From: Geodermatophilus saharensis
GTDB taxonomy: Bacteria > Actinomycetota > Actinomycetes > Mycobacteriales > Geodermatophilaceae
Assembly (NCBI RefSeq): GCF_900188205.1
Contig: NZ_FZOH01000010.1
Span: 147,481 to 211,480 of the forward strand
Direction: 5' to 3'
Length of the DNA: 64,000 nucleotides
In this document: in pieces, positions 1 to 64,000 of the stretch
How positions within the stretch are numbered: position 1 is the first letter of the stretch
How the letters are laid out: each line of letters begins with the position of its first letter
Made by a program: the position numbers and the translations under genes
Notes under the pieces: model-generated
Told to the model about the DNA's origin: nothing
Databases searched by the model: none
Seen by the model: the letters and a program-made list of their open reading frames with translations, nothing else

Positions 1-642
1 GCGCAGACCAGCGTGCTCAACGCCGAGGCGCTCAGCGAGTTCGACCCGCAGACCTCGCAGTCCGGCGACCGCGAGATCCGCTGGCTGATGGCCTCGGACG
101 TGTGCAAGCACTGCACGCACGCCGGCTGCCTCGACGTCTGCCCGACCGGCGCGCTGTTCCGCACCGAGTTCGGCACGGTCGTCGTGCAGGGCGACATCTG
201 CAACGGCTGCGGCTACTGCGTGCCGTCGTGCCCGTACGGCGTCATCAACCAGCGCAAGGGCGACGGCCGGGTCTTCAAGTGCACGATGTGCTACGACCGG
301 CTCACCGACGGTCTGCAGCCGGCGTGTGCCACCGCCTGCCCGACCCAGTCGATCCAGTTCGGCAACCTCGACGAGCTGCAGGCGCGGGCCGACGCCCGGC
401 TGGAGACGCTCAAGCGGCAGGGCGTGGAGTCCGCCCGGCTCTACGGCCGGGACGAGGACGACGGCGTCGGCGGCAACGGCGCCTTCTTCCTGCTCCTCGA
501 CGAGCCGGAGGTCTACGGGCTGCCGCCGGACCCGATCGTGACCACCCGCGACCTGCCGGCGATGTGGCGCTCGGCGGCCGCCGCGGCGGCGATGATGGTC
601 GGGGTCGCGCTGTCGGCCGTCCTCGGCTCGCGGCGGCGGTGA
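1..642 (+). CDS. Formate dehydrogenase-type iron-sulphur subunit (FdhB/HybA-like), 5' end cut off
   Basis: Electron-transfer subunit with four predicted [4Fe-4S] clusters. The reading frame is open at the left edge, so the N-terminus is missing. Cysteine groups are visible as CKHCTHAGCLDVCP, CNGCGYCVPSCP, CTMC and CATACP (about residues 35-115), the usual ferredoxin-type pattern of FdhB, HybA and NrfC subunits. A short hydrophobic stretch ending in SRRR at the C-terminus looks like a membrane anchor, as in FdhB. The next gene is an NrfD-type quinone-site subunit 4 nt downstream, so the pair would pass electrons from a molybdopterin dehydrogenase (expected just outside the window) to the membrane quinone pool. 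Formate as substrate is inferred from this architecture; another molybdo-oxidoreductase is possible. Confidence 0.88.
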   Translation, partial: AQTSVLNAEALSEFDPQTSQSGDREIRWLMASDVCKHCTHAGCLDVCPTGALFRTEFGTVVVQGDICNGCGYCVPSCPYGVINQRKGDGRVFKCTMCYDRLTDGLQPACATACPTQSIQFGNLDELQARADARLETLKRQGVESARLYGRDEDDGVGGNGAFFLLLDEPEVYGLPPDPIVTTRDLPAMWRSAAAAAAMMVGVALSAVLGSRRR

Positions 643-646
643 CGGC

Positions 647-1729
647 GTGACCGAGGGCATCACGACACCGGGGCAGGGCTGGCGGCGGGCCGGCGGCTCC
701 GACGTCGCGGGCGACGGCGTGCGCGCGTACGGCGACGGTGCGGGCCGCCGGCGCAAGGGCGGTCGCCGGGGTGGCCGGAGGGGGCGCGGCGGCGAGGTCC
801 CGATGGTGGAGGAGGCCGAGTTCACCTCCTACTACGGCCGGCCGATCATCAAGCCGCCGGTGTGGAAGAGCCCCGACGTGCCGCTGTACCTCTTCCTCGG
901 GGGAGCGGCGGGTTCCTCGGCGATCCTCGGTGCGCTCGCCGACGTGACGGGCCGGCCGGCGCTGACGCGGGTCTCCCGGCTGACCGCCGGTGGCGGGTCG
1001 ATCCTGTCGGTGGTCTTCCTCATCCACGACCTCGGGCGGCCCGAGCGGTTCCTGCACATGCTGCGGGTCATCAAGCCGACCTCGCCGCTGTCGATCGGCT
1101 CCTACATCCTGGCGCCGTTCAGCGCGGCGGCCGGGGCCACGGCCGCGGTGGAGCTGCTCGGCTGGTTCCCCCGGCTCAAGCGGTTCGGCGGTGCGGTGTC
1201 GGCGCTGTTCGGCGGGCCGCTGGCCACCTACACCGGGGTGCTGCTGGCCAACACCGCGGTGCCGTCGTGGCACGCGGCGCACCGGGAGCTGCCGTTCGTC
1301 TTCGGCGGGTCGGCGATGGCGGCCGGCGGCGGGATCACGATGGCGTTCACCCCCGTGGCCGAGGCGGGCCCGGCGCGGAAGATGGCGGTGACCGGGGCGG
1401 CGATCGAGCTCGCGGTGGTGCACCGGGTGGAGAACGGTCACGGCGTCGTCAGCGAGCCCTTCCACACCGGGCGGGCCGGGACGATGCTGCGCGCCGCGAA
1501 GGCGTGCACGGCCGCCGGGGCGGGGCTGACCGTGCTCGCCGGGCGCTCGCGGCTCGGCGCGGTCGTGTCGGGCACCCTGCTGGCGGCCGGGTCGCTGCTC
1601 ACCCGGTTCGGGGTCTTCGAGGCCGGGATGGCCAGCGCGAAGGACCCGAAGTACACCGTCGTCCCGCAGCGTGAGCGGATGGCGGCCCGGGCGGCCCAGA
1701 ACGGGCACGCCTCGACCGTCTCCCGCTGA
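647..1729 (+). CDS. NrfD/PsrC-type membrane anchor subunit
   Basis: Integral membrane subunit of about 360 aa expected to hold the quinone site of a molybdenum oxidoreductase. The first 60 residues are Gly/Arg-rich and probably cytoplasmic. The conserved part begins near SYYGRPIIKPPVWK, followed by PLYLFLGGAAGSS in the first helix and HDLGRPERFLHMLR between helices, both typical of the NrfD family. About eight hydrophobic segments follow. The GTG start lies 4 nt after the stop of the iron-sulphur subunit, so the two genes are one operon. Transcription ends in a convergent gap that holds a triple inverted-repeat element. Confidence 0.85.
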   Translation: MTEGITTPGQGWRRAGGSDVAGDGVRAYGDGAGRRRKGGRRGGRRGRGGEVPMVEEAEFTSYYGRPIIKPPVWKSPDVPLYLFLGGAAGSSAILGALADVTGRPALTRVSRLTAGGGSILSVVFLIHDLGRPERFLHMLRVIKPTSPLSIGSYILAPFSAAAGATAAVELLGWFPRLKRFGGAVSALFGGPLATYTGVLLANTAVPSWHAAHRELPFVFGGSAMAAGGGITMAFTPVAEAGPARKMAVTGAAIELAVVHRVENGHGVVSEPFHTGRAGTMLRAAKACTAAGAGLTVLAGRSRLGAVVSGTLLAAGSLLTRFGVFEAGMASAKDPKYTVVPQRERMAARAAQNGHASTVSR

Positions 1730-1732
1730 CGG

Positions 1733-1844
1733 GGTGCCCTTGTAGCGCTGTTGGCACCTCTCGGGCGGGCGAAGCGGTGCCTTCGTAGCGCTGTCGGCAC
1801 CTCTCGGGCGGGCGAGGCGGTGCCTTTGTAGCGCTATCGGCACC
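1733..1844. repeat. Three tandem copies of a 43-bp repeat with inverted-repeat core
   Basis: Cores start at 1733, 1776 and 1819, exactly 43 bp apart. Each core is GGTGCC, then 14 nt, then GGCACC, giving a 6-bp stem. The loop carries TAGCGCT, which is the palindrome TAGCGCTA in the third copy. The linker TCTCGGGCGGGCGARGC is nearly identical between copies. The element fills the gap between the convergent NrfD and IclR-like genes, so it could act as a two-way terminator or be a dispersed REP-like element. Confidence 0.85.
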
Positions 1845-1853
1845 TCCTGGCCC

Positions 1854-2420
1854 TCACACGGGGGAGGGCAGGGTGTCCGCGCCGGCCGGGACCTGGGCCG
1901 CGATGCGGCCCAGGTCGGTGGCGATCGTGGTCAGGTCGAGGTCCTCGAGGTAGACCGACGGGGCGATCACCGCCAGGGCGGCGGTGACCTCGCCGTGGCG
2001 GTCACGGACGGGCACGGCGATCGAGGTGACCTCGCCCCGGACGCCGCCGGCGACGACGTCGCGACCGGTCTCACGGACCCGCGTCAGCCGGAGGGCGAGC
2101 AGCGCCCGGTTGCTTAGCGAGTGGGGAGCGCGCTGCAGGCCGGCCACGCGGCGTTCGAGCACGTCGGGCGCCAGCCAGGCGAGGAGGACGTGCAGCGGCG
2201 CCTCGGTCCCCGGCAGCACGGCCCCGCGGTCGAACTGGGGGACGACCAGGGGCTGCGGAGGCGGGTCGTGCCGCAGGCGGCACTGCAGCGTGTCGCCGGA
2301 CCACCCGAACAGGACCACCGTCCCGCCGGTGGCGGCGGCGAGCAGCCGCAGCTCCTCGCCGACGTCGTCGGCCGGCCATGCCACCACGCTGTTGCCCTCG
2401 AACTGCACGCTCCCGCTCAC
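1854..2420 (-). CDS. Stand-alone IclR-type effector-binding domain protein
   Basis: A 188-aa protein matching only the ligand-binding half of IclR regulators: GGTVVLFGWSGDTLQCRL, then PLHVLLAWLAP, then TSIAVPVRDRHGEVTAALAV near the C-terminus are in the expected order. The usual N-terminal winged helix-turn-helix is absent. Extending the frame upstream runs into the antisense or shadow frame of the neighbouring oxidoreductase and gives no HTH. I chose the GTG at 2420, after which the IclR-like similarity begins. It lies 65 nt downstream of the NmrA-like gene in the same direction. It may be a sensor that acts through another protein, or a decayed regulator. Confidence 0.65.
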   Translation of the reverse strand: MSGSVQFEGNSVVAWPADDVGEELRLLAAATGGTVVLFGWSGDTLQCRLRHDPPPQPLVVPQFDRGAVLPGTEAPLHVLLAWLAPDVLERRVAGLQRAPHSLSNRALLALRLTRVRETGRDVVAGGVRGEVTSIAVPVRDRHGEVTAALAVIAPSVYLEDLDLTTIATDLGRIAAQVPAGADTLPSPV

Positions 2421-2485
2421 GCCGGCCCCCGTTCCCGTGTACGCGCTGACTGGAGCTTCGCACGCCGGAACGCCGTCGTAACGGG

Positions 2486-3310
2486 TCAGCGTGCCGCGAG
2501 GTGGTCGGCGAACGTGCGCGGCGGGCGGCCCAGCAGCGCGGTGAGCACCCGCGGGCTGCCGGTGAACCCGTGCGCCCGGTACTCGGCGAACATGGCCCGC
2601 AGGCAGCGCCGGGCGTAGCTGCCGTCGTCGGCCGGCGGGTCGGCGTCGACGGCGGCCACCTCGCGCCCGAGGTGGGCGGTGAGGAGAGCGGCGACGTCGG
2701 GGGCGGTGAGCTCCTCCGGGCCGGCCGCCTCGAACGTGCCGCTGTCGAGGCCGTCCTCGGTCAGCAGCACGGCGGCGGCCTCGGCGACGTCGCGCAGGTC
2801 GACGAAGGACTGCGCCGTCCCCAGGCCCCACGGGCTGGGCAGCTGCCCGGTGTCCCCGGCGGCGGGGACGGCGGCGTCGAGGTTGTCGGCGTAGGCGCAC
2901 GGCTGCAGCACCCGCCAGCGGGCACCGGTACCCGCGACGACGGCGTCGAGCGCCTCCTCGACGCGGTCCTTGGCGGCGTGGTGGGGCATCGAGCGCGCCT
3001 GCGGGCGCAGCACCGAGTGGTAGACCAGCCGGCCGACCCCGGCGCGGGCCGCGGCGCGCAGCACGGCCGGGGCACCGGTCTCCTCCCGCGGGTCGAAGTT
3101 GGGCCAGACGAGGTACAGCGCGTCGGCACCGCCCAGCGCGGGGAAGAGGTCGCCGGTGAGGTCGGCGACGACCACCTCCGCGCCGAGCGCGTCGAGCTCC
3201 GGCCGCGGCCGCGGGGTGGCGACGACGGCGCGCACCCGCTCGCCGCGTCCCCGTAGCGCGCGGACGACCTCGGTGCCCGTGGGTCCGCCCGCGGCGGTCA
3301 CGACGATCAC
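2486..3310 (-). CDS. NmrA-like NAD(P)-binding oxidoreductase
   Basis: A 274-aa Rossmann-fold protein of the atypical short-chain dehydrogenase NmrA/HSCARG group. The nucleotide-binding loop TAAGGPTGTEVVRAL lies at residues 5-19. The early strand continues to DALGAEVVVADLTG, then LVYHSVLRP and a C-terminal half rich in substrate-pocket residues. NmrA-type proteins act as NADPH sensors or quinone reductases. No specific substrate can be read from the sequence. The start GTG at 3310 is preceded by AGGTGA, which is also half of a 6-bp inverted repeat. The IclR-like gene follows in the same direction. Confidence 0.78.
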   Translation of the reverse strand: MIVVTAAGGPTGTEVVRALRGRGERVRAVVATPRPRPELDALGAEVVVADLTGDLFPALGGADALYLVWPNFDPREETGAPAVLRAAARAGVGRLVYHSVLRPQARSMPHHAAKDRVEEALDAVVAGTGARWRVLQPCAYADNLDAAVPAAGDTGQLPSPWGLGTAQSFVDLRDVAEAAAVLLTEDGLDSGTFEAAGPEELTAPDVAALLTAHLGREVAAVDADPPADDGSYARRCLRAMFAEYRAHGFTGSPRVLTALLGRPPRTFADHLAAR

Positions 3311-3328
3311 TCACCTGACCCTAGGTGA
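3311..3328. promoter_or_regulatory. Inverted repeat abutting the oxidoreductase start
   Basis: TCACCT at 3311-3316 and AGGTGA at 3323-3328 form a perfect 6-bp inverted repeat with a 6-nt spacer. On the minus strand the proximal half, AGGTGA, is in ribosome-binding-site position for the gene starting at 3310. It may be an operator over the RBS, or just a strong RBS with a chance partner. Confidence 0.3.
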
Positions 3329-3434
3329 CCGGTGCTGAGCCATTCGTCACCGATCGGGAACGCTGGGTGACTCCCGGACGTGTCCTGGGTAGCAGTGACG
3401 GCAGCACGGGGGCCGGACGGCGGCAGGGGGACAC

Positions 3435-3587
3435 GTGCCGTGGTGGGGATGGGCGCTCCTGGCGTGGGGTGCCCTCGCGCTGGCGCTGGGTCTCGTCCTC
3501 GGCAGGGTGATCCGGACGGCGGAGCAGCGGGAGCGGGGCCGCGGCCGGGCCGACGAGGAGGACGAGGAACGCCCCCGGGCCTCCTGA
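3435..3587 (+). CDS. Small single-pass membrane protein (50 aa)
   Basis: Short frame starting VPWWGWALLAWGALALALGL, a clear single hydrophobic helix, followed by RVIRTAEQRERG and an acidic/arginine-rich tail ending ERPRAS. The GTG is preceded by GGCAGGGGGACAC, a good Shine-Dalgarno match at the right distance. The pattern of a membrane helix plus charged cytoplasmic tail is typical of actinobacterial small membrane proteins. I recognise no family. It stands between two divergent units and may be monocistronic. Confidence 0.5.
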   Translation: MPWWGWALLAWGALALALGLVLGRVIRTAEQRERGRGRADEEDEERPRAS

Positions 3588-3731
3588 CGCGCTCGTCCCC
3601 TCACCGACCGCTCGTGGAGGGCCCGCGCGACCCGGTGAGGTGACACCCGCCCGAAAGGGGGCACCCGGCGGCAGGGCCCACGGCGGTGACGAGGGGCCTC
3701 CGGAGCCCTGCGCGGCCCTACCGTGTCCGCC

Positions 3732-4823
3732 GTGTCCCACGGGGGGAGTGCGCCGAGCGCCGGCCTGCCTGCGTCACCGCCCGTCGTGCTGCCCCGGCTC
3801 ACCGGGATGCGCGCCTTCGCGGCGCTCGCCGTCTTCCTGTTCCACCTCGACGTCTGGGGGGTGGTCAGGCTGCCGGGCGGGGTGTCGCGGGCCGGGTTCG
3901 TCGGTGTCGGCTTCTTCTTCGTCCTGTCCGGTTTCGTGCTCGCCTGGGGGACCCGCCCCGACCTGCCCACGCTCCGCTTCTACCGGCGGCGCTTCGCCCG
4001 GGTGTGGCCGAGCCACGCGGTGGTGCTCGCGGTGGCCGCTGTCCTCCCCGTCGTCGCGGTGCACCGGGACGTCCCGTCGGGTGTCGCGAACGCCCTCCTG
4101 GTGCAGGCCTGGTCCCCCGACCCCGAGGTCGTCTACTCCTTCAACGGGGTCTCGTGGTCCCTGAGCTGCGAGGCCTTCTTCTACCTCGTCTTCCCCGTGG
4201 CCGCCCTCGTGGTCCGCAGGCTCCCGCGCCGAGTGGCTGGGGGACTGGCGGTGCTGGGGCTGCTCCTCGCCCTGCTCGCCGGGCTCCTCCGCCCGGAGCT
4301 GGCCTTCCACCTCCCGCTCGTTCGGGTCGGGGAGTTCCTGGTCGGTCTCGTCGCCGGCGTGGCCGTCCGGGACGGGTGGCGTCCGCGTCCGCGCGGCGCC
4401 GTGGTGGTCCCCGTGGTGCTCGCCGCACTGGCCGCCGTCCTGGTCGTGCCCCCGCCGGTCGCCGACGTGGTCGCCGCCGTCCCGTTCCTGCTGGTCGTGC
4501 TGCACGCTGCCCGGAGGGACCTCGACGGCCGGCGGGGCTGGCTGACGAGCCGGACGGTCGTGTTCGCGGGGGAGGCGTCCTTCGCGTTCTACCTGGTGCA
4601 CGAGCTGACCGTCCTGAACCTGAGGGACCTCGTCCCCGGGCCGGTCGCGGGCCGGGTCGCGGTGATCGTGGTTGTGGCCACCACCGCCGCGGTCGTCCTG
4701 CACCTGGCGGTCGAGCGGCCCTGCAACCGGTGGCTCCGAGACCGGGCGCCCAGCGTCGCACTCGCCTCGCCGCCCCTCCTGGACGACACGGCGGCGGAGA
4801 CGTCCCGGACCCGCCGGGACTGA
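3732..4823 (+). CDS. Acyltransferase 3 family membrane protein (OafA-like)
   Basis: Multi-pass acyltransferase of about 363 aa that probably O-acetylates or acylates a surface sugar. The family signature RLTGMRAFAALAVFLFHL lies near the N-terminus (the catalytic-site Arg and His), followed by GFVGVGFFFVLSGFVL and the R-x-R region FYRRRFARVWP. About ten hydrophobic helices follow. The start is set at GTG 3732 because a TACCGT box (3719-3724) lies 7 nt upstream, as seen at other genes here; GTG at 3723 is the alternative. It is probably the left-most member of the polysaccharide island. Confidence 0.83.
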   Translation: MSHGGSAPSAGLPASPPVVLPRLTGMRAFAALAVFLFHLDVWGVVRLPGGVSRAGFVGVGFFFVLSGFVLAWGTRPDLPTLRFYRRRFARVWPSHAVVLAVAAVLPVVAVHRDVPSGVANALLVQAWSPDPEVVYSFNGVSWSLSCEAFFYLVFPVAALVVRRLPRRVAGGLAVLGLLLALLAGLLRPELAFHLPLVRVGEFLVGLVAGVAVRDGWRPRPRGAVVVPVVLAALAAVLVVPPPVADVVAAVPFLLVVLHAARRDLDGRRGWLTSRTVVFAGEASFAFYLVHELTVLNLRDLVPGPVAGRVAVIVVVATTAAVVLHLAVERPCNRWLRDRAPSVALASPPLLDDTAAETSRTRRD

Positions 4824-4865
4824 CGACGTCGTTCGAGCGGGCCGGCCGTGCGCCACCATGGACCG

Positions 4866-5528
4866 GTGCGGAGGACGTGGGTGCGGGCCGGTGCGCTCGT
4901 CGCCGTCCTCGCCGTCGGGACGGTGGTGGCGCTCACCGTCGACGTGCCCGACGTCGCCACCGTGCGCGGGTGGATCGACCGCACCGGCACCCCCGGGCTG
5001 CTCCTGCTGACCGCGGGCGTGGGCCTGGCCCTGGTCGGGCCGGTGCCGCGGACGGCGATGTCGGTGCTGCTGGGTGTCGTCCTGGGGTTCTGGGGCGGTA
5101 CCGCGGTCGCGCTGGCCGGCGGCATGCTCGGTGGGCTGGCCGCCTTCGCGCTCTCGCGCACGCTCGGCCGGGACGCCGTCGCGCGACTGGAGGGCCCCCG
5201 GCTGGCCGCCGTCGACCGGGTGCTGGCCGACCGGGGCTTCGGCGCGGTGCTCGCCGGGCGACTGCTGCCGGTGGTGCCGTTCAGCGTGCTCAGCCACGCC
5301 GCGGGGCTGAGCGCCGTGCCGCTGGGGTCCTACGCCGCCGCGACCGCGCTGGGCCTGCTCCCGAGCACGGTGCTGCAGGTGGGCGTGGGGGCCTCGGTCC
5401 CCGAGCTGACGGCGTGGGCCGCACGGGCGGGGTCGCCGGGGGTGGCGGTCGCGGTGACCGCCCTCGTCGTCGGTGGCGCCGTCCTGCTGTGGCGGCGCCG
5501 GGCGCGGTCGCGGACGTCCGCCGGCTGA
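4866..5528 (+). CDS. TVP38/TMEM64 (DedA-like) family membrane protein
   Basis: About 220 aa with five to six hydrophobic segments. The family core is visible as GPVPRTAMSVLLGVVLGFWG and FGAVLAGRLLPVVPFSVLSHAAGLS, with the conserved Gly-Arg-Leu-Pro-Pro-type loop (here GRLLPVVPF). Members of this SNARE-associated/DedA superfamily include lipid scramblases and undecaprenyl-phosphate recyclers; the role here is not known. A recycling role would suit a polysaccharide locus. GTG 4866 was chosen because a CACCAT box ends 6 nt before it. GTG 4848, 18 nt upstream in frame, is the alternative. Confidence 0.75.
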   Translation: MRRTWVRAGALVAVLAVGTVVALTVDVPDVATVRGWIDRTGTPGLLLLTAGVGLALVGPVPRTAMSVLLGVVLGFWGGTAVALAGGMLGGLAAFALSRTLGRDAVARLEGPRLAAVDRVLADRGFGAVLAGRLLPVVPFSVLSHAAGLSAVPLGSYAAATALGLLPSTVLQVGVGASVPELTAWAARAGSPGVAVAVTALVVGGAVLLWRRRARSRTSAG

Positions 5529-5580
5529 GGACAGGCGCTCCGTCCGCGGCTGCGGAGCCACCGTGTGGTGGGATGCGCTG

Positions 5581-7062
5581 GTGTCGACCGTCGGACCCCG
5601 GCCGGTGCGCCCCCGCGGTCCCGGTGACGGGGGCGCACCCGTGGACGGCGGCGGTGATCCGGTCGTCTCGGTGGTCGTCCCCTTCAAGGACGCCGCCCCG
5701 TTCCTGGACGCAGCCGTGCACAGTGTCCTGGCGCAGAACTGGACCGCACTCGACGTGGTCCTGGTCGACGACGGCGGCACCGACGGCAGCGAGGCCATCG
5801 CCCGAGACCTCGAGGGGGCCCATCCCCGACGTGTCCGCGTCGTCACGCACGAGGGACGCGTCAACCGAGGCATCGGACCCAGCCGCGCCCTCGGGATCAG
5901 GGAGGCCCGCGGTCCCCTGGTCGCGTTCCTCGACGCCGACGACGTCTGGGAACCCACGCACGTGGCCGACTACGTCAGGCTCCTCCGGGAGAACCCGGTG
6001 GCCGACATGGTGTGCGGGCGCGTGTGGGCGTGGCGCAGCTGGGCCGACCCGCATCTGGAGGACCGGCTCTCCCAGCTCGCCTTCGCACCCGGGGCAGTGG
6101 TCGCCGGGCCGCGACTGCTCGCGGCGGTGCTCCGCAACGGCTACTACGCGACGACCCCGTGCTCGCTGGTCGTCCGCCGGCACGCGGTGCTCGGCTGCCT
6201 CGAGCACCTCGAGGCGTTCCCTGGGATGTACGAGGACCAGGTGATGAACTCCTGGATGCAGCTGCGGTCGGTGGCGGTGATGACGGGCGGGACCAGCGCC
6301 TGGTACCGGCAGCACGACGCCTCGTTCAGTGCGCGCACCTCCGAGTCCGACCGCGCCCACACCGCGTTCCTGAGCTGGCTGCGCTCGCAGGTGGAGGAGC
6401 TGCCGGACGGTGACCCGGAGGTGCGGGCGCTGGTCGAGTCGGCCCTCCAGGAGGCGCTGGGCCGTGCGACCCCCGCGGCGCGGCGCACGCTGCGCGCGTC
6501 CATCCCTGGCGTCGTCCGGCGTGGGCGCCGCGTCCTCCGGCGGGCGCGGACGGCTGCCGGGCAGGTTCCCCCCGCAGTGCACACCGAGCGGGTCGAGCGC
6601 CTGCTCTTCCGCCACGGCGCGGACCTGCGGGGGGACGTCCTCGTGCTGGGGGGTGAGAGCGTTCCCACGGGGACCGACACGACGTCCCGACAGACCCTCC
6701 CGTGGCCCGCCGCGACGGCGTCGTCGGGGCCCCGGCAGGCCCTGGCGGCGCTGCCCAGCGCCGCCTTCCACTGCATCGTCGTCCTGTCGGACGGGGCGGA
6801 GGTCGCAGCCGGCGACATGCGGTTGCGACACCTGCGCCGAGCGCTGCGCCCGTCCGGTGTCCTGCTGTTCCTCGTGCCGGGACCGGATGACGACCTCGAG
6901 CAGGCGCTGCGGGAGGCGTTCGGCCGCGACGCCGTGAGCAGTGACCACCAGGACCACCCCGGCCCGCGCGGCAGACCCCTGGGCCTCCTGCGGGCCGTCG
7001 TACCGGCCGGCTCCCCCGGGGAGGACGCGCGGGCAGACCAGGAGGGCCCGCGCGTCCCGTGA
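5581..7062 (+). CDS. Family 2 glycosyltransferase with extra C-terminal domain
   Basis: The N-terminal 280 residues are a GT-A fold family 2 transferase: SVVVPFKDAAPFLDAAVHSV, the DD pair in LVDDGGTDGS, and the metal-binding DADD in VAFLDADDVWEP. The ED of MYEDQVMNSW marks the acceptor-side acid. Residues from about 330 form a second domain with VERLLFRHGADLRGDVLVLGG and FHCIVVLSDGAEVAAGD. It resembles a methyltransferase Rossmann core but lacks the GxGxG loop, like the separate 162-aa protein at 11714-12202. Start GTG 5581 follows a TGGGAT box by 6 nt. It is convergent with the GT14 gene. Confidence 0.82.
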   Translation: MSTVGPRPVRPRGPGDGGAPVDGGGDPVVSVVVPFKDAAPFLDAAVHSVLAQNWTALDVVLVDDGGTDGSEAIARDLEGAHPRRVRVVTHEGRVNRGIGPSRALGIREARGPLVAFLDADDVWEPTHVADYVRLLRENPVADMVCGRVWAWRSWADPHLEDRLSQLAFAPGAVVAGPRLLAAVLRNGYYATTPCSLVVRRHAVLGCLEHLEAFPGMYEDQVMNSWMQLRSVAVMTGGTSAWYRQHDASFSARTSESDRAHTAFLSWLRSQVEELPDGDPEVRALVESALQEALGRATPAARRTLRASIPGVVRRGRRVLRRARTAAGQVPPAVHTERVERLLFRHGADLRGDVLVLGGESVPTGTDTTSRQTLPWPAATASSGPRQALAALPSAAFHCIVVLSDGAEVAAGDMRLRHLRRALRPSGVLLFLVPGPDDDLEQALREAFGRDAVSSDHQDHPGPRGRPLGLLRAVVPAGSPGEDARADQEGPRVP

Positions 7063-7082
7063 CGCGGACTGGCCGGTCCGTC

Positions 7083-7955
7083 TCACGGACCCTGCAGGAG
7101 CCGCTGCTCGAGGAGGTCCAGGACGGCGCTGTCGACCCGGTCGTCGAACTTGCGGGCGAACCAGGCGTCGCTGCTGCACAGGAGTGCTCGGTGCTCGCTC
7201 GTGAGCGTGACGATGTCGTCCTCCCACAGGATGAGGCGCCGGTTGTCGTTGACGACGGTCGACCGGAACGGTGATGCGAGCAGGGCCGTCTGGAAGAACG
7301 ACTCGTCCGGGATGAACGTGTGCCTGTAGAAACGGCGCAGCCGCCCGGCGGGACCACCGGTCACGTACCGGCACGCCGCCCGGCTGAGGGTCATCCACTG
7401 GGAGCCCCCGTACCAGGTCACGCCCGCCGGGAAGCGGCGGCGGACCACCGGCAGCGGGCGGATGCCCCGGCCCAGCGGCAGCTCGACGTAGACGCGGTCG
7501 ACCCGGCTCTCCGGACGACGGAAGTCGGGGTGGCCGGCCCCGAAGGCCGGGTTCTCCCACGTCCAGGGCATGTCCCGAGGGCGGAAGTACTCCAGGTGGT
7601 TCCGGTCCGGGTGAGCGGCCAGCTCGTCCTGGATCGCCGACACGGGTCGCAGGGGGAAGTCCTGACCGCTGAGGTTCACGAAGTGGGACCAGTCCCCTCC
7701 GTCGTCCAGCAGGCGACGGATGGCCCTCAGCTGGACCTCCACCATGCTCCAGCCGCCCCACCGGACGTCCGTGCTGGGCAGGATGTCGACCCCTGGCAGG
7801 TCCCGCACCGCGGTGCGGATCCCCCGGTGGACGTCCGGAGGGGCCTTCCGGTCGACGTGCACGACGCACCGGTTCCCCGGGTCGTGGAGGACCCGCAGCA
7901 GGCGGGCGACCTGATCGGGGTTCCGGTGCGCCATCACGAGCAGGGCGAGAGCCAC
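7083..7955 (-). CDS. Core-2/I-branching beta-1,6-N-acetylglucosaminyltransferase family protein (GT14)
   Basis: A 290-aa protein of the GT14 branching-enzyme family. The N-terminus LALLVMAHRNPDQVARLL and CVVHVDRKAP, then RWGGWSMVEVQLRAIRRLL and HFVNLSGQDFPLRP, are the standard bacterial signatures of this family. WYGGSQWMTLSRAA and the late EDDIVTLT region complete the fold. Such enzymes add GlcNAc or xylose branches; sugar and acceptor cannot be told here. It is the last gene of the minus-strand polysaccharide operon, 79 nt after the ABC ATPase. Confidence 0.85.
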   Translation of the reverse strand: MALALLVMAHRNPDQVARLLRVLHDPGNRCVVHVDRKAPPDVHRGIRTAVRDLPGVDILPSTDVRWGGWSMVEVQLRAIRRLLDDGGDWSHFVNLSGQDFPLRPVSAIQDELAAHPDRNHLEYFRPRDMPWTWENPAFGAGHPDFRRPESRVDRVYVELPLGRGIRPLPVVRRRFPAGVTWYGGSQWMTLSRAACRYVTGGPAGRLRRFYRHTFIPDESFFQTALLASPFRSTVVNDNRRLILWEDDIVTLTSEHRALLCSSDAWFARKFDDRVDSAVLDLLEQRLLQGP

Positions 7956-8034
7956 CGAGGCAGTCTGCCGCCGACCGCGCGACCGCGCCCGGCCCGCGGA
8001 GGCTCTCCGCGCGGCCTCGGAGCTCCGTGAGCCG

Positions 8035-9207
8035 TCAGCCCAGCGACCGGACCCGGAACGGCAGGTCCAGCACGACGGTCCGGTCCCGCCGGACGGCCTC
8101 CTCGCCGTGGAGGGTGAAGGCCAGGGCGGCGGGCTCGTGGTGGAGGTCGTCGTGTGGCGTGCCGAGCCACACGCCGACGGTGTAGTCCCCGTGGGCCAGG
8201 ATCGGCGGGACGCTCAGCTCGACCTCGTACCGGCCGACGGGGAACCGGTGCTGTTGTGTGTGGCTCAGCGTCTCGTCGAAGACCTGGACGCCCCGGTCGT
8301 TCGTCACCGACACCGCGATGTCGAGCCCAATCCTCTCCTCGAGCACCTCGAAGCAGACGACGACGCGGAAGGGGTCCTCCCGGAACAGGGGCCGCTCCGC
8401 GCCGTCCACGGGGCGGACCTGCACCTCCAGGATGCGGCCGGCGGCAGACCCGCCCTGCAGCACGCTCGCCGTGGCGCCACCGAGGCCCGAGGTCAGGTAG
8501 CTCCTGACGATCGTGTTGGTCGGGCCCTCGTCCCGGACACGGCCGCCCTCGAGCCACAGCGCCCGCGGACACAGCCGCGCGAGCGCTCCCAGGTCGTGAC
8601 TGACGAACAGGACGGTCCGTCCCTCTGCCTCCGCCGTGGACATCCGCCTGAGGCACTTCCGCTGGAACTCCGCGTCACCGACCGCGAGGACCTCGTCGAC
8701 GATGAGGACGTCGGGCTCGAGGTGGGCGGCCACGGCGAAGGCGAGCCGCAGGTACATGCCGCTGGAGTAGCGCTTCACCGGCGTGTCCAGGAACCGCTCG
8801 GTACCCGCGAAGTCGACGATCTCGTCGAAACGGCGCGTGGTCTCCGCCCTGCTCATGCCGAGCACGGCGGCGTTGAGGTAGACGTTCTCGCGACCGGTGA
8901 GCTCGGGGTGGAAGCCAGTTCCCACCTCGAGGAGGGCGGCCACCCGTCCCCGGGTGCGGCTGCGGCCGAGCGTCGGCGTCGTGATCCGCATGAGGACCTT
9001 GAGCAGCGTGCTCTTCCCCGCCCCGTTCCGGCCGACGATCCCCAGCGCCTCGCCGTCGGCCAGGGTGAAGCTGACGTCCCGCAGCGACCAGAGCTCCCGC
9101 GACTCGGCGCGTCGGCGCGTCGCCAGCGCGGTCAGGGTCTCCCGGAAGTTGCGCTGCTCACCCAGGGTGTAGCGCTTGCTCACCCCCTCGACCTGGACGC
9201 GGTCCAC
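8035..9207 (-). CDS. Polysaccharide/teichoic acid ABC exporter ATPase with C-terminal sugar-binding-type domain (Wzt-like)
   Basis: ATP-binding subunit of an ABC-2 glycan exporter. Walker A GRNGAGKSTLLKVL, the ABC signature YSSGMYLRLAFAVA, Walker B DVLIVDEVLAVGD and the H-loop FVSHD are all present in the first 240 residues. The remaining 150 residues form a beta-rich extension like the Wzt C-terminal domain that recognises the finished chain end in E. coli O8/O9. Its GTG start directly follows the TGA of the permease gene without a gap. Together they should export a lipid-linked glycan made by the same operon. Confidence 0.88.
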   Translation of the reverse strand: MDRVQVEGVSKRYTLGEQRNFRETLTALATRRRAESRELWSLRDVSFTLADGEALGIVGRNGAGKSTLLKVLMRITTPTLGRSRTRGRVAALLEVGTGFHPELTGRENVYLNAAVLGMSRAETTRRFDEIVDFAGTERFLDTPVKRYSSGMYLRLAFAVAAHLEPDVLIVDEVLAVGDAEFQRKCLRRMSTAEAEGRTVLFVSHDLGALARLCPRALWLEGGRVRDEGPTNTIVRSYLTSGLGGATASVLQGGSAAGRILEVQVRPVDGAERPLFREDPFRVVVCFEVLEERIGLDIAVSVTNDRGVQVFDETLSHTQQHRFPVGRYEVELSVPPILAHGDYTVGVWLGTPHDDLHHEPAALAFTLHGEEAVRRDRTVVLDLPFRVRSLG

Positions 9208-10095
9208 TCAGATCACGTCCGCGAAGGTCCGTGCGGCCCGCTGGAAGTAGGCCACCCCGGCAACCGCGAGGACCAGCGCCACCGCGCCGGAGATGCCCAC
9301 GACCACGCCCGGCCACGGCGCTCCGGCCAGGACGAACCGGCCCGTCTCGACCGCTCCGACCACGGGGTTGAGGGCGTACAGGTAGCGGGCCGCTCCGTCG
9401 AGGGACGCGGACGAGTAGGCGATCGGGCTCAGGAACAGCAGCGCCTGCAGCGCCGTCGGGACGATCTGCCGGATGTCCCGGAAGCGCACGTTCAGCGCGG
9501 CGAGGAAGCAGAGGGGGCCGAAGGCGGTCAGGGCCAGCAGGACCAGCCAGACCGGGAGGAGCAACAGCGTCGGACCGGGGTGGACGCCGTAGGCGAAGCT
9601 GATGACCGCCAACAGGACCAGCCCGACGAGGAGGTCGACGAGCGGAGGCCCGAGGGCGGCCAGCGGTGCGGTCAGTCGCGGGAAGTACACCTTGGTGATG
9701 AGCGAGGTGTTGGCGACGAGCACCTCACTGCCCCGCGAGATGACCTGGGAGAGGTAGGCCCATCCCAGCAGGCCCGCGAGGGCGAACACCGGGTAGGGGA
9801 GTCCCTGGCTGTCGACGTCGGCCAGGCGGTCGAAGACCAGGGTGAACACCAGGACCGTGATGGCCGGCTGCAGGACCACCCAGGTCACGCCGATGACCGC
9901 CTGCTTGTAGCGGACCCGTAGGTCACGCAGGGTGAAGAACCACACGATCTCGCGGGCCCGCCACAGCTCGCCCCACGGCAGGAGCGTGCCGCCCTGGGCG
10001 GAGTTGACCGTCCACGGGGGCTCCGGGGTGGCGGCGGACACCCGCTCGACGTTACCGGCCGGTCTCGTCTCCTGCGGGTCGCGGGCGGGGATCAC
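9208..10095 (-). CDS. Polysaccharide/teichoic acid ABC exporter permease (Wzm/TagG-like)
   Basis: A 295-aa ABC-2 type membrane subunit with about six helices. The amphipathic entry WGELWRAREIVWFFTLRDL and VRYKQAVIGVTWVVLQP are the family hallmark just before the first helix. LNVRFRDIRQIVPTALQ and LFLSPIAYSSASL are the second conserved block. The gene is directly fused in layout to the ATPase gene (stop next to start), and the two would form the exporter. The start may be the GTG at 10095 or an internal GTG a few codons later. Confidence 0.87.
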   Translation of the reverse strand: MIPARDPQETRPAGNVERVSAATPEPPWTVNSAQGGTLLPWGELWRAREIVWFFTLRDLRVRYKQAVIGVTWVVLQPAITVLVFTLVFDRLADVDSQGLPYPVFALAGLLGWAYLSQVISRGSEVLVANTSLITKVYFPRLTAPLAALGPPLVDLLVGLVLLAVISFAYGVHPGPTLLLLPVWLVLLALTAFGPLCFLAALNVRFRDIRQIVPTALQALLFLSPIAYSSASLDGAARYLYALNPVVGAVETGRFVLAGAPWPGVVVGISGAVALVLAVAGVAYFQRAARTFADVI

Positions 10096-10113
10096 CCCCG
10101 GCCTGGTGAGAGG

Positions 10114-10809
10114 TCAGGAGCGCAGGCCCACCCGGGCGCCGACCACCATCGGGTAGTCCTCGTCCCACCGCTCCAGCACGTCCTCGTCGAGGTCCCGCAC
10201 CGCGAGCCCGAACAGGAAGGCCCGGGCCACCAAGCCGTTGCCGAAGCCCACGCACTCCACCTCCGCGTCGGGGGGCGCCGCCTCGGCGAGCAGGTCCCGC
10301 AGGCCCGCCGGGGTCCAGCGCCAGCGGTCCCAGGAGTCGGCGAGACGGCTCAGGGTCGGCACGGTCACCAGGAGTGAGCCCCCCGGCTTCACGGCGGCGA
10401 GCAGGTTGCGCAGGGCGTCGAGCGGACGCGGGACCAGCTGCAGCGTCTGGGTCACGACGGCCGCGTCGTAGGTGGCCGGACGGAGGGTGGCGGCCTCGCA
10501 GACGTCCCCCACCACCGTCGCGTGCGGGTTGTCGGCGTCGATGTCGAGGACGTCGACCGACGAGGCGCCGAGCCGGCTGGCGTAGAGGTCCTCCTTGACC
10601 TCGAGCACGTGACCGTGGACCAGGTGAGCCCGCTCGGTCAGGAACCTCTCGATGTACCACCGGTCGACCGGCGTCCCCCGGGCCGAACCCCACTCGGACA
10701 GTGGCTCCGTGCGGCGCAGGTCGCCGAACCGGGCGCGGGTGACGGCACGGCGCACGGCGCGGGGGACGTACGGGCGCAGGGCCCGGGGCAGGTTCGGCGC
10801 GGAGCTCAC
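10114..10809 (-). CDS. Class I SAM-dependent methyltransferase
   Basis: A 231-aa protein with a methyltransferase type 11-like core: GHVLEVKEDLYASRLG in motif I position, DVLDIDADNPHATVVGD, then the post-motif YDAAVVTQTLQLVPRPLDAL and VKPGGSLLVTVPT. The classical GxGxG glycines are partly replaced, as is common among sugar- or lipid-modifying methyltransferases next to glycosyltransferases. The N-terminus LRPYVPRAVRRA resembles relatives in other polysaccharide loci. It lies 11 nt after the deacetylase and 18 nt before the permease, so it probably modifies the exported glycan, perhaps at its end. Confidence 0.75.
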   Translation of the reverse strand: MSSAPNLPRALRPYVPRAVRRAVTRARFGDLRRTEPLSEWGSARGTPVDRWYIERFLTERAHLVHGHVLEVKEDLYASRLGASSVDVLDIDADNPHATVVGDVCEAATLRPATYDAAVVTQTLQLVPRPLDALRNLLAAVKPGGSLLVTVPTLSRLADSWDRWRWTPAGLRDLLAEAAPPDAEVECVGFGNGLVARAFLFGLAVRDLDEDVLERWDEDYPMVVGARVGLRS

Positions 10810-10820
10810 GGCAGCGGAGG

Positions 10821-11717
10821 CTACCGGCGCGACAGGGTCTGCGAGATCCGGGCGGCGAACTCGTCACCCTCCCAGTCGCGCACGTGGAGACGGGGGAGGA
10901 GGTGAGGACGGCTGCGGCGTCCGACGACCCCCGGTGAGGTGGTGCACGCCAGGACGCAGCCGGCCTCCTCGACGAGCCGCGGTGCCCGTGATCCCACGGC
11001 GTCCGGGACGCCGAAGGGATAGGCGAAGGTCCGGACGGGCCGGTGCAGGAGGGTCGAGAGGTCCTCGACGGAGCCCAGGATCTCCGCGCGCTGCAGGTGC
11101 TCGGGCTGCCCCCCGAGCTGCACGTGGGTCCGGGTGTGGGCCCCGATCTCCTGCAGGGGGAGTGCGGCCAGCTCGCGCAGCTGCTCCACCGTCATCGTCA
11201 GGTCGTCCTGAGCCGGCGCGGGAGCGCCCATCCGGTCGACCAGCTCGTCGACGGTGGCCTCGAGCTCCTCCGGCGGGAGCGGTCGGAGGCGGGTGTGCAG
11301 GAACCGCATGGCCGTCCTCCGGGCGTCGGCGCCGCGCAGGTCGAGCCAGTGGTCGCGCCCCGAGATCCGCACGTCGACGGAGTCCCGCAGAGGGTGGGGG
11401 CCGAGCAGGGCCTCGATGAGGCGGTCCCACCAGAACCGGCGCTGACCGAGCCGGCCGGCGGTGATGAACCAGGTGGCGGGCAGCTGGGCGGCGGCCAGCA
11501 TCGGCGCGGCCACGGTCGCGTTGTCGGCGTAGCCGTCGTCGAAGGTGACCGCAATGCCTCCCGCCGAGTGGCGCGCGGTGACGTCCTCGACCGGCACGGT
11601 CCTGCGCAGGGAGGACAGGTGCTCGACGTGGGCGGCGAACCTGTCCGGGTGGACGGCGAGCTCGAAGGGGTCGTGCGGGATGTCGGCCACCCGGTGGTAC
11701 ATGAGGATCACGCTCAT
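10821..11717 (-). CDS. Polysaccharide deacetylase (NodB homology, CE4)
   Basis: A 298-aa carbohydrate esterase 4 family protein. The start MSVILMYHRVADIPHDPFEL is typical. NodB motif 1 is TFDDGYADN, with the catalytic Asp and metal Asp. Motif 2 is HTRTH with the two metal histidines. FAYPFGVPD corresponds to motif 3. No signal peptide is seen, so it should act in the cytoplasm on a lipid-linked or nucleotide-linked N-acetyl sugar, as in O-antigen loci. The ATG overlaps the previous gene's stop as ATGA, which argues for translational coupling. Confidence 0.87.
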   Translation of the reverse strand: MSVILMYHRVADIPHDPFELAVHPDRFAAHVEHLSSLRRTVPVEDVTARHSAGGIAVTFDDGYADNATVAAPMLAAAQLPATWFITAGRLGQRRFWWDRLIEALLGPHPLRDSVDVRISGRDHWLDLRGADARRTAMRFLHTRLRPLPPEELEATVDELVDRMGAPAPAQDDLTMTVEQLRELAALPLQEIGAHTRTHVQLGGQPEHLQRAEILGSVEDLSTLLHRPVRTFAYPFGVPDAVGSRAPRLVEEAGCVLACTTSPGVVGRRSRPHLLPRLHVRDWEGDEFAARISQTLSRR

Positions 11718-12202
11718 CCGGGCACCCGGCCCACGACCACGCGGACACCCCGGGAGCCCGTGCAGTGCTCGATCTCCGTGCCGGGGGCAGCTGCGGGCTC
11801 CCCCGGCGGGCGCCCGACGACCACCACGACCCCGCCCGGGAGACACGCGCCGCCGGCCGCGACCAGCCGGTCGTGGGTCGGGTCGGTGTCCGTGACGACG
11901 ACGCAGTGCCACCGCCTGGGCAGGCTGGCTGCGCCCTCGGCTCGCGAGACCACGGTGACGCTCGGGTCGTCCGGGTTGGTGCCCACCACGTCGAGCGCGG
12001 TGCCCGGGAGGGCCTGACGGACGACGTGCGGCGGGCCGACGACCAGCGGCCGCCCCCGGTCGCGGAGCACCGCGCGCAGCAGCCTCCTGGTCCGGGCGGT
12101 GCGCCCCACGGGGAGACCGGGGTCCCTGTCGAGCCGGCGCATCAGCCGTCCGGCGGCCGCGACGGGGTGCCGGACGATCCACGCCGCTCTCGCCCGGTTC
12201 AC
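11714..12202 (-). CDS. Degenerate methyltransferase-like protein (162 aa)
   Basis: Small protein whose start (GTG 12202) overlaps the preceding GT2 stop as GTGA and whose stop overlaps the deacetylase ATG. Residues 40-135 look like half a Rossmann-type methyltransferase: RPLVVGPPHVV in the motif I place, LDVVGTNPDD in the acidic-strand place, then LPRRWHCVVVTDTDP and CLPGGVVVVVG. The SAM-binding glycine loop is missing, so catalysis is doubtful. A comparable domain is fused to the C-terminus of the GT2 protein at 5581-7062. Function unknown; a scaffold or relic role is possible. Confidence 0.62.
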   Translation of the reverse strand: MNRARAAWIVRHPVAAAGRLMRRLDRDPGLPVGRTARTRRLLRAVLRDRGRPLVVGPPHVVRQALPGTALDVVGTNPDDPSVTVVSRAEGAASLPRRWHCVVVTDTDPTHDRLVAAGGACLPGGVVVVVGRPPGEPAAAPGTEIEHCTGSRGVRVVVGRVPG

Positions 12203-13155
12203 CGTGGCCGCCGCCGGATCCTCGAGGGGACGACCCCGTAGGCCAGGGACAGCGCGCGGGCGCCCAGGGGCTGGTCCTTCGTGCGGAGGGCAGCGAGCAC
12301 GAGGCGCCGGCGGCGGGGGTCCCGGGACTGCCTGGCGAACCTCGCCGCCGACACCCGCCACTCCCTCTCGGTCCGGGCGAGGACGGCGGCGTGCCGCTCG
12401 TCGGAGAGGAGCGGCCGGGCCCGCTCCAGGACCGCGAGGACGCCGAGGGCGAGGTCGACCTTGCGGTTGCTGAGGCTGCCGGTGCGCCTCCGGTACTCGT
12501 AGAGCGGCACGTCCACCATCCCGGCGCGGTGCCCGCGGTGGATGAGGCGCAGCCAGAGGTCCCAGTCCTCGGCCCACCGGGCTACGGGGTCGTAGCCGCC
12601 GACCTCGGCCAGTGCCCGCGCGCGGACCGCGCCGGCCCCGAAGACGAAGTTCTCCCGGAGGATGTACTCCTCCTGGTCGTCCACCTCGAAGTGCCGCAGC
12701 CCGTAGTAGCTGGCCGGATCGGGCCGACCGTCCTGCGTGACCCAGGCGTCGGTGGTGACGATGCTCAGGTCGGGGCGTGCCGCCGCGGCCTCGGTGAGCG
12801 CCGCGGCCCGTCCGGGCAGCCACACGTCGTCGGCGTCGAGGAGGCCGAGGAGCTCGCCCCGGGCCGCGGCCGCCGCGCGGTTCCGGGCGGTCGCCAGCCC
12901 CCGGTTCGGTCCGCGGACGACCCGGACGCGCTCGCCGAACCCGGCGAGGACGCCGGTCAGGTCGTCCTCGGACCCGTCGTCGCTGACGACCACCTCCAGG
13001 GGAGCGGGCAGCTGGGTCAGCACCGACTCGAGCGCCTCCCCGATGGTGTCGGCGGCGTTGTAGGCCGGGATCAGCACCGAGAGGGTCGGCAGGGGTCCGG
13101 GGTCGACGGGTGCCGCGGGTGCCGGTGCGCGGAGGTGGGAGAGCCAGTCGGTCAC
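12199..13155 (-). CDS. Family 2 glycosyltransferase
   Basis: A 318-aa GT-A transferase: LSVLIPAYNAADTIGEAL, VVVSDDGSEDDL, the metal-binding LLGLLDADDVWLPGR, and the acidic pair in WAEDWDLWLRL (ED motif near residue 195). Predicted inverting enzyme of the cytoplasmic face. The GTG start at 13155 overlaps the stop of a 71-aa frame (GTGA) and the stop overlaps the next gene, so it sits in a coupled chain. Donor and acceptor cannot be inferred. Confidence 0.86.
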   Translation of the reverse strand: MTDWLSHLRAPAPAAPVDPGPLPTLSVLIPAYNAADTIGEALESVLTQLPAPLEVVVSDDGSEDDLTGVLAGFGERVRVVRGPNRGLATARNRAAAAARGELLGLLDADDVWLPGRAAALTEAAAARPDLSIVTTDAWVTQDGRPDPASYYGLRHFEVDDQEEYILRENFVFGAGAVRARALAEVGGYDPVARWAEDWDLWLRLIHRGHRAGMVDVPLYEYRRRTGSLSNRKVDLALGVLAVLERARPLLSDERHAAVLARTEREWRVSAARFARQSRDPRRRRLVLAALRTKDQPLGARALSLAYGVVPSRIRRRPR

Positions 13156-13367
13156 CGGGCTGGTCCCGCGGCGGACGCCCCACGGGCCGGGTCGGGCGAG
13201 GACACCGTCACGCCGGCAGGGGCTGACGCAGCGGTGTCCGTCCTGCTCACGGGGGGCAGGGTCGCAGCCCTGACGGCACGGGGCAAACGAGGACGGTCGG
13301 CCGGTGTGTCCGCGTCGGCCCTGGGGCGCGGGCCCGCTCCGGCCGCACCGCTGCCGCCGGGGGTCAT
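13152..13367 (-). CDS. Possible small Pro/Ala/Arg-rich protein (71 aa) coupled between two glycosyltransferases
   Basis: The frame starts with ATG at 13367, overlapping the upstream GT2 stop as ATGA, and ends with TGA at 13152, overlapping the downstream GT2 start as GTGA. It fills exactly the 208-nt gap that would otherwise break a chain of 4-nt overlaps. The product (MTPGGSGAAGAG at the start, RGASAAGPAR at the end) is low-complexity and predicted disordered, with no family I recognise. Open frames arise easily by chance in such GC-rich DNA, so only the double overlap supports it. Confidence 0.45.
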   Translation of the reverse strand: MTPGGSGAAGAGPRPRADADTPADRPRLPRAVRAATLPPVSRTDTAASAPAGVTVSSPDPARGASAAGPAR

Positions 13368-14434
13368 CGACCGGCCGGGTTCCCGCCCACCCGGTGACGC
13401 AGGGACTGCGGCACCAGCAGCTCCGGCGCGACCACCGCTGCCCGTGCACGGTCGAGGAGTCCCGCCGTCCGCCGCCCCAGCGAGCGCCGGAAGCTCCCGC
13501 GCCGGAGGAGCAGCCGGCCCTCCTCCGCACGGCCGAGGGCGGCAGCCTCGACCCGGGCGGCTCGCCAGCACGACGACGCGATCCCGGAGTACCCCGCGCG
13601 CTCGTAGGTCTCCGCCGCCCAGGAGTACGCGTCCAGGTGACGCCGTCGCAGGTCGGGTACGCCGACGCCGTGCGCGACGAGCAGCGCCTCGTCGATGCGC
13701 TCGAGGTCCTCGGCGGGGTCGGGAGCGCCGGTGGCGCGCACGGACGCCGCCCACAGCGCCGCGGCCGACGCCGTCGCCTGTGCCCGCAGGGCGACGAAGC
13801 CGGACTGCGCACCGTGGACGCGGTAGTCGATGAGCGGCTCGGGGAGGTTGTCGACCTCGGAGTGCTCCGCGATGCGCAGCCAGAGGTCGAGGTCCTCCGC
13901 CGGCTCCAGCTGGGGCCGGTAGCCGCCGGCGGTGTCGTATGCCGACCGGCGCATCACGACGCTGGGGTGGAAGAAGACGTTGCCGTGGCGGAGCTCCCGG
14001 GCCACGGCCGGCCCGGACGGTGCGACCTCGACGCGGAAGACCCGTCCCGCGTCGTCGACGTAGCGCGCCCCCGTCCCGAGGAGGCCGAGGGCGGGGCGGG
14101 CACGGAAGGCCTCGAGCTGACGACGCAGCCGGTCCGGTGCCGCGCGGTCGTCGGCGTCGAGGCGGGCCAGGTACGGGGCCGCGGCCAGGTCCACCCCCTC
14201 CCTCAGGGCTCTGGCGACACCCCCCGGCTCGTTGCGGCGGTGGGCGCGGACGCGGGGATCGCGTTCCTGCCAGGCGTGCAGGATGCCCGGCGTCGCGTCC
14301 GACGAGCCGTCGTCGACGACGACCAGCTCGAGCTCTCGCAGGGTCTGGGACAGCACGCTGGCGATCGCCTCGTCCAGGTACCGGGCGCCGTCCCGGACCG
14401 GCATGACCACCGACACGAGTGGTTCCGCGGTCAC
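13364..14434 (-). CDS. Family 2 glycosyltransferase
   Basis: A 356-aa GT-A enzyme: PLVSVVMPVRDGARYLDEAI, LVVVDDGSSDATPG, the DxD region YLARLDADDRAAPDRL and the acid pair in EPAEDLDLWLRIAEHS. HGNVFFHPSVVMRRSAY is typical of rhamnosyl- or galactosyltransferase-like members. The C-terminal 120 residues are helical and arginine-rich. GTG at 14434 overlaps the stop of the upstream GT4 gene (GTGA). It probably adds one sugar of the glycan exported by the ABC transporter of this operon. Confidence 0.86.
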   Translation of the reverse strand: MTAEPLVSVVMPVRDGARYLDEAIASVLSQTLRELELVVVDDGSSDATPGILHAWQERDPRVRAHRRNEPGGVARALREGVDLAAAPYLARLDADDRAAPDRLRRQLEAFRARPALGLLGTGARYVDDAGRVFRVEVAPSGPAVARELRHGNVFFHPSVVMRRSAYDTAGGYRPQLEPAEDLDLWLRIAEHSEVDNLPEPLIDYRVHGAQSGFVALRAQATASAAALWAASVRATGAPDPAEDLERIDEALLVAHGVGVPDLRRRHLDAYSWAAETYERAGYSGIASSCWRAARVEAAALGRAEEGRLLLRRGSFRRSLGRRTAGLLDRARAAVVAPELLVPQSLRHRVGGNPAGR

Positions 14435-15528
14435 GGCCGCCGGCTCCGGAGGCCGCCACGGTGCGGCCGGGTCACCGCGGTCTCGTACAGCTCCAGCATC
14501 GAGGTGGCCATCAGCCGCACGTCGTGGCGTTCTTCGACGAGAGCGCGGCCCCGTGCCCCCAGGGAGGTCCGGGCAGCCGGGTCGTCGAGCAGGTGCCGGA
14601 GGGCCTCGGCAAGCGCGTGTGGCTGCTCGGGGGGCACGACGAGGACGGCCTCACCGAGGGCGCTGCGCACCTGACCGACGTCGGTGGCGATGCAGGGGAT
14701 CCCCAGCGCCATCGCCTCCAGGAGGGCGAAGGGGAGGCCCTCCCGGCGTGAGGACAGGCAGAACACGCCGAGCTCCTGCAGGAAGGCGGCCGTGTCGACG
14801 ACGTCGCCGACGAAGGACACGGGGAGGCCCCGTGCGCGGGACTCCAGCTCGGCGCGTTCCGGTCCCTCCCCTCCGATCCGGAGGTGGACCGGCGGATCCC
14901 GGTGGTCGACGAGCGCGAAGGCGTCCACGAGGACGTCGAAGGCCTTCTCCTTGACCAGGCGGCCGAGGCTGCCGACACGGATCCCGTCGCCTCCGGCGTC
15001 GGGGCGCCCCGGCGGCACGTCCGGCACCGGCACCCCGTTGAGGGCGACCCGGACCCGGGCCGGAGGGACGCGGAGGCTGTCCACCAGGATGTCGCGGGTC
15101 TGGTCCGAGACGGCGACCACCGTGTGCACGCCCCGGTACAGCAGCGGCAGCAGCCGTACCTGCGTCCGGCTCCGCACCGGTTCGGGGGAGTGCACGGTGG
15201 CGAGGGGGACGGCTCCGCTCAGCCGGGCGGCGAGGAGGCCGTAGCGGTTGTTCACGGGGGTGGACTGGTTGACGTGGACGACGTCGGGCTCGGTCGCCCG
15301 CACCGCCGCCACCAGCCGGGCCAGGCCCCGGAGATCGGCCTTGCGGCCGACCCCGTCGACCGTGTGCAGCTCCGTCCCGGCCGGCAGGGCGTCGAGGAGA
15401 CGCTGGGGCACCGGCCGCGGGGTGACCACCACGGGCCGCACCCGGCCGACGAGCTCCCGCACGAGGCGCGCGACGTAGGTCTCGGCCCCGCCCCAGACGG
15501 TCGAGTCCAGCACGTAGGTCACGCGCAC
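14431..15528 (-). CDS. Family 4 glycosyltransferase
   Basis: A 365-aa retaining GT-B enzyme and the first gene of the minus-strand operon. The N-terminal domain shows DSTVWGGAETYVARLVREL and DVVHVNQSTPVNN. The C-terminal domain shows VGSLGRLVKEKAFDVLVDAF, GGEGPERAELE and the E-x7-E motif REGLPFALLEAMALG. The GTG at 15528 was chosen because family similarity begins there; the frame stays open upstream, but the sequence there is antisense noise. It faces a divergent glycosyltransferase across 205 nt. Confidence 0.87.
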   Translation of the reverse strand: MRVTYVLDSTVWGGAETYVARLVRELVGRVRPVVVTPRPVPQRLLDALPAGTELHTVDGVGRKADLRGLARLVAAVRATEPDVVHVNQSTPVNNRYGLLAARLSGAVPLATVHSPEPVRSRTQVRLLPLLYRGVHTVVAVSDQTRDILVDSLRVPPARVRVALNGVPVPDVPPGRPDAGGDGIRVGSLGRLVKEKAFDVLVDAFALVDHRDPPVHLRIGGEGPERAELESRARGLPVSFVGDVVDTAAFLQELGVFCLSSRREGLPFALLEAMALGIPCIATDVGQVRSALGEAVLVVPPEQPHALAEALRHLLDDPAARTSLGARGRALVEERHDVRLMATSMLELYETAVTRPHRGGLRSRRP

Positions 15529-15733
15529 GACGGCCGTCCGGTCCTGAGCGGTGCCGCGACCACGGTGGGGGCTCCGGTCATCGGGGCAGGCTCGCAGCCC
15601 CGGGGTCGACCGGCAACCAGACCGGGGGCGACGACGGTGCGGCGTCCCCCGGTCGACGGACCGGGAGCCGCGGACGGCAGCCGGACCCGGTCCGGGGCTG
15701 CCCGGAGCGGCCGGGCAGGAGAAGGTGGCCCCC
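15529..15733. other. Divergent intergenic region between two glycosyltransferase operons
   Basis: About 205 nt separating the starts of the minus-strand GT4 (15528) and the plus-strand glycosyltransferase (15734). It must hold both promoters. I see no clear TAnnnT box at a leaderless distance. On the plus side AGGAGAAGGTGG (15717-15728) is a good Shine-Dalgarno for the gene at 15734. Confidence 0.4.
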
Positions 15734-16927
15734 GTGGAGGTCGTCAGCATCTCGACGCACGCGCCCTACGACGGGATCCCGCACGCGGGCGGTGAGTTCT
15801 ACGGCCGGCACGCCCAGCTGCTCTCGGAGTCCCACGGGCTGACCGTCGTCTGCCCGTGGACACCGGCGAACGAGGCAGCGCTGCAGCGGCCGGCGCGGGG
15901 TTCCTACCGTCGGGTCGTCGTCACCCCGCCGTCACGCCGGCGCCGTCAGGACAGGCGGACCCTGGCCACCAGAGCGCTGCCCTTCCTGACGCGCGGTCCG
16001 TTCCTGCGCGCCCTCCTCGGGGACCCGGACCTGAGGGCGCTGCTGCAGCGGGCCGACCGCATCGAGCTGCAGTGGTTCGACATGGTCGTGCTGGCACCCC
16101 GCCTGCGCCGCGCCCTGCCGGGCACGCCGCTGACCGGGGTGTTCCACGACGTGGTCTCCCAGGGGCACCTGCGGATGCTCACCAGTTCCGGGGCGCCGGT
16201 CAGCCGTCGGCTGCTGGCCCTGGTCCGGCTGGTCCTGTCCGTGCCGCTGGAGTGGCGGGCGGTGCGGGCCCTGCGCACCGCGGTGGTCCTGAGCGACAAG
16301 GACCGGGTGCTGCTGGAGCGGCGAGGAGCCGGGGACCGCGTGGTGGTCCTGCCACCGGCGCTGGACGAGCCGGACATGCCCGCGTCCCCACGGGAGAGGC
16401 CGCCGGCCATCCCGGAGGTGCTGTTCGTCGGGGCCATGTGGCGCCCCGAGAACACCGACGCAGCGTCCTGGTTGCTCCGGGAGGTGTGGCCCCGGGTGAG
16501 GGACCGGGTTCCCGGAGCGAGGCTCACCATCGCGGGGGCGAACCCCACGGCCGCGCTACGCCGGCAGGCGGAGGCGGTCGCGGGGGTCGAGCTCACGGGG
16601 CAGGTCGAGTCGCTGGCGCCCTGCTACCGGAGAGCGTCCGTCGCGGTCTCCCCGATGCGGCTGGGTGCGGGTGTCAAGCTCAAGGGCGTGGTCGCCATGC
16701 TCTGGGGCGTCCCGGTGGTGGCGACGACCGTGGGAGCGGAGGGCATCGAGGGTCAGGACGTGTTCGTGGCCGTCGAGGACGACGCCGCGGCGTTCGCCTC
16801 CGCGGTCGCCCGTGTCCTGACCGATCCGGGGCCGGCGCTCGAGGTCGCCGCCCGGGCGCACGCCTGGTCGCACGCCCGATACTCGTCACAGGGACACCGG
16901 CGGGTGCTGCAGGCGCTCTATCCCTAG
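15734..16927 (+). CDS. Glycosyltransferase (GT4/GT1-like)
   Basis: A GT-B enzyme of about 397 aa. HAPYDGIPHAGGEFYGRHA at the N-terminus is the acceptor-side glycine loop. FVGAMWRPENTDAASWLL, LTIAGANPTAALRR and VSPMRLGAGVKLKGVVAMLW followed by GVPVVATTVGAEGI are typical of the 'glycosyl transferase 1_4' group. GTG 15734 is preferred over GTG 15725 because AAGGTGG lies 5 nt upstream of it. First gene of the plus-strand block leading to the CDP-ribitol-type enzyme and the flippase. Confidence 0.83.
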   Translation: MEVVSISTHAPYDGIPHAGGEFYGRHAQLLSESHGLTVVCPWTPANEAALQRPARGSYRRVVVTPPSRRRRQDRRTLATRALPFLTRGPFLRALLGDPDLRALLQRADRIELQWFDMVVLAPRLRRALPGTPLTGVFHDVVSQGHLRMLTSSGAPVSRRLLALVRLVLSVPLEWRAVRALRTAVVLSDKDRVLLERRGAGDRVVVLPPALDEPDMPASPRERPPAIPEVLFVGAMWRPENTDAASWLLREVWPRVRDRVPGARLTIAGANPTAALRRQAEAVAGVELTGQVESLAPCYRRASVAVSPMRLGAGVKLKGVVAMLWGVPVVATTVGAEGIEGQDVFVAVEDDAAAFASAVARVLTDPGPALEVAARAHAWSHARYSSQGHRRVLQALYP

Positions 16928-17004
16928 GGACCCGCGGGCCCTCACGAGGGAGCGTGCACGGGCCGGCGCGCGTCGGGTTACGGTCCGCACGTGGTGGTCC
17001 GGGC

Positions 17005-17745
17005 GTGAAGATCCTCCTGACGGCGACGGTGACCCCCCAGGTCACGTGGGACCTGCACATCCGGGACCCAGGGGCCAGGCGCGGGCAGTACGTCGAGGCG
17101 TTGCGCCGGTGGGTGCCGGTGGCCGCCGCGCACGGGGCCACGCTCGTCCTGGTGGAGAACAGCGGTGAGGACCTGACCCGCCTCACCCGTGATGCGGTCG
17201 GCACCGTCCCCGGGCACCTGTGCCTGGTCGACGCACCCGCACCCGACCCGGCAGACGTCGAACGCGGCAAGGGCGCGACCGAGGCCGCGATGATGGACCT
17301 CTTCTGCGACCGTTTCTTCGACGGGCCCGAGGAGGCCTGGTACAAGGTCACGGGTCGGCTGTTCGTCAAGAACTTCGGCCGGTGCGTCCCCGACTCCCTC
17401 CCGCCCGACTCCGTGGTCGCCCGGGTAGGCATGAACCTGCGGCAGATGGACACCCGCTTCTTCGGCGCGACCGCGGGCCTGTGGCACGACCACTTCCGGG
17501 ACGCCGGGCGGCACGTGGACGACCGCGCCGAGGTCTTCATCGAGAAGGTGCTCATGCGGCGGGTGCTCACGGCGCTCGGCGAGGGCGCTCAGCTCCTCCG
17601 CTTCCGTGCGCAGCCTGCGTGGTACGGCCGTTCCGGCACGCACGCCGACCGGGTCTACGACAGCCTCCCGAACCGGGTGAAGCGGCTGGCCACGAACCAG
17701 GTGGAGAACGTCCTCCGGGGCCCGCTGCACGGGAAACAGTACTGA
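17005..17745 (+). CDS. Uncharacterised polysaccharide-locus protein (246 aa)
   Basis: Starts at GTG 17005 with KILLTATVTPQVTWDLHIRD, then GQYVEALRRWVPVAAAHG and LVLVENSGEDLTRL. It then has a long middle with KGATEAAMMDLFCDRFFDG, WYKVTGRLFVKNFGRC and MNLRQMDTRFFGATAGLW. The order of strands and the ENSG/K-x-TGR features suggest a GT-A-like or nucleotide-sugar-binding fold, but I do not recognise a named family. No signal peptide or membrane segment, so it is cytoplasmic. It stands 113 nt before the CDP-ribitol-type enzyme, so it may use or handle a polyol-phosphate or its acceptor. Function open. Confidence 0.6.
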   Translation: MKILLTATVTPQVTWDLHIRDPGARRGQYVEALRRWVPVAAAHGATLVLVENSGEDLTRLTRDAVGTVPGHLCLVDAPAPDPADVERGKGATEAAMMDLFCDRFFDGPEEAWYKVTGRLFVKNFGRCVPDSLPPDSVVARVGMNLRQMDTRFFGATAGLWHDHFRDAGRHVDDRAEVFIEKVLMRRVLTALGEGAQLLRFRAQPAWYGRSGTHADRVYDSLPNRVKRLATNQVENVLRGPLHGKQY

Positions 17746-17846
17746 TCGGGGCCGTTCGCTCACGCCTCGTGGTCCTCGGGCTGGGGGAACCCCCTCCTTC
17801 GGGTCTGCGTCGACTCGCTGGTCCGCGGAACCCGACCCGACCTGCT

Positions 17847-17852
17847 TAGGGT
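17847..17852 (+). promoter_or_regulatory. -10 box TAGGGT of a leaderless transcript
   Basis: TAGGGT ends 6 nt before the GTG at 17859. This matches the TAnnnT actinobacterial -10 consensus and puts the predicted start of transcription at or very near the start codon. There is no Shine-Dalgarno sequence between them. Confidence 0.5.
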
Positions 17853-17858
17853 GGCCCC

Positions 17859-19289
17859 GTGGCGTCACTGAGGACCGTCGCCGTGGTGCTCGCGGGGGGT
17901 ACCGGCACGCGGGTGGGCTTGTCGACGCCCAAGCAGCTGCTGCAGGTGGCGGGCAAGCCGATCATCGAACACACCATCGCCGCTCTCGACGCCGCCCCGC
18001 AGGTCGACGAGATCGTCGTGATGATGGCGCCGGGCCACCTCGACCCGGTGCGGGACCTGCTGCGGAACGGCACGTACGCGAAGGTGACCCGCCTGCTCGA
18101 AGGCGGGAGGACCCGCAACGCGACGACCAGGCGCGCCATCGAGGCGCTCGGGGACGAGGAGTGCAACGTCCTCCTGCACGACGCCGTCCGCCCGCTGGTC
18201 AGCCAGCGGATCATCGCCGACTGCGTCGCCGCGCTGGTCGACCACGAGGCCGTCGACACGGCCATCCCGTCGGCCGACACGGTGATCCAGGTCGACGCGG
18301 CGACGGGGAGCCGGCTCGAGAACGTCCTCCCGCGGCCGCTGTTGCGACGGGGGCAAACCCCGCAGGGGTTCCGCCTGTCGGTCATCCGTCGGGCGTACCA
18401 GCTGGCGGCGCAGGACCCGGACTTCGAGGCCACCGACGACTGCACGGTCGTGTTGCGCTACCTGCCCGACGTCCCCATCGTCGTCGTCCGTGGCGAGGAC
18501 CGGAACATGAAGGTGACCGAGCCGATCGACGTGTACCTCGCCGACCGGCTGTTCCAGGTCCAGAGCCACGAGGCGCCGGCGCGCCGTTCGCCGGAGCAGC
18601 TCGAGGCGGTGCTCTCCGGCCGGACCGTCGTCGTCTTCGGCGGCTCCTACGGGATCGGGCGCGACGTCGCCGAGCTCGCCCGCGGGTACGGGGCCACCGT
18701 CCTGGTGTTCAGCCGTTCCACCACCCGCACCCACGTGGAGCGGAGGGAGGACGTCATCGCGGCCTGTGAGCGGGCGGTCGCCGAGACCGGCCGGATCGAC
18801 CACGTGGTCAACGCAGCCGGCGTCCTGCCCCGGGGGGACCTCGTGGACGCCACCGACGACGTCGTCCAGGCCGCGACGGAGATCAACTACCTCGGTCCCG
18901 TCTACATCGCCCAGACCTTCCACCCGCACCTCCGGAAGACCCGGGGGTCCCTGCTGTCCTTCACGTCGAGCTCCCACACCCGGGGACGGGGCGGGTACAG
19001 CCTCTACTCCTCCGCCAAGGCGGCGGTGGTGAACCTGACCCAGGCGCTCGCGGACGAGTGGGCGGCCGACGGCATCCGCGTGAACTGCGTCAACCCGGAG
19101 CGGACGGCGACGCCGATGCGCCTCAACGCCTTTGGGGAGGAGCGCGAGGGGACGTTGATGGCGCCCCGCGCGGTCGCGGAGATCGCCGTGGACGTCCTGG
19201 CGTCGACCTGGACGGGGGCCGTCGTCGACGCCCGTCGGGAGGACGCCCTGAGCGAGGCCGTCCGGTGGGCCCCGGTAGGTGGGGCATGA
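17859..19289 (+). CDS. Bifunctional IspD-like cytidylyltransferase / SDR reductase (CDP-ribitol synthesis type)
   Basis: A 476-aa fusion. Residues 1-230 are an IspD/TarI-type cytidylyltransferase: VLAGGTGTRVGLSTPKQLL, with LLHDAVRPLV and ATDDCTVVLRYLP. Residues 250-470 are a short-chain dehydrogenase: VVFGGSYGIGRDVAELA and the catalytic YSSAK, with Ser in the SFTSSSHTRG block. The same order is known in H. influenzae Bcs1/Acs1, which reduces ribulose-5-phosphate and makes CDP-ribitol. The TagF-like transferase at 24604-25902 could use that product. Substrate is by analogy; CDP-methylerythritol synthesis by IspD is less likely because of the fused reductase and the context. Confidence 0.82.
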   Translation: MASLRTVAVVLAGGTGTRVGLSTPKQLLQVAGKPIIEHTIAALDAAPQVDEIVVMMAPGHLDPVRDLLRNGTYAKVTRLLEGGRTRNATTRRAIEALGDEECNVLLHDAVRPLVSQRIIADCVAALVDHEAVDTAIPSADTVIQVDAATGSRLENVLPRPLLRRGQTPQGFRLSVIRRAYQLAAQDPDFEATDDCTVVLRYLPDVPIVVVRGEDRNMKVTEPIDVYLADRLFQVQSHEAPARRSPEQLEAVLSGRTVVVFGGSYGIGRDVAELARGYGATVLVFSRSTTRTHVERREDVIAACERAVAETGRIDHVVNAAGVLPRGDLVDATDDVVQAATEINYLGPVYIAQTFHPHLRKTRGSLLSFTSSSHTRGRGGYSLYSSAKAAVVNLTQALADEWAADGIRVNCVNPERTATPMRLNAFGEEREGTLMAPRAVAEIAVDVLASTWTGAVVDARREDALSEAVRWAPVGGA

Positions 19290-20359
19290 GGATCCTGCAC
19301 GTCGTCAACAACGTCACCCGGGCCGGCAACGGCATCTCCAACGTCGCCGTGGACCTGGCCGTCGAGCAGAGCCGACAGGGCCACGACGTGGCCGTCGCCT
19401 CGGCCGGCGGATCGGAGGACAGCACCTTCGTCGGCCTGCTCACCGACGAAGGGGTCCGCCACCACGTCGTCGACTTCCGCATCCGGACGCCGGGACGGGT
19501 CGTCCGTGCCCACCGGGACCTCGTCCGGGTGCTCGACGAGGTGGGCCCCGACGTGGTGCACGTGCACACGTTGACCCCCACGGTGCTGGCCTACCTGGGC
19601 ACGCGGCGCCGCCGGATCCCCGTGGTCGCCACCGTGCACAACGAGTACCAGCGCGGTGTCCGGCTGATGGGACTGGCGGACGCGGTCGTCGGGGTCAGCA
19701 ACGCGGTCTCCGAGTCGATGGCCCGGCGGGGCATCCCCCGTCGGAGGATCCACACGGTGCTCAACGGGACCGTCGGCTCGCCCCGCCGACCGACGCTGCG
19801 GCCCGACCAGGTCCTGAGCCTGCCCCCGAAGTCCGTCGTCACCGTCGGGGCCGTGTCCCACCGGAAGGGCGCCGACGTGCTGGTCGAGGCGTTCGGCTCG
19901 GTGGTCCAGCGCCACCCCGAGGCGCACCTCTTCCTCGTGGGCCACGTCGACTGGGCCGAGCTCCCCGACCGCCTCCGGGGGCAGCCGTGGGCCGACCGCG
20001 TGCACTTCGTCGGGTTCGACCCCCAGCCCCAGCGGTACCTCCCCGGGGCGACCGTCTTCGTGCTCGCCTCGCGCCGCGACCCGATGCCCCTCGTGCTGCT
20101 CGAGGCCCTGGAGGTGGGGCTCCCCATCGTCGCCAGCGACGTCGACGGCATCCCGGAGGCGCTCCTCGGCGGGACGGTGGGACACCTGGCCCGTGTCGGT
20201 GACGTGGACGACTTCGCCGCGAAGATCTCGCAGCTGCTCGACTCGGAGGACGAGCGGCAACGCCTGTCCCTGGCGGCGAGGGCCCGGGGAGCCGCGCTGA
20301 CGGTGTCCGCCATGACCACGGGGTACCTCGGGATCTACCGGGCCCTCGCGGCTCGATGA
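19286..20359 (+). CDS. Family 4 glycosyltransferase
   Basis: A 357-aa GT-B enzyme starting MRILHVVNNVTRAGNGISNV, the usual acceptor loop, with DVVHVHTLTPTVLAYL. The C-terminal half has VVTVGAVSHRKGADVLVEAF, LFLVGHVDW and RRDPMPLVLLEALEVGLP in the E-x7-E position, where the first Glu is replaced by Asp (DPMPLVLLE). ATG overlaps the preceding stop (ATGA) and its own stop overlaps the flippase ATG, so the three genes are translationally coupled. Confidence 0.85.
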   Translation: MRILHVVNNVTRAGNGISNVAVDLAVEQSRQGHDVAVASAGGSEDSTFVGLLTDEGVRHHVVDFRIRTPGRVVRAHRDLVRVLDEVGPDVVHVHTLTPTVLAYLGTRRRRIPVVATVHNEYQRGVRLMGLADAVVGVSNAVSESMARRGIPRRRIHTVLNGTVGSPRRPTLRPDQVLSLPPKSVVTVGAVSHRKGADVLVEAFGSVVQRHPEAHLFLVGHVDWAELPDRLRGQPWADRVHFVGFDPQPQRYLPGATVFVLASRRDPMPLVLLEALEVGLPIVASDVDGIPEALLGGTVGHLARVGDVDDFAAKISQLLDSEDERQRLSLAARARGAALTVSAMTTGYLGIYRALAAR

Positions 20360-21630
20360 GCCTCGCGCGGTCGCTCGACCGCCTACCGGCTCCCCTCGCC
20401 AGGCTCCGCCGCCCGATCGGGCGGATCGCCGCCTTCGGGGTGCTGCCGGCGGTCTCCCTGCTGTCGAACCTCGTCGTGCTGCCGGTCCTCAGCGCCCGGT
20501 TCGGTGAGGCGGGCTGGTCCAGCGTGCTCCTCGGCCAGTCGATCGGGGCGGCCGCCTCCGTCGTGTGCGCCCTGACCTGGCCGATGGAGGGGCCACACCT
20601 CGTGTCGAGGACGGCGCCGGGTCGTCGTGCCGGCCTGTACGCGAGCAGCGTGCGACAGCGTGCCGTGGCGGTCCTCGTGGTCGGTCCGGTCGTCGTCGCG
20701 CTGTGCCTCGTCGCCCGCCCCGCCATGCCGTTGGTCTGCGTCCTGAGCGCGGTCGCGATCCAGCTCAACGCGCTGTCCCCGGCCTGGTACTTCGTCGGGG
20801 TGAGCCGCCCCAGCAGCTCGCTGGTCGCCGAGGGTGCGCCGCGGCTGGTGGTCAACATCGCGGCGATCGCCCTCGTGGTCTGGCTGCCGCTCTGGACCTA
20901 TCCGGCCGCCCTCGTCGTGGGCATGCTCGCGACCCTCGTCATCGCGTCCGCGCTGGTCCGCCGGCCCGTTGACGCCGAGGTCGAGTCGGAGACGGGCGGT
21001 GTCCCCGGTCCGCCGCGCGAGAGGAGCCGGGTCCCGCTGCTGGCTGTCGTGGCACGAGGTGCCGACGCCGGGTACTCCTATCTCACAGGCCCGCTGGTCG
21101 CGCTCGTCATGCCTTCGGCCTATCCCCTCTACGCAGCGGTGGACCGGCTGAGCCAGTCGCTGGTGAACGTCATGGGCACCGTGACGCAGGGGCTGACGGC
21201 GTGGATCAGTGAAGGGCGGTCGTCGCAGCGGCGGGTCAGCGGCGCCGTCGTCCTGACCTTGGCCTTCGCCGGCGTCTGTCTGGCCGTCCTCAGCTTCACG
21301 GCGCCCCTGCTCCTCCGGTTCCTCTTCGCCGGAACGGTCGACGTCGGCCCGCTGGTGGCCTTCCTGGCCGCCGCCGTCACGTGCGGGGCCTTCACGGTGC
21401 GCGCGCTCGGCACCGTCCTCCTCGTACCGAGGGGGAAGGCAGCGGTGGCCTATCGCGTCCTCCTCGTCGGCGCGGTGGCCGGCCTGCCGGCCATCGGCCT
21501 CGCCGCCGTGACGGCCGGGAGCGTGGGGGCCCTCGTGGCCGCTGCAGCCGTTGCCTGGCTGCTAGTCGCCATCCAACTCACCGCCGGCCTCCGAGGGGCC
21601 GAGGCGCGGCCGCCTGAGGTCTCCGCCTGA
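20356..21630 (+). CDS. Wzx-like polysaccharide flippase (MATE/MOP superfamily)
   Basis: A 424-aa protein with about 12 hydrophobic helices. The start RRPIGRIAAFGVLPAVSLLSNLVVLPVL carries the RfbX-type first helix (the motif is long, so only its position, residues 16-43, is reliable). The spacing of helices and the cytoplasmic basic loop near residue 215 match oligosaccharide flippases. It is translationally coupled to the GT4 gene. It would move undecaprenyl-linked repeat units to the outer face for the Wzy-like polymerase at 25973-27478. Confidence 0.8.
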   Translation: MSLARSLDRLPAPLARLRRPIGRIAAFGVLPAVSLLSNLVVLPVLSARFGEAGWSSVLLGQSIGAAASVVCALTWPMEGPHLVSRTAPGRRAGLYASSVRQRAVAVLVVGPVVVALCLVARPAMPLVCVLSAVAIQLNALSPAWYFVGVSRPSSSLVAEGAPRLVVNIAAIALVVWLPLWTYPAALVVGMLATLVIASALVRRPVDAEVESETGGVPGPPRERSRVPLLAVVARGADAGYSYLTGPLVALVMPSAYPLYAAVDRLSQSLVNVMGTVTQGLTAWISEGRSSQRRVSGAVVLTLAFAGVCLAVLSFTAPLLLRFLFAGTVDVGPLVAFLAAAVTCGAFTVRALGTVLLVPRGKAAVAYRVLLVGAVAGLPAIGLAAVTAGSVGALVAAAAVAWLLVAIQLTAGLRGAEARPPEVSA

Positions 21631-21649
21631 CTGTCGGACGTCTCAGGCG
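21611..21649. terminator. Two-way terminator candidate between convergent genes
   Basis: CGCCTGAG at 21611-21618 pairs with CTCAGGCG at 21642-21649. A second copy of the left arm, CGCCTGA at 21624-21630, could pair with the same right arm using a 12-nt loop. The hairpin spans both stop codons of the flippase and the following minus-strand glycosyltransferase. There is no T-run. Confidence 0.35.
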
Positions 21650-22884
21650 ACCACGGGTCCCGCCCCCGATCCCCTCAGTCGCCGCACGAGGCTCGCGAAC
21701 ACCGTCTCGGCGTAGCCGGCCCACGACCGCATGCGGCTGCCAGTCAGTGACCGGACCTCGTCGGAGATCCGTCGGCGCTCGTCCACGTCGAGGACCGACA
21801 ACGACGACAGGACCCTGCGCAGTTCGACGACGTCTCCCGGCGCGACGATCACGTGCCCTGCGGGCAGCAGCTCCCCGGCCCCGTTGGCGCTGGTCGTCAC
21901 CACGCGCAGCCCGCTCGCCGCCGCCTCCGCGACCACGAGGGAGCAGGCGTCGTCGACCGTGGGTAGGACCATCGCGTCGTGGCGGTTGTATGCGCGGGCG
22001 AGGTCGGCCGGGGACAGGGCCCCCAGCAGGTCGACGTTGCCGGGAAGATCGCGGACCACCCCACGGTCGAAGACCTGACCGACCAGGCTGAGCTGCACGT
22101 CCAGGCCGCGAACCGCTTCGATCAGCAGCGGGATGCCCTTGCGCAGCGAGATCTGGCCCACGCAGATGAGCCGGGGGCGGGTGGACGGGCTGCGTTCGAC
22201 GGCTCCGGGGTCGACTCTGAAGCGGTCGAGGTCGACGCCGTACGGGACCAACTCGATCTTGGCCGGATCGACGCCGTGCTCGACCATCCCGGTCCGGACC
22301 ACCTCGGAGGGGACCAGGACGACGTCGGCCAGTTCCAGTTCCGCCTCGATCCGTCGGCTGAGGACCTCCGGGTAGGTCTCGGCCCACGCCCGTCTGCCGT
22401 ACGCCTGGCGCAGCGCTGCGTTCCGGGCACGGGGATGGGTGTCGATGGCGTGGAACACCCGTACGGGTCCCGGGTGCCTGGCGAAGGTCCGGAGCGACGA
22501 CCCGGGCATGCCGATCACGACATCCGTCCCGTCGGTCCGGAGGACCCGGCCGACGCGGCGGTCGAACTGGGCCTTCCACGCGTACTGCCCCAGCAGCGGC
22601 GTCACGGGTGTCCGCACACGGGCACCGGCGATCCTGATCAGCTCGGTGACGCGGCTGATCTCGACGTCCTCGGGGAGGTGGGAGGCGGCCACCTTGGCGC
22701 CCTTGCGTTCGGCGAAGCGGGTCGCGGCATCCCACCCCAGGACCGCTCCCACCCGGCGCCCCGCAGTGCTCGCCAGGTCCCAGGCGGGGACCAGCCGTTG
22801 GGTCAGCAGTCCGTGAGAGGACGCGTGACGGGAGAGCGCCCAGATGGCGTTCTCGTTGAAGGCGCAGGAGATGACGACCCTCAT
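21643..22884 (-). CDS. Family 4 glycosyltransferase
   Basis: A 413-aa GT-B protein. The N-terminus MRVVISCAFNENAIWALSRH lacks the standard glycine loop. The middle shows DVVIGMPGSSLRTFARH and DVVLVPSEVVRTGMVEHG. The C-terminal domain shows CVGQISLRKGIPLLIEAV, LVGQVFDRGVV and the donor-site stretch TVDDACSLVVAEAAASGL with the acidic residues of the E-x7-E position (D-x7-E). Last gene of the Wzy/TagF/beta-helix minus block, 100 nt after the beta-helix gene. Confidence 0.83.
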   Translation of the reverse strand: MRVVISCAFNENAIWALSRHASSHGLLTQRLVPAWDLASTAGRRVGAVLGWDAATRFAERKGAKVAASHLPEDVEISRVTELIRIAGARVRTPVTPLLGQYAWKAQFDRRVGRVLRTDGTDVVIGMPGSSLRTFARHPGPVRVFHAIDTHPRARNAALRQAYGRRAWAETYPEVLSRRIEAELELADVVLVPSEVVRTGMVEHGVDPAKIELVPYGVDLDRFRVDPGAVERSPSTRPRLICVGQISLRKGIPLLIEAVRGLDVQLSLVGQVFDRGVVRDLPGNVDLLGALSPADLARAYNRHDAMVLPTVDDACSLVVAEAAASGLRVVTTSANGAGELLPAGHVIVAPGDVVELRRVLSSLSVLDVDERRRISDEVRSLTGSRMRSWAGYAETVFASLVRRLRGSGAGPVVA

Positions 22885-22984
22885 CGGGGCTGTCCCCTCT
22901 CGTGTCGGCGGTGCATCCCGGTCGTGGGTTGACGAGCGGACGGAGGGCCGTCGGCCTCCCGATCGGCTCCTGACGGCGATCGAC

Positions 22985-24607
22985 TCACGCGGTGGTCCCG
23001 TCGATGATCAGGCCCTGGGCGGCGAGGACGGAGAGCAGCGAGGTCAGTGCACTGGCATCGCTCCGCCGCCCCGTCACCGTCCCGACGGCGGGTTCACCGC
23101 CGCCTCGCGGTCGGGTGTCGGGAGCCTCGACCCCGGGGTTCCCGACCAGGAGCGACCCCGCCGGCACCGCGTTGAGCGCCTGGCCGGACTGGCCGACCAC
23201 GCGACAGCCGCTGACCAGGAGGCCCTGCGGAGGGGCGCCGGTGTCGCAGTGGATCCCCTCGACGCCGCCTCGGGCGGTGCAGGCCACCAGGCTCGTGTCC
23301 GGTGCGTCGGACAGGAAGAACCCGTACGCACCGTGGTCGACAGACGTGCAGGCGACGAGCCGGACACCGGTCGACCCACCGCGGACGTCGAAACCGTGGA
23401 CCGGCGCCCCGGATGCCGAACAGCCGACGAGCACGGTGTCCCTGCACCCCAGCAGGCTCCAGGCGGGGTTGCCGTTGTCGGGTCTCGGACCGGTGGCATG
23501 ACAGTCGGTGAAGACGAGGTCCTGCGCGTCCTCCACGAGGAAGCTCCGGTCCGACGCACCGACGACGCGGATCCCCCGGAAGCTCGAGTCCCGGACGGCG
23601 CGCACGGTCCAGGCGGTCCCCGCGGTGCCCGTCGCGTCGACGACCACGTTGTCCACGGTGACCCGGCGGATCAGTGCCCTGCCGCTCTGGTCCTCGACGA
23701 GGACCGGGTTGCCGAACGACCCCTCCTCGGGTGCGCGACCGGCGATGTTCGTCAGCACGACCCCGTCGATGCCCTCGGTCTCGGTGTCGAGGACCGACAC
23801 CCGGATCATGTGCGCGCTGCGGGAGGACAGCACGCAGTTGCTGACCGTGATGTCGCGGATCGGGCGGTCCTGCTCGTACTCCTGCACCAGCGAGAGTGCG
23901 TCGTCGCCGCTGGCGATGGTGCAGTTGACGACGGTGACGCGGCTGGAGGCCGCGATGTGCAGTCCGTCCTCGCCGATCTCCTGTCCGCCCGTGATCCGCA
24001 CGTCGCTGACGTGCACGTCGTCGCACCGCTCCAGGACGAGCACCCAGTCGACGAAGGAGGAGTCGCCCTTGCGCAGGTGCACACCGCTCACGTGGACGCG
24101 CTCGGCGTTCCGGAAGCCGAGCAGCCGTCCGGTGGCGTCGGTGCCCCCCTCGATGACCCCGCCGAGGATCGTGATGTCGGAGTTCCCGCGTTCCAGGTCG
24201 GCGTTGCGCACCGTGGTGCCGCCCGCCCCACCGCCGGTGTTCGCGTGGCGACGGAGCACGGCCGTCCCGAGGTCGAGGGAGGTCCCGCTGGGCAGGAGGA
24301 GCTGGGACACGAGGTAGGTCCCGGCGGGGAAGCGGACCACACGGCCGGCCGCCCCGTCGACCGCGGCCTGGAGCGCCGCCGTGTCGTCGGTCACCCCGTC
24401 GCCGGTGGCCCCGTGGTCACGGACGTCGACCGGGCCGGCCGGCTCGGCCGGCCCGGCCGTCTCCCGTCGTCCCAGGCCGACTGCTCCGGCGGTGACGAGG
24501 CCGGCCGCACCGACCCCACCGCCGAGCAGGAGCAGGTCCCGTCGGTGCCACCGCTCCCGGCCAGCCGGGGCGGACTCCTCCGGTGTCCGCGGGGGCTCGG
24601 CCGTCAT
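22985..24607 (-). CDS. Tat-exported right-handed beta-helix protein (pectate-lyase-3-like)
   Basis: A 540-aa protein starting at ATG 24607, overlapping the TagF-like gene's stop as ATGA. A twin-arginine signal (WHRRDLLLLGGG, then a hydrophobic run) lies at residues 20-45. VDVRDHGATGDGVTDDTAAL is the entry of the Pectate_lyase_3/GH55 family and is followed by many short repeats (VSGVHL, VSDVRI, VVNCTI, VSNCVL) that build a parallel beta-helix. It should be secreted folded and act on a polysaccharide as lyase, hydrolase or epimerase. Its place between polymerase genes suggests it trims or modifies the locus product. Catalytic residues cannot be assigned by eye. Confidence 0.8.
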   Translation of the reverse strand: MTAEPPRTPEESAPAGRERWHRRDLLLLGGGVGAAGLVTAGAVGLGRRETAGPAEPAGPVDVRDHGATGDGVTDDTAALQAAVDGAAGRVVRFPAGTYLVSQLLLPSGTSLDLGTAVLRRHANTGGGAGGTTVRNADLERGNSDITILGGVIEGGTDATGRLLGFRNAERVHVSGVHLRKGDSSFVDWVLVLERCDDVHVSDVRITGGQEIGEDGLHIAASSRVTVVNCTIASGDDALSLVQEYEQDRPIRDITVSNCVLSSRSAHMIRVSVLDTETEGIDGVVLTNIAGRAPEEGSFGNPVLVEDQSGRALIRRVTVDNVVVDATGTAGTAWTVRAVRDSSFRGIRVVGASDRSFLVEDAQDLVFTDCHATGPRPDNGNPAWSLLGCRDTVLVGCSASGAPVHGFDVRGGSTGVRLVACTSVDHGAYGFFLSDAPDTSLVACTARGGVEGIHCDTGAPPQGLLVSGCRVVGQSGQALNAVPAGSLLVGNPGVEAPDTRPRGGGEPAVGTVTGRRSDASALTSLLSVLAAQGLIIDGTTA

Positions 24608-25902
24608 GGAGCCCCACGCTCCCGGTCCTGCCGCTCGGCGGCGACGTCGGACGTCTCGGTTCCGGCCGCGGGCGGGGAGGAGCCGAACAGCGGACGACGA
24701 CCCCGCCTCCGCTGGTAGGCGTCGAGCCAGTCCAGGAGGCGTGTCGCCGAGTCCCCGAGGGGCGCCACGCCGAGCCGTTCCCGCTCGGCCGCGTGGCGCA
24801 GGGTCGGGTCGGAGGGGTCCCGGGCCACGCGCTCGAGCCACGCGTTGACGTCCTCGACGTCCCGGAGGACCGGGCCGGGGAGGATCGAGATCAGGTCGGG
24901 CACGTTGAACCCCCGGTTCTCGCGCAGCTCGTCGACGTCCGGGAGGACGAAGGCGATCGGCCGGTCCAGGGCCACGTAGTCGACCCAGGCGCTCGAGGTG
25001 TCGCTCAGCAGGGCCGTGCTGCTGCCCAGCAGCTCGTACAGGGCGACGCCGGCCCGGCGGAGGTCGGCGTCGGTGAGGACCCCGACCCCGAGCGAGGAGT
25101 AGTCGTCACGGTCCATGGGGTGCGGCTTGACGACCACCTGCACACCAGGTGTCCCCATCGCCTGACGCGTCGTCCGCAACTCGGCGCGGGCACTCAGCGG
25201 TGCCCCGTCCTGCGAGTGCCGGCCCTCGTGGTTGCTGCCGATGCGGAAGGTGGGGAGCCACAGCACCAGCGCGGCGGCCGGGTCGAGGCCGAGCCGCGCC
25301 CGCTGCTCGTCCGTGACCGGCCGTTGGAGCGCCACGCTGCGCGGGTTGCCCGTCCAGGCCACGTCCTGCTCGGACACACCGAACGTCTCCGCCTTGTACC
25401 GCTGCCACATGCGGGCGCCGGTCACCACCACCGTGGACCGGATGTCCTCCGCGTCACCGGTCGCCTTGGGCCCGTCGCCGTGCCACAGGTTCACGACCAG
25501 TCGGTTGCCCGGCGGCTCCACGGCCGTGAAGAGACCGTGGGTGTAGAAGGTCAGCTCGGCGCCCAGGGCCAGCCAGACCGCGGTCAGGCCGGACTTCTCG
25601 ACGACGCGGACGCGGTTCCACCCGCGCTCCCGGACGACCTGGCGGGCCACCTCGGGATCGTCGTCGACCAGCCAGTGGACGTCGTGCGGATAGCGCTCGT
25701 TCAGCCGGGGCAGGAGCTCGACGACGTTCCCCTCGAGGAGCGGCCACCCGTGGACGACCGCGTGCCGGCGGGGAGGGACCAGGCGGAGGGCGAGCCAGAA
25801 GACCGGCCGGGAGCCCCTGTCCGCCAGGCGGCGCAGCCGGGTGGTCACCGAGGAGCGTGCCCGGCCCCGGGGCCGTCGAGATCGTCGTAGCCGCGCCGTC
25901 AC
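24604..25902 (-). CDS. TagF/TarL-like CDP-polyol phosphotransferase
   Basis: A protein of about 432 aa of the CDP-glycerol:poly(glycerophosphate) glycerophosphotransferase family. Seen motifs are VNLWHGDGPK (family: LWHGTPLK, with the base His), VVVKPHPMDR (KPHP with the second catalytic His) and LLSDTSSAWVDYVALDRPI (family: SDYSS-x-DY). Known members transfer glycerol- or ribitol-phosphate from CDP-polyols. With a CDP-ribitol-type enzyme at 17859 it may build or attach poly(ribitol phosphate). GTG 25902 was chosen because GGGGGTG lies upstream; GTG 25848 and an earlier start are possible. The first 40 residues are very basic, fitting membrane-surface binding. Confidence 0.82.
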   Translation of the reverse strand: MTARLRRSRRPRGRARSSVTTRLRRLADRGSRPVFWLALRLVPPRRHAVVHGWPLLEGNVVELLPRLNERYPHDVHWLVDDDPEVARQVVRERGWNRVRVVEKSGLTAVWLALGAELTFYTHGLFTAVEPPGNRLVVNLWHGDGPKATGDAEDIRSTVVVTGARMWQRYKAETFGVSEQDVAWTGNPRSVALQRPVTDEQRARLGLDPAAALVLWLPTFRIGSNHEGRHSQDGAPLSARAELRTTRQAMGTPGVQVVVKPHPMDRDDYSSLGVGVLTDADLRRAGVALYELLGSSTALLSDTSSAWVDYVALDRPIAFVLPDVDELRENRGFNVPDLISILPGPVLRDVEDVNAWLERVARDPSDPTLRHAAERERLGVAPLGDSATRLLDWLDAYQRRRGRRPLFGSSPPAAGTETSDVAAERQDRERGAP

Positions 25903-25972
25903 TCGGTCTGCACCCCCGTGCCCCTCCGGTCCTGCCGACGGCAGCCCCCATCGGCACCGTCCCGACCGATGG

Positions 25973-27478
25973 TCACCGATCCGGCCCACCGCCGCCGGTC
26001 ACGGGGGCGTCTCCGGGCGCCACGGATCGTCGTGCCAGGAGGAGGCCGACCGCGATCAGCCCGAGGTTGGTCAGGTACACCGGTGCGTTCGCCCCGATGG
26101 GTCCGCGGATGATGCTCAGGCAGGCGAGGCACGCGTACGGCGCGGCGAGCGCCCAGCGGGTGCGTGCACCCCTCGTCCAGTCCAGGTCGCAGCGGCGGCC
26201 GGCGGTGGCGAGCAGCGCCAGGGCGACGACCATGCCGATGGTCCCGAAGTCGACGAAGAGCTCGCTGTGGACGGGCAGCGAGAGGTTGGTGAACTCGTAG
26301 CCCCGGTTCTCCGCGACGTCGATGGAGGCGGGCCGTTCCTTGTCGGCCCAGATCGAGCGGGGGACGACGTAGAACACGCCCGACAGGGCGTAGGTGCCCC
26401 ACGAGTGCCCGCGCTCGTCGACGTACTGCAGGGCGTTGATCGCCTGCTGGAACCCGTCGAAGTCGATCCCGGCCAGGAACTCCAGGCCCTCCGGGCCGGC
26501 GGTGTTCGTCGTCGTGCCGCGGAAGGCGTTCGCCGCCGGGTAGGCCACCAGCGTGGCCATCAGCAGGGCGACGGCCATCCACCGGGCTGCCGGGCCCGAC
26601 CGCGGACGCAGGACCAGGAGGACCAGCGAGCCGAGCGCCGCGGCGCTGAGCGCCCGCGTGTTGACGAGGGGGTTGGCGAACAGCACCACGAGCGCCAGCC
26701 CCGCCGCCAGGAGGACGGCGTCGACCGCGTCGACGTCTCCCCAGCCGGACCGCCGGACCTGGGCCAGCACCCTGATCAGGGTCAGGTAGGCGGCCGCCGT
26801 GGCGAGCGCGCCCGGGAGGATGCCGACCAGCGCGACGGCGAGGCCCCCGGACTGCGCGAGCGAGATGCCGGCGGAGCCGAGCGCCTCACCGCGGGCGGAC
26901 CGGCTGCTGAAGAGTCCGCCCACCCCGCCCGCCGCGGCGACCGCTCCGGGGGTGAGCACCAGACAGGCCAGGACGTAGCCGGCGCAGACCCAGCGCGGCG
27001 GTTCGTCCACCTCGGCGTGTCCGGCCGGGACGGGACGGTCCCTGCCCGGCCGGAAGAAGGCCACGTACAGCGTCGTGGTGGCCAGCACGAGGAGCACGAG
27101 CGCCTCGGTGGTGTACGGACCGACGAGGACGGCGTCGTCGCCCCAGGCCGCGTCCCCGGTGGCGAGCTGGTAGGCGGGAGCGATCCCCAGCCAGGCGAAG
27201 GTGAAGACGAAGGTCACCAGCGCCACCGGGCGCAGGCCGGGGTGGGTGCTCCGGGCGATGCCGGCGCCGGCGACGGCCACCTGCAGTGCGGACAGGACGG
27301 CGTGGGCCGGTGACGTCCGCAGCGACCAGGGCAGGACCAGGACCACTGCCACGGCGGCACCCAGCAGAGCCGACGGGGTCAGCAGGCCGCCGGCGTCACC
27401 GCTGTCGGTGACGCCCTCGGCCGGCGCTGTCGTGTCGTCCCCGCGCACGGCCAGGCGACGACCGGATCCCCCGTTCAC
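25973..27478 (-). CDS. Wzy-like O-antigen/oligosaccharide repeat-unit polymerase
   Basis: A 501-aa membrane protein with 11-12 helices and a long outside loop. After helices 1-8, the loop at residues 315-400 carries AFRGTTTNTAGPEGL and WGTYALSGVFYVVPRSIWADK followed by LSLPVHSELFVDFG. This arrangement, with a conserved PRSIWADKP-like stretch in the periplasmic loop, is typical of bacterial oligosaccharide repeat-unit polymerases. It heads the minus block toward TagF-like, beta-helix and GT4 genes and is divergent from the Wzc-like kinase, its usual partner in chain-length control. Confidence 0.83.
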   Translation of the reverse strand: MNGGSGRRLAVRGDDTTAPAEGVTDSGDAGGLLTPSALLGAAVAVVLVLPWSLRTSPAHAVLSALQVAVAGAGIARSTHPGLRPVALVTFVFTFAWLGIAPAYQLATGDAAWGDDAVLVGPYTTEALVLLVLATTTLYVAFFRPGRDRPVPAGHAEVDEPPRWVCAGYVLACLVLTPGAVAAAGGVGGLFSSRSARGEALGSAGISLAQSGGLAVALVGILPGALATAAAYLTLIRVLAQVRRSGWGDVDAVDAVLLAAGLALVVLFANPLVNTRALSAAALGSLVLLVLRPRSGPAARWMAVALLMATLVAYPAANAFRGTTTNTAGPEGLEFLAGIDFDGFQQAINALQYVDERGHSWGTYALSGVFYVVPRSIWADKERPASIDVAENRGYEFTNLSLPVHSELFVDFGTIGMVVALALLATAGRRCDLDWTRGARTRWALAAPYACLACLSIIRGPIGANAPVYLTNLGLIAVGLLLARRSVAPGDAPVTGGGGPDR

Positions 27479-27668
27479 GCGCCCATCCTCACCGCTGTCA
27501 GCGGGCGGCGCCCACGCGCCCGGCGCGCGAGTGCCACCATGGGGGCGGGTCCTCCGGGCACCGCTGCCGAGGTCGTCCTCCCTTGTGGGTAGGCCTTCCC
27601 GCGTCAGCGGTCCTCACGCTCGACGTCACCTAGGGTCACGGCAGGCCGCCCGGGAGGACGGCCTGAGC
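27479..27668. promoter_or_regulatory. Divergent promoter region of polymerase and Wzc-like kinase; -10 TAGGGT at 27631-27636
   Basis: A 190-nt gap between two divergent starts. TAGGGT at 27631-27636 fits TAnnnT and would start a plus-strand transcript near 27643, leaving a 5' leader of about 26 nt with GGGAGGA (27652-27658) as Shine-Dalgarno for ATG 27669. The promoter for the minus-strand polymerase gene must lie in the left half; no clear box is seen. Confidence 0.45.
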
Positions 27669-29075
27669 ATGTCGCCGGAGAGACAGGACCCCATGAACCT
27701 GCGAGAGGTGCTGGACGCCGTACGCGCCACGTGGTGGCTGCTCCCCCTCGGAGCCGTCGCCGGGGCCGTGCTGGCACTGGTCCTCGCGCTGGTGCAGACG
27801 CCGCTGTACACGTCGTCGACCCAGCTCTTCGTGTCGACCACCGCGGCCTCCTCCACCCTGGACGCGGTCCAGGGCCGTGAGTTCTCCGAGGCCCGCGTGC
27901 AGTCCTACGCCCGGCTCCTCACCGGCAGGGACCTGGCCGGCCGGATCGTCGAACGGCTCGACGTCGACACGACCGAGGGTGAGGTGCAGGACAGCATCAC
28001 GGCCGCGGCGGTCCCCGGCACGGTCCTGATCGACGTGAGCGTCACCGACCCGCGCCCCGAGCGGGCGCAGGCCGTCGCCGAGGCGGTCGGGCAGGAGTTC
28101 CCGGGGCTGGTCTCGGACATCGAGGCGCCGGTCGCCGGTGGTGAGCCGCTGGTCCGGGTCACCGTGACCGACGCACCCCAGCTGCCCACCGCGCCCAGTT
28201 CACCGGACAGGTTCCGGTACACGGCGCTCGGGATCGTGCTGGGCCTGGTCCTCGGAGTGCTGGCCGCCGTCGCACGCCGGCGCATGGACCGGACCGTCAA
28301 GGTCCCCGACCAGGCCGCGGAGCTGGTCGGGGCACCGGTGATCGGGACCGTCCTGAAGGACGCCTCGCTGGAGACGAGGCACGTCGCGGACAGCTTCTCC
28401 CCCGGGCGTGCCGCGGAGGACTACCGGCTGCTCCGCACCAACCTGCAGTTCCTGCAGGTGGACGAGCCGCCGAAGGTCATCATGATCACCAGCCCGGCGC
28501 CGGGCGAGGGGAAGACCACCGCGGCGGTCAACCTCGGTCTGGCCCTCGCCGACAGCGGGCGCCGGGTCACGGTGATCGAGGCCGACCTCCGACGTCCCAA
28601 GGTGACGCGGTACCTGGGCCTGGTGAGCGGCGTCGGCCTCACCAACGTCCTGGCGGGCACCGCCGACGTCGAGGACGTCGTCCAGCAGTACGGGGACAGC
28701 GGGCTGTCGGTCATCGGAGCCGGGCCCCTCCCCCCGAACCCCGGCGAGCTGCTGGCGTCCACCCAGATGGCCGCACTGCTCGAGAAGCTGAGGGGCGACA
28801 ACGACTTCGTCCTGATCGACACCCCGCCGGTCCTGCCGGTGGCGGACTCCGTCGGGCTGGCCGTGCTGGTCGACGGGGTCCTGGTCTCGGTGCGGTACGG
28901 CAGGACGCTGAAGGAGCACGCCCGGCAGGTCGGGGTGACGCTGGAGCGGGTCGGCGCGACGGTCCTCGGTCTGATCCTGAACATCGTGCCGCCCAAGGCC
29001 GAGCTCGTGGCGACCCACGGCTACGGGCTCGAGTACGGGTACGACGGCGCTCGGCCGGCTCGGCACAAGGCCTGA
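27669..29075 (+). CDS. Wzz/Wzc-like chain-length determinant with BY-kinase domain
   Basis: A 468-aa fusion. Residues 10-230 form the Wzz region between two membrane helices (LLPLGAVAGAVLALVLAL and YTALGIVLGLVLGVLAAV). The cytoplasmic bacterial tyrosine kinase follows: AAEDYRLLRTNLQFL, Walker A SPAPGEGKTTAAVN near residue 275, Walker A' VTVIEADLRRP near 303 and Walker B FVLIDTPPVL near 380. The C-terminus HGYGLEYGY holds three tyrosines that could be the autophosphorylation cluster. It should control chain length with the Wzy-like enzyme. ATG 27669 (GGGAGGA leader) was chosen; ATG 27693 is the alternative. Confidence 0.88.
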   Translation: MSPERQDPMNLREVLDAVRATWWLLPLGAVAGAVLALVLALVQTPLYTSSTQLFVSTTAASSTLDAVQGREFSEARVQSYARLLTGRDLAGRIVERLDVDTTEGEVQDSITAAAVPGTVLIDVSVTDPRPERAQAVAEAVGQEFPGLVSDIEAPVAGGEPLVRVTVTDAPQLPTAPSSPDRFRYTALGIVLGLVLGVLAAVARRRMDRTVKVPDQAAELVGAPVIGTVLKDASLETRHVADSFSPGRAAEDYRLLRTNLQFLQVDEPPKVIMITSPAPGEGKTTAAVNLGLALADSGRRVTVIEADLRRPKVTRYLGLVSGVGLTNVLAGTADVEDVVQQYGDSGLSVIGAGPLPPNPGELLASTQMAALLEKLRGDNDFVLIDTPPVLPVADSVGLAVLVDGVLVSVRYGRTLKEHARQVGVTLERVGATVLGLILNIVPPKAELVATHGYGLEYGYDGARPARHKA

Positions 29076-29135
29076 CGTGGGCTCGTCGTCCGGACACGTG
29101 CCGACGGGACCGGTGACCCCTCGGGTGCCGGCGCC

Positions 29136-29813
29136 GTGAGGTCCGACGGGAGCCCCACCGACACCTCGCCGGGGCGCCCCTTCGGCATCCTGGTGGTCTG
29201 CACGGGGAACATCTGCCGGTCGCCGCTCGCGGAGCGGCTCGGCCGTGCCTTCCTCGACGAGACGGCGGGTGCCGAGGCCGCGGACCTCGGGATCGGCAGT
29301 GCGGGTACGCGGGCGGTGGTCGGGTCGGGGATGCACCCCCACAGCGCCGAGGTGCTGCGCGGCCTCGGCGGTGACCCCGCCGACTTCCGTGCTCGACAGG
29401 TGACGCGCGAGCTGCTGGTCGCCGCCGACCTGACCCTGACCCTGACCCGCGCACACCGGCAGGAGGTCCTGGCCCTGGACCCCCGCGGACTGTCCCGGAC
29501 CTTCACGCTCCTCGAGGCCCGGGACCTGCTCGGGTCCGTCACCGACGACCTCCCCCCGTCAGGACCGGACGCGGGAGAGGCTCAGCGGTCGCTGGTCCGC
29601 CGGTTGCACGCGGCCCGTTCCCGCCGCCGCGGCGGGCCCGCCGACGACGTGCGGGATCCCGTCGACGGGCCGCTCGAGGTGCACCAGGAGGTGGGTGACC
29701 TCATCTCCGAGGCCCTGCTGCCCCTCCTGACCCGCTTCCTCCGGGCGGCCGGGGTCGCAGGCCCCGACGGGGCCGGTGACCACCTGACCGTCGTGGGGGA
29801 CGCAGGCCGGTGA
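29136..29813 (+). CDS. Low-molecular-weight protein tyrosine phosphatase (Wzb-like)
   Basis: A 225-aa phosphatase, longer than the usual 150 aa. The P-loop is VVCTGNICRSPLAER with catalytic Cys22 and Arg28. GIGSAGTRAV follows as expected. The general-acid Asp is in DDVRDPVDGP, which lies later than usual because of an insertion rich in Arg and Pro (about residues 135-170). Standing 60 nt behind the Wzc-like kinase, it should dephosphorylate that kinase's tyrosine cluster and so cycle polymer assembly. The C-terminal 30 residues beyond the fold are unexplained. Confidence 0.88.
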   Translation: MRSDGSPTDTSPGRPFGILVVCTGNICRSPLAERLGRAFLDETAGAEAADLGIGSAGTRAVVGSGMHPHSAEVLRGLGGDPADFRARQVTRELLVAADLTLTLTRAHRQEVLALDPRGLSRTFTLLEARDLLGSVTDDLPPSGPDAGEAQRSLVRRLHAARSRRRGGPADDVRDPVDGPLEVHQEVGDLISEALLPLLTRFLRAAGVAGPDGAGDHLTVVGDAGR

Positions 29814-29867
29814 CCGGCGTCGCGCCGCAGGTGAGCGGCCGCCGGTGTCGACCGGCATCATGTCCGG

Positions 29868-30992
29868 GTGCCGGACAGCCGTGGAGACACTGACCCGCGC
29901 GTGACGCTCGTGCACGAGCGCTTCACCGAGTACGCCGGCTCGGAGATGGTGGTCGAGCAACTGGCCCGTGAGTGGCCCGGCGCCCCGATCCTCGCCCCGG
30001 TCGCCCGGCCGGGCGTGCTGCCGGCGGACATCGAGCCCCGCGTCCGCGGCACCCGCCTCAGCCGCCTGCTCCGCGGCACCACCTACGCGCACCTCCTCCC
30101 CGCGCTCCCGGTCGCGATGCGCCGGCTGCCCGTACCGCCGTCCGACGTCGTCATCGCCTCCCACCACGCCTTCGCCACCCAGGTCGTCCACGCCACGACG
30201 GCGCCGGTGGTCGCCTACGTGCACAGCCCGGCCCGCTGGGTGTGGGACCCGGCGATGCGGGCCAACGAGGCCGGTGGCCGGCTCGGCGCCGCGGGGCTGG
30301 CCGCGTTCTCCGCCGCCTACCGGCCGGTCGATCTGCGCGCCGCTGCCCGCGTGCACACGCTCGTGGCCAACTCACGCGCCGTCGCGGGCCGGATCCGGGA
30401 CTGGTGGGGCCGCGACTCCGTCGTCGTCCACCCGCCGGTGGACACCGAGTACTACCGCCCCGACCCCGACGTGCCCCGCGAGGACTTCTTCCTCCTCGCC
30501 GGCCGCCTCGTCCCCTACAAGCGGCCCGACCTGGCCGTCTGGGCCGCCAGGCAGGCCGGTGTCCGGCTGGTCGTCGCCGGCGACGGCCGTGCGCGGGCGG
30601 AGGTCGAGGCACTGGCCGGCCCGGACACCACCTTCGTCGGCCGGGTCGACGACGACGGCCTGCGCGACCTGTTCCGGCGCTGCCGCGCCCTGCTCATGCC
30701 GGGGGTCGAGGACTTCGGCATCGTCCCGGTCGAGGCCCAGGCCTGCGGTGCGCCGGTGGTGGCCGTCGACGCCGGGGGAGCGCAGGACTCGGTCGTCCCC
30801 GGGGTCACCGGCGAGCTCGTGCCGCTGGTCCCGGCCGCCGACGAGGTGGACGTCTGGGCGCAGGCGCTGGCCTCCTTCGACCCGTCCGCCCACGAGCCCG
30901 GCAGCACCCGCCGGCACGCCGAGTCGTTCTCGCGCGCCCACTTCCGCCGTGCGATGGCCGACGTCGTCGCGAAGGTCCTCAGCTCCCGCTGA
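29868..30992 (+). CDS. Family 4 glycosyltransferase (WbaZ/mannosyltransferase-like)
   Basis: A 374-aa GT-B enzyme: LVHERFTEYAGSEMVVEQLA, VVIASHHAFATQVVH and VVAYVHSPARWVWDP are the signature of the WbaZ-type group. The C-terminal half has FFLLAGRLVPYKRPDLAVWA, VVAGDGRARAE and MPGVEDFGIVPVEAQACGAP with the E-x7-E motif. Start GTG 29868 follows a CATCAT box by 6 nt. The 3' end overlaps the convergent GT4 gene by 14 nt (30979-30992). Confidence 0.86.
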   Translation: MPDSRGDTDPRVTLVHERFTEYAGSEMVVEQLAREWPGAPILAPVARPGVLPADIEPRVRGTRLSRLLRGTTYAHLLPALPVAMRRLPVPPSDVVIASHHAFATQVVHATTAPVVAYVHSPARWVWDPAMRANEAGGRLGAAGLAAFSAAYRPVDLRAAARVHTLVANSRAVAGRIRDWWGRDSVVVHPPVDTEYYRPDPDVPREDFFLLAGRLVPYKRPDLAVWAARQAGVRLVVAGDGRARAEVEALAGPDTTFVGRVDDDGLRDLFRRCRALLMPGVEDFGIVPVEAQACGAPVVAVDAGGAQDSVVPGVTGELVPLVPAADEVDVWAQALASFDPSAHEPGSTRRHAESFSRAHFRRAMADVVAKVLSSR

Positions 30993-32088
30993 CCGGTCGC
31001 CGGCCGACGACCGCGGCCACCGTCTCCTCCGCGACGTCGTCCCACGTCCGGCGACGGCGGTCCCGTGGCTGCGGTCGCGGTCGGTCGAGGTGCCGCAGCA
31101 CCGTTTCCGCCCAGCCCCGCACGTCGTCGGCGGGCAGGTGCTCGGCGTCGTCCCCGCTCACCTCGACCAGCGCCGGGTCCAGCGACGTCACCAGCGGCGC
31201 TCCCAGGTCGAGCGCCTCGACGGCGGGCAGCCCGAAGCCCTCGGCGAGGCTGGGGGCCAGGACGACCGCGCAGTGCTCGTAGCACCAGCGCAGCGTGCCG
31301 TCGTCGACGCCGGTCAGCTGGACGACGGCACCGTCGGCGAGGAGCCTCGCGTGGTCGGGGCCGTAGGCCTCGGTGCCCCAGGCCGGCGGGCCCACCAGAG
31401 CCAGGACGGCGTCGGGCCGCTCGCGCACCACCTCGGCCCAGGCCGAGACGGCGGCGGCGACGTTCTTGCGCCGGGAGGCGTCGCCGACGACGAGCGCGAA
31501 CGGCCGGCCGGCCAGCGCGTCGACGGGCACCGGGGTGCTGGCGAGCAGCTGCGGACTCGTGGTCAACGGGGCGACGGCGGCGCGGGGCGCCAGCCGCGGG
31601 TCCCACCGCAGCAGCCGCTCGCGGGTGGCCGCGCTGACGCAGACGAGGGTGTCCGCCTGCCGCAGGGACGCCGCGTAGGGCCGGCCGAGCAGGGTCCGCT
31701 TGGGCAGGGGGAAGTCGTCGGGCCGGTCGAACAGCAGCAGGTCGTGCACGGTCAGTGCCGTCCGCGCTCTCGCCCCGCGGGGCAGCAGGTGCTTGGTGCC
31801 CTGCACCACGTCGAAGCGCGCGCCCAAGCGCCGCGCCAGCGCGAAGCGCTCGTAGGCCGGGACCAGGGCCTCCGGCACGGCGGGGAGCGTCACGATCCGT
31901 TCCGGAGCACCGGCGATCCCGGCCAGCGCCCCTGCCGCGTCAGGGGCGGCGAGCAGGTGCAGCTCGACGTCGTCGCGCCGGGCCAGGGCGCGGGCCAGCT
32001 CCACGGTGTAGCGGACGATGCCCCCGCCGCGCAGGGACGGCGGGACGTGGCCGGCCATCAGCAGCCAGCGGACCGGGGCACTGCTCAC
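30979..32088 (-). CDS. Family 4 glycosyltransferase
   Basis: A 369-aa GT-B enzyme: LLMAGHVPPSLRGGGIVRYT contains the N-terminal glycine loop, and GARFDVVQGTKHLLPRGA and VTVHDLLLFDRPD-type segments follow (TVHDLLLFDRP). The C-terminal domain has LVVGDASRRKNVAAAVSAWA, LALVGPPAWG and LAPSLAEGFGLPAVEALDLG with the E-x7-E motif. GTG 32088 is chosen because GAGGCT ends 6 nt upstream; GTG 32106 is an alternative. It is convergent with and overlaps the 3' end of the preceding GT4. Confidence 0.85.
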   Translation of the reverse strand: MSSAPVRWLLMAGHVPPSLRGGGIVRYTVELARALARRDDVELHLLAAPDAAGALAGIAGAPERIVTLPAVPEALVPAYERFALARRLGARFDVVQGTKHLLPRGARARTALTVHDLLLFDRPDDFPLPKRTLLGRPYAASLRQADTLVCVSAATRERLLRWDPRLAPRAAVAPLTTSPQLLASTPVPVDALAGRPFALVVGDASRRKNVAAAVSAWAEVVRERPDAVLALVGPPAWGTEAYGPDHARLLADGAVVQLTGVDDGTLRWCYEHCAVVLAPSLAEGFGLPAVEALDLGAPLVTSLDPALVEVSGDDAEHLPADDVRGWAETVLRHLDRPRPQPRDRRRRTWDDVAEETVAAVVGRRPVSGS

Positions 32089-32404
32089 CCCGACAGCCTC
32101 ACACACCGGCGGTGCGACGTCGTCCGCCCGGCGGTCCCCGAGCCGCCCACCGGGTGCTGGTGCGGTGAGGGCAGGGTTCGAGGCGTGGAGTGAGCGGATA
32201 AATGCGCGCAGTAAGCAGTTCGGTCCCTCGGGCGCAGGACGGTGATCGCTCGCCGGTCACGTGTCACACAATTGAGTCGGACGACTTTCGTTTCCTGCCG
32301 TCCGGGGGTTACCGTCGTCCGGCCGGTTGAACACAACAGTTCCCGGCGCAACGGGGAATCTCACCACCGAGGTGCCTGCTCGGTGTCTGCACGGGGGTGC
32401 TGCC
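32089..32404. other. Divergent intergenic region, less GC-rich than its surroundings
   Basis: A 316-nt gap between a minus-strand GT4 and a plus-strand sugar transferase. Its middle (about 32190-32360) is visibly richer in A and T, with AGCGGATAAATG, CACACAATTGAGTC and GGTTGAACACAACAG. GTTG-aaca-CAAC at about 32325-32336 is a short inverted repeat. This is a likely regulatory region for the plus-strand gene. No certain -10 was identified. Confidence 0.35.
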
Positions 32405-33910
32405 ATGTCCCTGCTCGAGGTCGGTGACGGACGCGTCCGGCACGATCCCACTCCGGTCGGCCGACGGTGGCTCTGGCTGGCCCCTGGCCTGCGCGGCGAG
32501 GGCACGGCCGTCCGCCGGGCGTGGCGCGCCTCCTACGTCCGCCGCCTCGTGGTCCTCGACGCGCTCGCGGCGTTCGTGGCCGCTGCGGTGGGCTCGCTCG
32601 TCCCCGAGGGCGGCCCGCTCGTCGGGCTGTCGGCGAGCGCGGCCGTCGTCCTCGCGCTGCCGGTCGTCTGGCTCGGCGCGATGCTCGCCGCCCGCGCCTA
32701 CGAGCAGCGCTACCTCTGGGTCGGCCCGGAGGAGTTCCGCCGGGTCTTCTCCGCCGCCGCGCTCCTGCTCGCCACGGTCGGCACCGTCTCCTGGGCCTTC
32801 AAGCTCGAGGTCGCGCGCAGCTTCGTCGTCGTCGCCCTGCCGCTGGCGACCCTCCTGACGCTGGCCACCCGCCTGGTGCTGCGCCTGCGGCTGTACTCCG
32901 GGCGTGCCCACGGCCGGCACGTGCAGACGACGGTCCTCGTCGGTCACCGCAGCGGCGTCGCCGCCCTCAGCGCGCAGCTGGAGCGCGAGGCCCGCCACGG
33001 CTACCGCGTCATCGGCTGCTGCCTGCCGCTGTCGGCCGGCGACCGCGACGTCTTCGACGGCCTGCCCGTCCTCGGCAGCCTCGACGAGGTCGCCGACGTC
33101 GTCCGCCGGTTCGAGGTCGACACCGTGGCCGTGCTGCCCTCGCCGGAGCTCGAGGGGGCGCGGCTGCGCAAGCTCGGCTGGGACCTCGAGGACACCGAGG
33201 CCGAGCTGCTCCTCGCCCCCGCGGTCACCGAGGTCGCCGGTCCCCGCGTCCACGTCCGTCCCGTCGCCGGGCTGCCGCTGGTGCACGTCGAGCGCCCGGA
33301 GTTCACCGGCGCGCGCCGCATCGTGAAGGACGTCGTCGACCGCACGGCGGCCGGCCTGGGCATCCTGCTGCTCTCGCCGCTGCTCGTCGCGCTCGCCCTG
33401 CTGGTCAAGGTCACCAGCTCCGGTCCGGTGTTCTTCCGCCACGAGCGGATCGGCCGGGACGGCCGGCCGTTCCAGGTGCTGAAGTTCCGCAGCATGGTCG
33501 TCGACGCCGACAAGGCCGAGACGGACCTGCACGGCCGCAGCGAGGGCAACGCCGTCCAGTTCAAGATGCGCCGCGACCCGCGGGTCACCCGGATCGGCGC
33601 CGTCATGCGCCGGTACTCCCTCGACGAGCTGCCCCAGCTGTTCAACGTCCTGGGCGGCAGCATGAGCCTCGTGGGCCCGCGCCCGCACGTCACCCGCGAG
33701 GTCGAGCAGTACGGCTTCGACATGCGCCGCCGCCTGCTGGTCAAGCCGGGCATCACCGGCCTGTGGCAGGTCAGCGGCCGCTCGGACCTGTCGTGGGACG
33801 ACGCGGTCCGGCTCGACGTGCACTACGTCGAGAACTGGTCGCTGACCTTCGACGCGATGATCCTGTGGAAGACCGCCGGTGCCGTCCTCCGCGGCTCCGG
33901 GGCGTACTGA
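32405..33910 (+). CDS. Polyprenyl-phosphate sugar-1-phosphate transferase (WbaP/WcaJ-like), first copy
   Basis: A 501-aa initiating enzyme that moves a hexose-1-phosphate from UDP-sugar to undecaprenyl phosphate. The N-terminal part has four to five membrane helices and a Rossmann-like (CoA-binding-3 type) domain around VLVGHRSGVAALSAQLER and GYRVIGCCLPL. The catalytic domain begins at RRIVKDVVDRTAAG, with the family blocks FFRHERIGRDGRPFQVLKF, RSMVVDADKAETDL, RRYSLDELPQLFNVL, MSLVGPRPHV and KPGITGLWQVSGRSDLSW. All expected Asp/Glu and Arg residues are visible. ATG 32405 is the likely start; an in-frame GTG at 32327 would add an unusual leader. Confidence 0.88.
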   Translation: MSLLEVGDGRVRHDPTPVGRRWLWLAPGLRGEGTAVRRAWRASYVRRLVVLDALAAFVAAAVGSLVPEGGPLVGLSASAAVVLALPVVWLGAMLAARAYEQRYLWVGPEEFRRVFSAAALLLATVGTVSWAFKLEVARSFVVVALPLATLLTLATRLVLRLRLYSGRAHGRHVQTTVLVGHRSGVAALSAQLEREARHGYRVIGCCLPLSAGDRDVFDGLPVLGSLDEVADVVRRFEVDTVAVLPSPELEGARLRKLGWDLEDTEAELLLAPAVTEVAGPRVHVRPVAGLPLVHVERPEFTGARRIVKDVVDRTAAGLGILLLSPLLVALALLVKVTSSGPVFFRHERIGRDGRPFQVLKFRSMVVDADKAETDLHGRSEGNAVQFKMRRDPRVTRIGAVMRRYSLDELPQLFNVLGGSMSLVGPRPHVTREVEQYGFDMRRRLLVKPGITGLWQVSGRSDLSWDDAVRLDVHYVENWSLTFDAMILWKTAGAVLRGSGAY

Positions 33911-33952
33911 TCCGCACACCGAGTGCCACTCCCGACAATGACGCGGCGTGAC

Positions 33953-33998
33953 CATTCCACTGCACATTCGTGCGTCATTCCCGTCCGAGTGAGGAATG
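33953..33998. promoter_or_regulatory. CATTCC/GGAATG repeat set upstream of the second sugar transferase
   Basis: CATTCC occurs at 33953-33958 and 33976-33981, and its complement GGAATG at 33993-33998, all within the 170-nt gap before the gene at 34081. The last two form an inverted repeat with an 11-nt spacer. The gap is less GC-rich than the genes around it, which suits a promoter/operator region. Confidence 0.3.
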
Positions 33999-34080
33999 GC
34001 CGGGACAAATGGCGACGGCACCGTCCCGATGACACGATCGCCTGACGTGCCGAGACGCCGGCGCGGGTGATGGAGGAGTG

Positions 34081-35547
34081 ATGGTCGACGCCACGGGGGG
34101 CGACGTCGCATCCGGGCGGATCGTGCGCAGGCCGTCCGCCGTCCGGGTGCGGATCGCGCCGGGGGACGCTGCGCACATCCGGCCCGTCGGGATCGTGCGC
34201 CGCCAGCCCTGGTGGCTGCGGCGCGGTGTCGGCCCCTACCTGGTGCTCACCGACGTCCTGGCCTTCGCCGTCGCCACGGTGATCACGACGCCGGGCTCGC
34301 CGATCGCGCACGGTCTCGCGCTCGGGTTCCTGCTCCTCGTCTTCTGGCGCGCCGGCCTGTACCGCTCACGCCTGACCCTCTCGCTGCTCGACGACCTGCC
34401 CTACGTCCTGGCCGCGGTCGCCGTCGCCTGGGCGCTGAAGGTCTCGCTGTTCTCCGTGCTGCCGGGGGTCGACGGGCCGGGGCGGCAGGTGGTGCACCTG
34501 CTGGTGGTGCTGGCGGCCGTCCTGCTGTTCCGGCTGGTGGCCTACCGCGTCGTGCACCTGGCCCGCTGCCGCGGTCTGGTACGCCACCGCACCCTGATCG
34601 TGGGCGCCGGCCCAGTGGGCGTCCGCGTCGCCACCACGCTGCTCGAGCGGCGCAACTACGGCCTGGACCCGATCGGCTTCCTCGACACCGAGTGGCCGGC
34701 CGGATCGGCACCCCTGCTCCCAGTCCCGCTGCTTGGCCGCTACCACCGGCTCGGGCAGGCGATCCAGCAGCTCGGGGTGCGCGACGTCGTCGTGGCCTAC
34801 GGCGGCGTCGACGAGGACGAGCTCGTCGACATCCTGCGCACCTGCGACCGCCTCGACGTCGAGGTCTTCGTCGTCCCCCGGCTCTTCGAGCTGCACCACA
34901 CCAACCGTTACACCGACGAGATCTGGGGCATCCCGCTGATCCGGCGGCGGCGCTCGGTCTACCGGAGCCCCTGGTGGCGGGCCAAGCGGCTGGTGGACGT
35001 CGCCGTCTCGGCGCTGTCGCTGCTGCTGCTCGTGCCGGTCCTGGCCGCCTGCGCGCTCGCCGTCCGGCTCGAGGGCGGCCCGGGGATCATCTTCCGCCAG
35101 GAGCGGGTGGGCCTGGACGGCCGCCCGTTCCAGGTGCTGAAGTTCCGCTCGCTCAAGCCGGTCGACGAGACGGAGTCGCAGACGCAGTGGAACATCAAGC
35201 ACGACGACCGGCTCGGCCCGGTCGGGCGCTTCCTGCGGGCGACCTCCCTCGACGAGCTGCCCCAGCTGTGGAACATCCTCCGCGGGGACATGAGCCTGGT
35301 CGGTCCGCGTCCCGAACGGCCGCACTTCGTCGAGCAGTTCTCCGCGCACATCCCCCGCTACACCGCGCGGCACCGGGTGCCGGCCGGCCTGACCGGCTGG
35401 GCGCAGTCGCACGGCCTGCGCGGTGACACCTCCATCGAGGACCGCGCCCGCTTCGACAACTACTACATCGAGAACTGGTCACCGTGGCTCGACATGAAGA
35501 TCGTCCTGAAGACCGTGGGACAGGTGCTGCGACGGCAGGGCGGGTGA
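34081..35547 (+). CDS. Polyprenyl-phosphate sugar-1-phosphate transferase (WcaJ-like), second copy
   Basis: A 488-aa paralogue of the preceding transferase with helices at about 45-170, a Rossmann-like part (HRTLIVGAGPVGVRVATTLL, VVVAYGGVDEDELVDILR) and the catalytic domain: FRQERVGLDGRPFQVLKF, RSLKPVDETESQTQW, RATSLDELPQLWNIL, MSLVGPRPERPHFVEQF and PAGLTGWAQSHGLRGDTS. It differs from its neighbour in the loop after KFRS, which suggests a different donor sugar. TGGAGGAG just before ATG 34081 is a strong Shine-Dalgarno; GTG 34078 is the alternative. Confidence 0.88.
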   Translation: MVDATGGDVASGRIVRRPSAVRVRIAPGDAAHIRPVGIVRRQPWWLRRGVGPYLVLTDVLAFAVATVITTPGSPIAHGLALGFLLLVFWRAGLYRSRLTLSLLDDLPYVLAAVAVAWALKVSLFSVLPGVDGPGRQVVHLLVVLAAVLLFRLVAYRVVHLARCRGLVRHRTLIVGAGPVGVRVATTLLERRNYGLDPIGFLDTEWPAGSAPLLPVPLLGRYHRLGQAIQQLGVRDVVVAYGGVDEDELVDILRTCDRLDVEVFVVPRLFELHHTNRYTDEIWGIPLIRRRRSVYRSPWWRAKRLVDVAVSALSLLLLVPVLAACALAVRLEGGPGIIFRQERVGLDGRPFQVLKFRSLKPVDETESQTQWNIKHDDRLGPVGRFLRATSLDELPQLWNILRGDMSLVGPRPERPHFVEQFSAHIPRYTARHRVPAGLTGWAQSHGLRGDTSIEDRARFDNYYIENWSPWLDMKIVLKTVGQVLRRQGG

Positions 35548-35768
35548 CCGGCGATGCCGCCCTGCGTTGGCTGTTCGCCCTCGTGGCGATCGCCGTCCTC
35601 AGCGCCTTCGCGCTGCTGCTCGTGACGGGGCAGTACTACAACGAGGGCCCCGTGCTCGTCCGGGTCGCCGAGGACCGCGGGCTGCACCAGGGCGACGTGT
35701 TCGTCCTGACCGGCTGGGCGGCCGGCGTGCTCTCCCTGCTGGGGCTCCTGACGGTGCGGCGGCGCTGA
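35544..35768 (+). CDS. Small two-helix membrane protein (74 aa)
   Basis: Starts at GTG 35544, overlapping the stop of the sugar transferase as GTGA. ALRWLFALVAIAVLSAFALL and FVLTGWAAGVLSLLGLL are two hydrophobic helices joined by a loop with GQYYNEGPVLVRVAEDRGLHQG, the end of which is RRR. No family recognised. Tight coupling to the WcaJ-like enzyme suggests an accessory role at the membrane. Confidence 0.68.
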   Translation: MTGDAALRWLFALVAIAVLSAFALLLVTGQYYNEGPVLVRVAEDRGLHQGDVFVLTGWAAGVLSLLGLLTVRRR

Positions 35769-35783
35769 CCGGCGGGCGGGGCC

Positions 35784-35915
35784 TCAGGCGGCCGCGCGGT
35801 GCACCAGCGTCCGGGCCGGAGCGATCCCGCACGCGGCCGCGGCCGCCAGCAGCCAGCCGTGCTCGGCGACGAAGACGTGCAGCGCCAGCCAGGTCGAGCC
35901 GAGGAGGAACGTCAC
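35784..35915 (-). CDS. Possible very small hydrophobic protein (43 aa)
   Basis: Frame from GTG 35915: TFLLGSTWLALHVFVAEHGW, then an alanine run and a basic end (ARTLVHRAAA). CAGGA lies 8 nt before the start as a Shine-Dalgarno. It fills the gap between the convergent 74-aa gene and the LCP gene. The length is short and the evidence is limited to hydrophobicity and the RBS. Confidence 0.35.
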   Translation of the reverse strand: MTFLLGSTWLALHVFVAEHGWLLAAAAACGIAPARTLVHRAAA

Positions 35916-35991
35916 GGCCGCATCCTGGGCGACCGGCGACGCCGGGCCGGCGGACCGGTGAGGTGTCCGTGACGGGTGGGGGAGGACGGCC

Positions 35992-37092
35992 TCAGCGGGG
36001 CACGTCGGGGAGGGCCTGACTGCCGAACTCGTCGGCGTTCTGCGACAGCGAGTCGTTGCGCAGGTAGGACCACATCCGCTCGCCGGTGACCTCGTCGAGG
36101 TAGACGACGCTCGCCGAGCCCTCGGTGCCGGTGCCCAGCACCGGCGCGGTGAAGGAGTCGACGTCCTCGGGGCGCAGGTCGCGCAGCGAGTACGCCAGGC
36201 CCAGCAGGTCGGCGTCGCCGAGGGTGTCGTCGACGGCGACGGCGCTGGTGACCGCGAGCAGCGCGGCGTCGAGCCGGCCGGGGTCGCTGAGCGCGCCGGA
36301 GGTGAACAGCTGGCCGAAGACCGCCTCGAGGTACTGCTGCTGGCGCCGGACGCGGTCGAAGTCGCCGCCCTGCAGGCCGTAACGCTGCCCCAGGTACCAG
36401 CGTGCCTGGTCGCCGTCGAGGTGGTTGACGCCGGCCTCGAAGGTGTACGGGCCCCACGTGGTGGTCTCGGCGACGACGACGTCGACCCCGCCGAGGGCGT
36501 CGGTGACCTCGACGATGCCCTCGAAGTCGATCGCGACGTAGTGGTCGATGCGGACCCCGGTCACCTGCTCGACGGTCGCGATCAGCAGCGACGGGCCGCC
36601 GTAGGCGTAGGCGGCGTTGATCTTGTCCTGGCCGTGGCCGGGGATCTCGACCCACGAGTCGCGCGGGATGGACACCAGCTGCGCGTGCCGCCGGTCGCCG
36701 GAGAACCGCGCGATCATGATCGCGTCCGAGCGGCCGCCTTCGGCGATGCCCTCGTCCGCGGTGCCGCGGCTGTCGGTGCCCACGAGCAGGAAGGTGACCG
36801 GTGCCTCGCCGGCGGCCTCGGCGGGCGTGGCGGGCGCCGGCCGGGCCTCCTCGTCGAGGTCGGCGAACACGTCGGTGACGCGGTCGATGTTCCCGGCGTA
36901 GCGGTCGGTGAGGTACCACAGGCCCCCACCGACCACCGCCACCCCGACGACGAGCAGCACGGCCAGCGCGGTGAGGAACCGGCGCAGGCCCCGGCGCCGG
37001 CCCGAGCGGGCGCGGTCCCGGTCGGCCGGTGTCCCCGCCGGGGCGTCCGCGTCGGCCGGTGGGCCCTCGAGCCCGACGTCGTGCCTGGTCAT
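35992..37092 (-). CDS. LytR-CpsA-Psr (LCP) family glycopolymer transferase
   Basis: A 366-aa type II membrane protein: basic cytoplasmic N-terminus, one helix (FLTALAVLLVVGVAVVGGG) and an outside LCP domain. Family residues are visible in LLVGTDSRG, GGRSDAIMIARFSGD, LVSIPRDSWVEIPG and DKINAAYAYGG, which hold the Asp and Arg that bind the polyprenyl pyrophosphate. LCP enzymes ligate teichoic acids, capsule or arabinogalactan to peptidoglycan. In this island it should attach the made polymer to the wall. ATG 37092 is chosen; GTG 37107 is possible. Confidence 0.88.
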   Translation of the reverse strand: MTRHDVGLEGPPADADAPAGTPADRDRARSGRRRGLRRFLTALAVLLVVGVAVVGGGLWYLTDRYAGNIDRVTDVFADLDEEARPAPATPAEAAGEAPVTFLLVGTDSRGTADEGIAEGGRSDAIMIARFSGDRRHAQLVSIPRDSWVEIPGHGQDKINAAYAYGGPSLLIATVEQVTGVRIDHYVAIDFEGIVEVTDALGGVDVVVAETTTWGPYTFEAGVNHLDGDQARWYLGQRYGLQGGDFDRVRRQQQYLEAVFGQLFTSGALSDPGRLDAALLAVTSAVAVDDTLGDADLLGLAYSLRDLRPEDVDSFTAPVLGTGTEGSASVVYLDEVTGERMWSYLRNDSLSQNADEFGSQALPDVPR

Positions 37093-37137
37093 GGCGACCC
37101 CGTCCACCCGCGTCGTCGTCCCAGGATGTCCAGGTGA

Positions 37138-39068
<1,931 letters not shown>

Positions 39069-39110
39069 GAGGCGTTCCGCCCGGCCCTCCGGTCGGGCAC
39101 CATGCACCGC

Positions 39111-39257
39111 GTGTCCCTGGTCCCGCCGGCCGAGCCCCCGGGCCCGGGCGCGCGGCGGCGCTGGCACCGGCACCGGTTCCGCTGGGTCGGGGAGGACGCC
39201 TTCAGCGGCGCCAGCCTCTACGCCTGCCGGTGCGGTGTCGTGCGGCCCGCGCCCTGA
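39111..39257 (+). CDS. Small CxC protein (48 aa)
   Basis: Frame from GTG 39111 with a basic middle (ARRRWHRHRFRWVGEDAF) and SGASLYACRCGVVRPAP at the end. The single C-R-C pair could bind metal. A CACCAT box ends 7 nt before this GTG, matching the leaderless pattern seen at other genes here. An ATG nine nt upstream is in frame but lies inside the box. It is between rmlD and ugd on the same strand. No family is assigned, but composition and start signal favour a real gene. Confidence 0.5.
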   Translation: MSLVPPAEPPGPGARRRWHRHRFRWVGEDAFSGASLYACRCGVVRPAP

Positions 39258-39347
39258 CCGCGGTCACCCGACCCGGCCTTCCCCGGGCGCCCCGTCCGGT
39301 GTCGTGGTGCACTTCGGTGTCGAAGTGTCGGGCACGGAGGAGCGGGG

Positions 39348-40670
39348 ATGCGCATCTCGGTCATCGGCTGCGGTTACCTGGGCGCCGTCCACGCAGCGTC
39401 GATGGTCGAGCTCGGCCACGAGGTGGTCGGCATCGACGTCGACCAGCGCAAGGTGGCCGCGCTATGTGCGGGCCGGTCACCGTTCTACGAGCCCGGCTTC
39501 GACGAGCTGCTCCAGCACTCGCTGGGGTCGGGACGGCTGTCGTTCTCGACCGACGTCGCCGACGCGGCGGGGTCACGGGTCCACTTCCTGTGCGTCGGCA
39601 CCCCGCAGAAGCACGGTGAGTACGCCGCGGACATGCGGTTCGTGGAGGCGGCCGTCGAGTCGCTGCTGGAGGTGCTGCAGCCAGGCGATCTGGTAGCCGG
39701 CAAGTCGACGGTCCCGGTGGGGACGGCCGCGCAGCTGGCCGAGCTGGTGGCCGGCAAGGTCCCCGGCGCGCTGGTGGCCTGGAACCCGGAGTTCCTCCGC
39801 GAGGGGTTCGCCGTCCGCGACACCCTCCACCCCGACCGGCTGGTCTACGGCCTGCCCGCTGACCCTGCCGACGCGGCCACCGCCGAGGCCCTCCTCGACG
39901 AGGTCTACGCCCCGATCGTGGCCCGCGGGACGCCGAAGGTGACCACCGACCACGCCACCGCCGAGATGGTGAAGACCGCCGCCAACTCCTTCCTGGCCAC
40001 CAAGATCTCCTTCATCAACGCCATGGCGGAGCTGTGCGAGGCCACCGGTGCCGACGTCAAGCAGCTGGCCGACGCGATCGGCTACGACGAGCGGATCGGG
40101 CGGCGGTTCCTCAACGCCGGCCTCGGGTTCGGCGGCGGTTGCCTGCCCAAGGACATCCGCGCGTTCATGGCCCGCGCCGGCGAGCTGGGTGCCGACCAGG
40201 CGCTGACGTTCCTGCGCGAGGTCGACAACATCAACATGCGCCGCCGCATCCGCATGGTCGAGCTGGCCCGCGAGGTGCTCGACGGCTCGCTGCTGGGCAA
40301 GCGGGTGGCGGTGCTGGGGGCGGCGTTCAAGCCCGACTCCGACGACATCCGCGACTCCCCGGCGCTCAACGTCGCCGCGCAGCTGCAGCTGCAGGGCGCG
40401 GTGGTGTGCGTGACCGATCCCGCCGCGGTGGACAACAGCCGCCGGGAGTGGCCGCACCTGGACTTCGCCGCGACACCGGAGGAGGCCGCCGAGCGCGCCG
40501 ACGCCGTCCTGGTGCTCACCGAGTGGCGGCAGTACCGCGAGCTCGATCCGGTGGCCTTCGGCGCGGTGGTGCGCCAGAAGCGGGTGCTCGACGGCCGCAA
40601 CGCCCTGGACCGGGAGGCCTGGACCGCCGCCGGTTGGACCTACCGCGCCCTGGGCCGCCGGGCGAGCTGA
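39348..40670 (+). CDS. ugd: UDP-glucose 6-dehydrogenase
   Basis: A 440-aa enzyme: ISVIGCGYLGAVHAASMVEL is the N-terminal NAD loop, FLCVGTPQ and TVPVGTAAQLAELV follow, then AWNPEFLREGFAVRD with the catalytic-site Glu. The active cysteine is in GFGGGCLPKDIRAF. The C-terminal half has VAVLGAAFKPDSDDIRDSPA. It makes UDP-glucuronate, a precursor of acidic surface polysaccharides. A strong GGAGGAG lies before ATG 39348, in contrast to the leaderless neighbours. A hairpin terminator follows. Confidence 0.94.
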   Translation: MRISVIGCGYLGAVHAASMVELGHEVVGIDVDQRKVAALCAGRSPFYEPGFDELLQHSLGSGRLSFSTDVADAAGSRVHFLCVGTPQKHGEYAADMRFVEAAVESLLEVLQPGDLVAGKSTVPVGTAAQLAELVAGKVPGALVAWNPEFLREGFAVRDTLHPDRLVYGLPADPADAATAEALLDEVYAPIVARGTPKVTTDHATAEMVKTAANSFLATKISFINAMAELCEATGADVKQLADAIGYDERIGRRFLNAGLGFGGGCLPKDIRAFMARAGELGADQALTFLREVDNINMRRRIRMVELAREVLDGSLLGKRVAVLGAAFKPDSDDIRDSPALNVAAQLQLQGAVVCVTDPAAVDNSRREWPHLDFAATPEEAAERADAVLVLTEWRQYRELDPVAFGAVVRQKRVLDGRNALDREAWTAAGWTYRALGRRAS

Positions 40671-40677
40671 CGAAGGA

Positions 40678-40728
40678 CCCCCGTGCCCCCCACTGCTCGC
40701 AGGCTCGCAGCGGGACCCTGCACGGGGG
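40678..40728 (+). terminator. Hairpin downstream of ugd
   Basis: CCCCCGTGC (40678-40686) pairs with GCACGGGGG (40720-40728), and the long loop holds a second small hairpin around CTGCTCGCAGG. It lies just after the ugd stop and well before galE. No T-run is present. Confidence 0.5.
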
Positions 40729-40778
40729 CCGTTCCAGCGCCTCACCTGACCGGCCGGGGGCCGGGGAGCGGCGGAGCC

Positions 40779-40784
40779 TAGGCT
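40779..40784 (+). promoter_or_regulatory. -10 box TAGGCT of a leaderless galE transcript
   Basis: TAGGCT ends 6 nt before GTG 40791 and fits TAnnnT; no Shine-Dalgarno lies between. Transcription is expected to begin at or next to the start codon. Confidence 0.5.
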
Positions 40785-40790
40785 CGGTCG

Positions 40791-41774
40791 GTGACCTGGC
40801 TCGTGACCGGCGGCGCCGGCTACATCGGTTCCCACGTCGTCGCGGCCATGCGGGCGGCCGGGGAGTCCGTCGTCGTCCTCGACGACCTGTCCACCGGCGA
40901 CGCCGACCGCGTCCCCGGAACCCCGCTCGTCGTCGGCAGCGTGCTCGACGGCGACCTGGTGGCGCGGACCCTGCGCGAGCACGGCGTCACCGGGGTGGTG
41001 CACGTCGCGGCGAAGAAGCAGGTCGAGGAGTCGGTGCGCCTCCCGCTGCTGTACTACCGGGAGAACGTCGAGGGTCTGCGGGTGCTCCTCGAGCAGGCCG
41101 TGACGGCCGGCGTGGCCGACCTGGTCTTCTCCTCCAGCGCGGCGGTCTACGGCATGCCCGACACCGACCTGGTCGGCGAGGACACCGAGTGCCGGCCGCT
41201 GAACCCCTACGGCACCACCAAGCTCGTCGGCGAGCGGATGATCGCCGAGGTCGCCGCGGCCACCGGCCTGCGCTACGCCAACCTGCGCTACTTCAACGTC
41301 GCCGGCACCGCCGACCCCGCGCTCACCGACCGCGGCGCGTCCAACCTGGTGCCGATGGTCTTCCAGCGGCTGGCCGACCGGCAGGCCCCGCTCGTGTTCG
41401 GTGACACCTATCCGACGCCGGACGGCACCTGCATCCGCGACTTCGTGCACGTCGCCGACATCGCCACCGCGCACGTCGCCGCCGCCCGGGCGCTGGCCGG
41501 GGGGAGCGTGCGCGCGCTGACGGCGAACATCGGCCGCGGCGAGGGCGTCTCGGTGCGGCAGGTGGTCGACACCGTCCGCGCGGTCACCCGGACGGCGGGC
41601 GAGGCGTGGGCCGAGCCGGTCGTCGTCCCGCCGCGCGCCGGCGACCCCGCCCGGGTGGTCGCCGCGGCCGACACCATCCGCGCCGTCCTCGGGTGGGAGG
41701 CCCGCCACGACCTGCACGACATGGTCGCCTCGGCGTGGGCCGGCTGGACGGCGACCCGCGCCGCGGCGGTCTGA
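40791..41774 (+). CDS. galE: UDP-glucose 4-epimerase
   Basis: A 327-aa epimerase: WLVTGGAGYIGSHVVAAM, VVLDDLSTGDADRV, VVHVAAKKQVEESVRLPLLY and the catalytic FSSSAAVYG Ser plus NPYGTTKLVGERMI Tyr-Lys. LRYFNVAGTADPALTDRG and GTCIRDFVHVADIATAHV are standard. It interconverts UDP-Glc and UDP-Gal, or the GlcNAc/GalNAc pair, which the PelF-like enzyme next door might need. Convergent with the putative glycosidase, 7 nt between stops. Confidence 0.92.
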   Translation: MTWLVTGGAGYIGSHVVAAMRAAGESVVVLDDLSTGDADRVPGTPLVVGSVLDGDLVARTLREHGVTGVVHVAAKKQVEESVRLPLLYYRENVEGLRVLLEQAVTAGVADLVFSSSAAVYGMPDTDLVGEDTECRPLNPYGTTKLVGERMIAEVAAATGLRYANLRYFNVAGTADPALTDRGASNLVPMVFQRLADRQAPLVFGDTYPTPDGTCIRDFVHVADIATAHVAAARALAGGSVRALTANIGRGEGVSVRQVVDTVRAVTRTAGEAWAEPVVVPPRAGDPARVVAAADTIRAVLGWEARHDLHDMVASAWAGWTATRAAAV

Positions 41775-41781
41775 GCGGCGC

Positions 41782-42858
41782 TCAGCGCCGGTAGACGACG
41801 CCCTCGTGCGGCTGCAGGGTCACCTTCGCCGGCGCGGGCTCCCCGTCGGCGGACCGCAGCCCCGGCGGCACGGACAGGGTGACCTTGCGCCGCTTGCTCT
41901 CGTTGAGGTTCACGCCCGCCCAGCCGTCGGTGAACTCCCGGGACCAGGCGTGGCCCTTCTGCTGCGGGCCGCCGACGGGGGTGCCGAGGTCCCACTCCAG
42001 CTCCGGGCGGAACGGCGTCCCGCTGTACCCGTCGTGGTCGGTGGCCGAGAAGCAGACCTGCTCGCCGGCGCCGAAGACGAGCACTGCCGCCAGCCCGTAG
42101 AGGAAGTTCGGGTGGTCGTCGCGGCCGTCGGTCGCCGTCCGCACGATGGTGATCCCGGGGCCGCCGAGCTCCTCCATCTGGGCGGTCGCGCTGGCGGGGT
42201 CGAGGTACCGGTCGGGTCCCCAGGCGAGGAAGACCTCCTCGAAGCCGCCGCCGTAGGCGGCGTGCCGGGCCCAGCGGCCCGGGTCGCGCCGTGACTCGGC
42301 GATGTTCGGCACGAGGACCTTGCCCATGCCGTTGAGGCGCTTGCCGGCCTCGGGCACGAACTGGTCCATCGTGCGGCGCAGGTCGGCCATCGTCCGGCCG
42401 CCCTCCAGCGGCGGCCGCAGCCCGTAGTAGTCGTCGAAGACGTCGTTGTCGGCCATGACGCCGTCCCAGGGGGTGTCCTCGAGGAAGTCGGCGACGTTGT
42501 CGCACCACCGCTCGCGGTAGTCCGGCTCCCACACCGCCATCTGCCAGTGCCCCGGGTAGGTGGCCCACTGGATGCGGCTGCCGTCCTCGCGGTGGGCGAA
42601 CCACTCCTCGCCGGCCTCCTCGGCCTCCTCGAGGCTGACCCCGGAGGTGAAGACCGGCCCCTGCTCGAAGTCGCGCACCGAGGACAGGCACTTGTAGGCC
42701 AGCACCGTCATGTCCGGCCGCTGCTCCTTGAGCCGGCCGGCGGCCTCGGTCTCCCAGGGCTGCAGGATCGCGGCCTGGTAGTGCTCGACGGCGAAGTCGA
42801 GCTGCTCGTCCGACAGGGGGTCCTGGTAGCGGATCCAGGCGCCACGACGGGTGACCAT
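41782..42858 (-). CDS. Putative glycosidase (GHL15-type)
   Basis: A 358-aa (beta/alpha)8-barrel-like protein without a signal peptide. AWIRYQDPLSDEQLDFAVEH, AILQPWETEAAGRLKEQRPD and VLAYKCLSSVRDFEQG are the early strands. WDGVMADNDVFDDYYGLRPP carries acidic residues in a barrel-end position, as in the hypothetical glycoside hydrolase family GHL15. Late segments FLYGLAAVLVFGAGEQ and AWSREFTDGWAGVNLNES follow. No signal suggests a cytoplasmic role. As last gene of the Pel-like operon it may stand in for the PelA hydrolase. Family assignment is from memory of motifs. Confidence 0.68.
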   Translation of the reverse strand: MVTRRGAWIRYQDPLSDEQLDFAVEHYQAAILQPWETEAAGRLKEQRPDMTVLAYKCLSSVRDFEQGPVFTSGVSLEEAEEAGEEWFAHREDGSRIQWATYPGHWQMAVWEPDYRERWCDNVADFLEDTPWDGVMADNDVFDDYYGLRPPLEGGRTMADLRRTMDQFVPEAGKRLNGMGKVLVPNIAESRRDPGRWARHAAYGGGFEEVFLAWGPDRYLDPASATAQMEELGGPGITIVRTATDGRDDHPNFLYGLAAVLVFGAGEQVCFSATDHDGYSGTPFRPELEWDLGTPVGGPQQKGHAWSREFTDGWAGVNLNESKRRKVTLSVPPGLRSADGEPAPAKVTLQPHEGVVYRR

Positions 42859-42898
42859 GGGCCCAGCCTGTCACGGCCCCGGAGCGCCGCCGCCGGGG

Positions 42899-44617
42899 TC
42901 AGCCGACCGTGAGGGTGTGCCGCAGGTCGTTGCGGCCGGTGGCCGGGTCCCACAGCCCCTGGTTGGCCAGCCGGACGGCGTAGGCCGGGTCGCCGGCCAG
43001 CGACGGCGCGTCGTCGGGCAGGGCGAGGGCGAGCGGCCAGGCGCCCGCCGTGGTGGGCACCGGCACGTCGACGCGGAAGGTGCGCGTCGTCCCCGGCGCC
43101 AGCGACCGCACGTCGACGGCGACCGGGACGCCCACCGCCTGCGGGCCCGAGCCGAACACCAGCCGCACCGGCCGGTCGGACAGCGGGGCGGCGTAGCCGT
43201 CGTTGGCCAGCGTGAGCTCGACCTGCACGGTCTGGCCCGGGCGCGCCGTGGCGGGGAAGGCGCCCGACACCAGGCGCAGCCGGTAGCCCAGCGACCGCGC
43301 GGCCGTGCCGAGGCCGGCCTGGCCCCAGGAGTCGAGGACGCCGCGGTGGAAGTCGGCGTTGAGGAAGCTCCAGTGGTAGCGGGCCAGCTCGGTCGCGGCG
43401 GTGCTCCACTGCGACCGGGTGCCGTTGGTGCCGCAGGTCTCGCCGCCCACCGGCACCCGGGCCGACGCGGCGGCCAGCCAGGTGCGCTCCTCCGCCGTGG
43501 CGAAGGTGCCCATGTCGGTGTCGCTGGCCAGGAAGCAGTCGTTGTGCACGCCCACCCGGCGGGCGTCGGCGTCGTCCACCAGCCGCGAGACGATCGACGG
43601 GTAGCGCACCTGCACCCAGATGTCGGGCGACGTCGCGTCCAGGAGCGCGTCGAGGACCTGCCCGCGGCGGGCCCAGTCGGCGTCGGTGAGCGCCCACGGC
43701 CGGGCCGGGTCGGAGGCGTAGGAGTCGGAGTAGTACCACTCGCCCCAGCGCCCCACGAAGCCCGCCTGCAGCACCAGGACGACGTCGGAGGCGGCGTTGA
43801 GCACCGGTGCGAGCTGGCGGACGTGGCCCACCGCCCGGGCCGGCGGCGCGTCGCGGCCGTCGTCGGGGGAGTAGGCGAACCGGACGACGAGCTTGACGCC
43901 GGCCGCGCGGGCGGTGGCGAGGTCCGCGGCGACCTGGTCGAGGAACCGCTGGTCGATCGTGTCCCGGTCGACCAGCCCGCCCAGGTAGTAGACGCGGTAG
44001 ACGACGGTCACGGCCTCGGCGGTGCGCCACGTGCGCAGCGTGGTGACGTCCAGCGGCGTGTGCGCGCTGCCGTCGGGGGACCAGCGGGACTCGGTGTAGT
44101 GCGTGAAGCCGCGCTCGGGGTTGGCGACGACCTCGTCGCTGGCCGCGTAGGAGACGGCGGTCAGCGGGCCCGACGCGGTGCCGGTCGCGGTGGCGGTGCC
44201 GGTCGTCGTGGTGCCGGTCGTCGTGGTGCCGGCGGTCGTGCTCGTCGTCGAGGCCGGTGCCGGTGCCGTCGTCGGCGTGCTGCTCACCGGCGCGGTGGTC
44301 CTCGGCGGGGTGGTGGTCGGTGCGGTGGTGGTCGGCGTCGGGGGGCGGACGCGCCCGGCGGTCAGGACGACGCCGGCGGTGCGGGCCGCGGTGCGGGCGC
44401 AGCTCGACCAGTCGCTGCAGCGGGCGGCGGCGCGCGCGGCGGCCGCCGACGTCGTCGCGCCGTCCGCCGGGGTGCCGGAGGGGGCCACGGTCACCAGCCC
44501 GGCCAGGAGGAGGGCGCCGAGCAGCAGCGCGGGCCAGCGGAGGTGCCGGCCGCGCTCCCGCGGGGGCCGCGGGGTGCGGGACGGTGCCGAGGAGTCCGGG
44601 GACGTGTGCCTGCCCAC
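42899..44617 (-). CDS. Membrane-anchored or secreted DUF4874/DUF4832-type protein with Thr-rich linker
   Basis: A 572-aa protein. One helix (WPALLLGALLLAGLVTVA, about residues 26-45) is a signal anchor. Residues 85-165 are a Thr/Pro/Ala-rich linker suited to crossing the wall. VVANPERGFTHYTESRW begins the DUF4874-type barrel, with LVVRFAYSPDDGRDAPP and LVLQAGFVGRWGEWYYSDSY. FLNADFHRGVLDSWGQAGL and YRLRLVSGAFPATARPGQ begin the DUF4832-type beta domain. The conserved GEW and acidic residues look like a glycoside-hydrolase clan fold. GTG 44617 is chosen for its GGGAGAGG Shine-Dalgarno. Second to last gene of the Pel-like operon. Confidence 0.75.
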   Translation of the reverse strand: MGRHTSPDSSAPSRTPRPPRERGRHLRWPALLLGALLLAGLVTVAPSGTPADGATTSAAAARAAARCSDWSSCARTAARTAGVVLTAGRVRPPTPTTTAPTTTPPRTTAPVSSTPTTAPAPASTTSTTAGTTTTGTTTTGTATATGTASGPLTAVSYAASDEVVANPERGFTHYTESRWSPDGSAHTPLDVTTLRTWRTAEAVTVVYRVYYLGGLVDRDTIDQRFLDQVAADLATARAAGVKLVVRFAYSPDDGRDAPPARAVGHVRQLAPVLNAASDVVLVLQAGFVGRWGEWYYSDSYASDPARPWALTDADWARRGQVLDALLDATSPDIWVQVRYPSIVSRLVDDADARRVGVHNDCFLASDTDMGTFATAEERTWLAAASARVPVGGETCGTNGTRSQWSTAATELARYHWSFLNADFHRGVLDSWGQAGLGTAARSLGYRLRLVSGAFPATARPGQTVQVELTLANDGYAAPLSDRPVRLVFGSGPQAVGVPVAVDVRSLAPGTTRTFRVDVPVPTTAGAWPLALALPDDAPSLAGDPAYAVRLANQGLWDPATGRNDLRHTLTVG

Positions 44618-44811
44618 GCTGGGCCTCTCCCGCCGCGGGGACCGCGGCTCGCCAGGGGACGACCGGCCACCCTCCCTGGGGAGCGGAACGGGTCCGGGCA
44701 CGTCCGTGTGCGAGGAGTAGTCAAGCAACCACGAAGCGCTGCGTCCATCGATCGTGCGCAGCCGTCACACCCGTCACACGGGGACGGGGGACGGGGACCG
44801 CTGTCGCGTCC
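44618..44811. other. Intergenic gap within the Pel-like operon
   Basis: A 194-nt gap between the 77-aa gene and the DUF4874/DUF4832-type gene. It holds two tandem CCGTCACAC copies (44762-44779). On the minus strand TTGCTTGACTACTCC around 44710-44728 could be part of a promoter for the downstream gene. Nothing else was identified. Confidence 0.3.
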
Positions 44812-45045
44812 TCAGACCTCGAGCGGGGCGGCGGCCCGGTGCGGGACCGGCCGCGGTGCACGGGAGGGCAGCGCCGAGGCCTCGCGCCACCACTCGTCGG
44901 GGTCGGTCCACGGCCGCACCGGCTGTCGGGGGAGGGGCGGGGTCCAGGCCGGCGTCGGGCTCGCGGGCGGCACGGCGGGGCGGCGGCGGGCGGCCAGCAG
45001 CCAGGGGAGGACCAGCAGTGCGACGAGCAGGGACAGGGAGGCCAC
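44812..45045 (-). CDS. Small N-terminally anchored Pro-rich protein (77 aa)
   Basis: From GTG 45045: MASLSLLVALLVLPWLLAAR is one hydrophobic helix with a short outside/inside tail RRRPAVPPASPTPAW and WTDPDEWWREASALPSRAP. The tryptophan-rich WTDPDEWW stretch is distinctive. No named family. It lies between pelF and the DUF4874 gene, downstream of two overlapping hairpins that could limit its transcription. It may be a small subunit of the membrane complex. Confidence 0.6.
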   Translation of the reverse strand: MASLSLLVALLVLPWLLAARRRPAVPPASPTPAWTPPLPRQPVRPWTDPDEWWREASALPSRAPRPVPHRAAAPLEV

Positions 45046-45066
45046 GGCGACTCCATCGGCACGTCC

Positions 45067-45110
45067 TGCGCGGTCCTTGACCGCGCACCCGTCGGCGCTG
45101 ACGGGTGCGC
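45067..45110 (-). promoter_or_regulatory. Two mutually exclusive hairpins between pelF and the 77-aa gene
   Basis: TGCGCGGTC (45067-45075) pairs with GACCGCGCA (45079-45087), a 9-bp stem. GCGCACCCGTC (45083-45093) pairs with GACGGGTGCGC (45100-45110), an 11-bp stem. The two stems share 45083-45087, so they cannot form at once. They fill the 70-nt gap just after the pelF stop. This may be an attenuator, a partial terminator or an RNA-processing site. Confidence 0.55.
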
Positions 45111-45115
45111 GGATC

Positions 45116-46852
45116 CTAGGTGGCCGGACGCAGCCCGGGGAAGCCGGTGCGCGGCCTGCGGGCGCGCGGGACGACCTCGGTGCGCACCGGCGCCTCGGCC
45201 AGGACCGGCTCGACGACCGGCTCGAGGACCGGTGCGGCGCCGGCGCCGGGACCGCGGACCGCGGCCTGCTCCCGCGAGGGGAGGCCGCCGAGCTCGCGGT
45301 AGAGGTCGTTGTAGGCCCGCATCGCGTCGCTCAGCTGGAAGAAGTCCTCGACCCGGCCGCGGGCGTTGCGGGCGAACTCCGCGTACAGGGCGGGGTCCCT
45401 CATCACCCGGGTCAGCCCCTCGGTCAGCTGCTCGGCCATGTTGGGCGACTTGTGCAGCGGGTCGACGAGGATGCCGGCCGGCCCCCAGGTGTGCCCGGCC
45501 TCGGTGGTCAACGGGTCGTCGACGAGCTGGGCCATGCCACCGACCTCGGTGCCCACGGTCGGGATGCCGGCGGTCATCGCCTCGAGCACGACGATGGGCT
45601 GGCCCTCGTTGTAGCTCGGGAGGACGAGCAGGTCGTAGCTGCCGATCTCGGCCCGCACGTCGACCACCCCGCGGAAGGTGACGTGGTCGGACAGCCCCAG
45701 CCGCTCGACCTTCTCCACGCACGCCGCGTAGTACTCGGGGAAGTGGTCGGTGGGCCCCAGCGCGTCCAGGTGGAAGTCGGTCACCCCGCGCTGCAGCAGC
45801 ATGTGCACGGTGTCGAGCAGGTCGAGCATGCCCTTGATGGGGACCAGCCGGGCGATGTAGGCCAGCCGCCAGGTGCGCTCGGCCGGCCCGCGGACGATCT
45901 CCTCGACGGCCCGCAGGCGCTGCTGGTAGGCCGGCTCGACGGCCGCCGGGACCATCCCGTTGGGGATGACCACGCTCTTCTCCACCGGCGCGCCCAGGTC
46001 GGCGGCCTCGGTGATCGCCTTGGGGTAGAGGTAGGTGATGACCTCCGCGCTGGGGTAGCAGAACCGCCCCATCTCGATCCACCACGTCATCCACGCCCGC
46101 TCCCGGGCCGGGACGTCGAAGGTGCGCCAGTCGGTGGCGGTGACCGGGAGCGCCATGTCCCGGTCGAGCATCAGGTTGACCGTGTCGCGGACGTAGAGGT
46201 TGTGCTCGGTCAGCAGGAAGCGGCCGCCGTTCTGCCGGGCCGCCGCCGCGCCCATGAGCGAGGCGTACCCGGTGGTGTGGGCGTGGTAGACCCGGGCGCG
46301 CGGCAGGTCGTTGCCGAGCACGGCGCAGGCGAGGGAGAAGAACTCGCGCATGAGCCAGAAGGTGTCCACCAGCGACAGCCCCAGGCCGGTGCAGCGCTGC
46401 TGGAGCACCTGCATGAACTCCTGGGTGCCGAGCAGGGCCCAGAGCGGGTACCGCCGCGTGCGGGGGTTCATCCCCTCGTCGTAGAGCGACCACACCGGCT
46501 CGGTCTCGCCGGCGACGATGCCCTCCAGCGCGTCGAACACCCGGTGCGCCAGCGCGGTCCGCGCCCGGCCGCGCATGCGCAGGTCGCCCGGCTTGAGGTC
46601 GCGGAAGTCCTCCTTGTGCTCGTCCATGCTCAGGTAGAGCGGGTGCACCCAGCGCACGTTGGACGGGACGCCGTAGAGGTCCTCGGTGGGGCTGCTGGAG
46701 TCCCAGGTGATGTGGATGATCCCGAAGGTCAGGTCCGGGTTCTCCACCACGATGTCGTGCACGACCGCGGAGACCCCACCCTTGAGGTACGGGTAGGTCG
46801 ACTCCATGACGATCGCGACGTCGACGTCTTCGTGGGCCTGTCGGGTGTCCAT
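45116..46852 (-). CDS. pelF: PelF-like exopolysaccharide glycosyltransferase (GT4)
   Basis: A 578-aa GT-B transferase. Residues 1-200 hold the PelF-specific segment: DVAIVMESTYPYLKGGVSAV, TFGIIHITWDSS and ARVYHAHTTGYASLMGAAAA. The C-terminal half has IPNGMVPAAVEPAYQ, LAYIARLVPIKGMLDLLDTV, FRGVVDVRAEIGSYDLLVLP and SYNEGQPIVVLEAMTAG with E-x7-E. PelF uses UDP-GlcNAc/GalNAc to make the Pel polymer. The tail beyond residue 520 is Pro/Val/Glu-rich and extra. It is directly downstream of a PelG-like gene. No PelD or PelE is seen. Confidence 0.86.
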   Translation of the reverse strand: MDTRQAHEDVDVAIVMESTYPYLKGGVSAVVHDIVVENPDLTFGIIHITWDSSSPTEDLYGVPSNVRWVHPLYLSMDEHKEDFRDLKPGDLRMRGRARTALAHRVFDALEGIVAGETEPVWSLYDEGMNPRTRRYPLWALLGTQEFMQVLQQRCTGLGLSLVDTFWLMREFFSLACAVLGNDLPRARVYHAHTTGYASLMGAAAARQNGGRFLLTEHNLYVRDTVNLMLDRDMALPVTATDWRTFDVPARERAWMTWWIEMGRFCYPSAEVITYLYPKAITEAADLGAPVEKSVVIPNGMVPAAVEPAYQQRLRAVEEIVRGPAERTWRLAYIARLVPIKGMLDLLDTVHMLLQRGVTDFHLDALGPTDHFPEYYAACVEKVERLGLSDHVTFRGVVDVRAEIGSYDLLVLPSYNEGQPIVVLEAMTAGIPTVGTEVGGMAQLVDDPLTTEAGHTWGPAGILVDPLHKSPNMAEQLTEGLTRVMRDPALYAEFARNARGRVEDFFQLSDAMRAYNDLYRELGGLPSREQAAVRGPGAGAAPVLEPVVEPVLAEAPVRTEVVPRARRPRTGFPGLRPAT

Positions 46853-46929
46853 CCGGACGGGTCTCCTCGTGCTCGGGCTCGGTGCGCGGAGGGGCGGGGG
46901 GAGGGAGCGGGCGCGCGGGGCGCCCTCGC

Positions 46930-48372
46930 TCACCAGGAGGTGGCGTGCCGCCAGAAGAGGCTGTACTCGGGCCGGCCCCAGTGCCGGGTGCAGTCGCGCA
47001 CCGCGAGGGCCAGCAGCAGCAGCTCGACGCCGGCGAGGGCCAGGTAGACCGTCGTGCCGGACGGCAGCAGCGCGAACGCCGCGACGACGGCGGTCAGGTG
47101 CGCGGCGCCGATGACCTGGGCGACCCGCTGCTGGCCGACGTAGTCGAGCTTGTAGGAGACGACCGTCGTCATCATGAAGGCCCAGGAGGCCACGGCGACC
47201 GCGGCCGCGAGCGGGGCCGACCCGCGGTCCCACAGCACGACGCCGCCGGTGACCACGAGGGCGAGCGCGGCGCCGACGACGCCGGTCTTCACCACCCCGG
47301 ACAGGATCGTGAGGGTCAGCCGGGACGAGTGGCGGTGCAGCCGCTCGAGCGGCTCGTCCTCCATCGCCGACCGCATGGTGGCGACCTCCCGGTCGAAGCG
47401 CGGCGCGAAGAGGACGAAGTAGGCGTTGTAGGCCAGGATCGCCGGCAGCAGGGCGAGGAAGACGACGTCGACGGCGAAGTCGCGGCCAGCGGCGAGCAGG
47501 AAGACGAACTTGTCCGCCCACAGGACCGCACCCAGCAGCAGGCCACGCACCAGGTCGGCGGCGACGTCGCGGCGGTCGAGGACCAGCGGGTCGGCCAGCT
47601 GCCGCACGTGGCGGCGCAGCGGGACGAGCAGCACGAGGATGCCGGCCAGGGGCGGCAGTGCCCAGACCGTGGGCGCGAGGAACAGGGCGACGGCGTAGGC
47701 GGTCCAGGCAGCGGCCCACAGCCCCCGGTGGTCGGGCCGGTTGGTGATCACCAGCAGCTGCACGAACAGCAGGTGCAGGACGGTGAGCACGAGGTAGGCG
47801 CCGAGGACCTGCAGCGGCCAGTCCAGCACCAGCTGCACGGGGACGGCGAAGAGCGCGACCACCGACAGCGAGCGCAGCGCGATCAGCGGCCACGCCCGGC
47901 AGAAGCTGGCCAGCAGGGCGTCGCCGTCCTCGCGGTGCAGCGTGTCGCCGATGCCCCGGTAGAGCGGCATGCACACCGACTGGCTCAGCCACGGCACGGT
48001 CATCGACGACGCCAGCACCACGCTGGTCAGGCCGACACCGCCGATGCGGGCGCTGCTGATCTCGGTGTCGACCAGCGGGAAGACCGTGGTCAGCAGGAGC
48101 ACCGGCGTCAGGTGGAGGACCAGCTGGCCGGCCGTGTACAGCGGCCCCCGGCGGCTGGTGCTCGGCCAGACGAGCGCCACGGCCCCCAGCAGCAGGACGG
48201 CGACGACGGTGGTGATGCCCGCGACGGCGCCGCGGTCGGACAGGGAGGGCAGCAACAGGGTGGCGCCCAGCAGCGCCGCGACGACCAGCACCCCGCCTGC
48301 GGGCGTGGTCCACCGGCGCTCGGGGAGCCGGTCGTGCCGGGTGTGCGGGCGCGCGGGTGTGGTGTCGAGCAC
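46930..48372 (-). CDS. pelG: PelG-like polytopic membrane protein
   Basis: A 480-aa protein with about 12 helices, the right size and place for PelG, the inner-membrane transport partner of PelF. Seen are TPVLLLTTVFPLVDTEISSA after helix 3, VLHLLFVQLLVITNRPDH, ADLVRGLLLGAVLWADKFVF and LALLPAILAYNAYFVLFAPR, and the pre-helix loop FDREVATMRSAMEDEPLERL, which resembles PelG. GTG 48372 is preceded by AGGGGG at 7 nt. First gene of the five-gene minus-strand unit. The similarity to PelG is more by size, topology and partner than by clear motifs. Confidence 0.74.
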   Translation of the reverse strand: MLDTTPARPHTRHDRLPERRWTTPAGGVLVVAALLGATLLLPSLSDRGAVAGITTVVAVLLLGAVALVWPSTSRRGPLYTAGQLVLHLTPVLLLTTVFPLVDTEISSARIGGVGLTSVVLASSMTVPWLSQSVCMPLYRGIGDTLHREDGDALLASFCRAWPLIALRSLSVVALFAVPVQLVLDWPLQVLGAYLVLTVLHLLFVQLLVITNRPDHRGLWAAAWTAYAVALFLAPTVWALPPLAGILVLLVPLRRHVRQLADPLVLDRRDVAADLVRGLLLGAVLWADKFVFLLAAGRDFAVDVVFLALLPAILAYNAYFVLFAPRFDREVATMRSAMEDEPLERLHRHSSRLTLTILSGVVKTGVVGAALALVVTGGVVLWDRGSAPLAAAVAVASWAFMMTTVVSYKLDYVGQQRVAQVIGAAHLTAVVAAFALLPSGTTVYLALAGVELLLLALAVRDCTRHWGRPEYSLFWRHATSW

Positions 48373-48743
48373 GGTCGTTCCCCCTGGGTAGAGCTGTCGC
48401 CGGTCCTCGCCCGTCGGCGCTGACGCGGCGGCAGTGGGGAGTCTGGCACCGCGGTCGGTGCCGGAGAGTGACGGCGACACGGTCGGTGAACGCTCCGCGA
48501 CGGGGGCCCTGCGGAGGGTGTCGGGCGCGCTTGGCGACGGCGGACCGTGTCGTCAAGCTCACAGTTCGACGGGCCGGACGGCCCTGGGCTTCTCCGAAGC
48601 CCCTCGTGTGCGCCGGACCACTGCGTGACGCTGAGTGATGAGCCCATGAGTCCCGGTGGCCAGAGTCGGCCCACCGGCCCCACCTGACCCGGTGGTGTGA
48701 CCGGACGGTCACGTCCGGACCGGTTCCTGCCGATGATGCCTGC
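48373..48743. promoter_or_regulatory. Divergent region upstream of pelG with hairpins and a palindrome
   Basis: A 371-nt gap. GGGCC-ggac-GGCCC (48571-48584) and GGGCTTC-tcc-GAAGCCC (48586-48602) are adjacent hairpins. CCGGACG-gtca-CGTCCGG (48701-48718) is a perfect 7-bp inverted repeat that covers the likely -35 of the plus-strand gene (its -10 is GATGAT at 48732-48737, 6 nt from GTG 48744). The palindrome is a good operator candidate. The promoter of the pel-like unit should also be here. Confidence 0.45.
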
Positions 48744-49592
48744 GTGTGGACGTGGATCGTCGGCGGGTTCGCCGCGTGGGTGGTCGTCGCCGTCGTCTTC
48801 GGCGTCGTCCTGGGACGGGGGATCCGGCTGGCCGACGAGCGGTCACCGGGCACCGGGGTCGAGCGGCCGCTGACCGCCGGGGCCGCGCGCCCGGTACGCC
48901 GCCGCGTGCCGCTGCCCCCGGTCGGGATCGCCCTCGCCTTCCTCGCCGTGGCCCTCGAGGCGGTCGGTTACGTGCTGCGGCTGCGCCGCACCAGCGGCCC
49001 GCTCGCGCACGCGCTGTCCATGGACGCCCCGTGGTCGCTGCCGCGCGTCTACGTCGCCGCGCTGTTTGCCGCCGCGGCGCTGGCCGCCGTCGCCGGTGCG
49101 GCGCGCAACCCCGGCCGGCGCACCTGGTGGCTCGCCGTCGGGGTGGTGACCGCCGGCATCGCGGCGGTCAAGGCCGGCAGCACCGTGCACATGACCGTCA
49201 TGGCCGAGCTGGCCTCCCTCACGTCGCCCGCGGGGGCCGTCGCCCTCAGCGCGCTCGTCGCCGTCGCCGTGCTGGCCGTGCTGGCCGTGCTCAGCCGCGC
49301 CGACCGTCGTGACCGGCGCCGGGTGCTGACCGGCCTCGGTCTCTACGCGGTCGCCGCGGTCGGGCTCTCGGCGGTGTCGGGCGTGGTCGGCCAGCAGTGG
49401 GCGGCCATGGCCACGTTCGTGGAGGAGAGCGGCGAGGCGCTGGCCGGCGTCGCCGTGCTCGTCGCGGTCCTCGTCGGTGTCGCACCGCGCCTGGTGCTGC
49501 CCGCCGCGTGGCTGCGTCGCCGCGACGACGCGCTGTCGCTCGAGGCGCCGGTCGTGCGGCTGCCGGCCCCGCGGGACGAGGGCCGGCTCTAG
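48744..49592 (+). CDS. Uncharacterised polytopic membrane protein (282 aa)
   Basis: Seven to eight hydrophobic helices: WIVGGFAAWVVVAVVFGVVL at the N-terminus, then IALAFLAVALEAVGYVLRL, YVAALFAAAALAAVAGAA and further segments to LAGVAVLVAVLVGVAPRL near 240. The tail is short and acidic/basic (RLPAPRDEGRL). I recognise no family. The gene stands alone between the Pel-like operon and the FMN oxidase gene, with an operator-like palindrome at 48701-48718. Confidence 0.72.
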   Translation: MWTWIVGGFAAWVVVAVVFGVVLGRGIRLADERSPGTGVERPLTAGAARPVRRRVPLPPVGIALAFLAVALEAVGYVLRLRRTSGPLAHALSMDAPWSLPRVYVAALFAAAALAAVAGAARNPGRRTWWLAVGVVTAGIAAVKAGSTVHMTVMAELASLTSPAGAVALSALVAVAVLAVLAVLSRADRRDRRRVLTGLGLYAVAAVGLSAVSGVVGQQWAAMATFVEESGEALAGVAVLVAVLVGVAPRLVLPAAWLRRRDDALSLEAPVVRLPAPRDEGRL

Positions 49593-49595
49593 TCT
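49590..49595 (+). promoter_or_regulatory. -10 box TAGTCT of a leaderless transcript
   Basis: TAGTCT lies across the stop codon of the previous gene and ends 6 nt before GTG 49602. There is no Shine-Dalgarno, so the oxidase mRNA is probably leaderless and independently transcribed. Confidence 0.5.
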
Positions 49596-49601
49596 CGCCC
49601 G

Positions 49602-50660
49602 GTGCTCGCGCTGCTCGCCGACCTCCGGGAGCGGGCGCGCAGCGCGCTGCGGCCCGACGCCTGGGAGTACTACGAGGCCGGGGCCGGCGACGAGGTGACC
49701 GCCGGGGAGGCCGAGGCCGCCTGGCGCGACTTCCGGCTGCGCCCCCGCGTGCTGCGCGACGTCTCCCGCGTCGACCTCCGGACCCGCGCCCTCGGCGCCG
49801 ACCTGGCCTCGCCGTTCGCCGTCGCGCCGATGGCGTTCCACGCGCTCGCCCACCCCGACGGCGAGTGCGCCACCGTGCGCGGCGCCGGTGACGCCGGCTG
49901 CCTGACCGTCGTCTCCACCCGCGCCTCCCGGCCGCTGGAGGACGTCGCTGCGGCGGCCCCCGGGCCCTGGTGGTTCCAGGCCTACGTCATGCGCGACCGC
50001 GGGCTGACCGAGGCGCTGGTCCAGCGCGCGGCGGCGGCCGGCGCCGGCGCCGTGGTGCTCACCGTCGACACACCCCACGTCGGCCGCAAGCAGCGGGTCG
50101 GCGGCGTGCGGATCGGCATCCCCGACGACGAGTACCTGGTCAACCTGGCCCGCCACCTGGTCCCCGGCGCGGTCGGGCGCGAGGCGGCCGAGCAGGACCC
50201 CTCCCTGACCCCCGACGTCATCGGCCGGCTCGCCGAGGTCGGCGGCCTGCCGGTCGTGGTCAAGGGCGTGCTGCGCGGTGACGAGGCGCTGCGCTGCGTG
50301 CAGGCCGGTGCCGCGGGGGTCGTGGTCTCCACCCACGGCGGGCGCCAGCTCGACCGGGCACTGCCGAGCGCGCACGCCCTGGCCGACGTCGTCGCCGCGG
50401 TCGGGGACCGGGTGCCGGTGCTGGTCGACGGCGGCGTCCGCAGCGGCACCGACGCGCTGGTCGCCCTCGCGCTGGGCGCGACCGCGGTGCTGGTGGGGCG
50501 GCCGGTGCTGTGGGCGCTGGCCGCCGGGGGAGCCGTCGCCGTCACCGAGGTGCTCGAGGAGCTGGCCGCCGACCTGCGGCACGTGCTGGCGCTGGCCGGG
50601 GCGACGTCACCGGCCGACCTCGACCCGGCCGTGGTGGTCCCGCGCCGGGTGGACCGCTAG
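49602..50660 (+). CDS. FMN-dependent alpha-hydroxy-acid oxidase/dehydrogenase
   Basis: A 352-aa TIM-barrel flavoenzyme of the lactate/glycolate oxidase family. AWEYYEAGAGDEVTAGEAEA is the start; FAVAPMAFHALAHPDGE, WFQAYVMRDRGLTEALVQRA and VVLTVDTPHVGRKQRVGG follow. The active-site block [16 protein letters not shown] holds the catalytic His and the substrate Arg; VPVLVDGGVRSGTDALVALA and AVLVGRP bind FMN phosphate. A longer paralogue is at 62576-63904. The exact acid is unknown. Its stop shares CTAG with the convergent PHP gene. Confidence 0.87.
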   Translation: MLALLADLRERARSALRPDAWEYYEAGAGDEVTAGEAEAAWRDFRLRPRVLRDVSRVDLRTRALGADLASPFAVAPMAFHALAHPDGECATVRGAGDAGCLTVVSTRASRPLEDVAAAAPGPWWFQAYVMRDRGLTEALVQRAAAAGAGAVVLTVDTPHVGRKQRVGGVRIGIPDDEYLVNLARHLVPGAVGREAAEQDPSLTPDVIGRLAEVGGLPVVVKGVLRGDEALRCVQAGAAGVVVSTHGGRQLDRALPSAHALADVVAAVGDRVPVLVDGGVRSGTDALVALALGATAVLVGRPVLWALAAGGAVAVTEVLEELAADLRHVLALAGATSPADLDPAVVVPRRVDR

Positions 50661-51709
50661 GAGGCCGTCCACTCCAGCAGCTCGTCGGCGGTCCAGGTGT
50701 TGACCACCCGGTCGACGTCGACGCCGGTCTCGACGGCGCGCTCGCAGCCGTTGCCCTGCCAGTCGAGCTGGCCGGGGGCGTGCGCGTCGGTGTCGATGGC
50801 GAACTGGCAGCCCAGCTCGACGGCGAGCGCGAGCAGCCGCAGCGGCGGGTCCAGGCGCTCGGGCCGGGAGTTGATCTCGACGGCGGTGCCGTGCTCGACG
50901 CAGGCGGAGAACACGGCCTCGGCGTCGAAGGCGCTCTCCGGCCGCGGCCGCTGACGCCGCCCCTCCCGCTGCTCGCGCGGGATCAGCAGCCGCCCGGTGC
51001 AGTGGCCGAGCACGTCGGTGTGCGGGTTGGCGACGGCGCCGAGCATCCGCTCGGTCATCGCGGCGGACTCCGCGCGCAGGTCGGAGTGCACGCTGGCGAC
51101 CACGACGTCGAGGCGGCCGAGCAGCTCGTCGGTCTGGTCGAGGCTGCCGTCGAGGTGGATGTCGCACTCGATGCCGGTGAGGATGCGGAACGGCGCGAGC
51201 TCCTCGTTGAGCGCGGCGACGACGTCGAGCTGGCGCTCGAGCCGCTCGGCGCTCAGCCCGTTGGCGACCGTCAGCCGCGGCGAGTGGTCGGTCAGCGCCA
51301 CGTATTCGTGGCCGAGCGCGATCGCGGCCTCGGCCATCTCGCGGATGGGGCTGCCGCCGTCGGACCAGTCCGAGTGGGTGTGCAGGTCCCCGCGCAGGGC
51401 GCTGCAGAACTCGGCGACGTCGTCGGCGAGGGGCACCAGCTCGGTGGACGCCTCCTCGAGCCTCGCCAGGTACTCGGGGACCTCACCGGCGTGCGCCTGC
51501 ACGATCGCGGCGCCGGTCTTGGGGCCGATGCCCCGCAGGTCGGTCAGCGTCCGCGTGCGGATCCGCCGGTCGAGCTCGCCCTCGGGCAGCGAGTCGACGA
51601 CGGCGGCCGCGGTGCGGAACGCCGCGACCCGGTGCGTGGGCTCGCGGGCGCGCTCCAGGAGGAAGGCGATCCTCCGGAGCGCGGCCGCGGGCGGGAGGGG
51701 AGTGCTCAG
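50657..51709 (-). CDS. PHP-domain protein with HhH region (PolX-like C-terminal part), apparent CTG start
   Basis: A 350-aa protein. LRRIAFLLERAREPTHRVAA and LRGIGPKTGAAIVQAHAG are a PolX-type helix-hairpin-helix DNA-binding start. The metal-binding PHP domain has RGDLHTHSDWSDGGSP, YVALTDHSPRLTVANG, GIECDIHLDGSL, VVVASVHSDLR, DVLGHCTGRLL and AIDTDAHAPGQLDW, covering all expected His/Asp. The polymerase domain is absent, so it may be a nuclease or phosphatase. The frame has no suitable ATG or GTG; CTG 51709 overlaps the previous stop as CTGA and follows GAGGAAGG by 7 nt. Confidence 0.82.
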   Translation of the reverse strand: MSTPLPPAAALRRIAFLLERAREPTHRVAAFRTAAAVVDSLPEGELDRRIRTRTLTDLRGIGPKTGAAIVQAHAGEVPEYLARLEEASTELVPLADDVAEFCSALRGDLHTHSDWSDGGSPIREMAEAAIALGHEYVALTDHSPRLTVANGLSAERLERQLDVVAALNEELAPFRILTGIECDIHLDGSLDQTDELLGRLDVVVASVHSDLRAESAAMTERMLGAVANPHTDVLGHCTGRLLIPREQREGRRQRPRPESAFDAEAVFSACVEHGTAVEINSRPERLDPPLRLLALAVELGCQFAIDTDAHAPGQLDWQGNGCERAVETGVDVDRVVNTWTADELLEWTAS

Positions 51710-52254
51710 CTGGTCGCCTTCCTCGCCTTCTTCTCGGCCTTCCGCTGCGCCTTGGCGGCGCGCCGGGCGGCCTTCTCGTAGCCGCGCTCGGTGCTGTCGG
51801 CGGCCCGCTTGGCCGCGCGACGGGCGCGGTAGCCCACCGACGGGCGGCCCTCGGTGTCGACGGCGGCGATCAGCAGCCCGCCGAGCAGCCCGAGGTTCTT
51901 GAGGAAGTTGGAGATCTGGCCGAAGCGCTCCTCGGGGTCCTCGTGCTCCCAGAAGCGGTGCCCGGCCAGCGTCGTCGGCACGATGCTGCCGGCCAGCGCG
52001 AGGGCGCTCAGCCGGGGGAGCTTGCCGAGGGCCAGCAGCGAGCCGGCGCCCACCTTGACGCCGGCGTCGATCCGCACCCACTGCTCGACGTCGCGCGGCA
52101 CCTGCACCGGCAGCTGCTCGTCGGCGGTCCTGGTGATCGTCTCGACCACCGGCGCCGCACCCGGCACGCGGGTCTGCGGGTTGCGCAGCGTGTCGATGCC
52201 GCCGTAGACGAACGACGCGGCGAGCAGGGGCCGGGCGATCCGGCGGACCAACAT
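51706..52254 (-). CDS. DoxX family membrane protein
   Basis: A 182-aa protein with four helices: MLVRRIARPLLAASFVYGGI is a typical DoxX start. VKVGAGSLLALGKLPRLSAL and FLKNLGLLGGLLIAAVDTEG follow with the conserved KNLGLLGGLL block. The last 50 residues are a very basic Lys/Arg/Ala tail (RRAAKRAADSTERG and on). DoxX proteins are linked with redox and oxidative-stress membrane complexes; the role is not certain. Its stop is coupled to the PHP gene by CTGA. Confidence 0.82.
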   Translation of the reverse strand: MLVRRIARPLLAASFVYGGIDTLRNPQTRVPGAAPVVETITRTADEQLPVQVPRDVEQWVRIDAGVKVGAGSLLALGKLPRLSALALAGSIVPTTLAGHRFWEHEDPEERFGQISNFLKNLGLLGGLLIAAVDTEGRPSVGYRARRAAKRAADSTERGYEKAARRAAKAQRKAEKKARKATS

Positions 52255-52384
52255 GGAGGACCTCTTCCGTCGACGGGACTGGCTGCGTGCCCCTCGTCCG
52301 CGCAGCGGTGCGGGACACCCTGTTCGGGACCGTAGTGATCGACGCCCGTCCCCGCTCGGCGTGGCACCACCGCAGGGGCGGGGC

Positions 52385-53827
52385 TCAGGACGTGCGGTGG
52401 CAGTACACCGTCAGCGGCGCCCGCTTGCGGAAGGCGAACGTCGACGACGCCGCGCCCGTCTCCCCGTCGTAGGCCACCGGCTGCGCGCCGGACCACAGGT
52501 GCACGGTGATCTCGTCGGTGGCGAAGGAGGCGTAGCCGGAGCTGTGGTCGCTGACGCCCAGCAGCGCGCCGAGCACCGCGCGGGTGCGGCTGAACGGGAG
52601 GTCGGCGCGCAGGTACTGGACGTCGAGCACGCCGTCCTCCAGGCGGGGGCGCCACGCCGGCGCCAGCCCGCGCGGGGTGTAGCGGCAGTTGCCGACGAAG
52701 AGGATCCAGACGTCGACCGGGCGGCCGGCGAGCACCATCGACACCGGCGTCCCGGTGCGCAGCACCTGGGCGGCCGCGACCGCCGTGGCCAGCCACCGGC
52801 CCAGCCGGCCGGACAGCGCGTCGCGCCGCCGGACCACGTCGGGGTAGACGCCGATGCTCGCGGTGTTGAGGAACGGCGTGCCGTTGACCTCGGCGACGTC
52901 GACGGACACCGCCCGCCCGTCCTCCACCGCCCGGGCCGCCTCCCGCGGCGTCTCGACGCCGAGGTCGCGGGCGAAGTGGTTGAGCGTCCCGGACGGGACG
53001 ACGGCCAGGGGCAGGCCGTGCTCGAGCGCCACGGCCGCGGCGGCCGCCACGCTGCCGTCGCCACCGGCCACGCCCAGGGCGCGTGCCCGCCCGGAGCGGG
53101 CCGCCTCCCGCAGCACCGCGGCGAGGTCGCCGCCCGGTGTCGCGCTGTGCACCTCGGCGGCCGGCAGCAGCCGGCGGACCTCCGCCGCGGGGTCGTGGCC
53201 CTCGGGCCCGGACCGCGGGTTGACCACCACGACCAGTCCCTCGCCGCCCGGCAGCGCGGGGGCCGACCGCGCCGGCCGCACCCGCGCCGGCTCGGTCGGC
53301 CGCACCGGCCACCACCGGCGCCCGGCCAGCGCCACCCCGGCCCCGATGGCCAGCCCCGAGACGACGTCGCCGGGGTAGTGCACGCCCACGTGCACCCGGG
53401 AGTAGCCGACCGCCAGGGCCAGGGGCCCGAGGGCCGCGCCGGCCAGCGGGCTCTCCATGGCCACACCGGTGGCGAAGGCGCCGGCGGAGGCGGAGTGGCC
53501 GCTGGGGAAGGAGAAGGTGTGCGGCGCCCGTCGCAGCCGGCGGTGGCCGGCCATGTTGGCGAGGTCGGGCCGCACCCGCCCGAACAGCCGCTTGAGGACG
53601 GCGTTGACCACGGTGCTGGCGATCGACAGCGAACCGATCCCGCGGACGGCGCCGCGCCGCAGCGGCCCGCGCCGCATCCCGAGCAGCAGCGCCAGGGCGA
53701 ACCACAGCCGCCCGTGGTCGGCGGCCGTGCTCAGCCGGCGCAGCCACCGGTCGGCCGGGGACTCCGGCAGCGCTCCGATCGCCGCGTGGAGCCGGGCGTC
53801 CCAGTACCGCAGCCGCAGCGGGGTCAC
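52385..53827 (-). CDS. PAP2 phosphatase / diacylglycerol kinase-like fusion
   Basis: A 480-aa two-domain enzyme. Residues 1-165 hold PAP2 motifs KRLFGRVRPD, FSFPSGHSASAGAF and YSRVHVGVHYPGDVVSG. Residues 195-480 are a lipid/diacylglycerol kinase domain: VVVVNPRSGPEG, the nucleotide loop GVAGGDGSVAAAAAV, VVPSGTLNHFARDLGVE and the late DGVLDVQYLRA. The pair would dephosphorylate and phosphorylate lipids such as undecaprenyl or phosphatidic acid. Start GTG 53827 follows a TAACGT box (53835-53840, minus strand) by 7 nt. Confidence 0.87.
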   Translation of the reverse strand: MTPLRLRYWDARLHAAIGALPESPADRWLRRLSTAADHGRLWFALALLLGMRRGPLRRGAVRGIGSLSIASTVVNAVLKRLFGRVRPDLANMAGHRRLRRAPHTFSFPSGHSASAGAFATGVAMESPLAGAALGPLALAVGYSRVHVGVHYPGDVVSGLAIGAGVALAGRRWWPVRPTEPARVRPARSAPALPGGEGLVVVVNPRSGPEGHDPAAEVRRLLPAAEVHSATPGGDLAAVLREAARSGRARALGVAGGDGSVAAAAAVALEHGLPLAVVPSGTLNHFARDLGVETPREAARAVEDGRAVSVDVAEVNGTPFLNTASIGVYPDVVRRRDALSGRLGRWLATAVAAAQVLRTGTPVSMVLAGRPVDVWILFVGNCRYTPRGLAPAWRPRLEDGVLDVQYLRADLPFSRTRAVLGALLGVSDHSSGYASFATDEITVHLWSGAQPVAYDGETGAASSTFAFRKRAPLTVYCHRTS

Positions 53828-53834
53828 CCGCCGG

Positions 53835-53840
53835 ACGTTA
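53835..53840 (-). promoter_or_regulatory. -10 box TAACGT for the PAP2/kinase gene
   Basis: On the minus strand TAACGT is followed by 7 nt and then GTG 53827. It fits TAnnnT and the leaderless spacing seen elsewhere in the window. Confidence 0.45.
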
Positions 53841-53863
53841 CGGTCCCGTCGCGGCGGGCGGGA

Positions 53864-54397
53864 CTAGGCCCTGCGGCGGGCCCGGTAGGCCGCGACCGAC
53901 GACCGGCTGGCGCAGGTGTTGGAGCAGTACCGCCGGCTGGCGTTGCGCGAGGTGTCGACGTAGACGTCGTCGCAGCCCTCGGCCGAGCACACGCCCAGCC
54001 GCTGCCAGCCGTGCTGCACCACGACCTGCGACAGGCCCATCGCCACGGTGGTCGTCAGCTGCTCGAGCGCCGGGGCGTCGGGACGGGCGTAGTGCAGGTG
54101 CAGCTCGCCGTCGTGGTCGGTGGCGTAGGGGCGCGGCCGGGCCAGCGCGAGGAGCTCGTTGAGCCCGGCGAGGACCGCCTCCTGCGACTCGGCGACGGCG
54201 ACGGCGCGGACCAGGTCGGCCGTCGCCGCGGCCCGGCGGGACTCCGCGGGGGAGAGGTCCAGGCCGGTCTCGGGCGTGAACCACTCCCCGTGGGCGCGCA
54301 GGAAGGCGCCGGCCCAGTCCGGATCGCCGTCGCGGTCGGTGTTGGCGAGGTCGATCGCCAGCTCCACCGCGTTCGACCCGTAGGTGTCGTAGTTCAT
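53864..54397 (-). CDS. CGNR zinc-finger transcription regulator
   Basis: A 177-aa protein: YGSNAVELAIDLANTDRDGD at the N-terminus, a central helical ligand-type part, and the C-terminal zinc finger CSAEGCDDVYVDTSRNASRR followed by YCSNTCASRSSVAAYRARR. The four cysteines and the CGNR-like stretch (here CASR) are the family marks. Such regulators often control a divergent exporter; the MFS gene at 54516 is divergent. A repeated TTGACTCCCTAC-type site lies between them. Start ATG 54397 has TAGGGAG as RBS. Confidence 0.84.
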   Translation of the reverse strand: MNYDTYGSNAVELAIDLANTDRDGDPDWAGAFLRAHGEWFTPETGLDLSPAESRRAAATADLVRAVAVAESQEAVLAGLNELLALARPRPYATDHDGELHLHYARPDAPALEQLTTTVAMGLSQVVVQHGWQRLGVCSAEGCDDVYVDTSRNASRRYCSNTCASRSSVAAYRARRRA

Positions 54398-54398
54398 A

Positions 54399-54476
54399 TG
54401 ACTCCCTACCGCCCGGTCGCTGACCGGTTGCTAACCTCGGGACTTCGTAGGGGGTCAACGGCGTTTGACTCCCTAC
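54399..54476. promoter_or_regulatory. Operator cluster between CGNR regulator and MFS gene
   Basis: GTAGGGGGTCAA (54447-54458) and TTGACTCCCTAC (54465-54476) form an inverted repeat with one mismatch and a 6-nt spacer. A third half-site TGACTCCCTAC is at 54399-54409, next to the regulator start, and contains its RBS. On the minus strand, TTGACC within the first arm and TTAGCA 18 nt later could be the -35 and -10 of the regulator gene. Autoregulation is likely. Confidence 0.62.
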
Positions 54477-54515
54477 TGTTCCGCTCTCAGCCTGCAAGTC
54501 GAAACGAGTTCTGTC

Positions 54516-55718
54516 GTGCGTGCGTACCTGTCCGTCTGGCGTCTGCCCTCCGCCCCCGTCCTGCTGCTCGCCGGCTTCGCCGGCCGGCTGCCCTCGGCGA
54601 TGGTCCCGCTGGCGCTGCTGCTCATGGTGCAGCAGCAGACGGGTTCCTACGCCGTCGCCGGTCTCGCGTCGGCGACCTACGGCCTGGCGATGGCCGCCAT
54701 GGCCCCCGTCCTCGGCCGGCTGGCCGACCGCCGCACGCCCCGCCCGGTCCTGCTGGCGCAGGCCGCGGCCTATCCGCTGCTGCTGGCGCTGCTGGTGCTC
54801 GCCGTCCTCGGCGGCGCGCCCACGCCGGCCGTCCTCGCCGCGTCCGCGGCCGCCGGTGCGGGGACGCCGCTGGTCTCCGGCACCGTCCGCGCGCTGTGGT
54901 CGCGGGTCGACCCGCGGGTGCGCACCACCGCCTTCGCCCTCGACGCCACCGCCACCGAGCTGGTGTTCGTGGCCGGGCCCACGGTCGTCGCCACGCTGGC
55001 CGTGCTGGCCGCCCCCGCCTGGGCGCTGTCCGTCGCCGGGACGCTGGCGACCACCGGCGCGCTGGCCATCGCCACGTCGACGGCGATGCGCGGCTGGGTG
55101 CCCGTGCCGGCCGCCGAGCGCACCAGCGCCTTCGCCACCGTGCTCACGCCCGGCATGCCGCGGGTCCTGGTGAGCGGCTCGGCGCTGATGCTCGGCTTCG
55201 GTGCGCTGGAGGTGGCCATCCCGGCGTTCGCCGACGAGGCCGGTTCCCCGGGCATGTCGGGCCTGCTGCTGGCGCTGTGGTCGCTCGGCTCGGTGGCCGG
55301 CGGCCTGTGGTTCGGCGCCCGCGTGGTCAGCGCCTCGCTGCCGCGGCAGTACCGGTGGCTGCTGCTCGGCGTCACCATCGGTCTCGCCCCGCTGGCCGCG
55401 GCGTCGAGCCCGTGGGTGCTCGGGGCGCTGCTGTTCCTCGGCGGGACGGCGATCGCCCCGACGCTGACGGTGCAGAGCTCGCTGGTCGGCGCGCTGGCGC
55501 CGGCCTCGGCCACCACCGAGGCGTTCACCTGGCTGTCGACCATGGCCACCGGGGCCTCGGCGCTGGGTGCGGCCCTCGGCGGCGCCCTCATCGACGGCCC
55601 GTCCGGGGTGACCGGCAGCCTCCTGCTCGCCGTGGCCGGCGCCGCCGCGGCCGTGCTGGTCACCCTGGTGCCCGGCCGTCCCGTGCCGGTGCGCCTGGCC
55701 GAGCGGGTGGCGGTCTGA
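54516..55718 (+). CDS. Major facilitator superfamily exporter
   Basis: A 400-aa protein with 12 hydrophobic helices. GLASATYGLAMAAMAPVLGR and LADRRTPRPVLLAQAAAY contain the loop 2-3 MFS motif (GRLADRRTPR). The C-terminal half repeats with QSSLVGALAPASATTEAFTW. GTG 54516 was chosen because the earlier frame lies in the operator region. Divergent from the CGNR regulator, which probably controls it. It may export a drug-like or metabolite ligand. A strong hairpin follows. Confidence 0.85.
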   Translation: MRAYLSVWRLPSAPVLLLAGFAGRLPSAMVPLALLLMVQQQTGSYAVAGLASATYGLAMAAMAPVLGRLADRRTPRPVLLAQAAAYPLLLALLVLAVLGGAPTPAVLAASAAAGAGTPLVSGTVRALWSRVDPRVRTTAFALDATATELVFVAGPTVVATLAVLAAPAWALSVAGTLATTGALAIATSTAMRGWVPVPAAERTSAFATVLTPGMPRVLVSGSALMLGFGALEVAIPAFADEAGSPGMSGLLLALWSLGSVAGGLWFGARVVSASLPRQYRWLLLGVTIGLAPLAAASSPWVLGALLFLGGTAIAPTLTVQSSLVGALAPASATTEAFTWLSTMATGASALGAALGGALIDGPSGVTGSLLLAVAGAAAAVLVTLVPGRPVPVRLAERVAV

Positions 55719-55723
55719 CCCGC

Positions 55724-55757
55724 GCTCCCGGCCCGGGGGACCCCCCGGGCTGGGAGC
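55724..55757 (+). terminator. Hairpin after the MFS gene
   Basis: GCTCCC (55724-55729) pairs with GGGAGC (55752-55757), and GCCCGGGGG (55731-55739) pairs with the C-rich run 55741-55750. The stem is long and very GC-rich and has almost no loop. No T-run. Confidence 0.6.
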
Positions 55758-55774
55758 CCCGCCGCGGCCGCTGG

Positions 55775-55780
55775 TAGTCT
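55775..55780 (+). promoter_or_regulatory. -10 box TAGTCT upstream of the tRNA genes
   Basis: TAGTCT fits TAnnnT and lies about 35 nt before the tRNA-Ser 5' end; transcription would begin near 55787. No convincing -35 is seen. Confidence 0.45.
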
Positions 55781-55814
55781 CTCCGTCGGTGGTACCGGGG
55801 GAACTCGGACCCCG

Positions 55815-55903
55815 GGAGGCTTCGCCTAGTCCGGTCTATGGCGCCGCACTGCTAATGCGGTTTGGGTTCACCCCCATCCCGGGTTCAAATCCCGGAGCCT
55901 CCG
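55815..55903 (+). tRNA. tRNA-Ser (anticodon GCT)
   Basis: The acceptor stem GGAGGCT (55815-55821) pairs with AGCCTCC (55896-55902), followed by the discriminator G. The anticodon loop reads ACTGCTAATGC, giving GCU for AGC/AGU serine codons. A long variable arm and GGGTTCAAATCCC T-arm match type II tRNA-Ser. CCA is not encoded. Confidence 0.94.
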
Positions 55904-55924
55904 CGCACGACAACTGCACAGTCC

Positions 55925-55997
55925 GCACCCGTAGCTCAACGGATAGAGCATCTGACTACGGATCAGAAGGTTAGGGGTTCGAATCCCTTCGGGTGCA
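55925..55997 (+). tRNA. tRNA-Arg (anticodon ACG)
   Basis: GCACCCG (55925-55931) pairs with CGGGTGC (55990-55996), with discriminator A. D-arm GCTCAACGGATAGAGC, anticodon loop GACTACGGATC (ACG, reads CGN after A34 modification) and T-arm GGGGTTCGAATCCC are clear. No encoded CCA. Confidence 0.95.
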
Positions 55998-56017
55998 CGT
56001 CTGGTTGAGACAGCACA

Positions 56018-56050
56018 GCGGCCCCGCTCTCCCCGTGAGAGCGGGGCCGC
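56018..56050 (+). terminator. Strong hairpin after the tRNA genes
   Basis: GCGGCCCCGCTCTC (56018-56031) pairs perfectly with GAGAGCGGGGCCGC (56037-56050) around CCCGT, a 14-bp stem. It stands 20 nt after tRNA-Arg. No T-run, which is usual in high-GC actinobacteria. Confidence 0.75.
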
Positions 56051-56238
56051 GGTGTGTCCGGGCCCGGGTGCGCCGGAGCCCCGGGGCGAGCAGCGCCCTG
56101 CCCCACCCGCCCCGGGGGTAGAGGGATGCGTGTGGCCACGTGTGACCGGTGGGGACCCCGGCCCGGCGTGCCGACGCGGGGGTCCGGACCCGTCCGTCCC
56201 ACCTGCCTATCGTGGGCGCGTTCAACGGAAGGTGTGAC

Positions 56239-56628
56239 ATGACTCCAGCGAGCTTCGGTCTCGTGCTGATCGGCGTCCTGCTCAACGCGGGAGCGCAACT
56301 CCTCATCAAGGCCGGCACCAACGCCCTGGGGACCCTGGTGTCCCCCGACGGTCCGGTCCAGACGGTCTTCCGGATCGTCTTCCAGCCCTACATCCTGGGC
56401 GGGCTGCTCTCCTACGTGGTCAGCGTCGCGGTGTGGATCGTGGTCCTCTCCCGCGTGCCGGTGAGCGTGGCCTACCCGATGCTCTCCATCGGCTACGTCG
56501 TCAACGCCGTCCTCGGCTACCTGCTCTTCCGGGAGGAACTGGGCGTGCTCAAGATCGTGGGGATCCTCGTCATCATCCTCGGCGTCATCCTCGTCGCCCG
56601 TCCCACCAGCGCCGCGGTCGTGCAGTGA
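56239..56628 (+). CDS. SMR/EamA-type small transporter (ArnE/ArnF-like)
   Basis: A 129-aa protein with four helices: FGLVLIGVLLNAGAQLLIKA is the first, and SVAVWIVVLSRVPVSVAYP with MLSIGYVVNAVLGYLLF carries the small-multidrug-like conserved core. VGILVIILGVILVAR is the last helix. The layout and the following epimerase resemble ArnE/F-type flippases of lipid-linked sugars rather than drug efflux. ATG 56239 has GGAAGGTG in RBS position; TATCGT at 56208-56213 may be its -10. Confidence 0.8.
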   Translation: MTPASFGLVLIGVLLNAGAQLLIKAGTNALGTLVSPDGPVQTVFRIVFQPYILGGLLSYVVSVAVWIVVLSRVPVSVAYPMLSIGYVVNAVLGYLLFREELGVLKIVGILVIILGVILVARPTSAAVVQ

Positions 56629-57560
56629 GGGTCCTGGTCACCGGCGCCGCCGGCTTCCTCGCCCGCCCGCTGCTCGGCCGGCTCCGCGACGACGGCCACA
56701 CCGTGGTCACCACCGACCGGGTCGGCGACGTCGACCACGTCGGCGACCTGGCCGACCCCGCGTTCACCGCCGGCCTGCCCGACGTCGACGCCGTCGTCCA
56801 CGCCGCCGCCGTGCAGTACGTGTCGGCCGACCTCCCCCGCTTCGCGCAGCGGGAGTACTTCCGGCGGAACAACGTCGTCGCCACGGAGAACCTCGTCCGC
56901 CGCTACTCCGGCCGGGTCGGGCACTTCCTCAACGTCGGCACCAGCATGATGTACGACCAGACCGGGCTGCCGGTGTACGAGACCACCTCGCCGATGCGGG
57001 GCACCGGCGTCTACAGCCGCTCCAAGCTGGAGGCCTACCGCCTGGTCGAGGCCATGGACAACCCGACCGCGACGATGGTGCCCTGCATCATCGGCGGGGT
57101 CGGCCGCGAGGGCCTGTTCCGCGGCTTCGTCCAGTCGATGACCCAGCAGCGCCTGGCCATCATCCCCGGCACCGGCGGCCACGCGACCAACATGGTGCAC
57201 GTCGAGGACGCCGCCGGCCTGCTCGCGCTCATCGTCAAGGAGCAGGCGACCGGCCTGTACAACGCCGCGAGCCCCGGCCCGCTGACCATCGACCAGTGGG
57301 TCGACGTCATCGAGGAGACCCTCGAGCTGCCGCGGGTGCGCCGGGTGCACGTCCCCTACCCGCTGATCAAGGCCGGCGCCGTGGCCACCCGCTACCGGGT
57401 CATCGCGGCCGAGCAGCTGCTCATGCTGGGTCAGGCGCACGTGCTGTCGATCGACACCTCGCTGGCGCTGGGCTGGAAGCCCGAGTACGACAACCGGCGT
57501 GCCGTGGCGGCGATCGCCCGCTACATCGCCGGCCGGCCGGAGGCCCCCGCCGCCGGCTGA
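56625..57560 (+). CDS. NAD-dependent epimerase/dehydratase family protein
   Basis: A 311-aa extended SDR: VRVLVTGAAGFLARPLLGRL binds NAD(P); VDAVVHAAAVQYVSADLP and VGTSMMYDQTGLPVYE follow, and the catalytic YxxxK is YSRSKLEAYRLVEAM. ATNMVHVEDAAGLLALIV is the late conserved block. GTG overlaps the transporter stop as GTGA. It probably modifies the sugar or lipid moved by the SMR protein. Substrate cannot be said. Confidence 0.82.
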   Translation: MRVLVTGAAGFLARPLLGRLRDDGHTVVTTDRVGDVDHVGDLADPAFTAGLPDVDAVVHAAAVQYVSADLPRFAQREYFRRNNVVATENLVRRYSGRVGHFLNVGTSMMYDQTGLPVYETTSPMRGTGVYSRSKLEAYRLVEAMDNPTATMVPCIIGGVGREGLFRGFVQSMTQQRLAIIPGTGGHATNMVHVEDAAGLLALIVKEQATGLYNAASPGPLTIDQWVDVIEETLELPRVRRVHVPYPLIKAGAVATRYRVIAAEQLLMLGQAHVLSIDTSLALGWKPEYDNRRAVAAIARYIAGRPEAPAAG

Positions 57561-57570
57561 GCCCGCTCTC

Positions 57571-57618
57571 CGCACACCGGGTCCGTCCTCTCCCAGGAGG
57601 GGGCGGACCCGGTGTGCG
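57571..57618 (+). terminator. Long-stem hairpin after the epimerase gene
   Basis: CGCACACCGGGTCCG (57571-57585) pairs perfectly with CGGACCCGGTGTGCG (57604-57618), a 15-bp stem. It separates the epimerase operon from the MMPL gene. Confidence 0.7.
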
Positions 57619-57745
57619 TCCGCGCGTCCGCCGCCGGTCCGGTGTCGGGCCAGCCCGACACCGGACCGACCGGCTGGCGGGATCGGCCGGTCCGGTCCGG
57701 GCCAGCAGAGTCGGCCCGACCGCAGTGAGCAGACGGGAGACCGAC

Positions 57746-59977
57746 GTGGACGTGTCCGGCAACCTGGCAGGCAGGGTGGGGCGCTGGAGCGCGCGGCACC
57801 GCAGGACGGCGGTGCTCGGCTGGCTGGCCTTCGTGGCCCTGGCCCTCCTGGTCGGCCGGCTGGTGCCGCAGGGGGAGCTGACCCCGGCCGAGCAGAGCGT
57901 CGGGGCGCCCGCCCAGGCGCGACAGATCCTCGACGCCCGCGGCTGGGAGGAGCCGGCCTCGGAGATGGTCCTGGTGCAGCGGGCCCCCGGCGTCGACGAG
58001 GCCGCCGCGACCGCCGCGCTCACCGACGTCGTCGAGACGCTGCGGCGCACCCCGGAGGCCACCGACGTCGTCAGCCCGCTCGACGGCGCGCCGCTCCTGT
58101 CGGCCGACGGGCGCTCGGCGCTGGTCACCTTCGACGTCACCGGGGACCGCGAGGACGCCGGCGAGAGGATCCCGGCGATCGCCGGCGCCCTCGCCGCCGT
58201 CGCCGACCGGCACGAGGGCGTCCGCGTCGAGCAGTTCGGCGACACCAGCGCCGACCTGGCACTCGACGAGACCCTCGATGCCGACTTCCGGCGGGCCGAA
58301 CTGCTGTCGATCCCGATCACCCTCGTGGTCCTGCTGGTGACCTTCGGCGCCGTCGTCGCCGCGCTCGTCCCGCTGGTCTTCGCGCTCACCGCGTTCCTCG
58401 CGGCGCTGGGGCTGCTGAGCCTGACCAGCCAGGTCTGGCACGTCGACCAGACCGCGCAGATCGTCATGCTGCTCATCGGGCTGGCCGTCGGCGTGGACTA
58501 CTCCCTCTTCTACCTCAAGCGCGAGCGCGAGGAGCGCGCCAGAGGCGCCGGCCCGGTCGACGCCCTCGACGTCGCCGCCGCCACCTCGGGCCGCTCGGTG
58601 CTCGTCTCGGGCATCACCGTGGTGGTCGCGATGGCCGGCATGTTCCTCACCGGGTTCTCCGTCTTCACCGGCGTCGCCTCGGCCACCATCCTCGTCGTCG
58701 CGGTCTCGGTGCTCGGCTCGCTCACCGTGCTGCCGGCGACGATGGCCTCGCTCGGCGACCGGGTCGAGAAGGGGCGGATCCCGTTCCTGCGCCGCCGGGA
58801 CGCCGGCCCCGGTCGCTTCTGGCCAGCCGTGCTCGGCGCCGTGCTGCGCCGCCCGCTGGTCGCCGCGCTCACCGCCGGCGCCGCGCTGGTCGCCCTCGCC
58901 GTCCCGGCGCTGGCGATGGACCTGCGCAGCGAGGGCGTCGAGGACCTGCCCCAGGACCTCGCCGTCATCCAGACGTACGACCGCATCACCGAGGCCTTCC
59001 CCGGCGGCCCCGCGCCCGCGCAGGTGGTCGTCGAGGCGCCCGACGTCACCGCCCCCGAGGTGCAGGCCGCGATCGCCGACCTGCGCGCGCGGGCCCTGGC
59101 CACCGGGCAGGCCAACGAGCCGATCGGGGTGGAGACCGACGACGCCGGCACGGTCGCCGTCGTCTCCGTGCCGCTGGTGGGCGACGGTGAGGAGCAGGCC
59201 TCACGCGACGCGCTGGCGACCCTGGCCGACGACGTCGTCCCCGCGACGGTGGGCGCGCTCGACGGCGTGCGCGCCGTCGTCTCGGGCAGCACCGCCTACT
59301 CGGTGGCCTTCGACGAGCTGATGGCCGAGCGCACGCCGTGGGTGTTCGGCTTCGTGCTGGTGCTCGCCTTCGGACTGCTGCTGGTCTCCTTCCGCTCGGT
59401 CACCGTGGCGGTGACCGCGATCGTGCTCAACCTGCTCAGCGTCGCCGCGGCCTACGGCGCCATGGTGCTGGTCTTCCAGGAGGGCGTCGGCGGCAGCCTC
59501 ATCGGCCTGGACTCCACCGGGGCGATCGTGAACTGGATCCCGCTGTTCCTGTTCGTGGTCCTGTTCGGCCTGTCCATGGACTACCACGTGTTCATCCTCA
59601 GCCGGATCCGCGAGGGTCACGACCGCGGCCTGCCCACCCGGACGGCGGTCGCGCAGGGCATCACCTCGTCGGCCGGGGTGGTCACCAGCGCCGCGGTGAT
59701 CATGGTCTTCGTCTTCCTGACCTTCGTCACCCTGTCGATGACGAGCATGAAGCAGATCGGGCTGGGCCTGGCCGTCGCCGTGCTGCTCGACGCCACGGTG
59801 GTCCGGGCCGTGCTGCTCCCGGCGGTGATGCGGCTGCTGGGCGCCGCCAACTGGTACCTGCCCCGGTGGCTGCGCCGGCTGCCGCAGCTGCGGCACCAGC
59901 CGGTGCCCGGCGCCGCGGTGCCCGCGCCGCACACGGCCGGGGAGGAGTCGCCGGCCCTGGCCGGCACCCGCGACTGA
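57746..59977 (+). CDS. MMPL family transporter
   Basis: A 743-aa RND-superfamily lipid transporter. Two repeated halves: first-helix region RRTAVLGWLAFVALALLVGR, then the outside domain, then LLIGLAVGVDYSLFYLKRER with the conserved GVDYSLF. The second half has FLFVVLFGLSMDYHVFILSR with MDYHVF, the proton-relay DY pair. About 12 helices in total. GTG 57746 was chosen because GGGAGA lies 5 nt upstream; GTG 57725 is possible. Likely exports lipids or glycolipids. Five 13-bp repeats follow the stop. Confidence 0.88.
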   Translation: MDVSGNLAGRVGRWSARHRRTAVLGWLAFVALALLVGRLVPQGELTPAEQSVGAPAQARQILDARGWEEPASEMVLVQRAPGVDEAAATAALTDVVETLRRTPEATDVVSPLDGAPLLSADGRSALVTFDVTGDREDAGERIPAIAGALAAVADRHEGVRVEQFGDTSADLALDETLDADFRRAELLSIPITLVVLLVTFGAVVAALVPLVFALTAFLAALGLLSLTSQVWHVDQTAQIVMLLIGLAVGVDYSLFYLKREREERARGAGPVDALDVAAATSGRSVLVSGITVVVAMAGMFLTGFSVFTGVASATILVVAVSVLGSLTVLPATMASLGDRVEKGRIPFLRRRDAGPGRFWPAVLGAVLRRPLVAALTAGAALVALAVPALAMDLRSEGVEDLPQDLAVIQTYDRITEAFPGGPAPAQVVVEAPDVTAPEVQAAIADLRARALATGQANEPIGVETDDAGTVAVVSVPLVGDGEEQASRDALATLADDVVPATVGALDGVRAVVSGSTAYSVAFDELMAERTPWVFGFVLVLAFGLLLVSFRSVTVAVTAIVLNLLSVAAAYGAMVLVFQEGVGGSLIGLDSTGAIVNWIPLFLFVVLFGLSMDYHVFILSRIREGHDRGLPTRTAVAQGITSSAGVVTSAAVIMVFVFLTFVTLSMTSMKQIGLGLAVAVLLDATVVRAVLLPAVMRLLGAANWYLPRWLRRLPQLRHQPVPGAAVPAPHTAGEESPALAGTRD

Positions 59978-60041
59978 ACGACGACACCGAACGACGACAC
60001 CGAACGACGACGCCGAACGACGACGCCGAACGACGACGCCG
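59977..60041 (+). repeat. Five tandem 13-bp repeats directly after the MMPL stop
   Basis: AACGACGACACCG twice, then AACGACGACGCCG three times, at 59977, 59990, 60003, 60016 and 60029. The first unit begins in the stop codon. The last three units contain CGACGCCG, part of the left arm of the hairpin that follows. Confidence 0.85.
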
Positions 60042-60068
60042 GCTCCGGGAGTCCCGGGGCCGGCGTCG
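60034..60068 (+). terminator. Hairpin terminator using the last 13-bp repeat
   Basis: CGACGCCGGC (60034-60043) pairs with GCCGGCGTCG (60059-60068), and CCGGG (60045-60049) with CCCGG (60053-60057). The stem is about 16 bp with one wobble. Earlier repeat copies could offer competing, shorter left arms. Confidence 0.6.
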
Positions 60069-60177
60069 TGTCGTGGGGCGGGGGGCCGGTCCTGGCGGTC
60101 TGGCCGCGTGGGTCGATCCCCCCAGCAGTGGAGGGCCAATCGTGTACCGGTTGCCCCCGCCCGACCTCCACTGTGAG

Positions 60178-60194
60178 CGCCGTCACAGACGGCG
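60178..60194 (-). terminator. Short hairpin after the universal stress gene
   Basis: CGCCGTC (60178-60184) pairs with GACGGCG (60188-60194) around ACA. It directly follows the minus-strand stop at 60195. Confidence 0.5.
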
Positions 60195-61067
60195 TCAACC
60201 CCGGTCCGGCGTGTCGGGCGTGTCCTCGGTCCCCCTCGGGACGACCACCACCGGCACCGGCGCGGCCCGCAGGATCCGCGTCGCCGTCGACCCCAGGAAC
60301 ACCCGCGCCAGCGGGCCCAGCCGCGACGAGCCCACCACCAGCAGGTCGCCGTCGGACCACCCGGCGGCCGGCACCGCGCCCGGCCACCCCCGGCCCCGCG
60401 CGACCGTCGCCTCCGGCCGCTCGGGCAGGGTCGCGGCGACCGCGTCGAGATCGCGCTGCGCCTGCCGGGCCCAGGCGACGGCGACCTCCCGCTCGGCGTA
60501 CAGGCCCGTCTCCGACGGCAGCAGCGGGTCGCGCTCGGGCGCGAAGGTCACCAGCCGCAGGGGCACCCGCCACGCGGCCGCCGTGCGCCGGGCCCAGGCC
60601 AGCGCGCCGCGGGACCGGTCGGTGCCGACCCACGCGCAGGTCAGCCGGGTGATCCGCTCCCCGGGGGAGCCCGCGCGGGCCGACAGCGCCACCGGCACCG
60701 GGGAGGAGCGCAGCAGGTGCTCGGGCACCGGGCCCTCCCGCCCGAGCACCAGCAGCGACCCGCCCACCTGCCCGACCACGGTGACCAGCCCGGCCGGCAC
60801 CGACGGCGCCTCGACGGCGACCGCGCGCACCTCGGTGACCCCCGCCGTGTGCAGCGCGTGCACGGCCCGCTCCTGCCGCGCGCGCACCTGGTCGGCCACC
60901 CACGTCCGGTACTCCCGGTCGGCCCGGGGGTCGGGGAAGCCGCGCGGGGTCACGGTGGTGACGACGACGTCCTCGGCGGCCGTGCGCGCGAGCACCGCGG
61001 CCAGCCGCAGGTGTCCGTCGGCGCCGCGCTCCTCGGCGTCGGAGGGGTGCCCGACGACGAGGGTCAC
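60195..61067 (-). CDS. Tandem universal stress protein
   Basis: A 290-aa protein with two Usp domains. The first (residues 1-150) begins VTLVVGHPSDAEERGADGHL and has a weak nucleotide site (VLGREGPVPEHLLRSSPVPV). The second begins AWVGTDRSRGALAWARRTAA and has the ATP-binding signature VVGSSRLGPLARVFLGSTAT with the G-x2-G-x9-G pattern. GTG overlaps the permease stop as GTGA. It may sense energy state alongside the permease. Confidence 0.85.
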   Translation of the reverse strand: MTLVVGHPSDAEERGADGHLRLAAVLARTAAEDVVVTTVTPRGFPDPRADREYRTWVADQVRARQERAVHALHTAGVTEVRAVAVEAPSVPAGLVTVVGQVGGSLLVLGREGPVPEHLLRSSPVPVALSARAGSPGERITRLTCAWVGTDRSRGALAWARRTAAAWRVPLRLVTFAPERDPLLPSETGLYAEREVAVAWARQAQRDLDAVAATLPERPEATVARGRGWPGAVPAAGWSDGDLLVVGSSRLGPLARVFLGSTATRILRAAPVPVVVVPRGTEDTPDTPDRG

Positions 61068-62488
61068 CGCGGGTCCCGCAGGCGGGAGTGGGTGCGGGCG
61101 TAGGTCACGTAGAGGACGGCGGCCAGCGTCAGCCAGAGCGCGAACAACCCCCAGGTGACCGGCGGCAGGCCGTAGAGCAGGTAGAGGCAGAACAGCACCG
61201 ACAGCACCGGCACCACGGGGTAGCCGGGTACCCGGAACCCGCGGGGCAGGTCCGGCCGGGTGGACCGCAGCACCATCACGCCCACCGACACGACGAGGAA
61301 CGCCACGAGGGTGCCCATGCTGGTCAGGTCGACGAGGAAGTCCAGCGGCACGAACCCGGCCAGCGCCCCCACGAACAGCGCGACGGCGACCGTGCCGCGC
61401 ACCGGGGTCAGCGTCCGCGGGTCGACCCGGCTGAACAGCGACGGGACCATGCCGTCCCGGCTCATCGCGAACAGGATCCTGGTCTGGCCGTACATCGTCA
61501 CCAGCGTCACGGAGAAGATCGAGATGACCGCGCCGGCGGCGAGCACGATGGCCGGCCAGCGCGACCCGGTGACGTTCTCGAGGATCACCGCGAGGCCGGC
61601 CTCCTGGCCCTCGAACAGGCCGGCCGCCTGGGCGCCCACCGCGGCCACGGCCACCAGCAGGTAGACCGTCGTCACCACGATCAGCGAGCCGATGATGGCG
61701 CGGGGGAGCGTGCGGCGCGGGTCGCGCACCTCCTCGCCGGCGGTGGAGACGGCGTCGAGGCCGATGAAGCTGAAGAAGATCGACGACGCGGCGGCGCCGA
61801 CGCCCGCGGCGCCCAGCGGCGCGAACGGCGACAGGTTGCCCGCCTCGAAGGCGGTGAACGCGACGGCGGCGAAGAAGAGCAGCACGACGATCTTGAGGAC
61901 CACCATCACCGCGTTCGCCCGCGCCGACTCGCTGGCCCCGCGCACGAGCAGCAGCGCGCACAGCGTCACCAGGACGATCGCCGGGAGGTTGACCACGCCC
62001 CCGGCGCCGGGGGCGAACGACAGCGCGTCGGGGATGCGCAGCCCGATGGTGTCGTCGAGCAGCTCGTTGAGGTACTCGCTCCAGCCCACCGACACCGCCG
62101 CGGAGCTGACCGCGTACTCCAGCACCAGGCACCAGCCGACGACGTAGGCGACGACCTCGCCCAGCGTGGCGTAGGCGTAGGAGTAGGAGGAGCCGGCCAC
62201 CGGGATCGTGGAGGCCAGCTCGGCGTAGCAGAGCGCGGTGAACCCGGCGGTGATCGCGGCGAGGACGAAGGACACGATCACGGCCGGACCGGCCTCGGGC
62301 ACCGCCGAGGTGAGCACGAAGAAGATCCCGGTGCCGATCGTCGCGCCGATGCCCAGGCCCATGAGCTGGCCCACGCCCATGCGACGGGCCAGCGCCCCGC
62401 CCTCGGGCCGGCCGGCGCCGGTCTCCTCGACCATGTCGACGACCGGCTTGCGCCGGAACAGCTGGCTGCGCACGGACGGAGCGCTCAC
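61064..62488 (-). CDS. Amino-acid permease (APC superfamily)
   Basis: A 474-aa protein with 12 helices. MGLGIGATIGTGIFFVLTSA is the first-helix glycine motif; FTALCYAELASTIPVAGSSY and FFSFIGLDAVSTAGEEVRDP are the next signatures, typical of cationic amino acid/YfnA-like members. GYPVVPVLSVLFCLYLLYGL is near the end. GTG 62488 is preceded by GAGGAGG at 5 nt, a very good Shine-Dalgarno. The gene is coupled with the stress protein. Substrate unknown. Confidence 0.88.
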   Translation of the reverse strand: MSAPSVRSQLFRRKPVVDMVEETGAGRPEGGALARRMGVGQLMGLGIGATIGTGIFFVLTSAVPEAGPAVIVSFVLAAITAGFTALCYAELASTIPVAGSSYSYAYATLGEVVAYVVGWCLVLEYAVSSAAVSVGWSEYLNELLDDTIGLRIPDALSFAPGAGGVVNLPAIVLVTLCALLLVRGASESARANAVMVVLKIVVLLFFAAVAFTAFEAGNLSPFAPLGAAGVGAAASSIFFSFIGLDAVSTAGEEVRDPRRTLPRAIIGSLIVVTTVYLLVAVAAVGAQAAGLFEGQEAGLAVILENVTGSRWPAIVLAAGAVISIFSVTLVTMYGQTRILFAMSRDGMVPSLFSRVDPRTLTPVRGTVAVALFVGALAGFVPLDFLVDLTSMGTLVAFLVVSVGVMVLRSTRPDLPRGFRVPGYPVVPVLSVLFCLYLLYGLPPVTWGLFALWLTLAAVLYVTYARTHSRLRDPR

Positions 62489-62575
62489 ACGGGCCTCCTC
62501 GGCGTCGTCGTCCCTGGCGTGGGTCGCGCCCACCGTGCCCGCTGGCGGCGGCTTCTGCCATTCCGGACGGGGAGC

Positions 62576-63904
62576 TCATCCCACCCGGCGGAGGACCTCC
62601 GGGGAGAGCTCGGCGACCGAGGTGTGCCCGGTCAGCCCGAGGGTGAGGTCGAACTCGCCGAGGACGTCGGACACCACCTGCCGCACCCCGGCCTCGCCGG
62701 CCAGGCCCAGGCCCCACGCGTAGGGGCGGCCCAGCAGCACCGCCCGCGCCCCCAGGGCGACCGCCACCAGCACGTCGGCGCCGCTGCGGACGCCGCTGTC
62801 GAGCAGCACCGGCACCCGGTCGCCGACCGCGGCGACGACGTCGGGCAGCGCGTCGAGCGCGGCGATCGAGCGGTCCACCTGCCGCCCCCCGTGGGTGCTC
62901 ACCACGACCCCGTCGACGCCCTCGTCCAGCGCCCGCCGGGCGTCGTCGGGGTGCAGGACGCCCTTGAGCAGGATCGGCAGCCGGGTGCGGGAGCGCAGCC
63001 AGGCGAGGTCGGTCCAGGTGATCGACGGCCGCGAGTAGATGGCCTGGAACGTCTCGACGGCGGCGCGCGGCAGCGGCGAGCGCAGGTTCTCCCGCAGCGG
63101 ACCGGGCCAGGCGCGGGCCATGCCGACCATGGCGAGCACCGCCGCCAGCGTGGGCCGCGGCTGGCGGTCGCGCCCGGCGGCGTCGGCCGCCTGCGCCGGC
63201 GCGGCGTCCCCGGCCTCGGCGACCCGGGCCTGCACCAGCCGCCGGAACACCGGGTCGGAGGTGTACTGCGCGATCCCCTTGCCCAGGGCGAAGGGCAGGT
63301 GGCCGAGGTCGAGGTCGCGCGGCCGCCAGCCGAGCATCGTGGTGTCGAGGGTGACCACCAGCGCCTCGCAGCCGGCCCGCTCGGCGCGGCCGACCAGGCT
63401 CTCGACGAGCTCGTCGGAGGTCGACCAGTACAGCTGGGACCACCGCGGCGCAGCGTCGGGCCCGGAGCCCATCGCCGCGGCGCAGTCCTCCATCGGCACC
63501 GACGCCTGATTGGAGAAGACGAACGGCACGCCCAGCGACGCCGCGGCGCGGGCGACGGCGAGGTCGGCCTCCCGGTGCACCAGCTCCAGGGCGCCGACCG
63601 GACCGAGCAGCAGCGGCGCCGGGATGCGCCGGCCGAACAGCTCCACGGAGGTGTCCCGGGCGCTCACGTCGCGCAGCACCCGCGGGACGACGGCCCAGCG
63701 GTCGAAGGCGGCGCGGTTGGCTCGCTGGGTGTGCTCCTCGCCCGCGCCCCCCGCGACGTAGGCGTAGGCGCGCGCGGTCAGCCGCCGGCGCGCGCGGCGC
63801 TCCAGCGGCCGCGCCGTCGTCGGCACCAGCGGCGTGCGCCCGTACACCCCGGCGCGGTAGACCTCGTTCTGTCGGCGGCGGCCGGTCCCGGCGGCGGAGT
63901 CCAC
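62576..63904 (-). CDS. FMN-dependent alpha-hydroxy-acid oxidase (lactate 2-monooxygenase-like)
   Basis: A 442-aa flavoenzyme. [20 protein letters not shown] is the start of the barrel; [40 protein letters not shown] and [20 protein letters not shown] follow, with [20 protein letters not shown]. The catalytic block is [20 protein letters not shown], then [20 protein letters not shown] and [11 protein letters not shown]. It is longer than the paralogue at 49602 by an insertion near residues 195-260, as in lactate 2-monooxygenases. GTG 63904 follows a TACGGT box by 6 nt. Confidence 0.88.
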
Positions 63905-63910
63905 CCGGCC

Positions 63911-63916
63911 ACCGTA
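63911..63916 (-). promoter_or_regulatory. -10 box TACGGT of a leaderless transcript
   Basis: On the minus strand TACGGT is followed by 6 nt and GTG 63904. It fits TAnnnT and the spacing seen at other genes of the window. Confidence 0.5.
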
Positions 63917-64000
63917 GTGACCTCGCCCACTCCACCGGCCGCGCCCTCCCGACACGCCCGGGCGACGACACGCCGCGCGAACCCGACGACGCGCAGTCGA

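What the first reader, a model, noticed from the sequence alone, without database searches (positions are those of the whole stretch)
41782..48372. Five-gene Pel-like exopolysaccharide unit in an actinobacterium, without PelD/PelE
The sequence shows a PelG-sized 12-helix protein, a PelF-like GT4, a 77-aa membrane protein, a DUF4874/DUF4832-type barrel protein on a Thr-rich stalk and a GHL15-type putative glycosidase, all on one strand. Known Pel systems use PelD (c-di-GMP receptor) and a PelA deacetylase/hydrolase. Here both seem absent and two unrelated glycosidase-like proteins take their place. It may be an undescribed Pel variant with a different polymer and control.
Basis: partly seen in the sequence, partly recalled or inferred. 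Interest (0 to 1): 0.75.

Follow-up and report, generated by a model that had tools for sequence, protein, structure and literature searches.

The report
Divergent Pel-type sugar-polymer export module
An actinobacterium carries a stripped-down, divergent version of the machinery that makes the sticky biofilm polymer Pel, paired in its relatives with a sugar-cutting enzyme that appears to stay inside the cell, which suggests a minimal route to such polymers without the usual control parts.

Summary
The five minus-strand frames exist. PelF is certain (NCBIfam 208 bits, cut-off 100). The membrane protein matches no PelG model, but its family is a remote PelG homologue: profile-profile score 41.4 against 11 true PelGs, controls at most 27.0, with a MOP-flippase fold. 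The conserved unit is a three-gene core, PelG-like–PelF–GHL15, neighbours in 20 of 20 other loci (Arthrobacter, Pseudarthrobacter, Kocuria, Kineococcus, Piscicoccus, one odd label, two unnamed; one decayed copy not counted). GHL15 shows no signal peptide by eye in 21 of 21. Facultative neighbours are GalE (4 of 21) and a probably secreted protein: DUF4832 type (3 of 21) or another ~500-aa family (6 of 21). The 77-aa frame is not conserved. DUF4832 is not new to Pel: a streptococcal one breaks Pel aggregates, and Gram-positive loci with only pelF and pelG have been listed before. I read it as a divergent, minimal PelF/PelG synthase-exporter making an alpha-GalNAc-type polymer, with a probably cytosolic glycosidase as constant partner. 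Polymer, activities and regulation are inferred.

The parts
46930..48372 (-). PelG-like 480-aa MOP-fold membrane protein, modelled with two helices ahead of a 12-helix core
   Evidence: No Pfam/NCBIfam hit; AF2 pLDDT 84, Foldseek MATE/WzxE/MurJ; hhalign to 11 true PelGs score 41.4 against controls at most 27.0
45116..46852 (-). PelF, GT4 glycosyltransferase
   Evidence: NF038011 208.3 bits, cut-off 100; R335, K340, E416, E424 at least 95% conserved over 45 rows, some genes twice
44812..45045 (-). 77-aa frame with one hydrophobic stretch; existence as a gene unproven
   Evidence: No family, no tblastn hit in 18 of 18 related loci
42899..44617 (-). DUF4874+DUF4832 barrel protein with N-terminal hydrophobic stretch and Thr-rich stalk (by eye); probable extracellular hydrolase (start uncertain, open to 44728)
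   Evidence: Pfam 129.5 and 179.5 bits; DUF4832 proteins also near the module in L009 and L084
41782..42858 (-). GHL15 glycosidase-like protein without visible signal peptide
   Evidence: PF14885 175.5 bits; beside PelF in 20 of 20 other loci; N-termini without hydrophobic signal in 21 of 21; Foldseek GH168
40791..41774 (+). GalE, UDP-sugar 4-epimerase, convergent with GHL15; possible UDP-GalNAc supply, but may belong to the plus-strand RmlB-RmlD-UGDH run
   Evidence: TIGR01179 306.5 bits, cut-off 262.3; galE also directly after GHL15 in L009, L015, L084

Best explanation
A minimal, divergent Pel-type module. GalE (or another epimerase) makes UDP-GalNAc; PelF polymerises it at the inner face of the membrane; the PelG-like MOP-fold protein passes the chain out. 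No PelD, PelE or PelA was recognised nearby, so gating by c-di-GMP through PelD is probably not used, and the two extra N-terminal helices of the PelG-like protein may dock PelF instead. GHL15, which shows no signal peptide, probably cuts or trims polymer on the cytosolic side (clearing stalled chains or setting length). The anchored DUF4874/DUF4832 protein, outside the cell, releases or remodels the polymer. Shown: gene identities, synteny, remote homology of the PelG-like family to PelG, no visible signal on GHL15. Inferred: polymer chemistry, enzyme activities, roles, regulation.
For: PelF equivalog with R335/K340/E416/E424 kept; module PelFs form one clade (0.972) grouping with PelFs beside true PelG. 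PelG-like family against PelG score 41.4; against MurJ 18.0, reversed 16.2 and 18.2, 200 block shuffles maximum 27.0; aligned LWADKFVF motif. Three-gene core in 20 of 20 other loci over several families. GalE adjacent in 4 of 21. DUF4832 in 3 of 21, against 4 of 112 family genomes having any; the DUF4832 protein SIR_1591 breaks Pel aggregates (PMC12345266, passages). In L082, a PelF locus, one protein passes both GH114 and GHL15 cut-offs.
Against: No PelG model, and no HMM of 11 true PelGs, hits the membrane protein; profile-profile probability is only 46.7 and the global mode scores 10.3. GHL15's clear structural matches are GH168 fucanases; its GH191 match (E 5e-6) is hardly better than dextranase or alpha-glucosidase barrels (about 1e-5), and the GH191 enzyme matched, that of T. 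maritima, cleaved no GAG in PMC12054363. The sequence link of GHL15 to GH114 is marginal (20.3 against 15.4 and 17.9 reversed); the GHL15 model is of middling quality (pLDDT 75.7). SIR_1591 deletion had no phenotype. The window's GalE may serve the RmlB-RmlD-UGDH run. No deacetylase seen in the module. 12 of 21 loci show neither secreted protein and 17 of 21 no adjacent galE in the stretch held.
Confidence: 0.6

Rival explanations
1. A synthase-exporter built on the PelF/PelG plan but making a different polymer (another hexosamine, or a fucose/deoxy-sugar or uronic-acid-containing chain), with GHL15 matched to that polymer.
For: GHL15's closest solved structures are GH168 fucanases; PelF is divergent (24-30% identity to five PelFs near PelG-model matches); no deacetylase seen; RmlB, RmlD and UGDH lie next door.
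Against: PelF passes the equivalog cut-off; GalE on the module's strand in L009, L015, L084; DUF4832 link to Pel hydrolysis.
Confidence: 0.25
2. Wzx-like flippase plus GT4 for a lipid-linked glycan or glycolipid; the resemblance to PelG is only the shared MOP superfamily.
For: Foldseek's best hits are MATE, WzxE and MurJ (no PelG appears among the listed hits); no PelG model hits; polyprenyl glycosylphosphotransferase genes are near by.
Against: The family scores far better with PelG than with two MurJ-type proteins of the same genome (41.4 against 18.0), and PelG itself scores only 18.6 with these; the constant partner is PelF.
Confidence: 0.12
3. Five genes that merely sit together in an exopolysaccharide island and do not form one system.
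For: Only 1 of 112 family genomes has the PelG-like gene; the 77-aa frame is unconserved; DUF4832 proteins also occur with no PelF match within 8 kb in two family genomes.
Against: PelG-like, PelF and GHL15 are neighbours in 20 of 20 other loci, in L007 with GHL15 turned round; DUF4832 recurs in L009 and L084.
Confidence: 0.05

Closest known systems
Gram-positive pel operon pelDEA(DA)FG (B. cereus, streptococci, clostridia, bifidobacteria)
   Same: PelF, a PelG homologue, galE and DUF4832 as accessories (PMC7112168)
   Different: No PelD, PelE or PelA deacetylase recognised nearby; PelG too divergent for PF16933; gene order G-F; GHL15 constant
Gram-positive loci with only pelF and pelG recognised, and pel operons in Actinobacteria, of PMC7112194
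   Same: PelF and PelG without the rest (supplement legend and text passages)
   Different: Found there with PelF/PelG HMMs; whether any equals this module could not be checked (supplements not readable); GHL15 not mentioned in the passages seen
S. intermedius SIR_1591 (DUF4832 hydrolase beside pel)
   Same: DUF4832 domain, N-terminal membrane stretch, in a pel locus (PMC12345266, passages)
   Different: P0004 also has a matched DUF4874 domain and a Thr-rich stalk; activity untested
GH168 fucanases; GH191, GH114, GH166 galactosaminidases
   Same: TIM-barrel fold; GHL15 keeps a DGxxxDN motif with D137, and E188, E207, E208, in 17 of 17 aligned proteins
   Different: No visible signal peptide; sequence similarity weak to GH168 and marginal to GH114; substrate unknown
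PelF with Agd3-type deacetylase loci of other Actinomycetota (L082, L083; weaker in L076-L078, L080)
   Same: PelF-like GT4; in L082 also a weak PelG homologue and a GH114 protein that also passes the GHL15 cut-off
   Different: Agd3 deacetylase matches (over cut-off in L082 and L083, below it in L076-L078 and L080); PelFs fall outside the module clade

Membership tests
PelF (NF038011) | score above equivalog cut-off | tested here: met
   208.3 bits against 100
PelG (PF16933) | score above Pfam cut-off | tested here: not met
   No hit; 5 relatives scanned also have none; HMM of 11 true PelGs does not hit it
PelG superfamily (remote homology) | profile similarity beyond MOP-fold controls | tested here: met
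   41.4 against at most 27.0 in controls; probability only 46.7 and global mode 10.3
Pel system | PelD c-di-GMP receptor | tested here: inconclusive
   PF16963 finds none but rang in no control genome; no GGDEF/GAF among 25 window proteins scanned; the genome has 27 GGDEF matches
Pel system | PelA-type hydrolase (GH114 model PF03537) | tested here: not met
   0 in own genome, rang in 2 of 14 controls
Pel system | PelA-type deacetylase in the cluster | tested here: not met
   none among 25 window proteins scanned with Pfam; rest of genome not searched
Pel system | polymer of alpha-1,4 GalNAc/GalN | not testable with these tools
   needs carbohydrate analysis
Pel system | PelE | not tested
   no PelE model was searched by itself; none of the 25 window proteins scanned was named so
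GHL15 (PF14885) | score above cut-off | tested here: met
   175.5 bits against 27
DUF4832 / DUF4874 | scores above cut-offs | tested here: met
   179.5 and 129.5 bits against 29.2 and 30.1

The most novel reading that the evidence does not exclude
A previously unrecognised class of Pel-type synthase in Actinomycetota in which a re-engineered PelG with two extra helices works with PelF alone, without PelD/PelE, and a cytosolic GHL15 glycosidase is an obligate part of synthesis: an intracellular enzyme that edits or terminates the chain before export.
Probability: 0.35. Interest if true: 0.7.

Novelty: new variant of a known kind. Interest (0 to 1): 0.5.

Why it matters
Pel export is thought to need a PelD-PelE-PelF-PelG complex (PMC12345266 passage). 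A conserved PelF/PelG pair without recognised PelD/PelE would show what the minimal translocation unit is and give a simple two-protein target for reconstitution. It extends Pel-type machinery to Arthrobacter, Kocuria and relatives, where PF16933 does not see it (window protein and 5 relatives scanned), and gives GHL15, few of whose members outside the GH168 fucanases have an assigned role as far as I know (recall), a testable substrate.

Tried and rejected
Rejected: five-gene unit (only three are constant); the 77-aa frame as PelE (no homologue found); plain Wzx flippase. Led nowhere: PDB sequence searches with P0001 (two chance-level hits), P0004 (none) and the ~500-aa family (none); promoter/terminator scan, 0 of each; GH114 sequence link of GHL15, marginal; the 11-12-helix proteins beside PelF-like genes in L083 and L081 are not PelG-like (15.4 and 14.1). 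Literature: in the listings of searches (20 of 31 shown; 20 of 614 shown) I saw no paper on this module; supplements were not readable, so the lists behind PMC7112168 and PMC7112194 were not checked, and PMC7112194 does mention Gram-positive loci with only pelF and pelG.

Rows dropped: the decayed copy L086 is not in any count of 20 or 21. L018 (frames broken) and L019 (odd label, frames broken) were left out of alignments A1 and A2 and hence both models. PelF hits spanning under 380 aa, exact duplicates and L001 were left out of the tree. Several tree rows are the same gene fetched twice (at least L033/L084, L034/L085, L022/L047, L023/L046, L021/L049, L020/L051). Some loci end soon after GHL15 (L004 by 83 bases), so absent neighbours there mean not seen. 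The locus search used short peptide patterns and is not exhaustive.

Full report
Observation. Five minus-strand frames lie at 41782-48372 with strong third-position GC. Curated models identify PelF (NF038011 208.3 bits, cut-off 100; DUF3492), DUF4874 plus DUF4832, and GHL15; the 480-aa membrane protein and the 77-aa frame match nothing.

Is the membrane protein PelG? By ordinary models, no: PF16933 finds nothing in this genome, while the same search rings in 1 of 14 control genomes; in a phylum sample 13 of 396 genomes match at E 0.001, 7 over cut-off. The AlphaFold model (17 sequences, pLDDT 84.0, pTM 0.81) has a MOP/MATE/Wzx/MurJ-type fold (best E 5e-4, TM-score by query length 0.30-0.52 for the MOP hits listed), with two helices ahead of a 12-helix core. 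I compared the family profile with 11 true PelGs from actinobacterial genomes and plasmids. hhalign gives score 41.4, P 2e-4, 218 columns in register, probability 46.7. Controls: against two MurJ-type proteins of the same genome 18.0; PelG against these 18.6; reversed profiles 18.2 and 16.2; 200 block shuffles mean 19.4, maximum 27.0. A first comparison with four PelGs was weak (18 columns, E 0.04) and the global mode scores 10.3. An HMM of the 11 PelGs does not find it. I conclude remote homology to PelG, beyond the reach of PF16933.

Is the unit conserved? A pattern-based genome-contig scan gave 18 loci: Arthrobacter, Pseudarthrobacter, Kocuria, Kineococcus, Piscicoccus, and one contig labelled Vibrio cholerae that is probably a contaminant. 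In 18 of 18, PelG-like, PelF and GHL15 are neighbours; none has a tblastn match at E 1e-3 to the 77-aa frame or to P0004. A class-wide sample found the gene in 4 of 394 genomes: the window's own, two more with the three-gene core (G750, G766), and one with remnants (G813). In the window's family 1 of 112 genomes has it. With profiles, counting 21 loci (L002-L019, L084, L085, window): DUF4832 proteins lie near the module in 3 (window, L009, L084; in the last two convergent, after galE), confirmed over the DUF4832 cut-off there; galE is adjacent in 4 (window, L009, L015, L084); a different ~500-aa protein, secreted by the look of its N-terminus and without family, lies just after GHL15 in 6 (L003, L010, L013, L017, L019, L085). 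The other 12 loci show neither protein within the stretch held; some stretches end soon after GHL15.

PelF. A midpoint-rooted tree of 45 rows (some genes twice) puts all 22 module rows (20 distinct genes) in one clade (support 0.972) that groups with PelFs of loci with PelG-model matches; PelF-like proteins of large-genome actinobacteria (Streptomyces-like by size, a guess) and Agd3-linked ones fall outside. The support of the grouping itself and the root were not tested. R335, K340, E416 and E424 are at least 95% conserved; that these match UDP-binding residues of P. aeruginosa PelF is recalled, not tested.

GHL15. The N-termini of 21 of 21 members start directly at the barrel with no hydrophobic signal, judged by eye, so the protein is probably cytosolic; no signal predictor was run and non-classical export is not excluded. 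Its model (pLDDT 75.7) matches GH168 fucanases clearly (E 1e-12); GH191 comes next (E 5e-6) but hardly ahead of dextranases and alpha-glucosidases (about 1e-5). A profile of the family finds GH168 chains weakly, one named 'GHL15 protein'. D137, E188, E207 and E208 are invariant in 17. In the GH191 paper (passages) Asp/Glu pairs are the catalytic or putative active-site residues of GH114, GH135, GH166 and GH191; an environmental GH191 enzyme degrades Pel, while the T. maritima one, which is the structure matched here, cleaved no GAG. In the fucanase FunA, D206 and E264 are critical (PMC7401878, passage). My assignment of D137 and E207 or E208 is by motif position and is inferred. In L082, another actinobacterial PelF locus, one protein passes both the GH114 and GHL15 cut-offs (77.9 and 28.8 bits).

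DUF4832. It is reported as an accessory of streptococcal and clostridial pel loci (PMC7112168, section 6 read). SIR_1591 of S. intermedius has a TIM barrel plus DUF4832 and disrupts Pel aggregates comparably to PelAH, although its deletion had no phenotype (PMC12345266, passages). P0004 is therefore best read as an extracellular hydrolase of this polymer. Homologues (43% identity) also occur in two family genomes with no PelF match within 8 kb.

Missing parts. No GH114 in the genome. PelD_GGDEF was not found, but the search rang in no control. The genome has 27 GGDEF matches, so c-di-GMP signalling probably exists, without a PelD seen here. Among 25 window proteins scanned there is no deacetylase, GAF or GGDEF domain.

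What was known. PMC7112194 (passages) reports pel operons in Actinobacteria and Gram-positive loci with only pelF and pelG recognised; its lists were not readable here. In the listings of eight literature searches (the last two cut short) I saw nothing on a PelF/PelG/GHL15 unit.

Mechanism and verdict. See the best explanation: UDP-GalNAc supply, PelF polymerisation, PelG-like export, cytosolic trimming by GHL15, outside remodelling by the DUF4832 protein. Identities, synteny and remote homology are shown; chemistry and roles are inferred. It is a new variant of a known kind.

Noticed in passing
L082 (G467:C32:1-12087): Another divergent Pel/GAG-type locus: PelF over cut-off, a weak PelG homologue (hhalign 43.6 to PelG), an Agd3-type deacetylase with CBM87 and a GH114 protein that also passes GHL15.
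   Followed up: partly
L083 (G315, same order), 5200-15040: Agd3/CBM87 protein, PelF-like GT4, an 11-helix protein unlike PelG, nucleotidyltransferase, two epimerase-type proteins and a UGDH-type protein in one run.
   Followed up: partly
L076, L077, L078, L080 (large genomes, Streptomyces-like by size only): PelF-like GT4 next to a 675-787-aa protein with weak, sub-cut-off Agd3 deacetylase matches; no PelG HMM hit in these loci.
   Followed up: partly
L019 (record WNZI01000020.1): A contig labelled Vibrio cholerae carries the Arthrobacter-type module with broken frames; probably contamination.
   Followed up: no
L086 (G813:C11): Remnants of the PelG-like gene and a partial GHL15: a decaying copy of the module.
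   Followed up: no
L003:14197-15717 and relatives in L010, L013, L017, L019, L085: ~500-aa family with signal-like N-terminus and no Pfam or PDB match, directly after GHL15; weak profile similarity to GHL15 (hhalign 29.1, E 0.0055, probability 6.6, no matched control).
   Followed up: partly
window 29868-41774: Exopolysaccharide island: two GT4s, two polyprenyl glycosylphosphotransferases, LytR-CpsA-Psr, RmlB, RmlD, UGDH-type dehydrogenase, GalE.
   Followed up: partly
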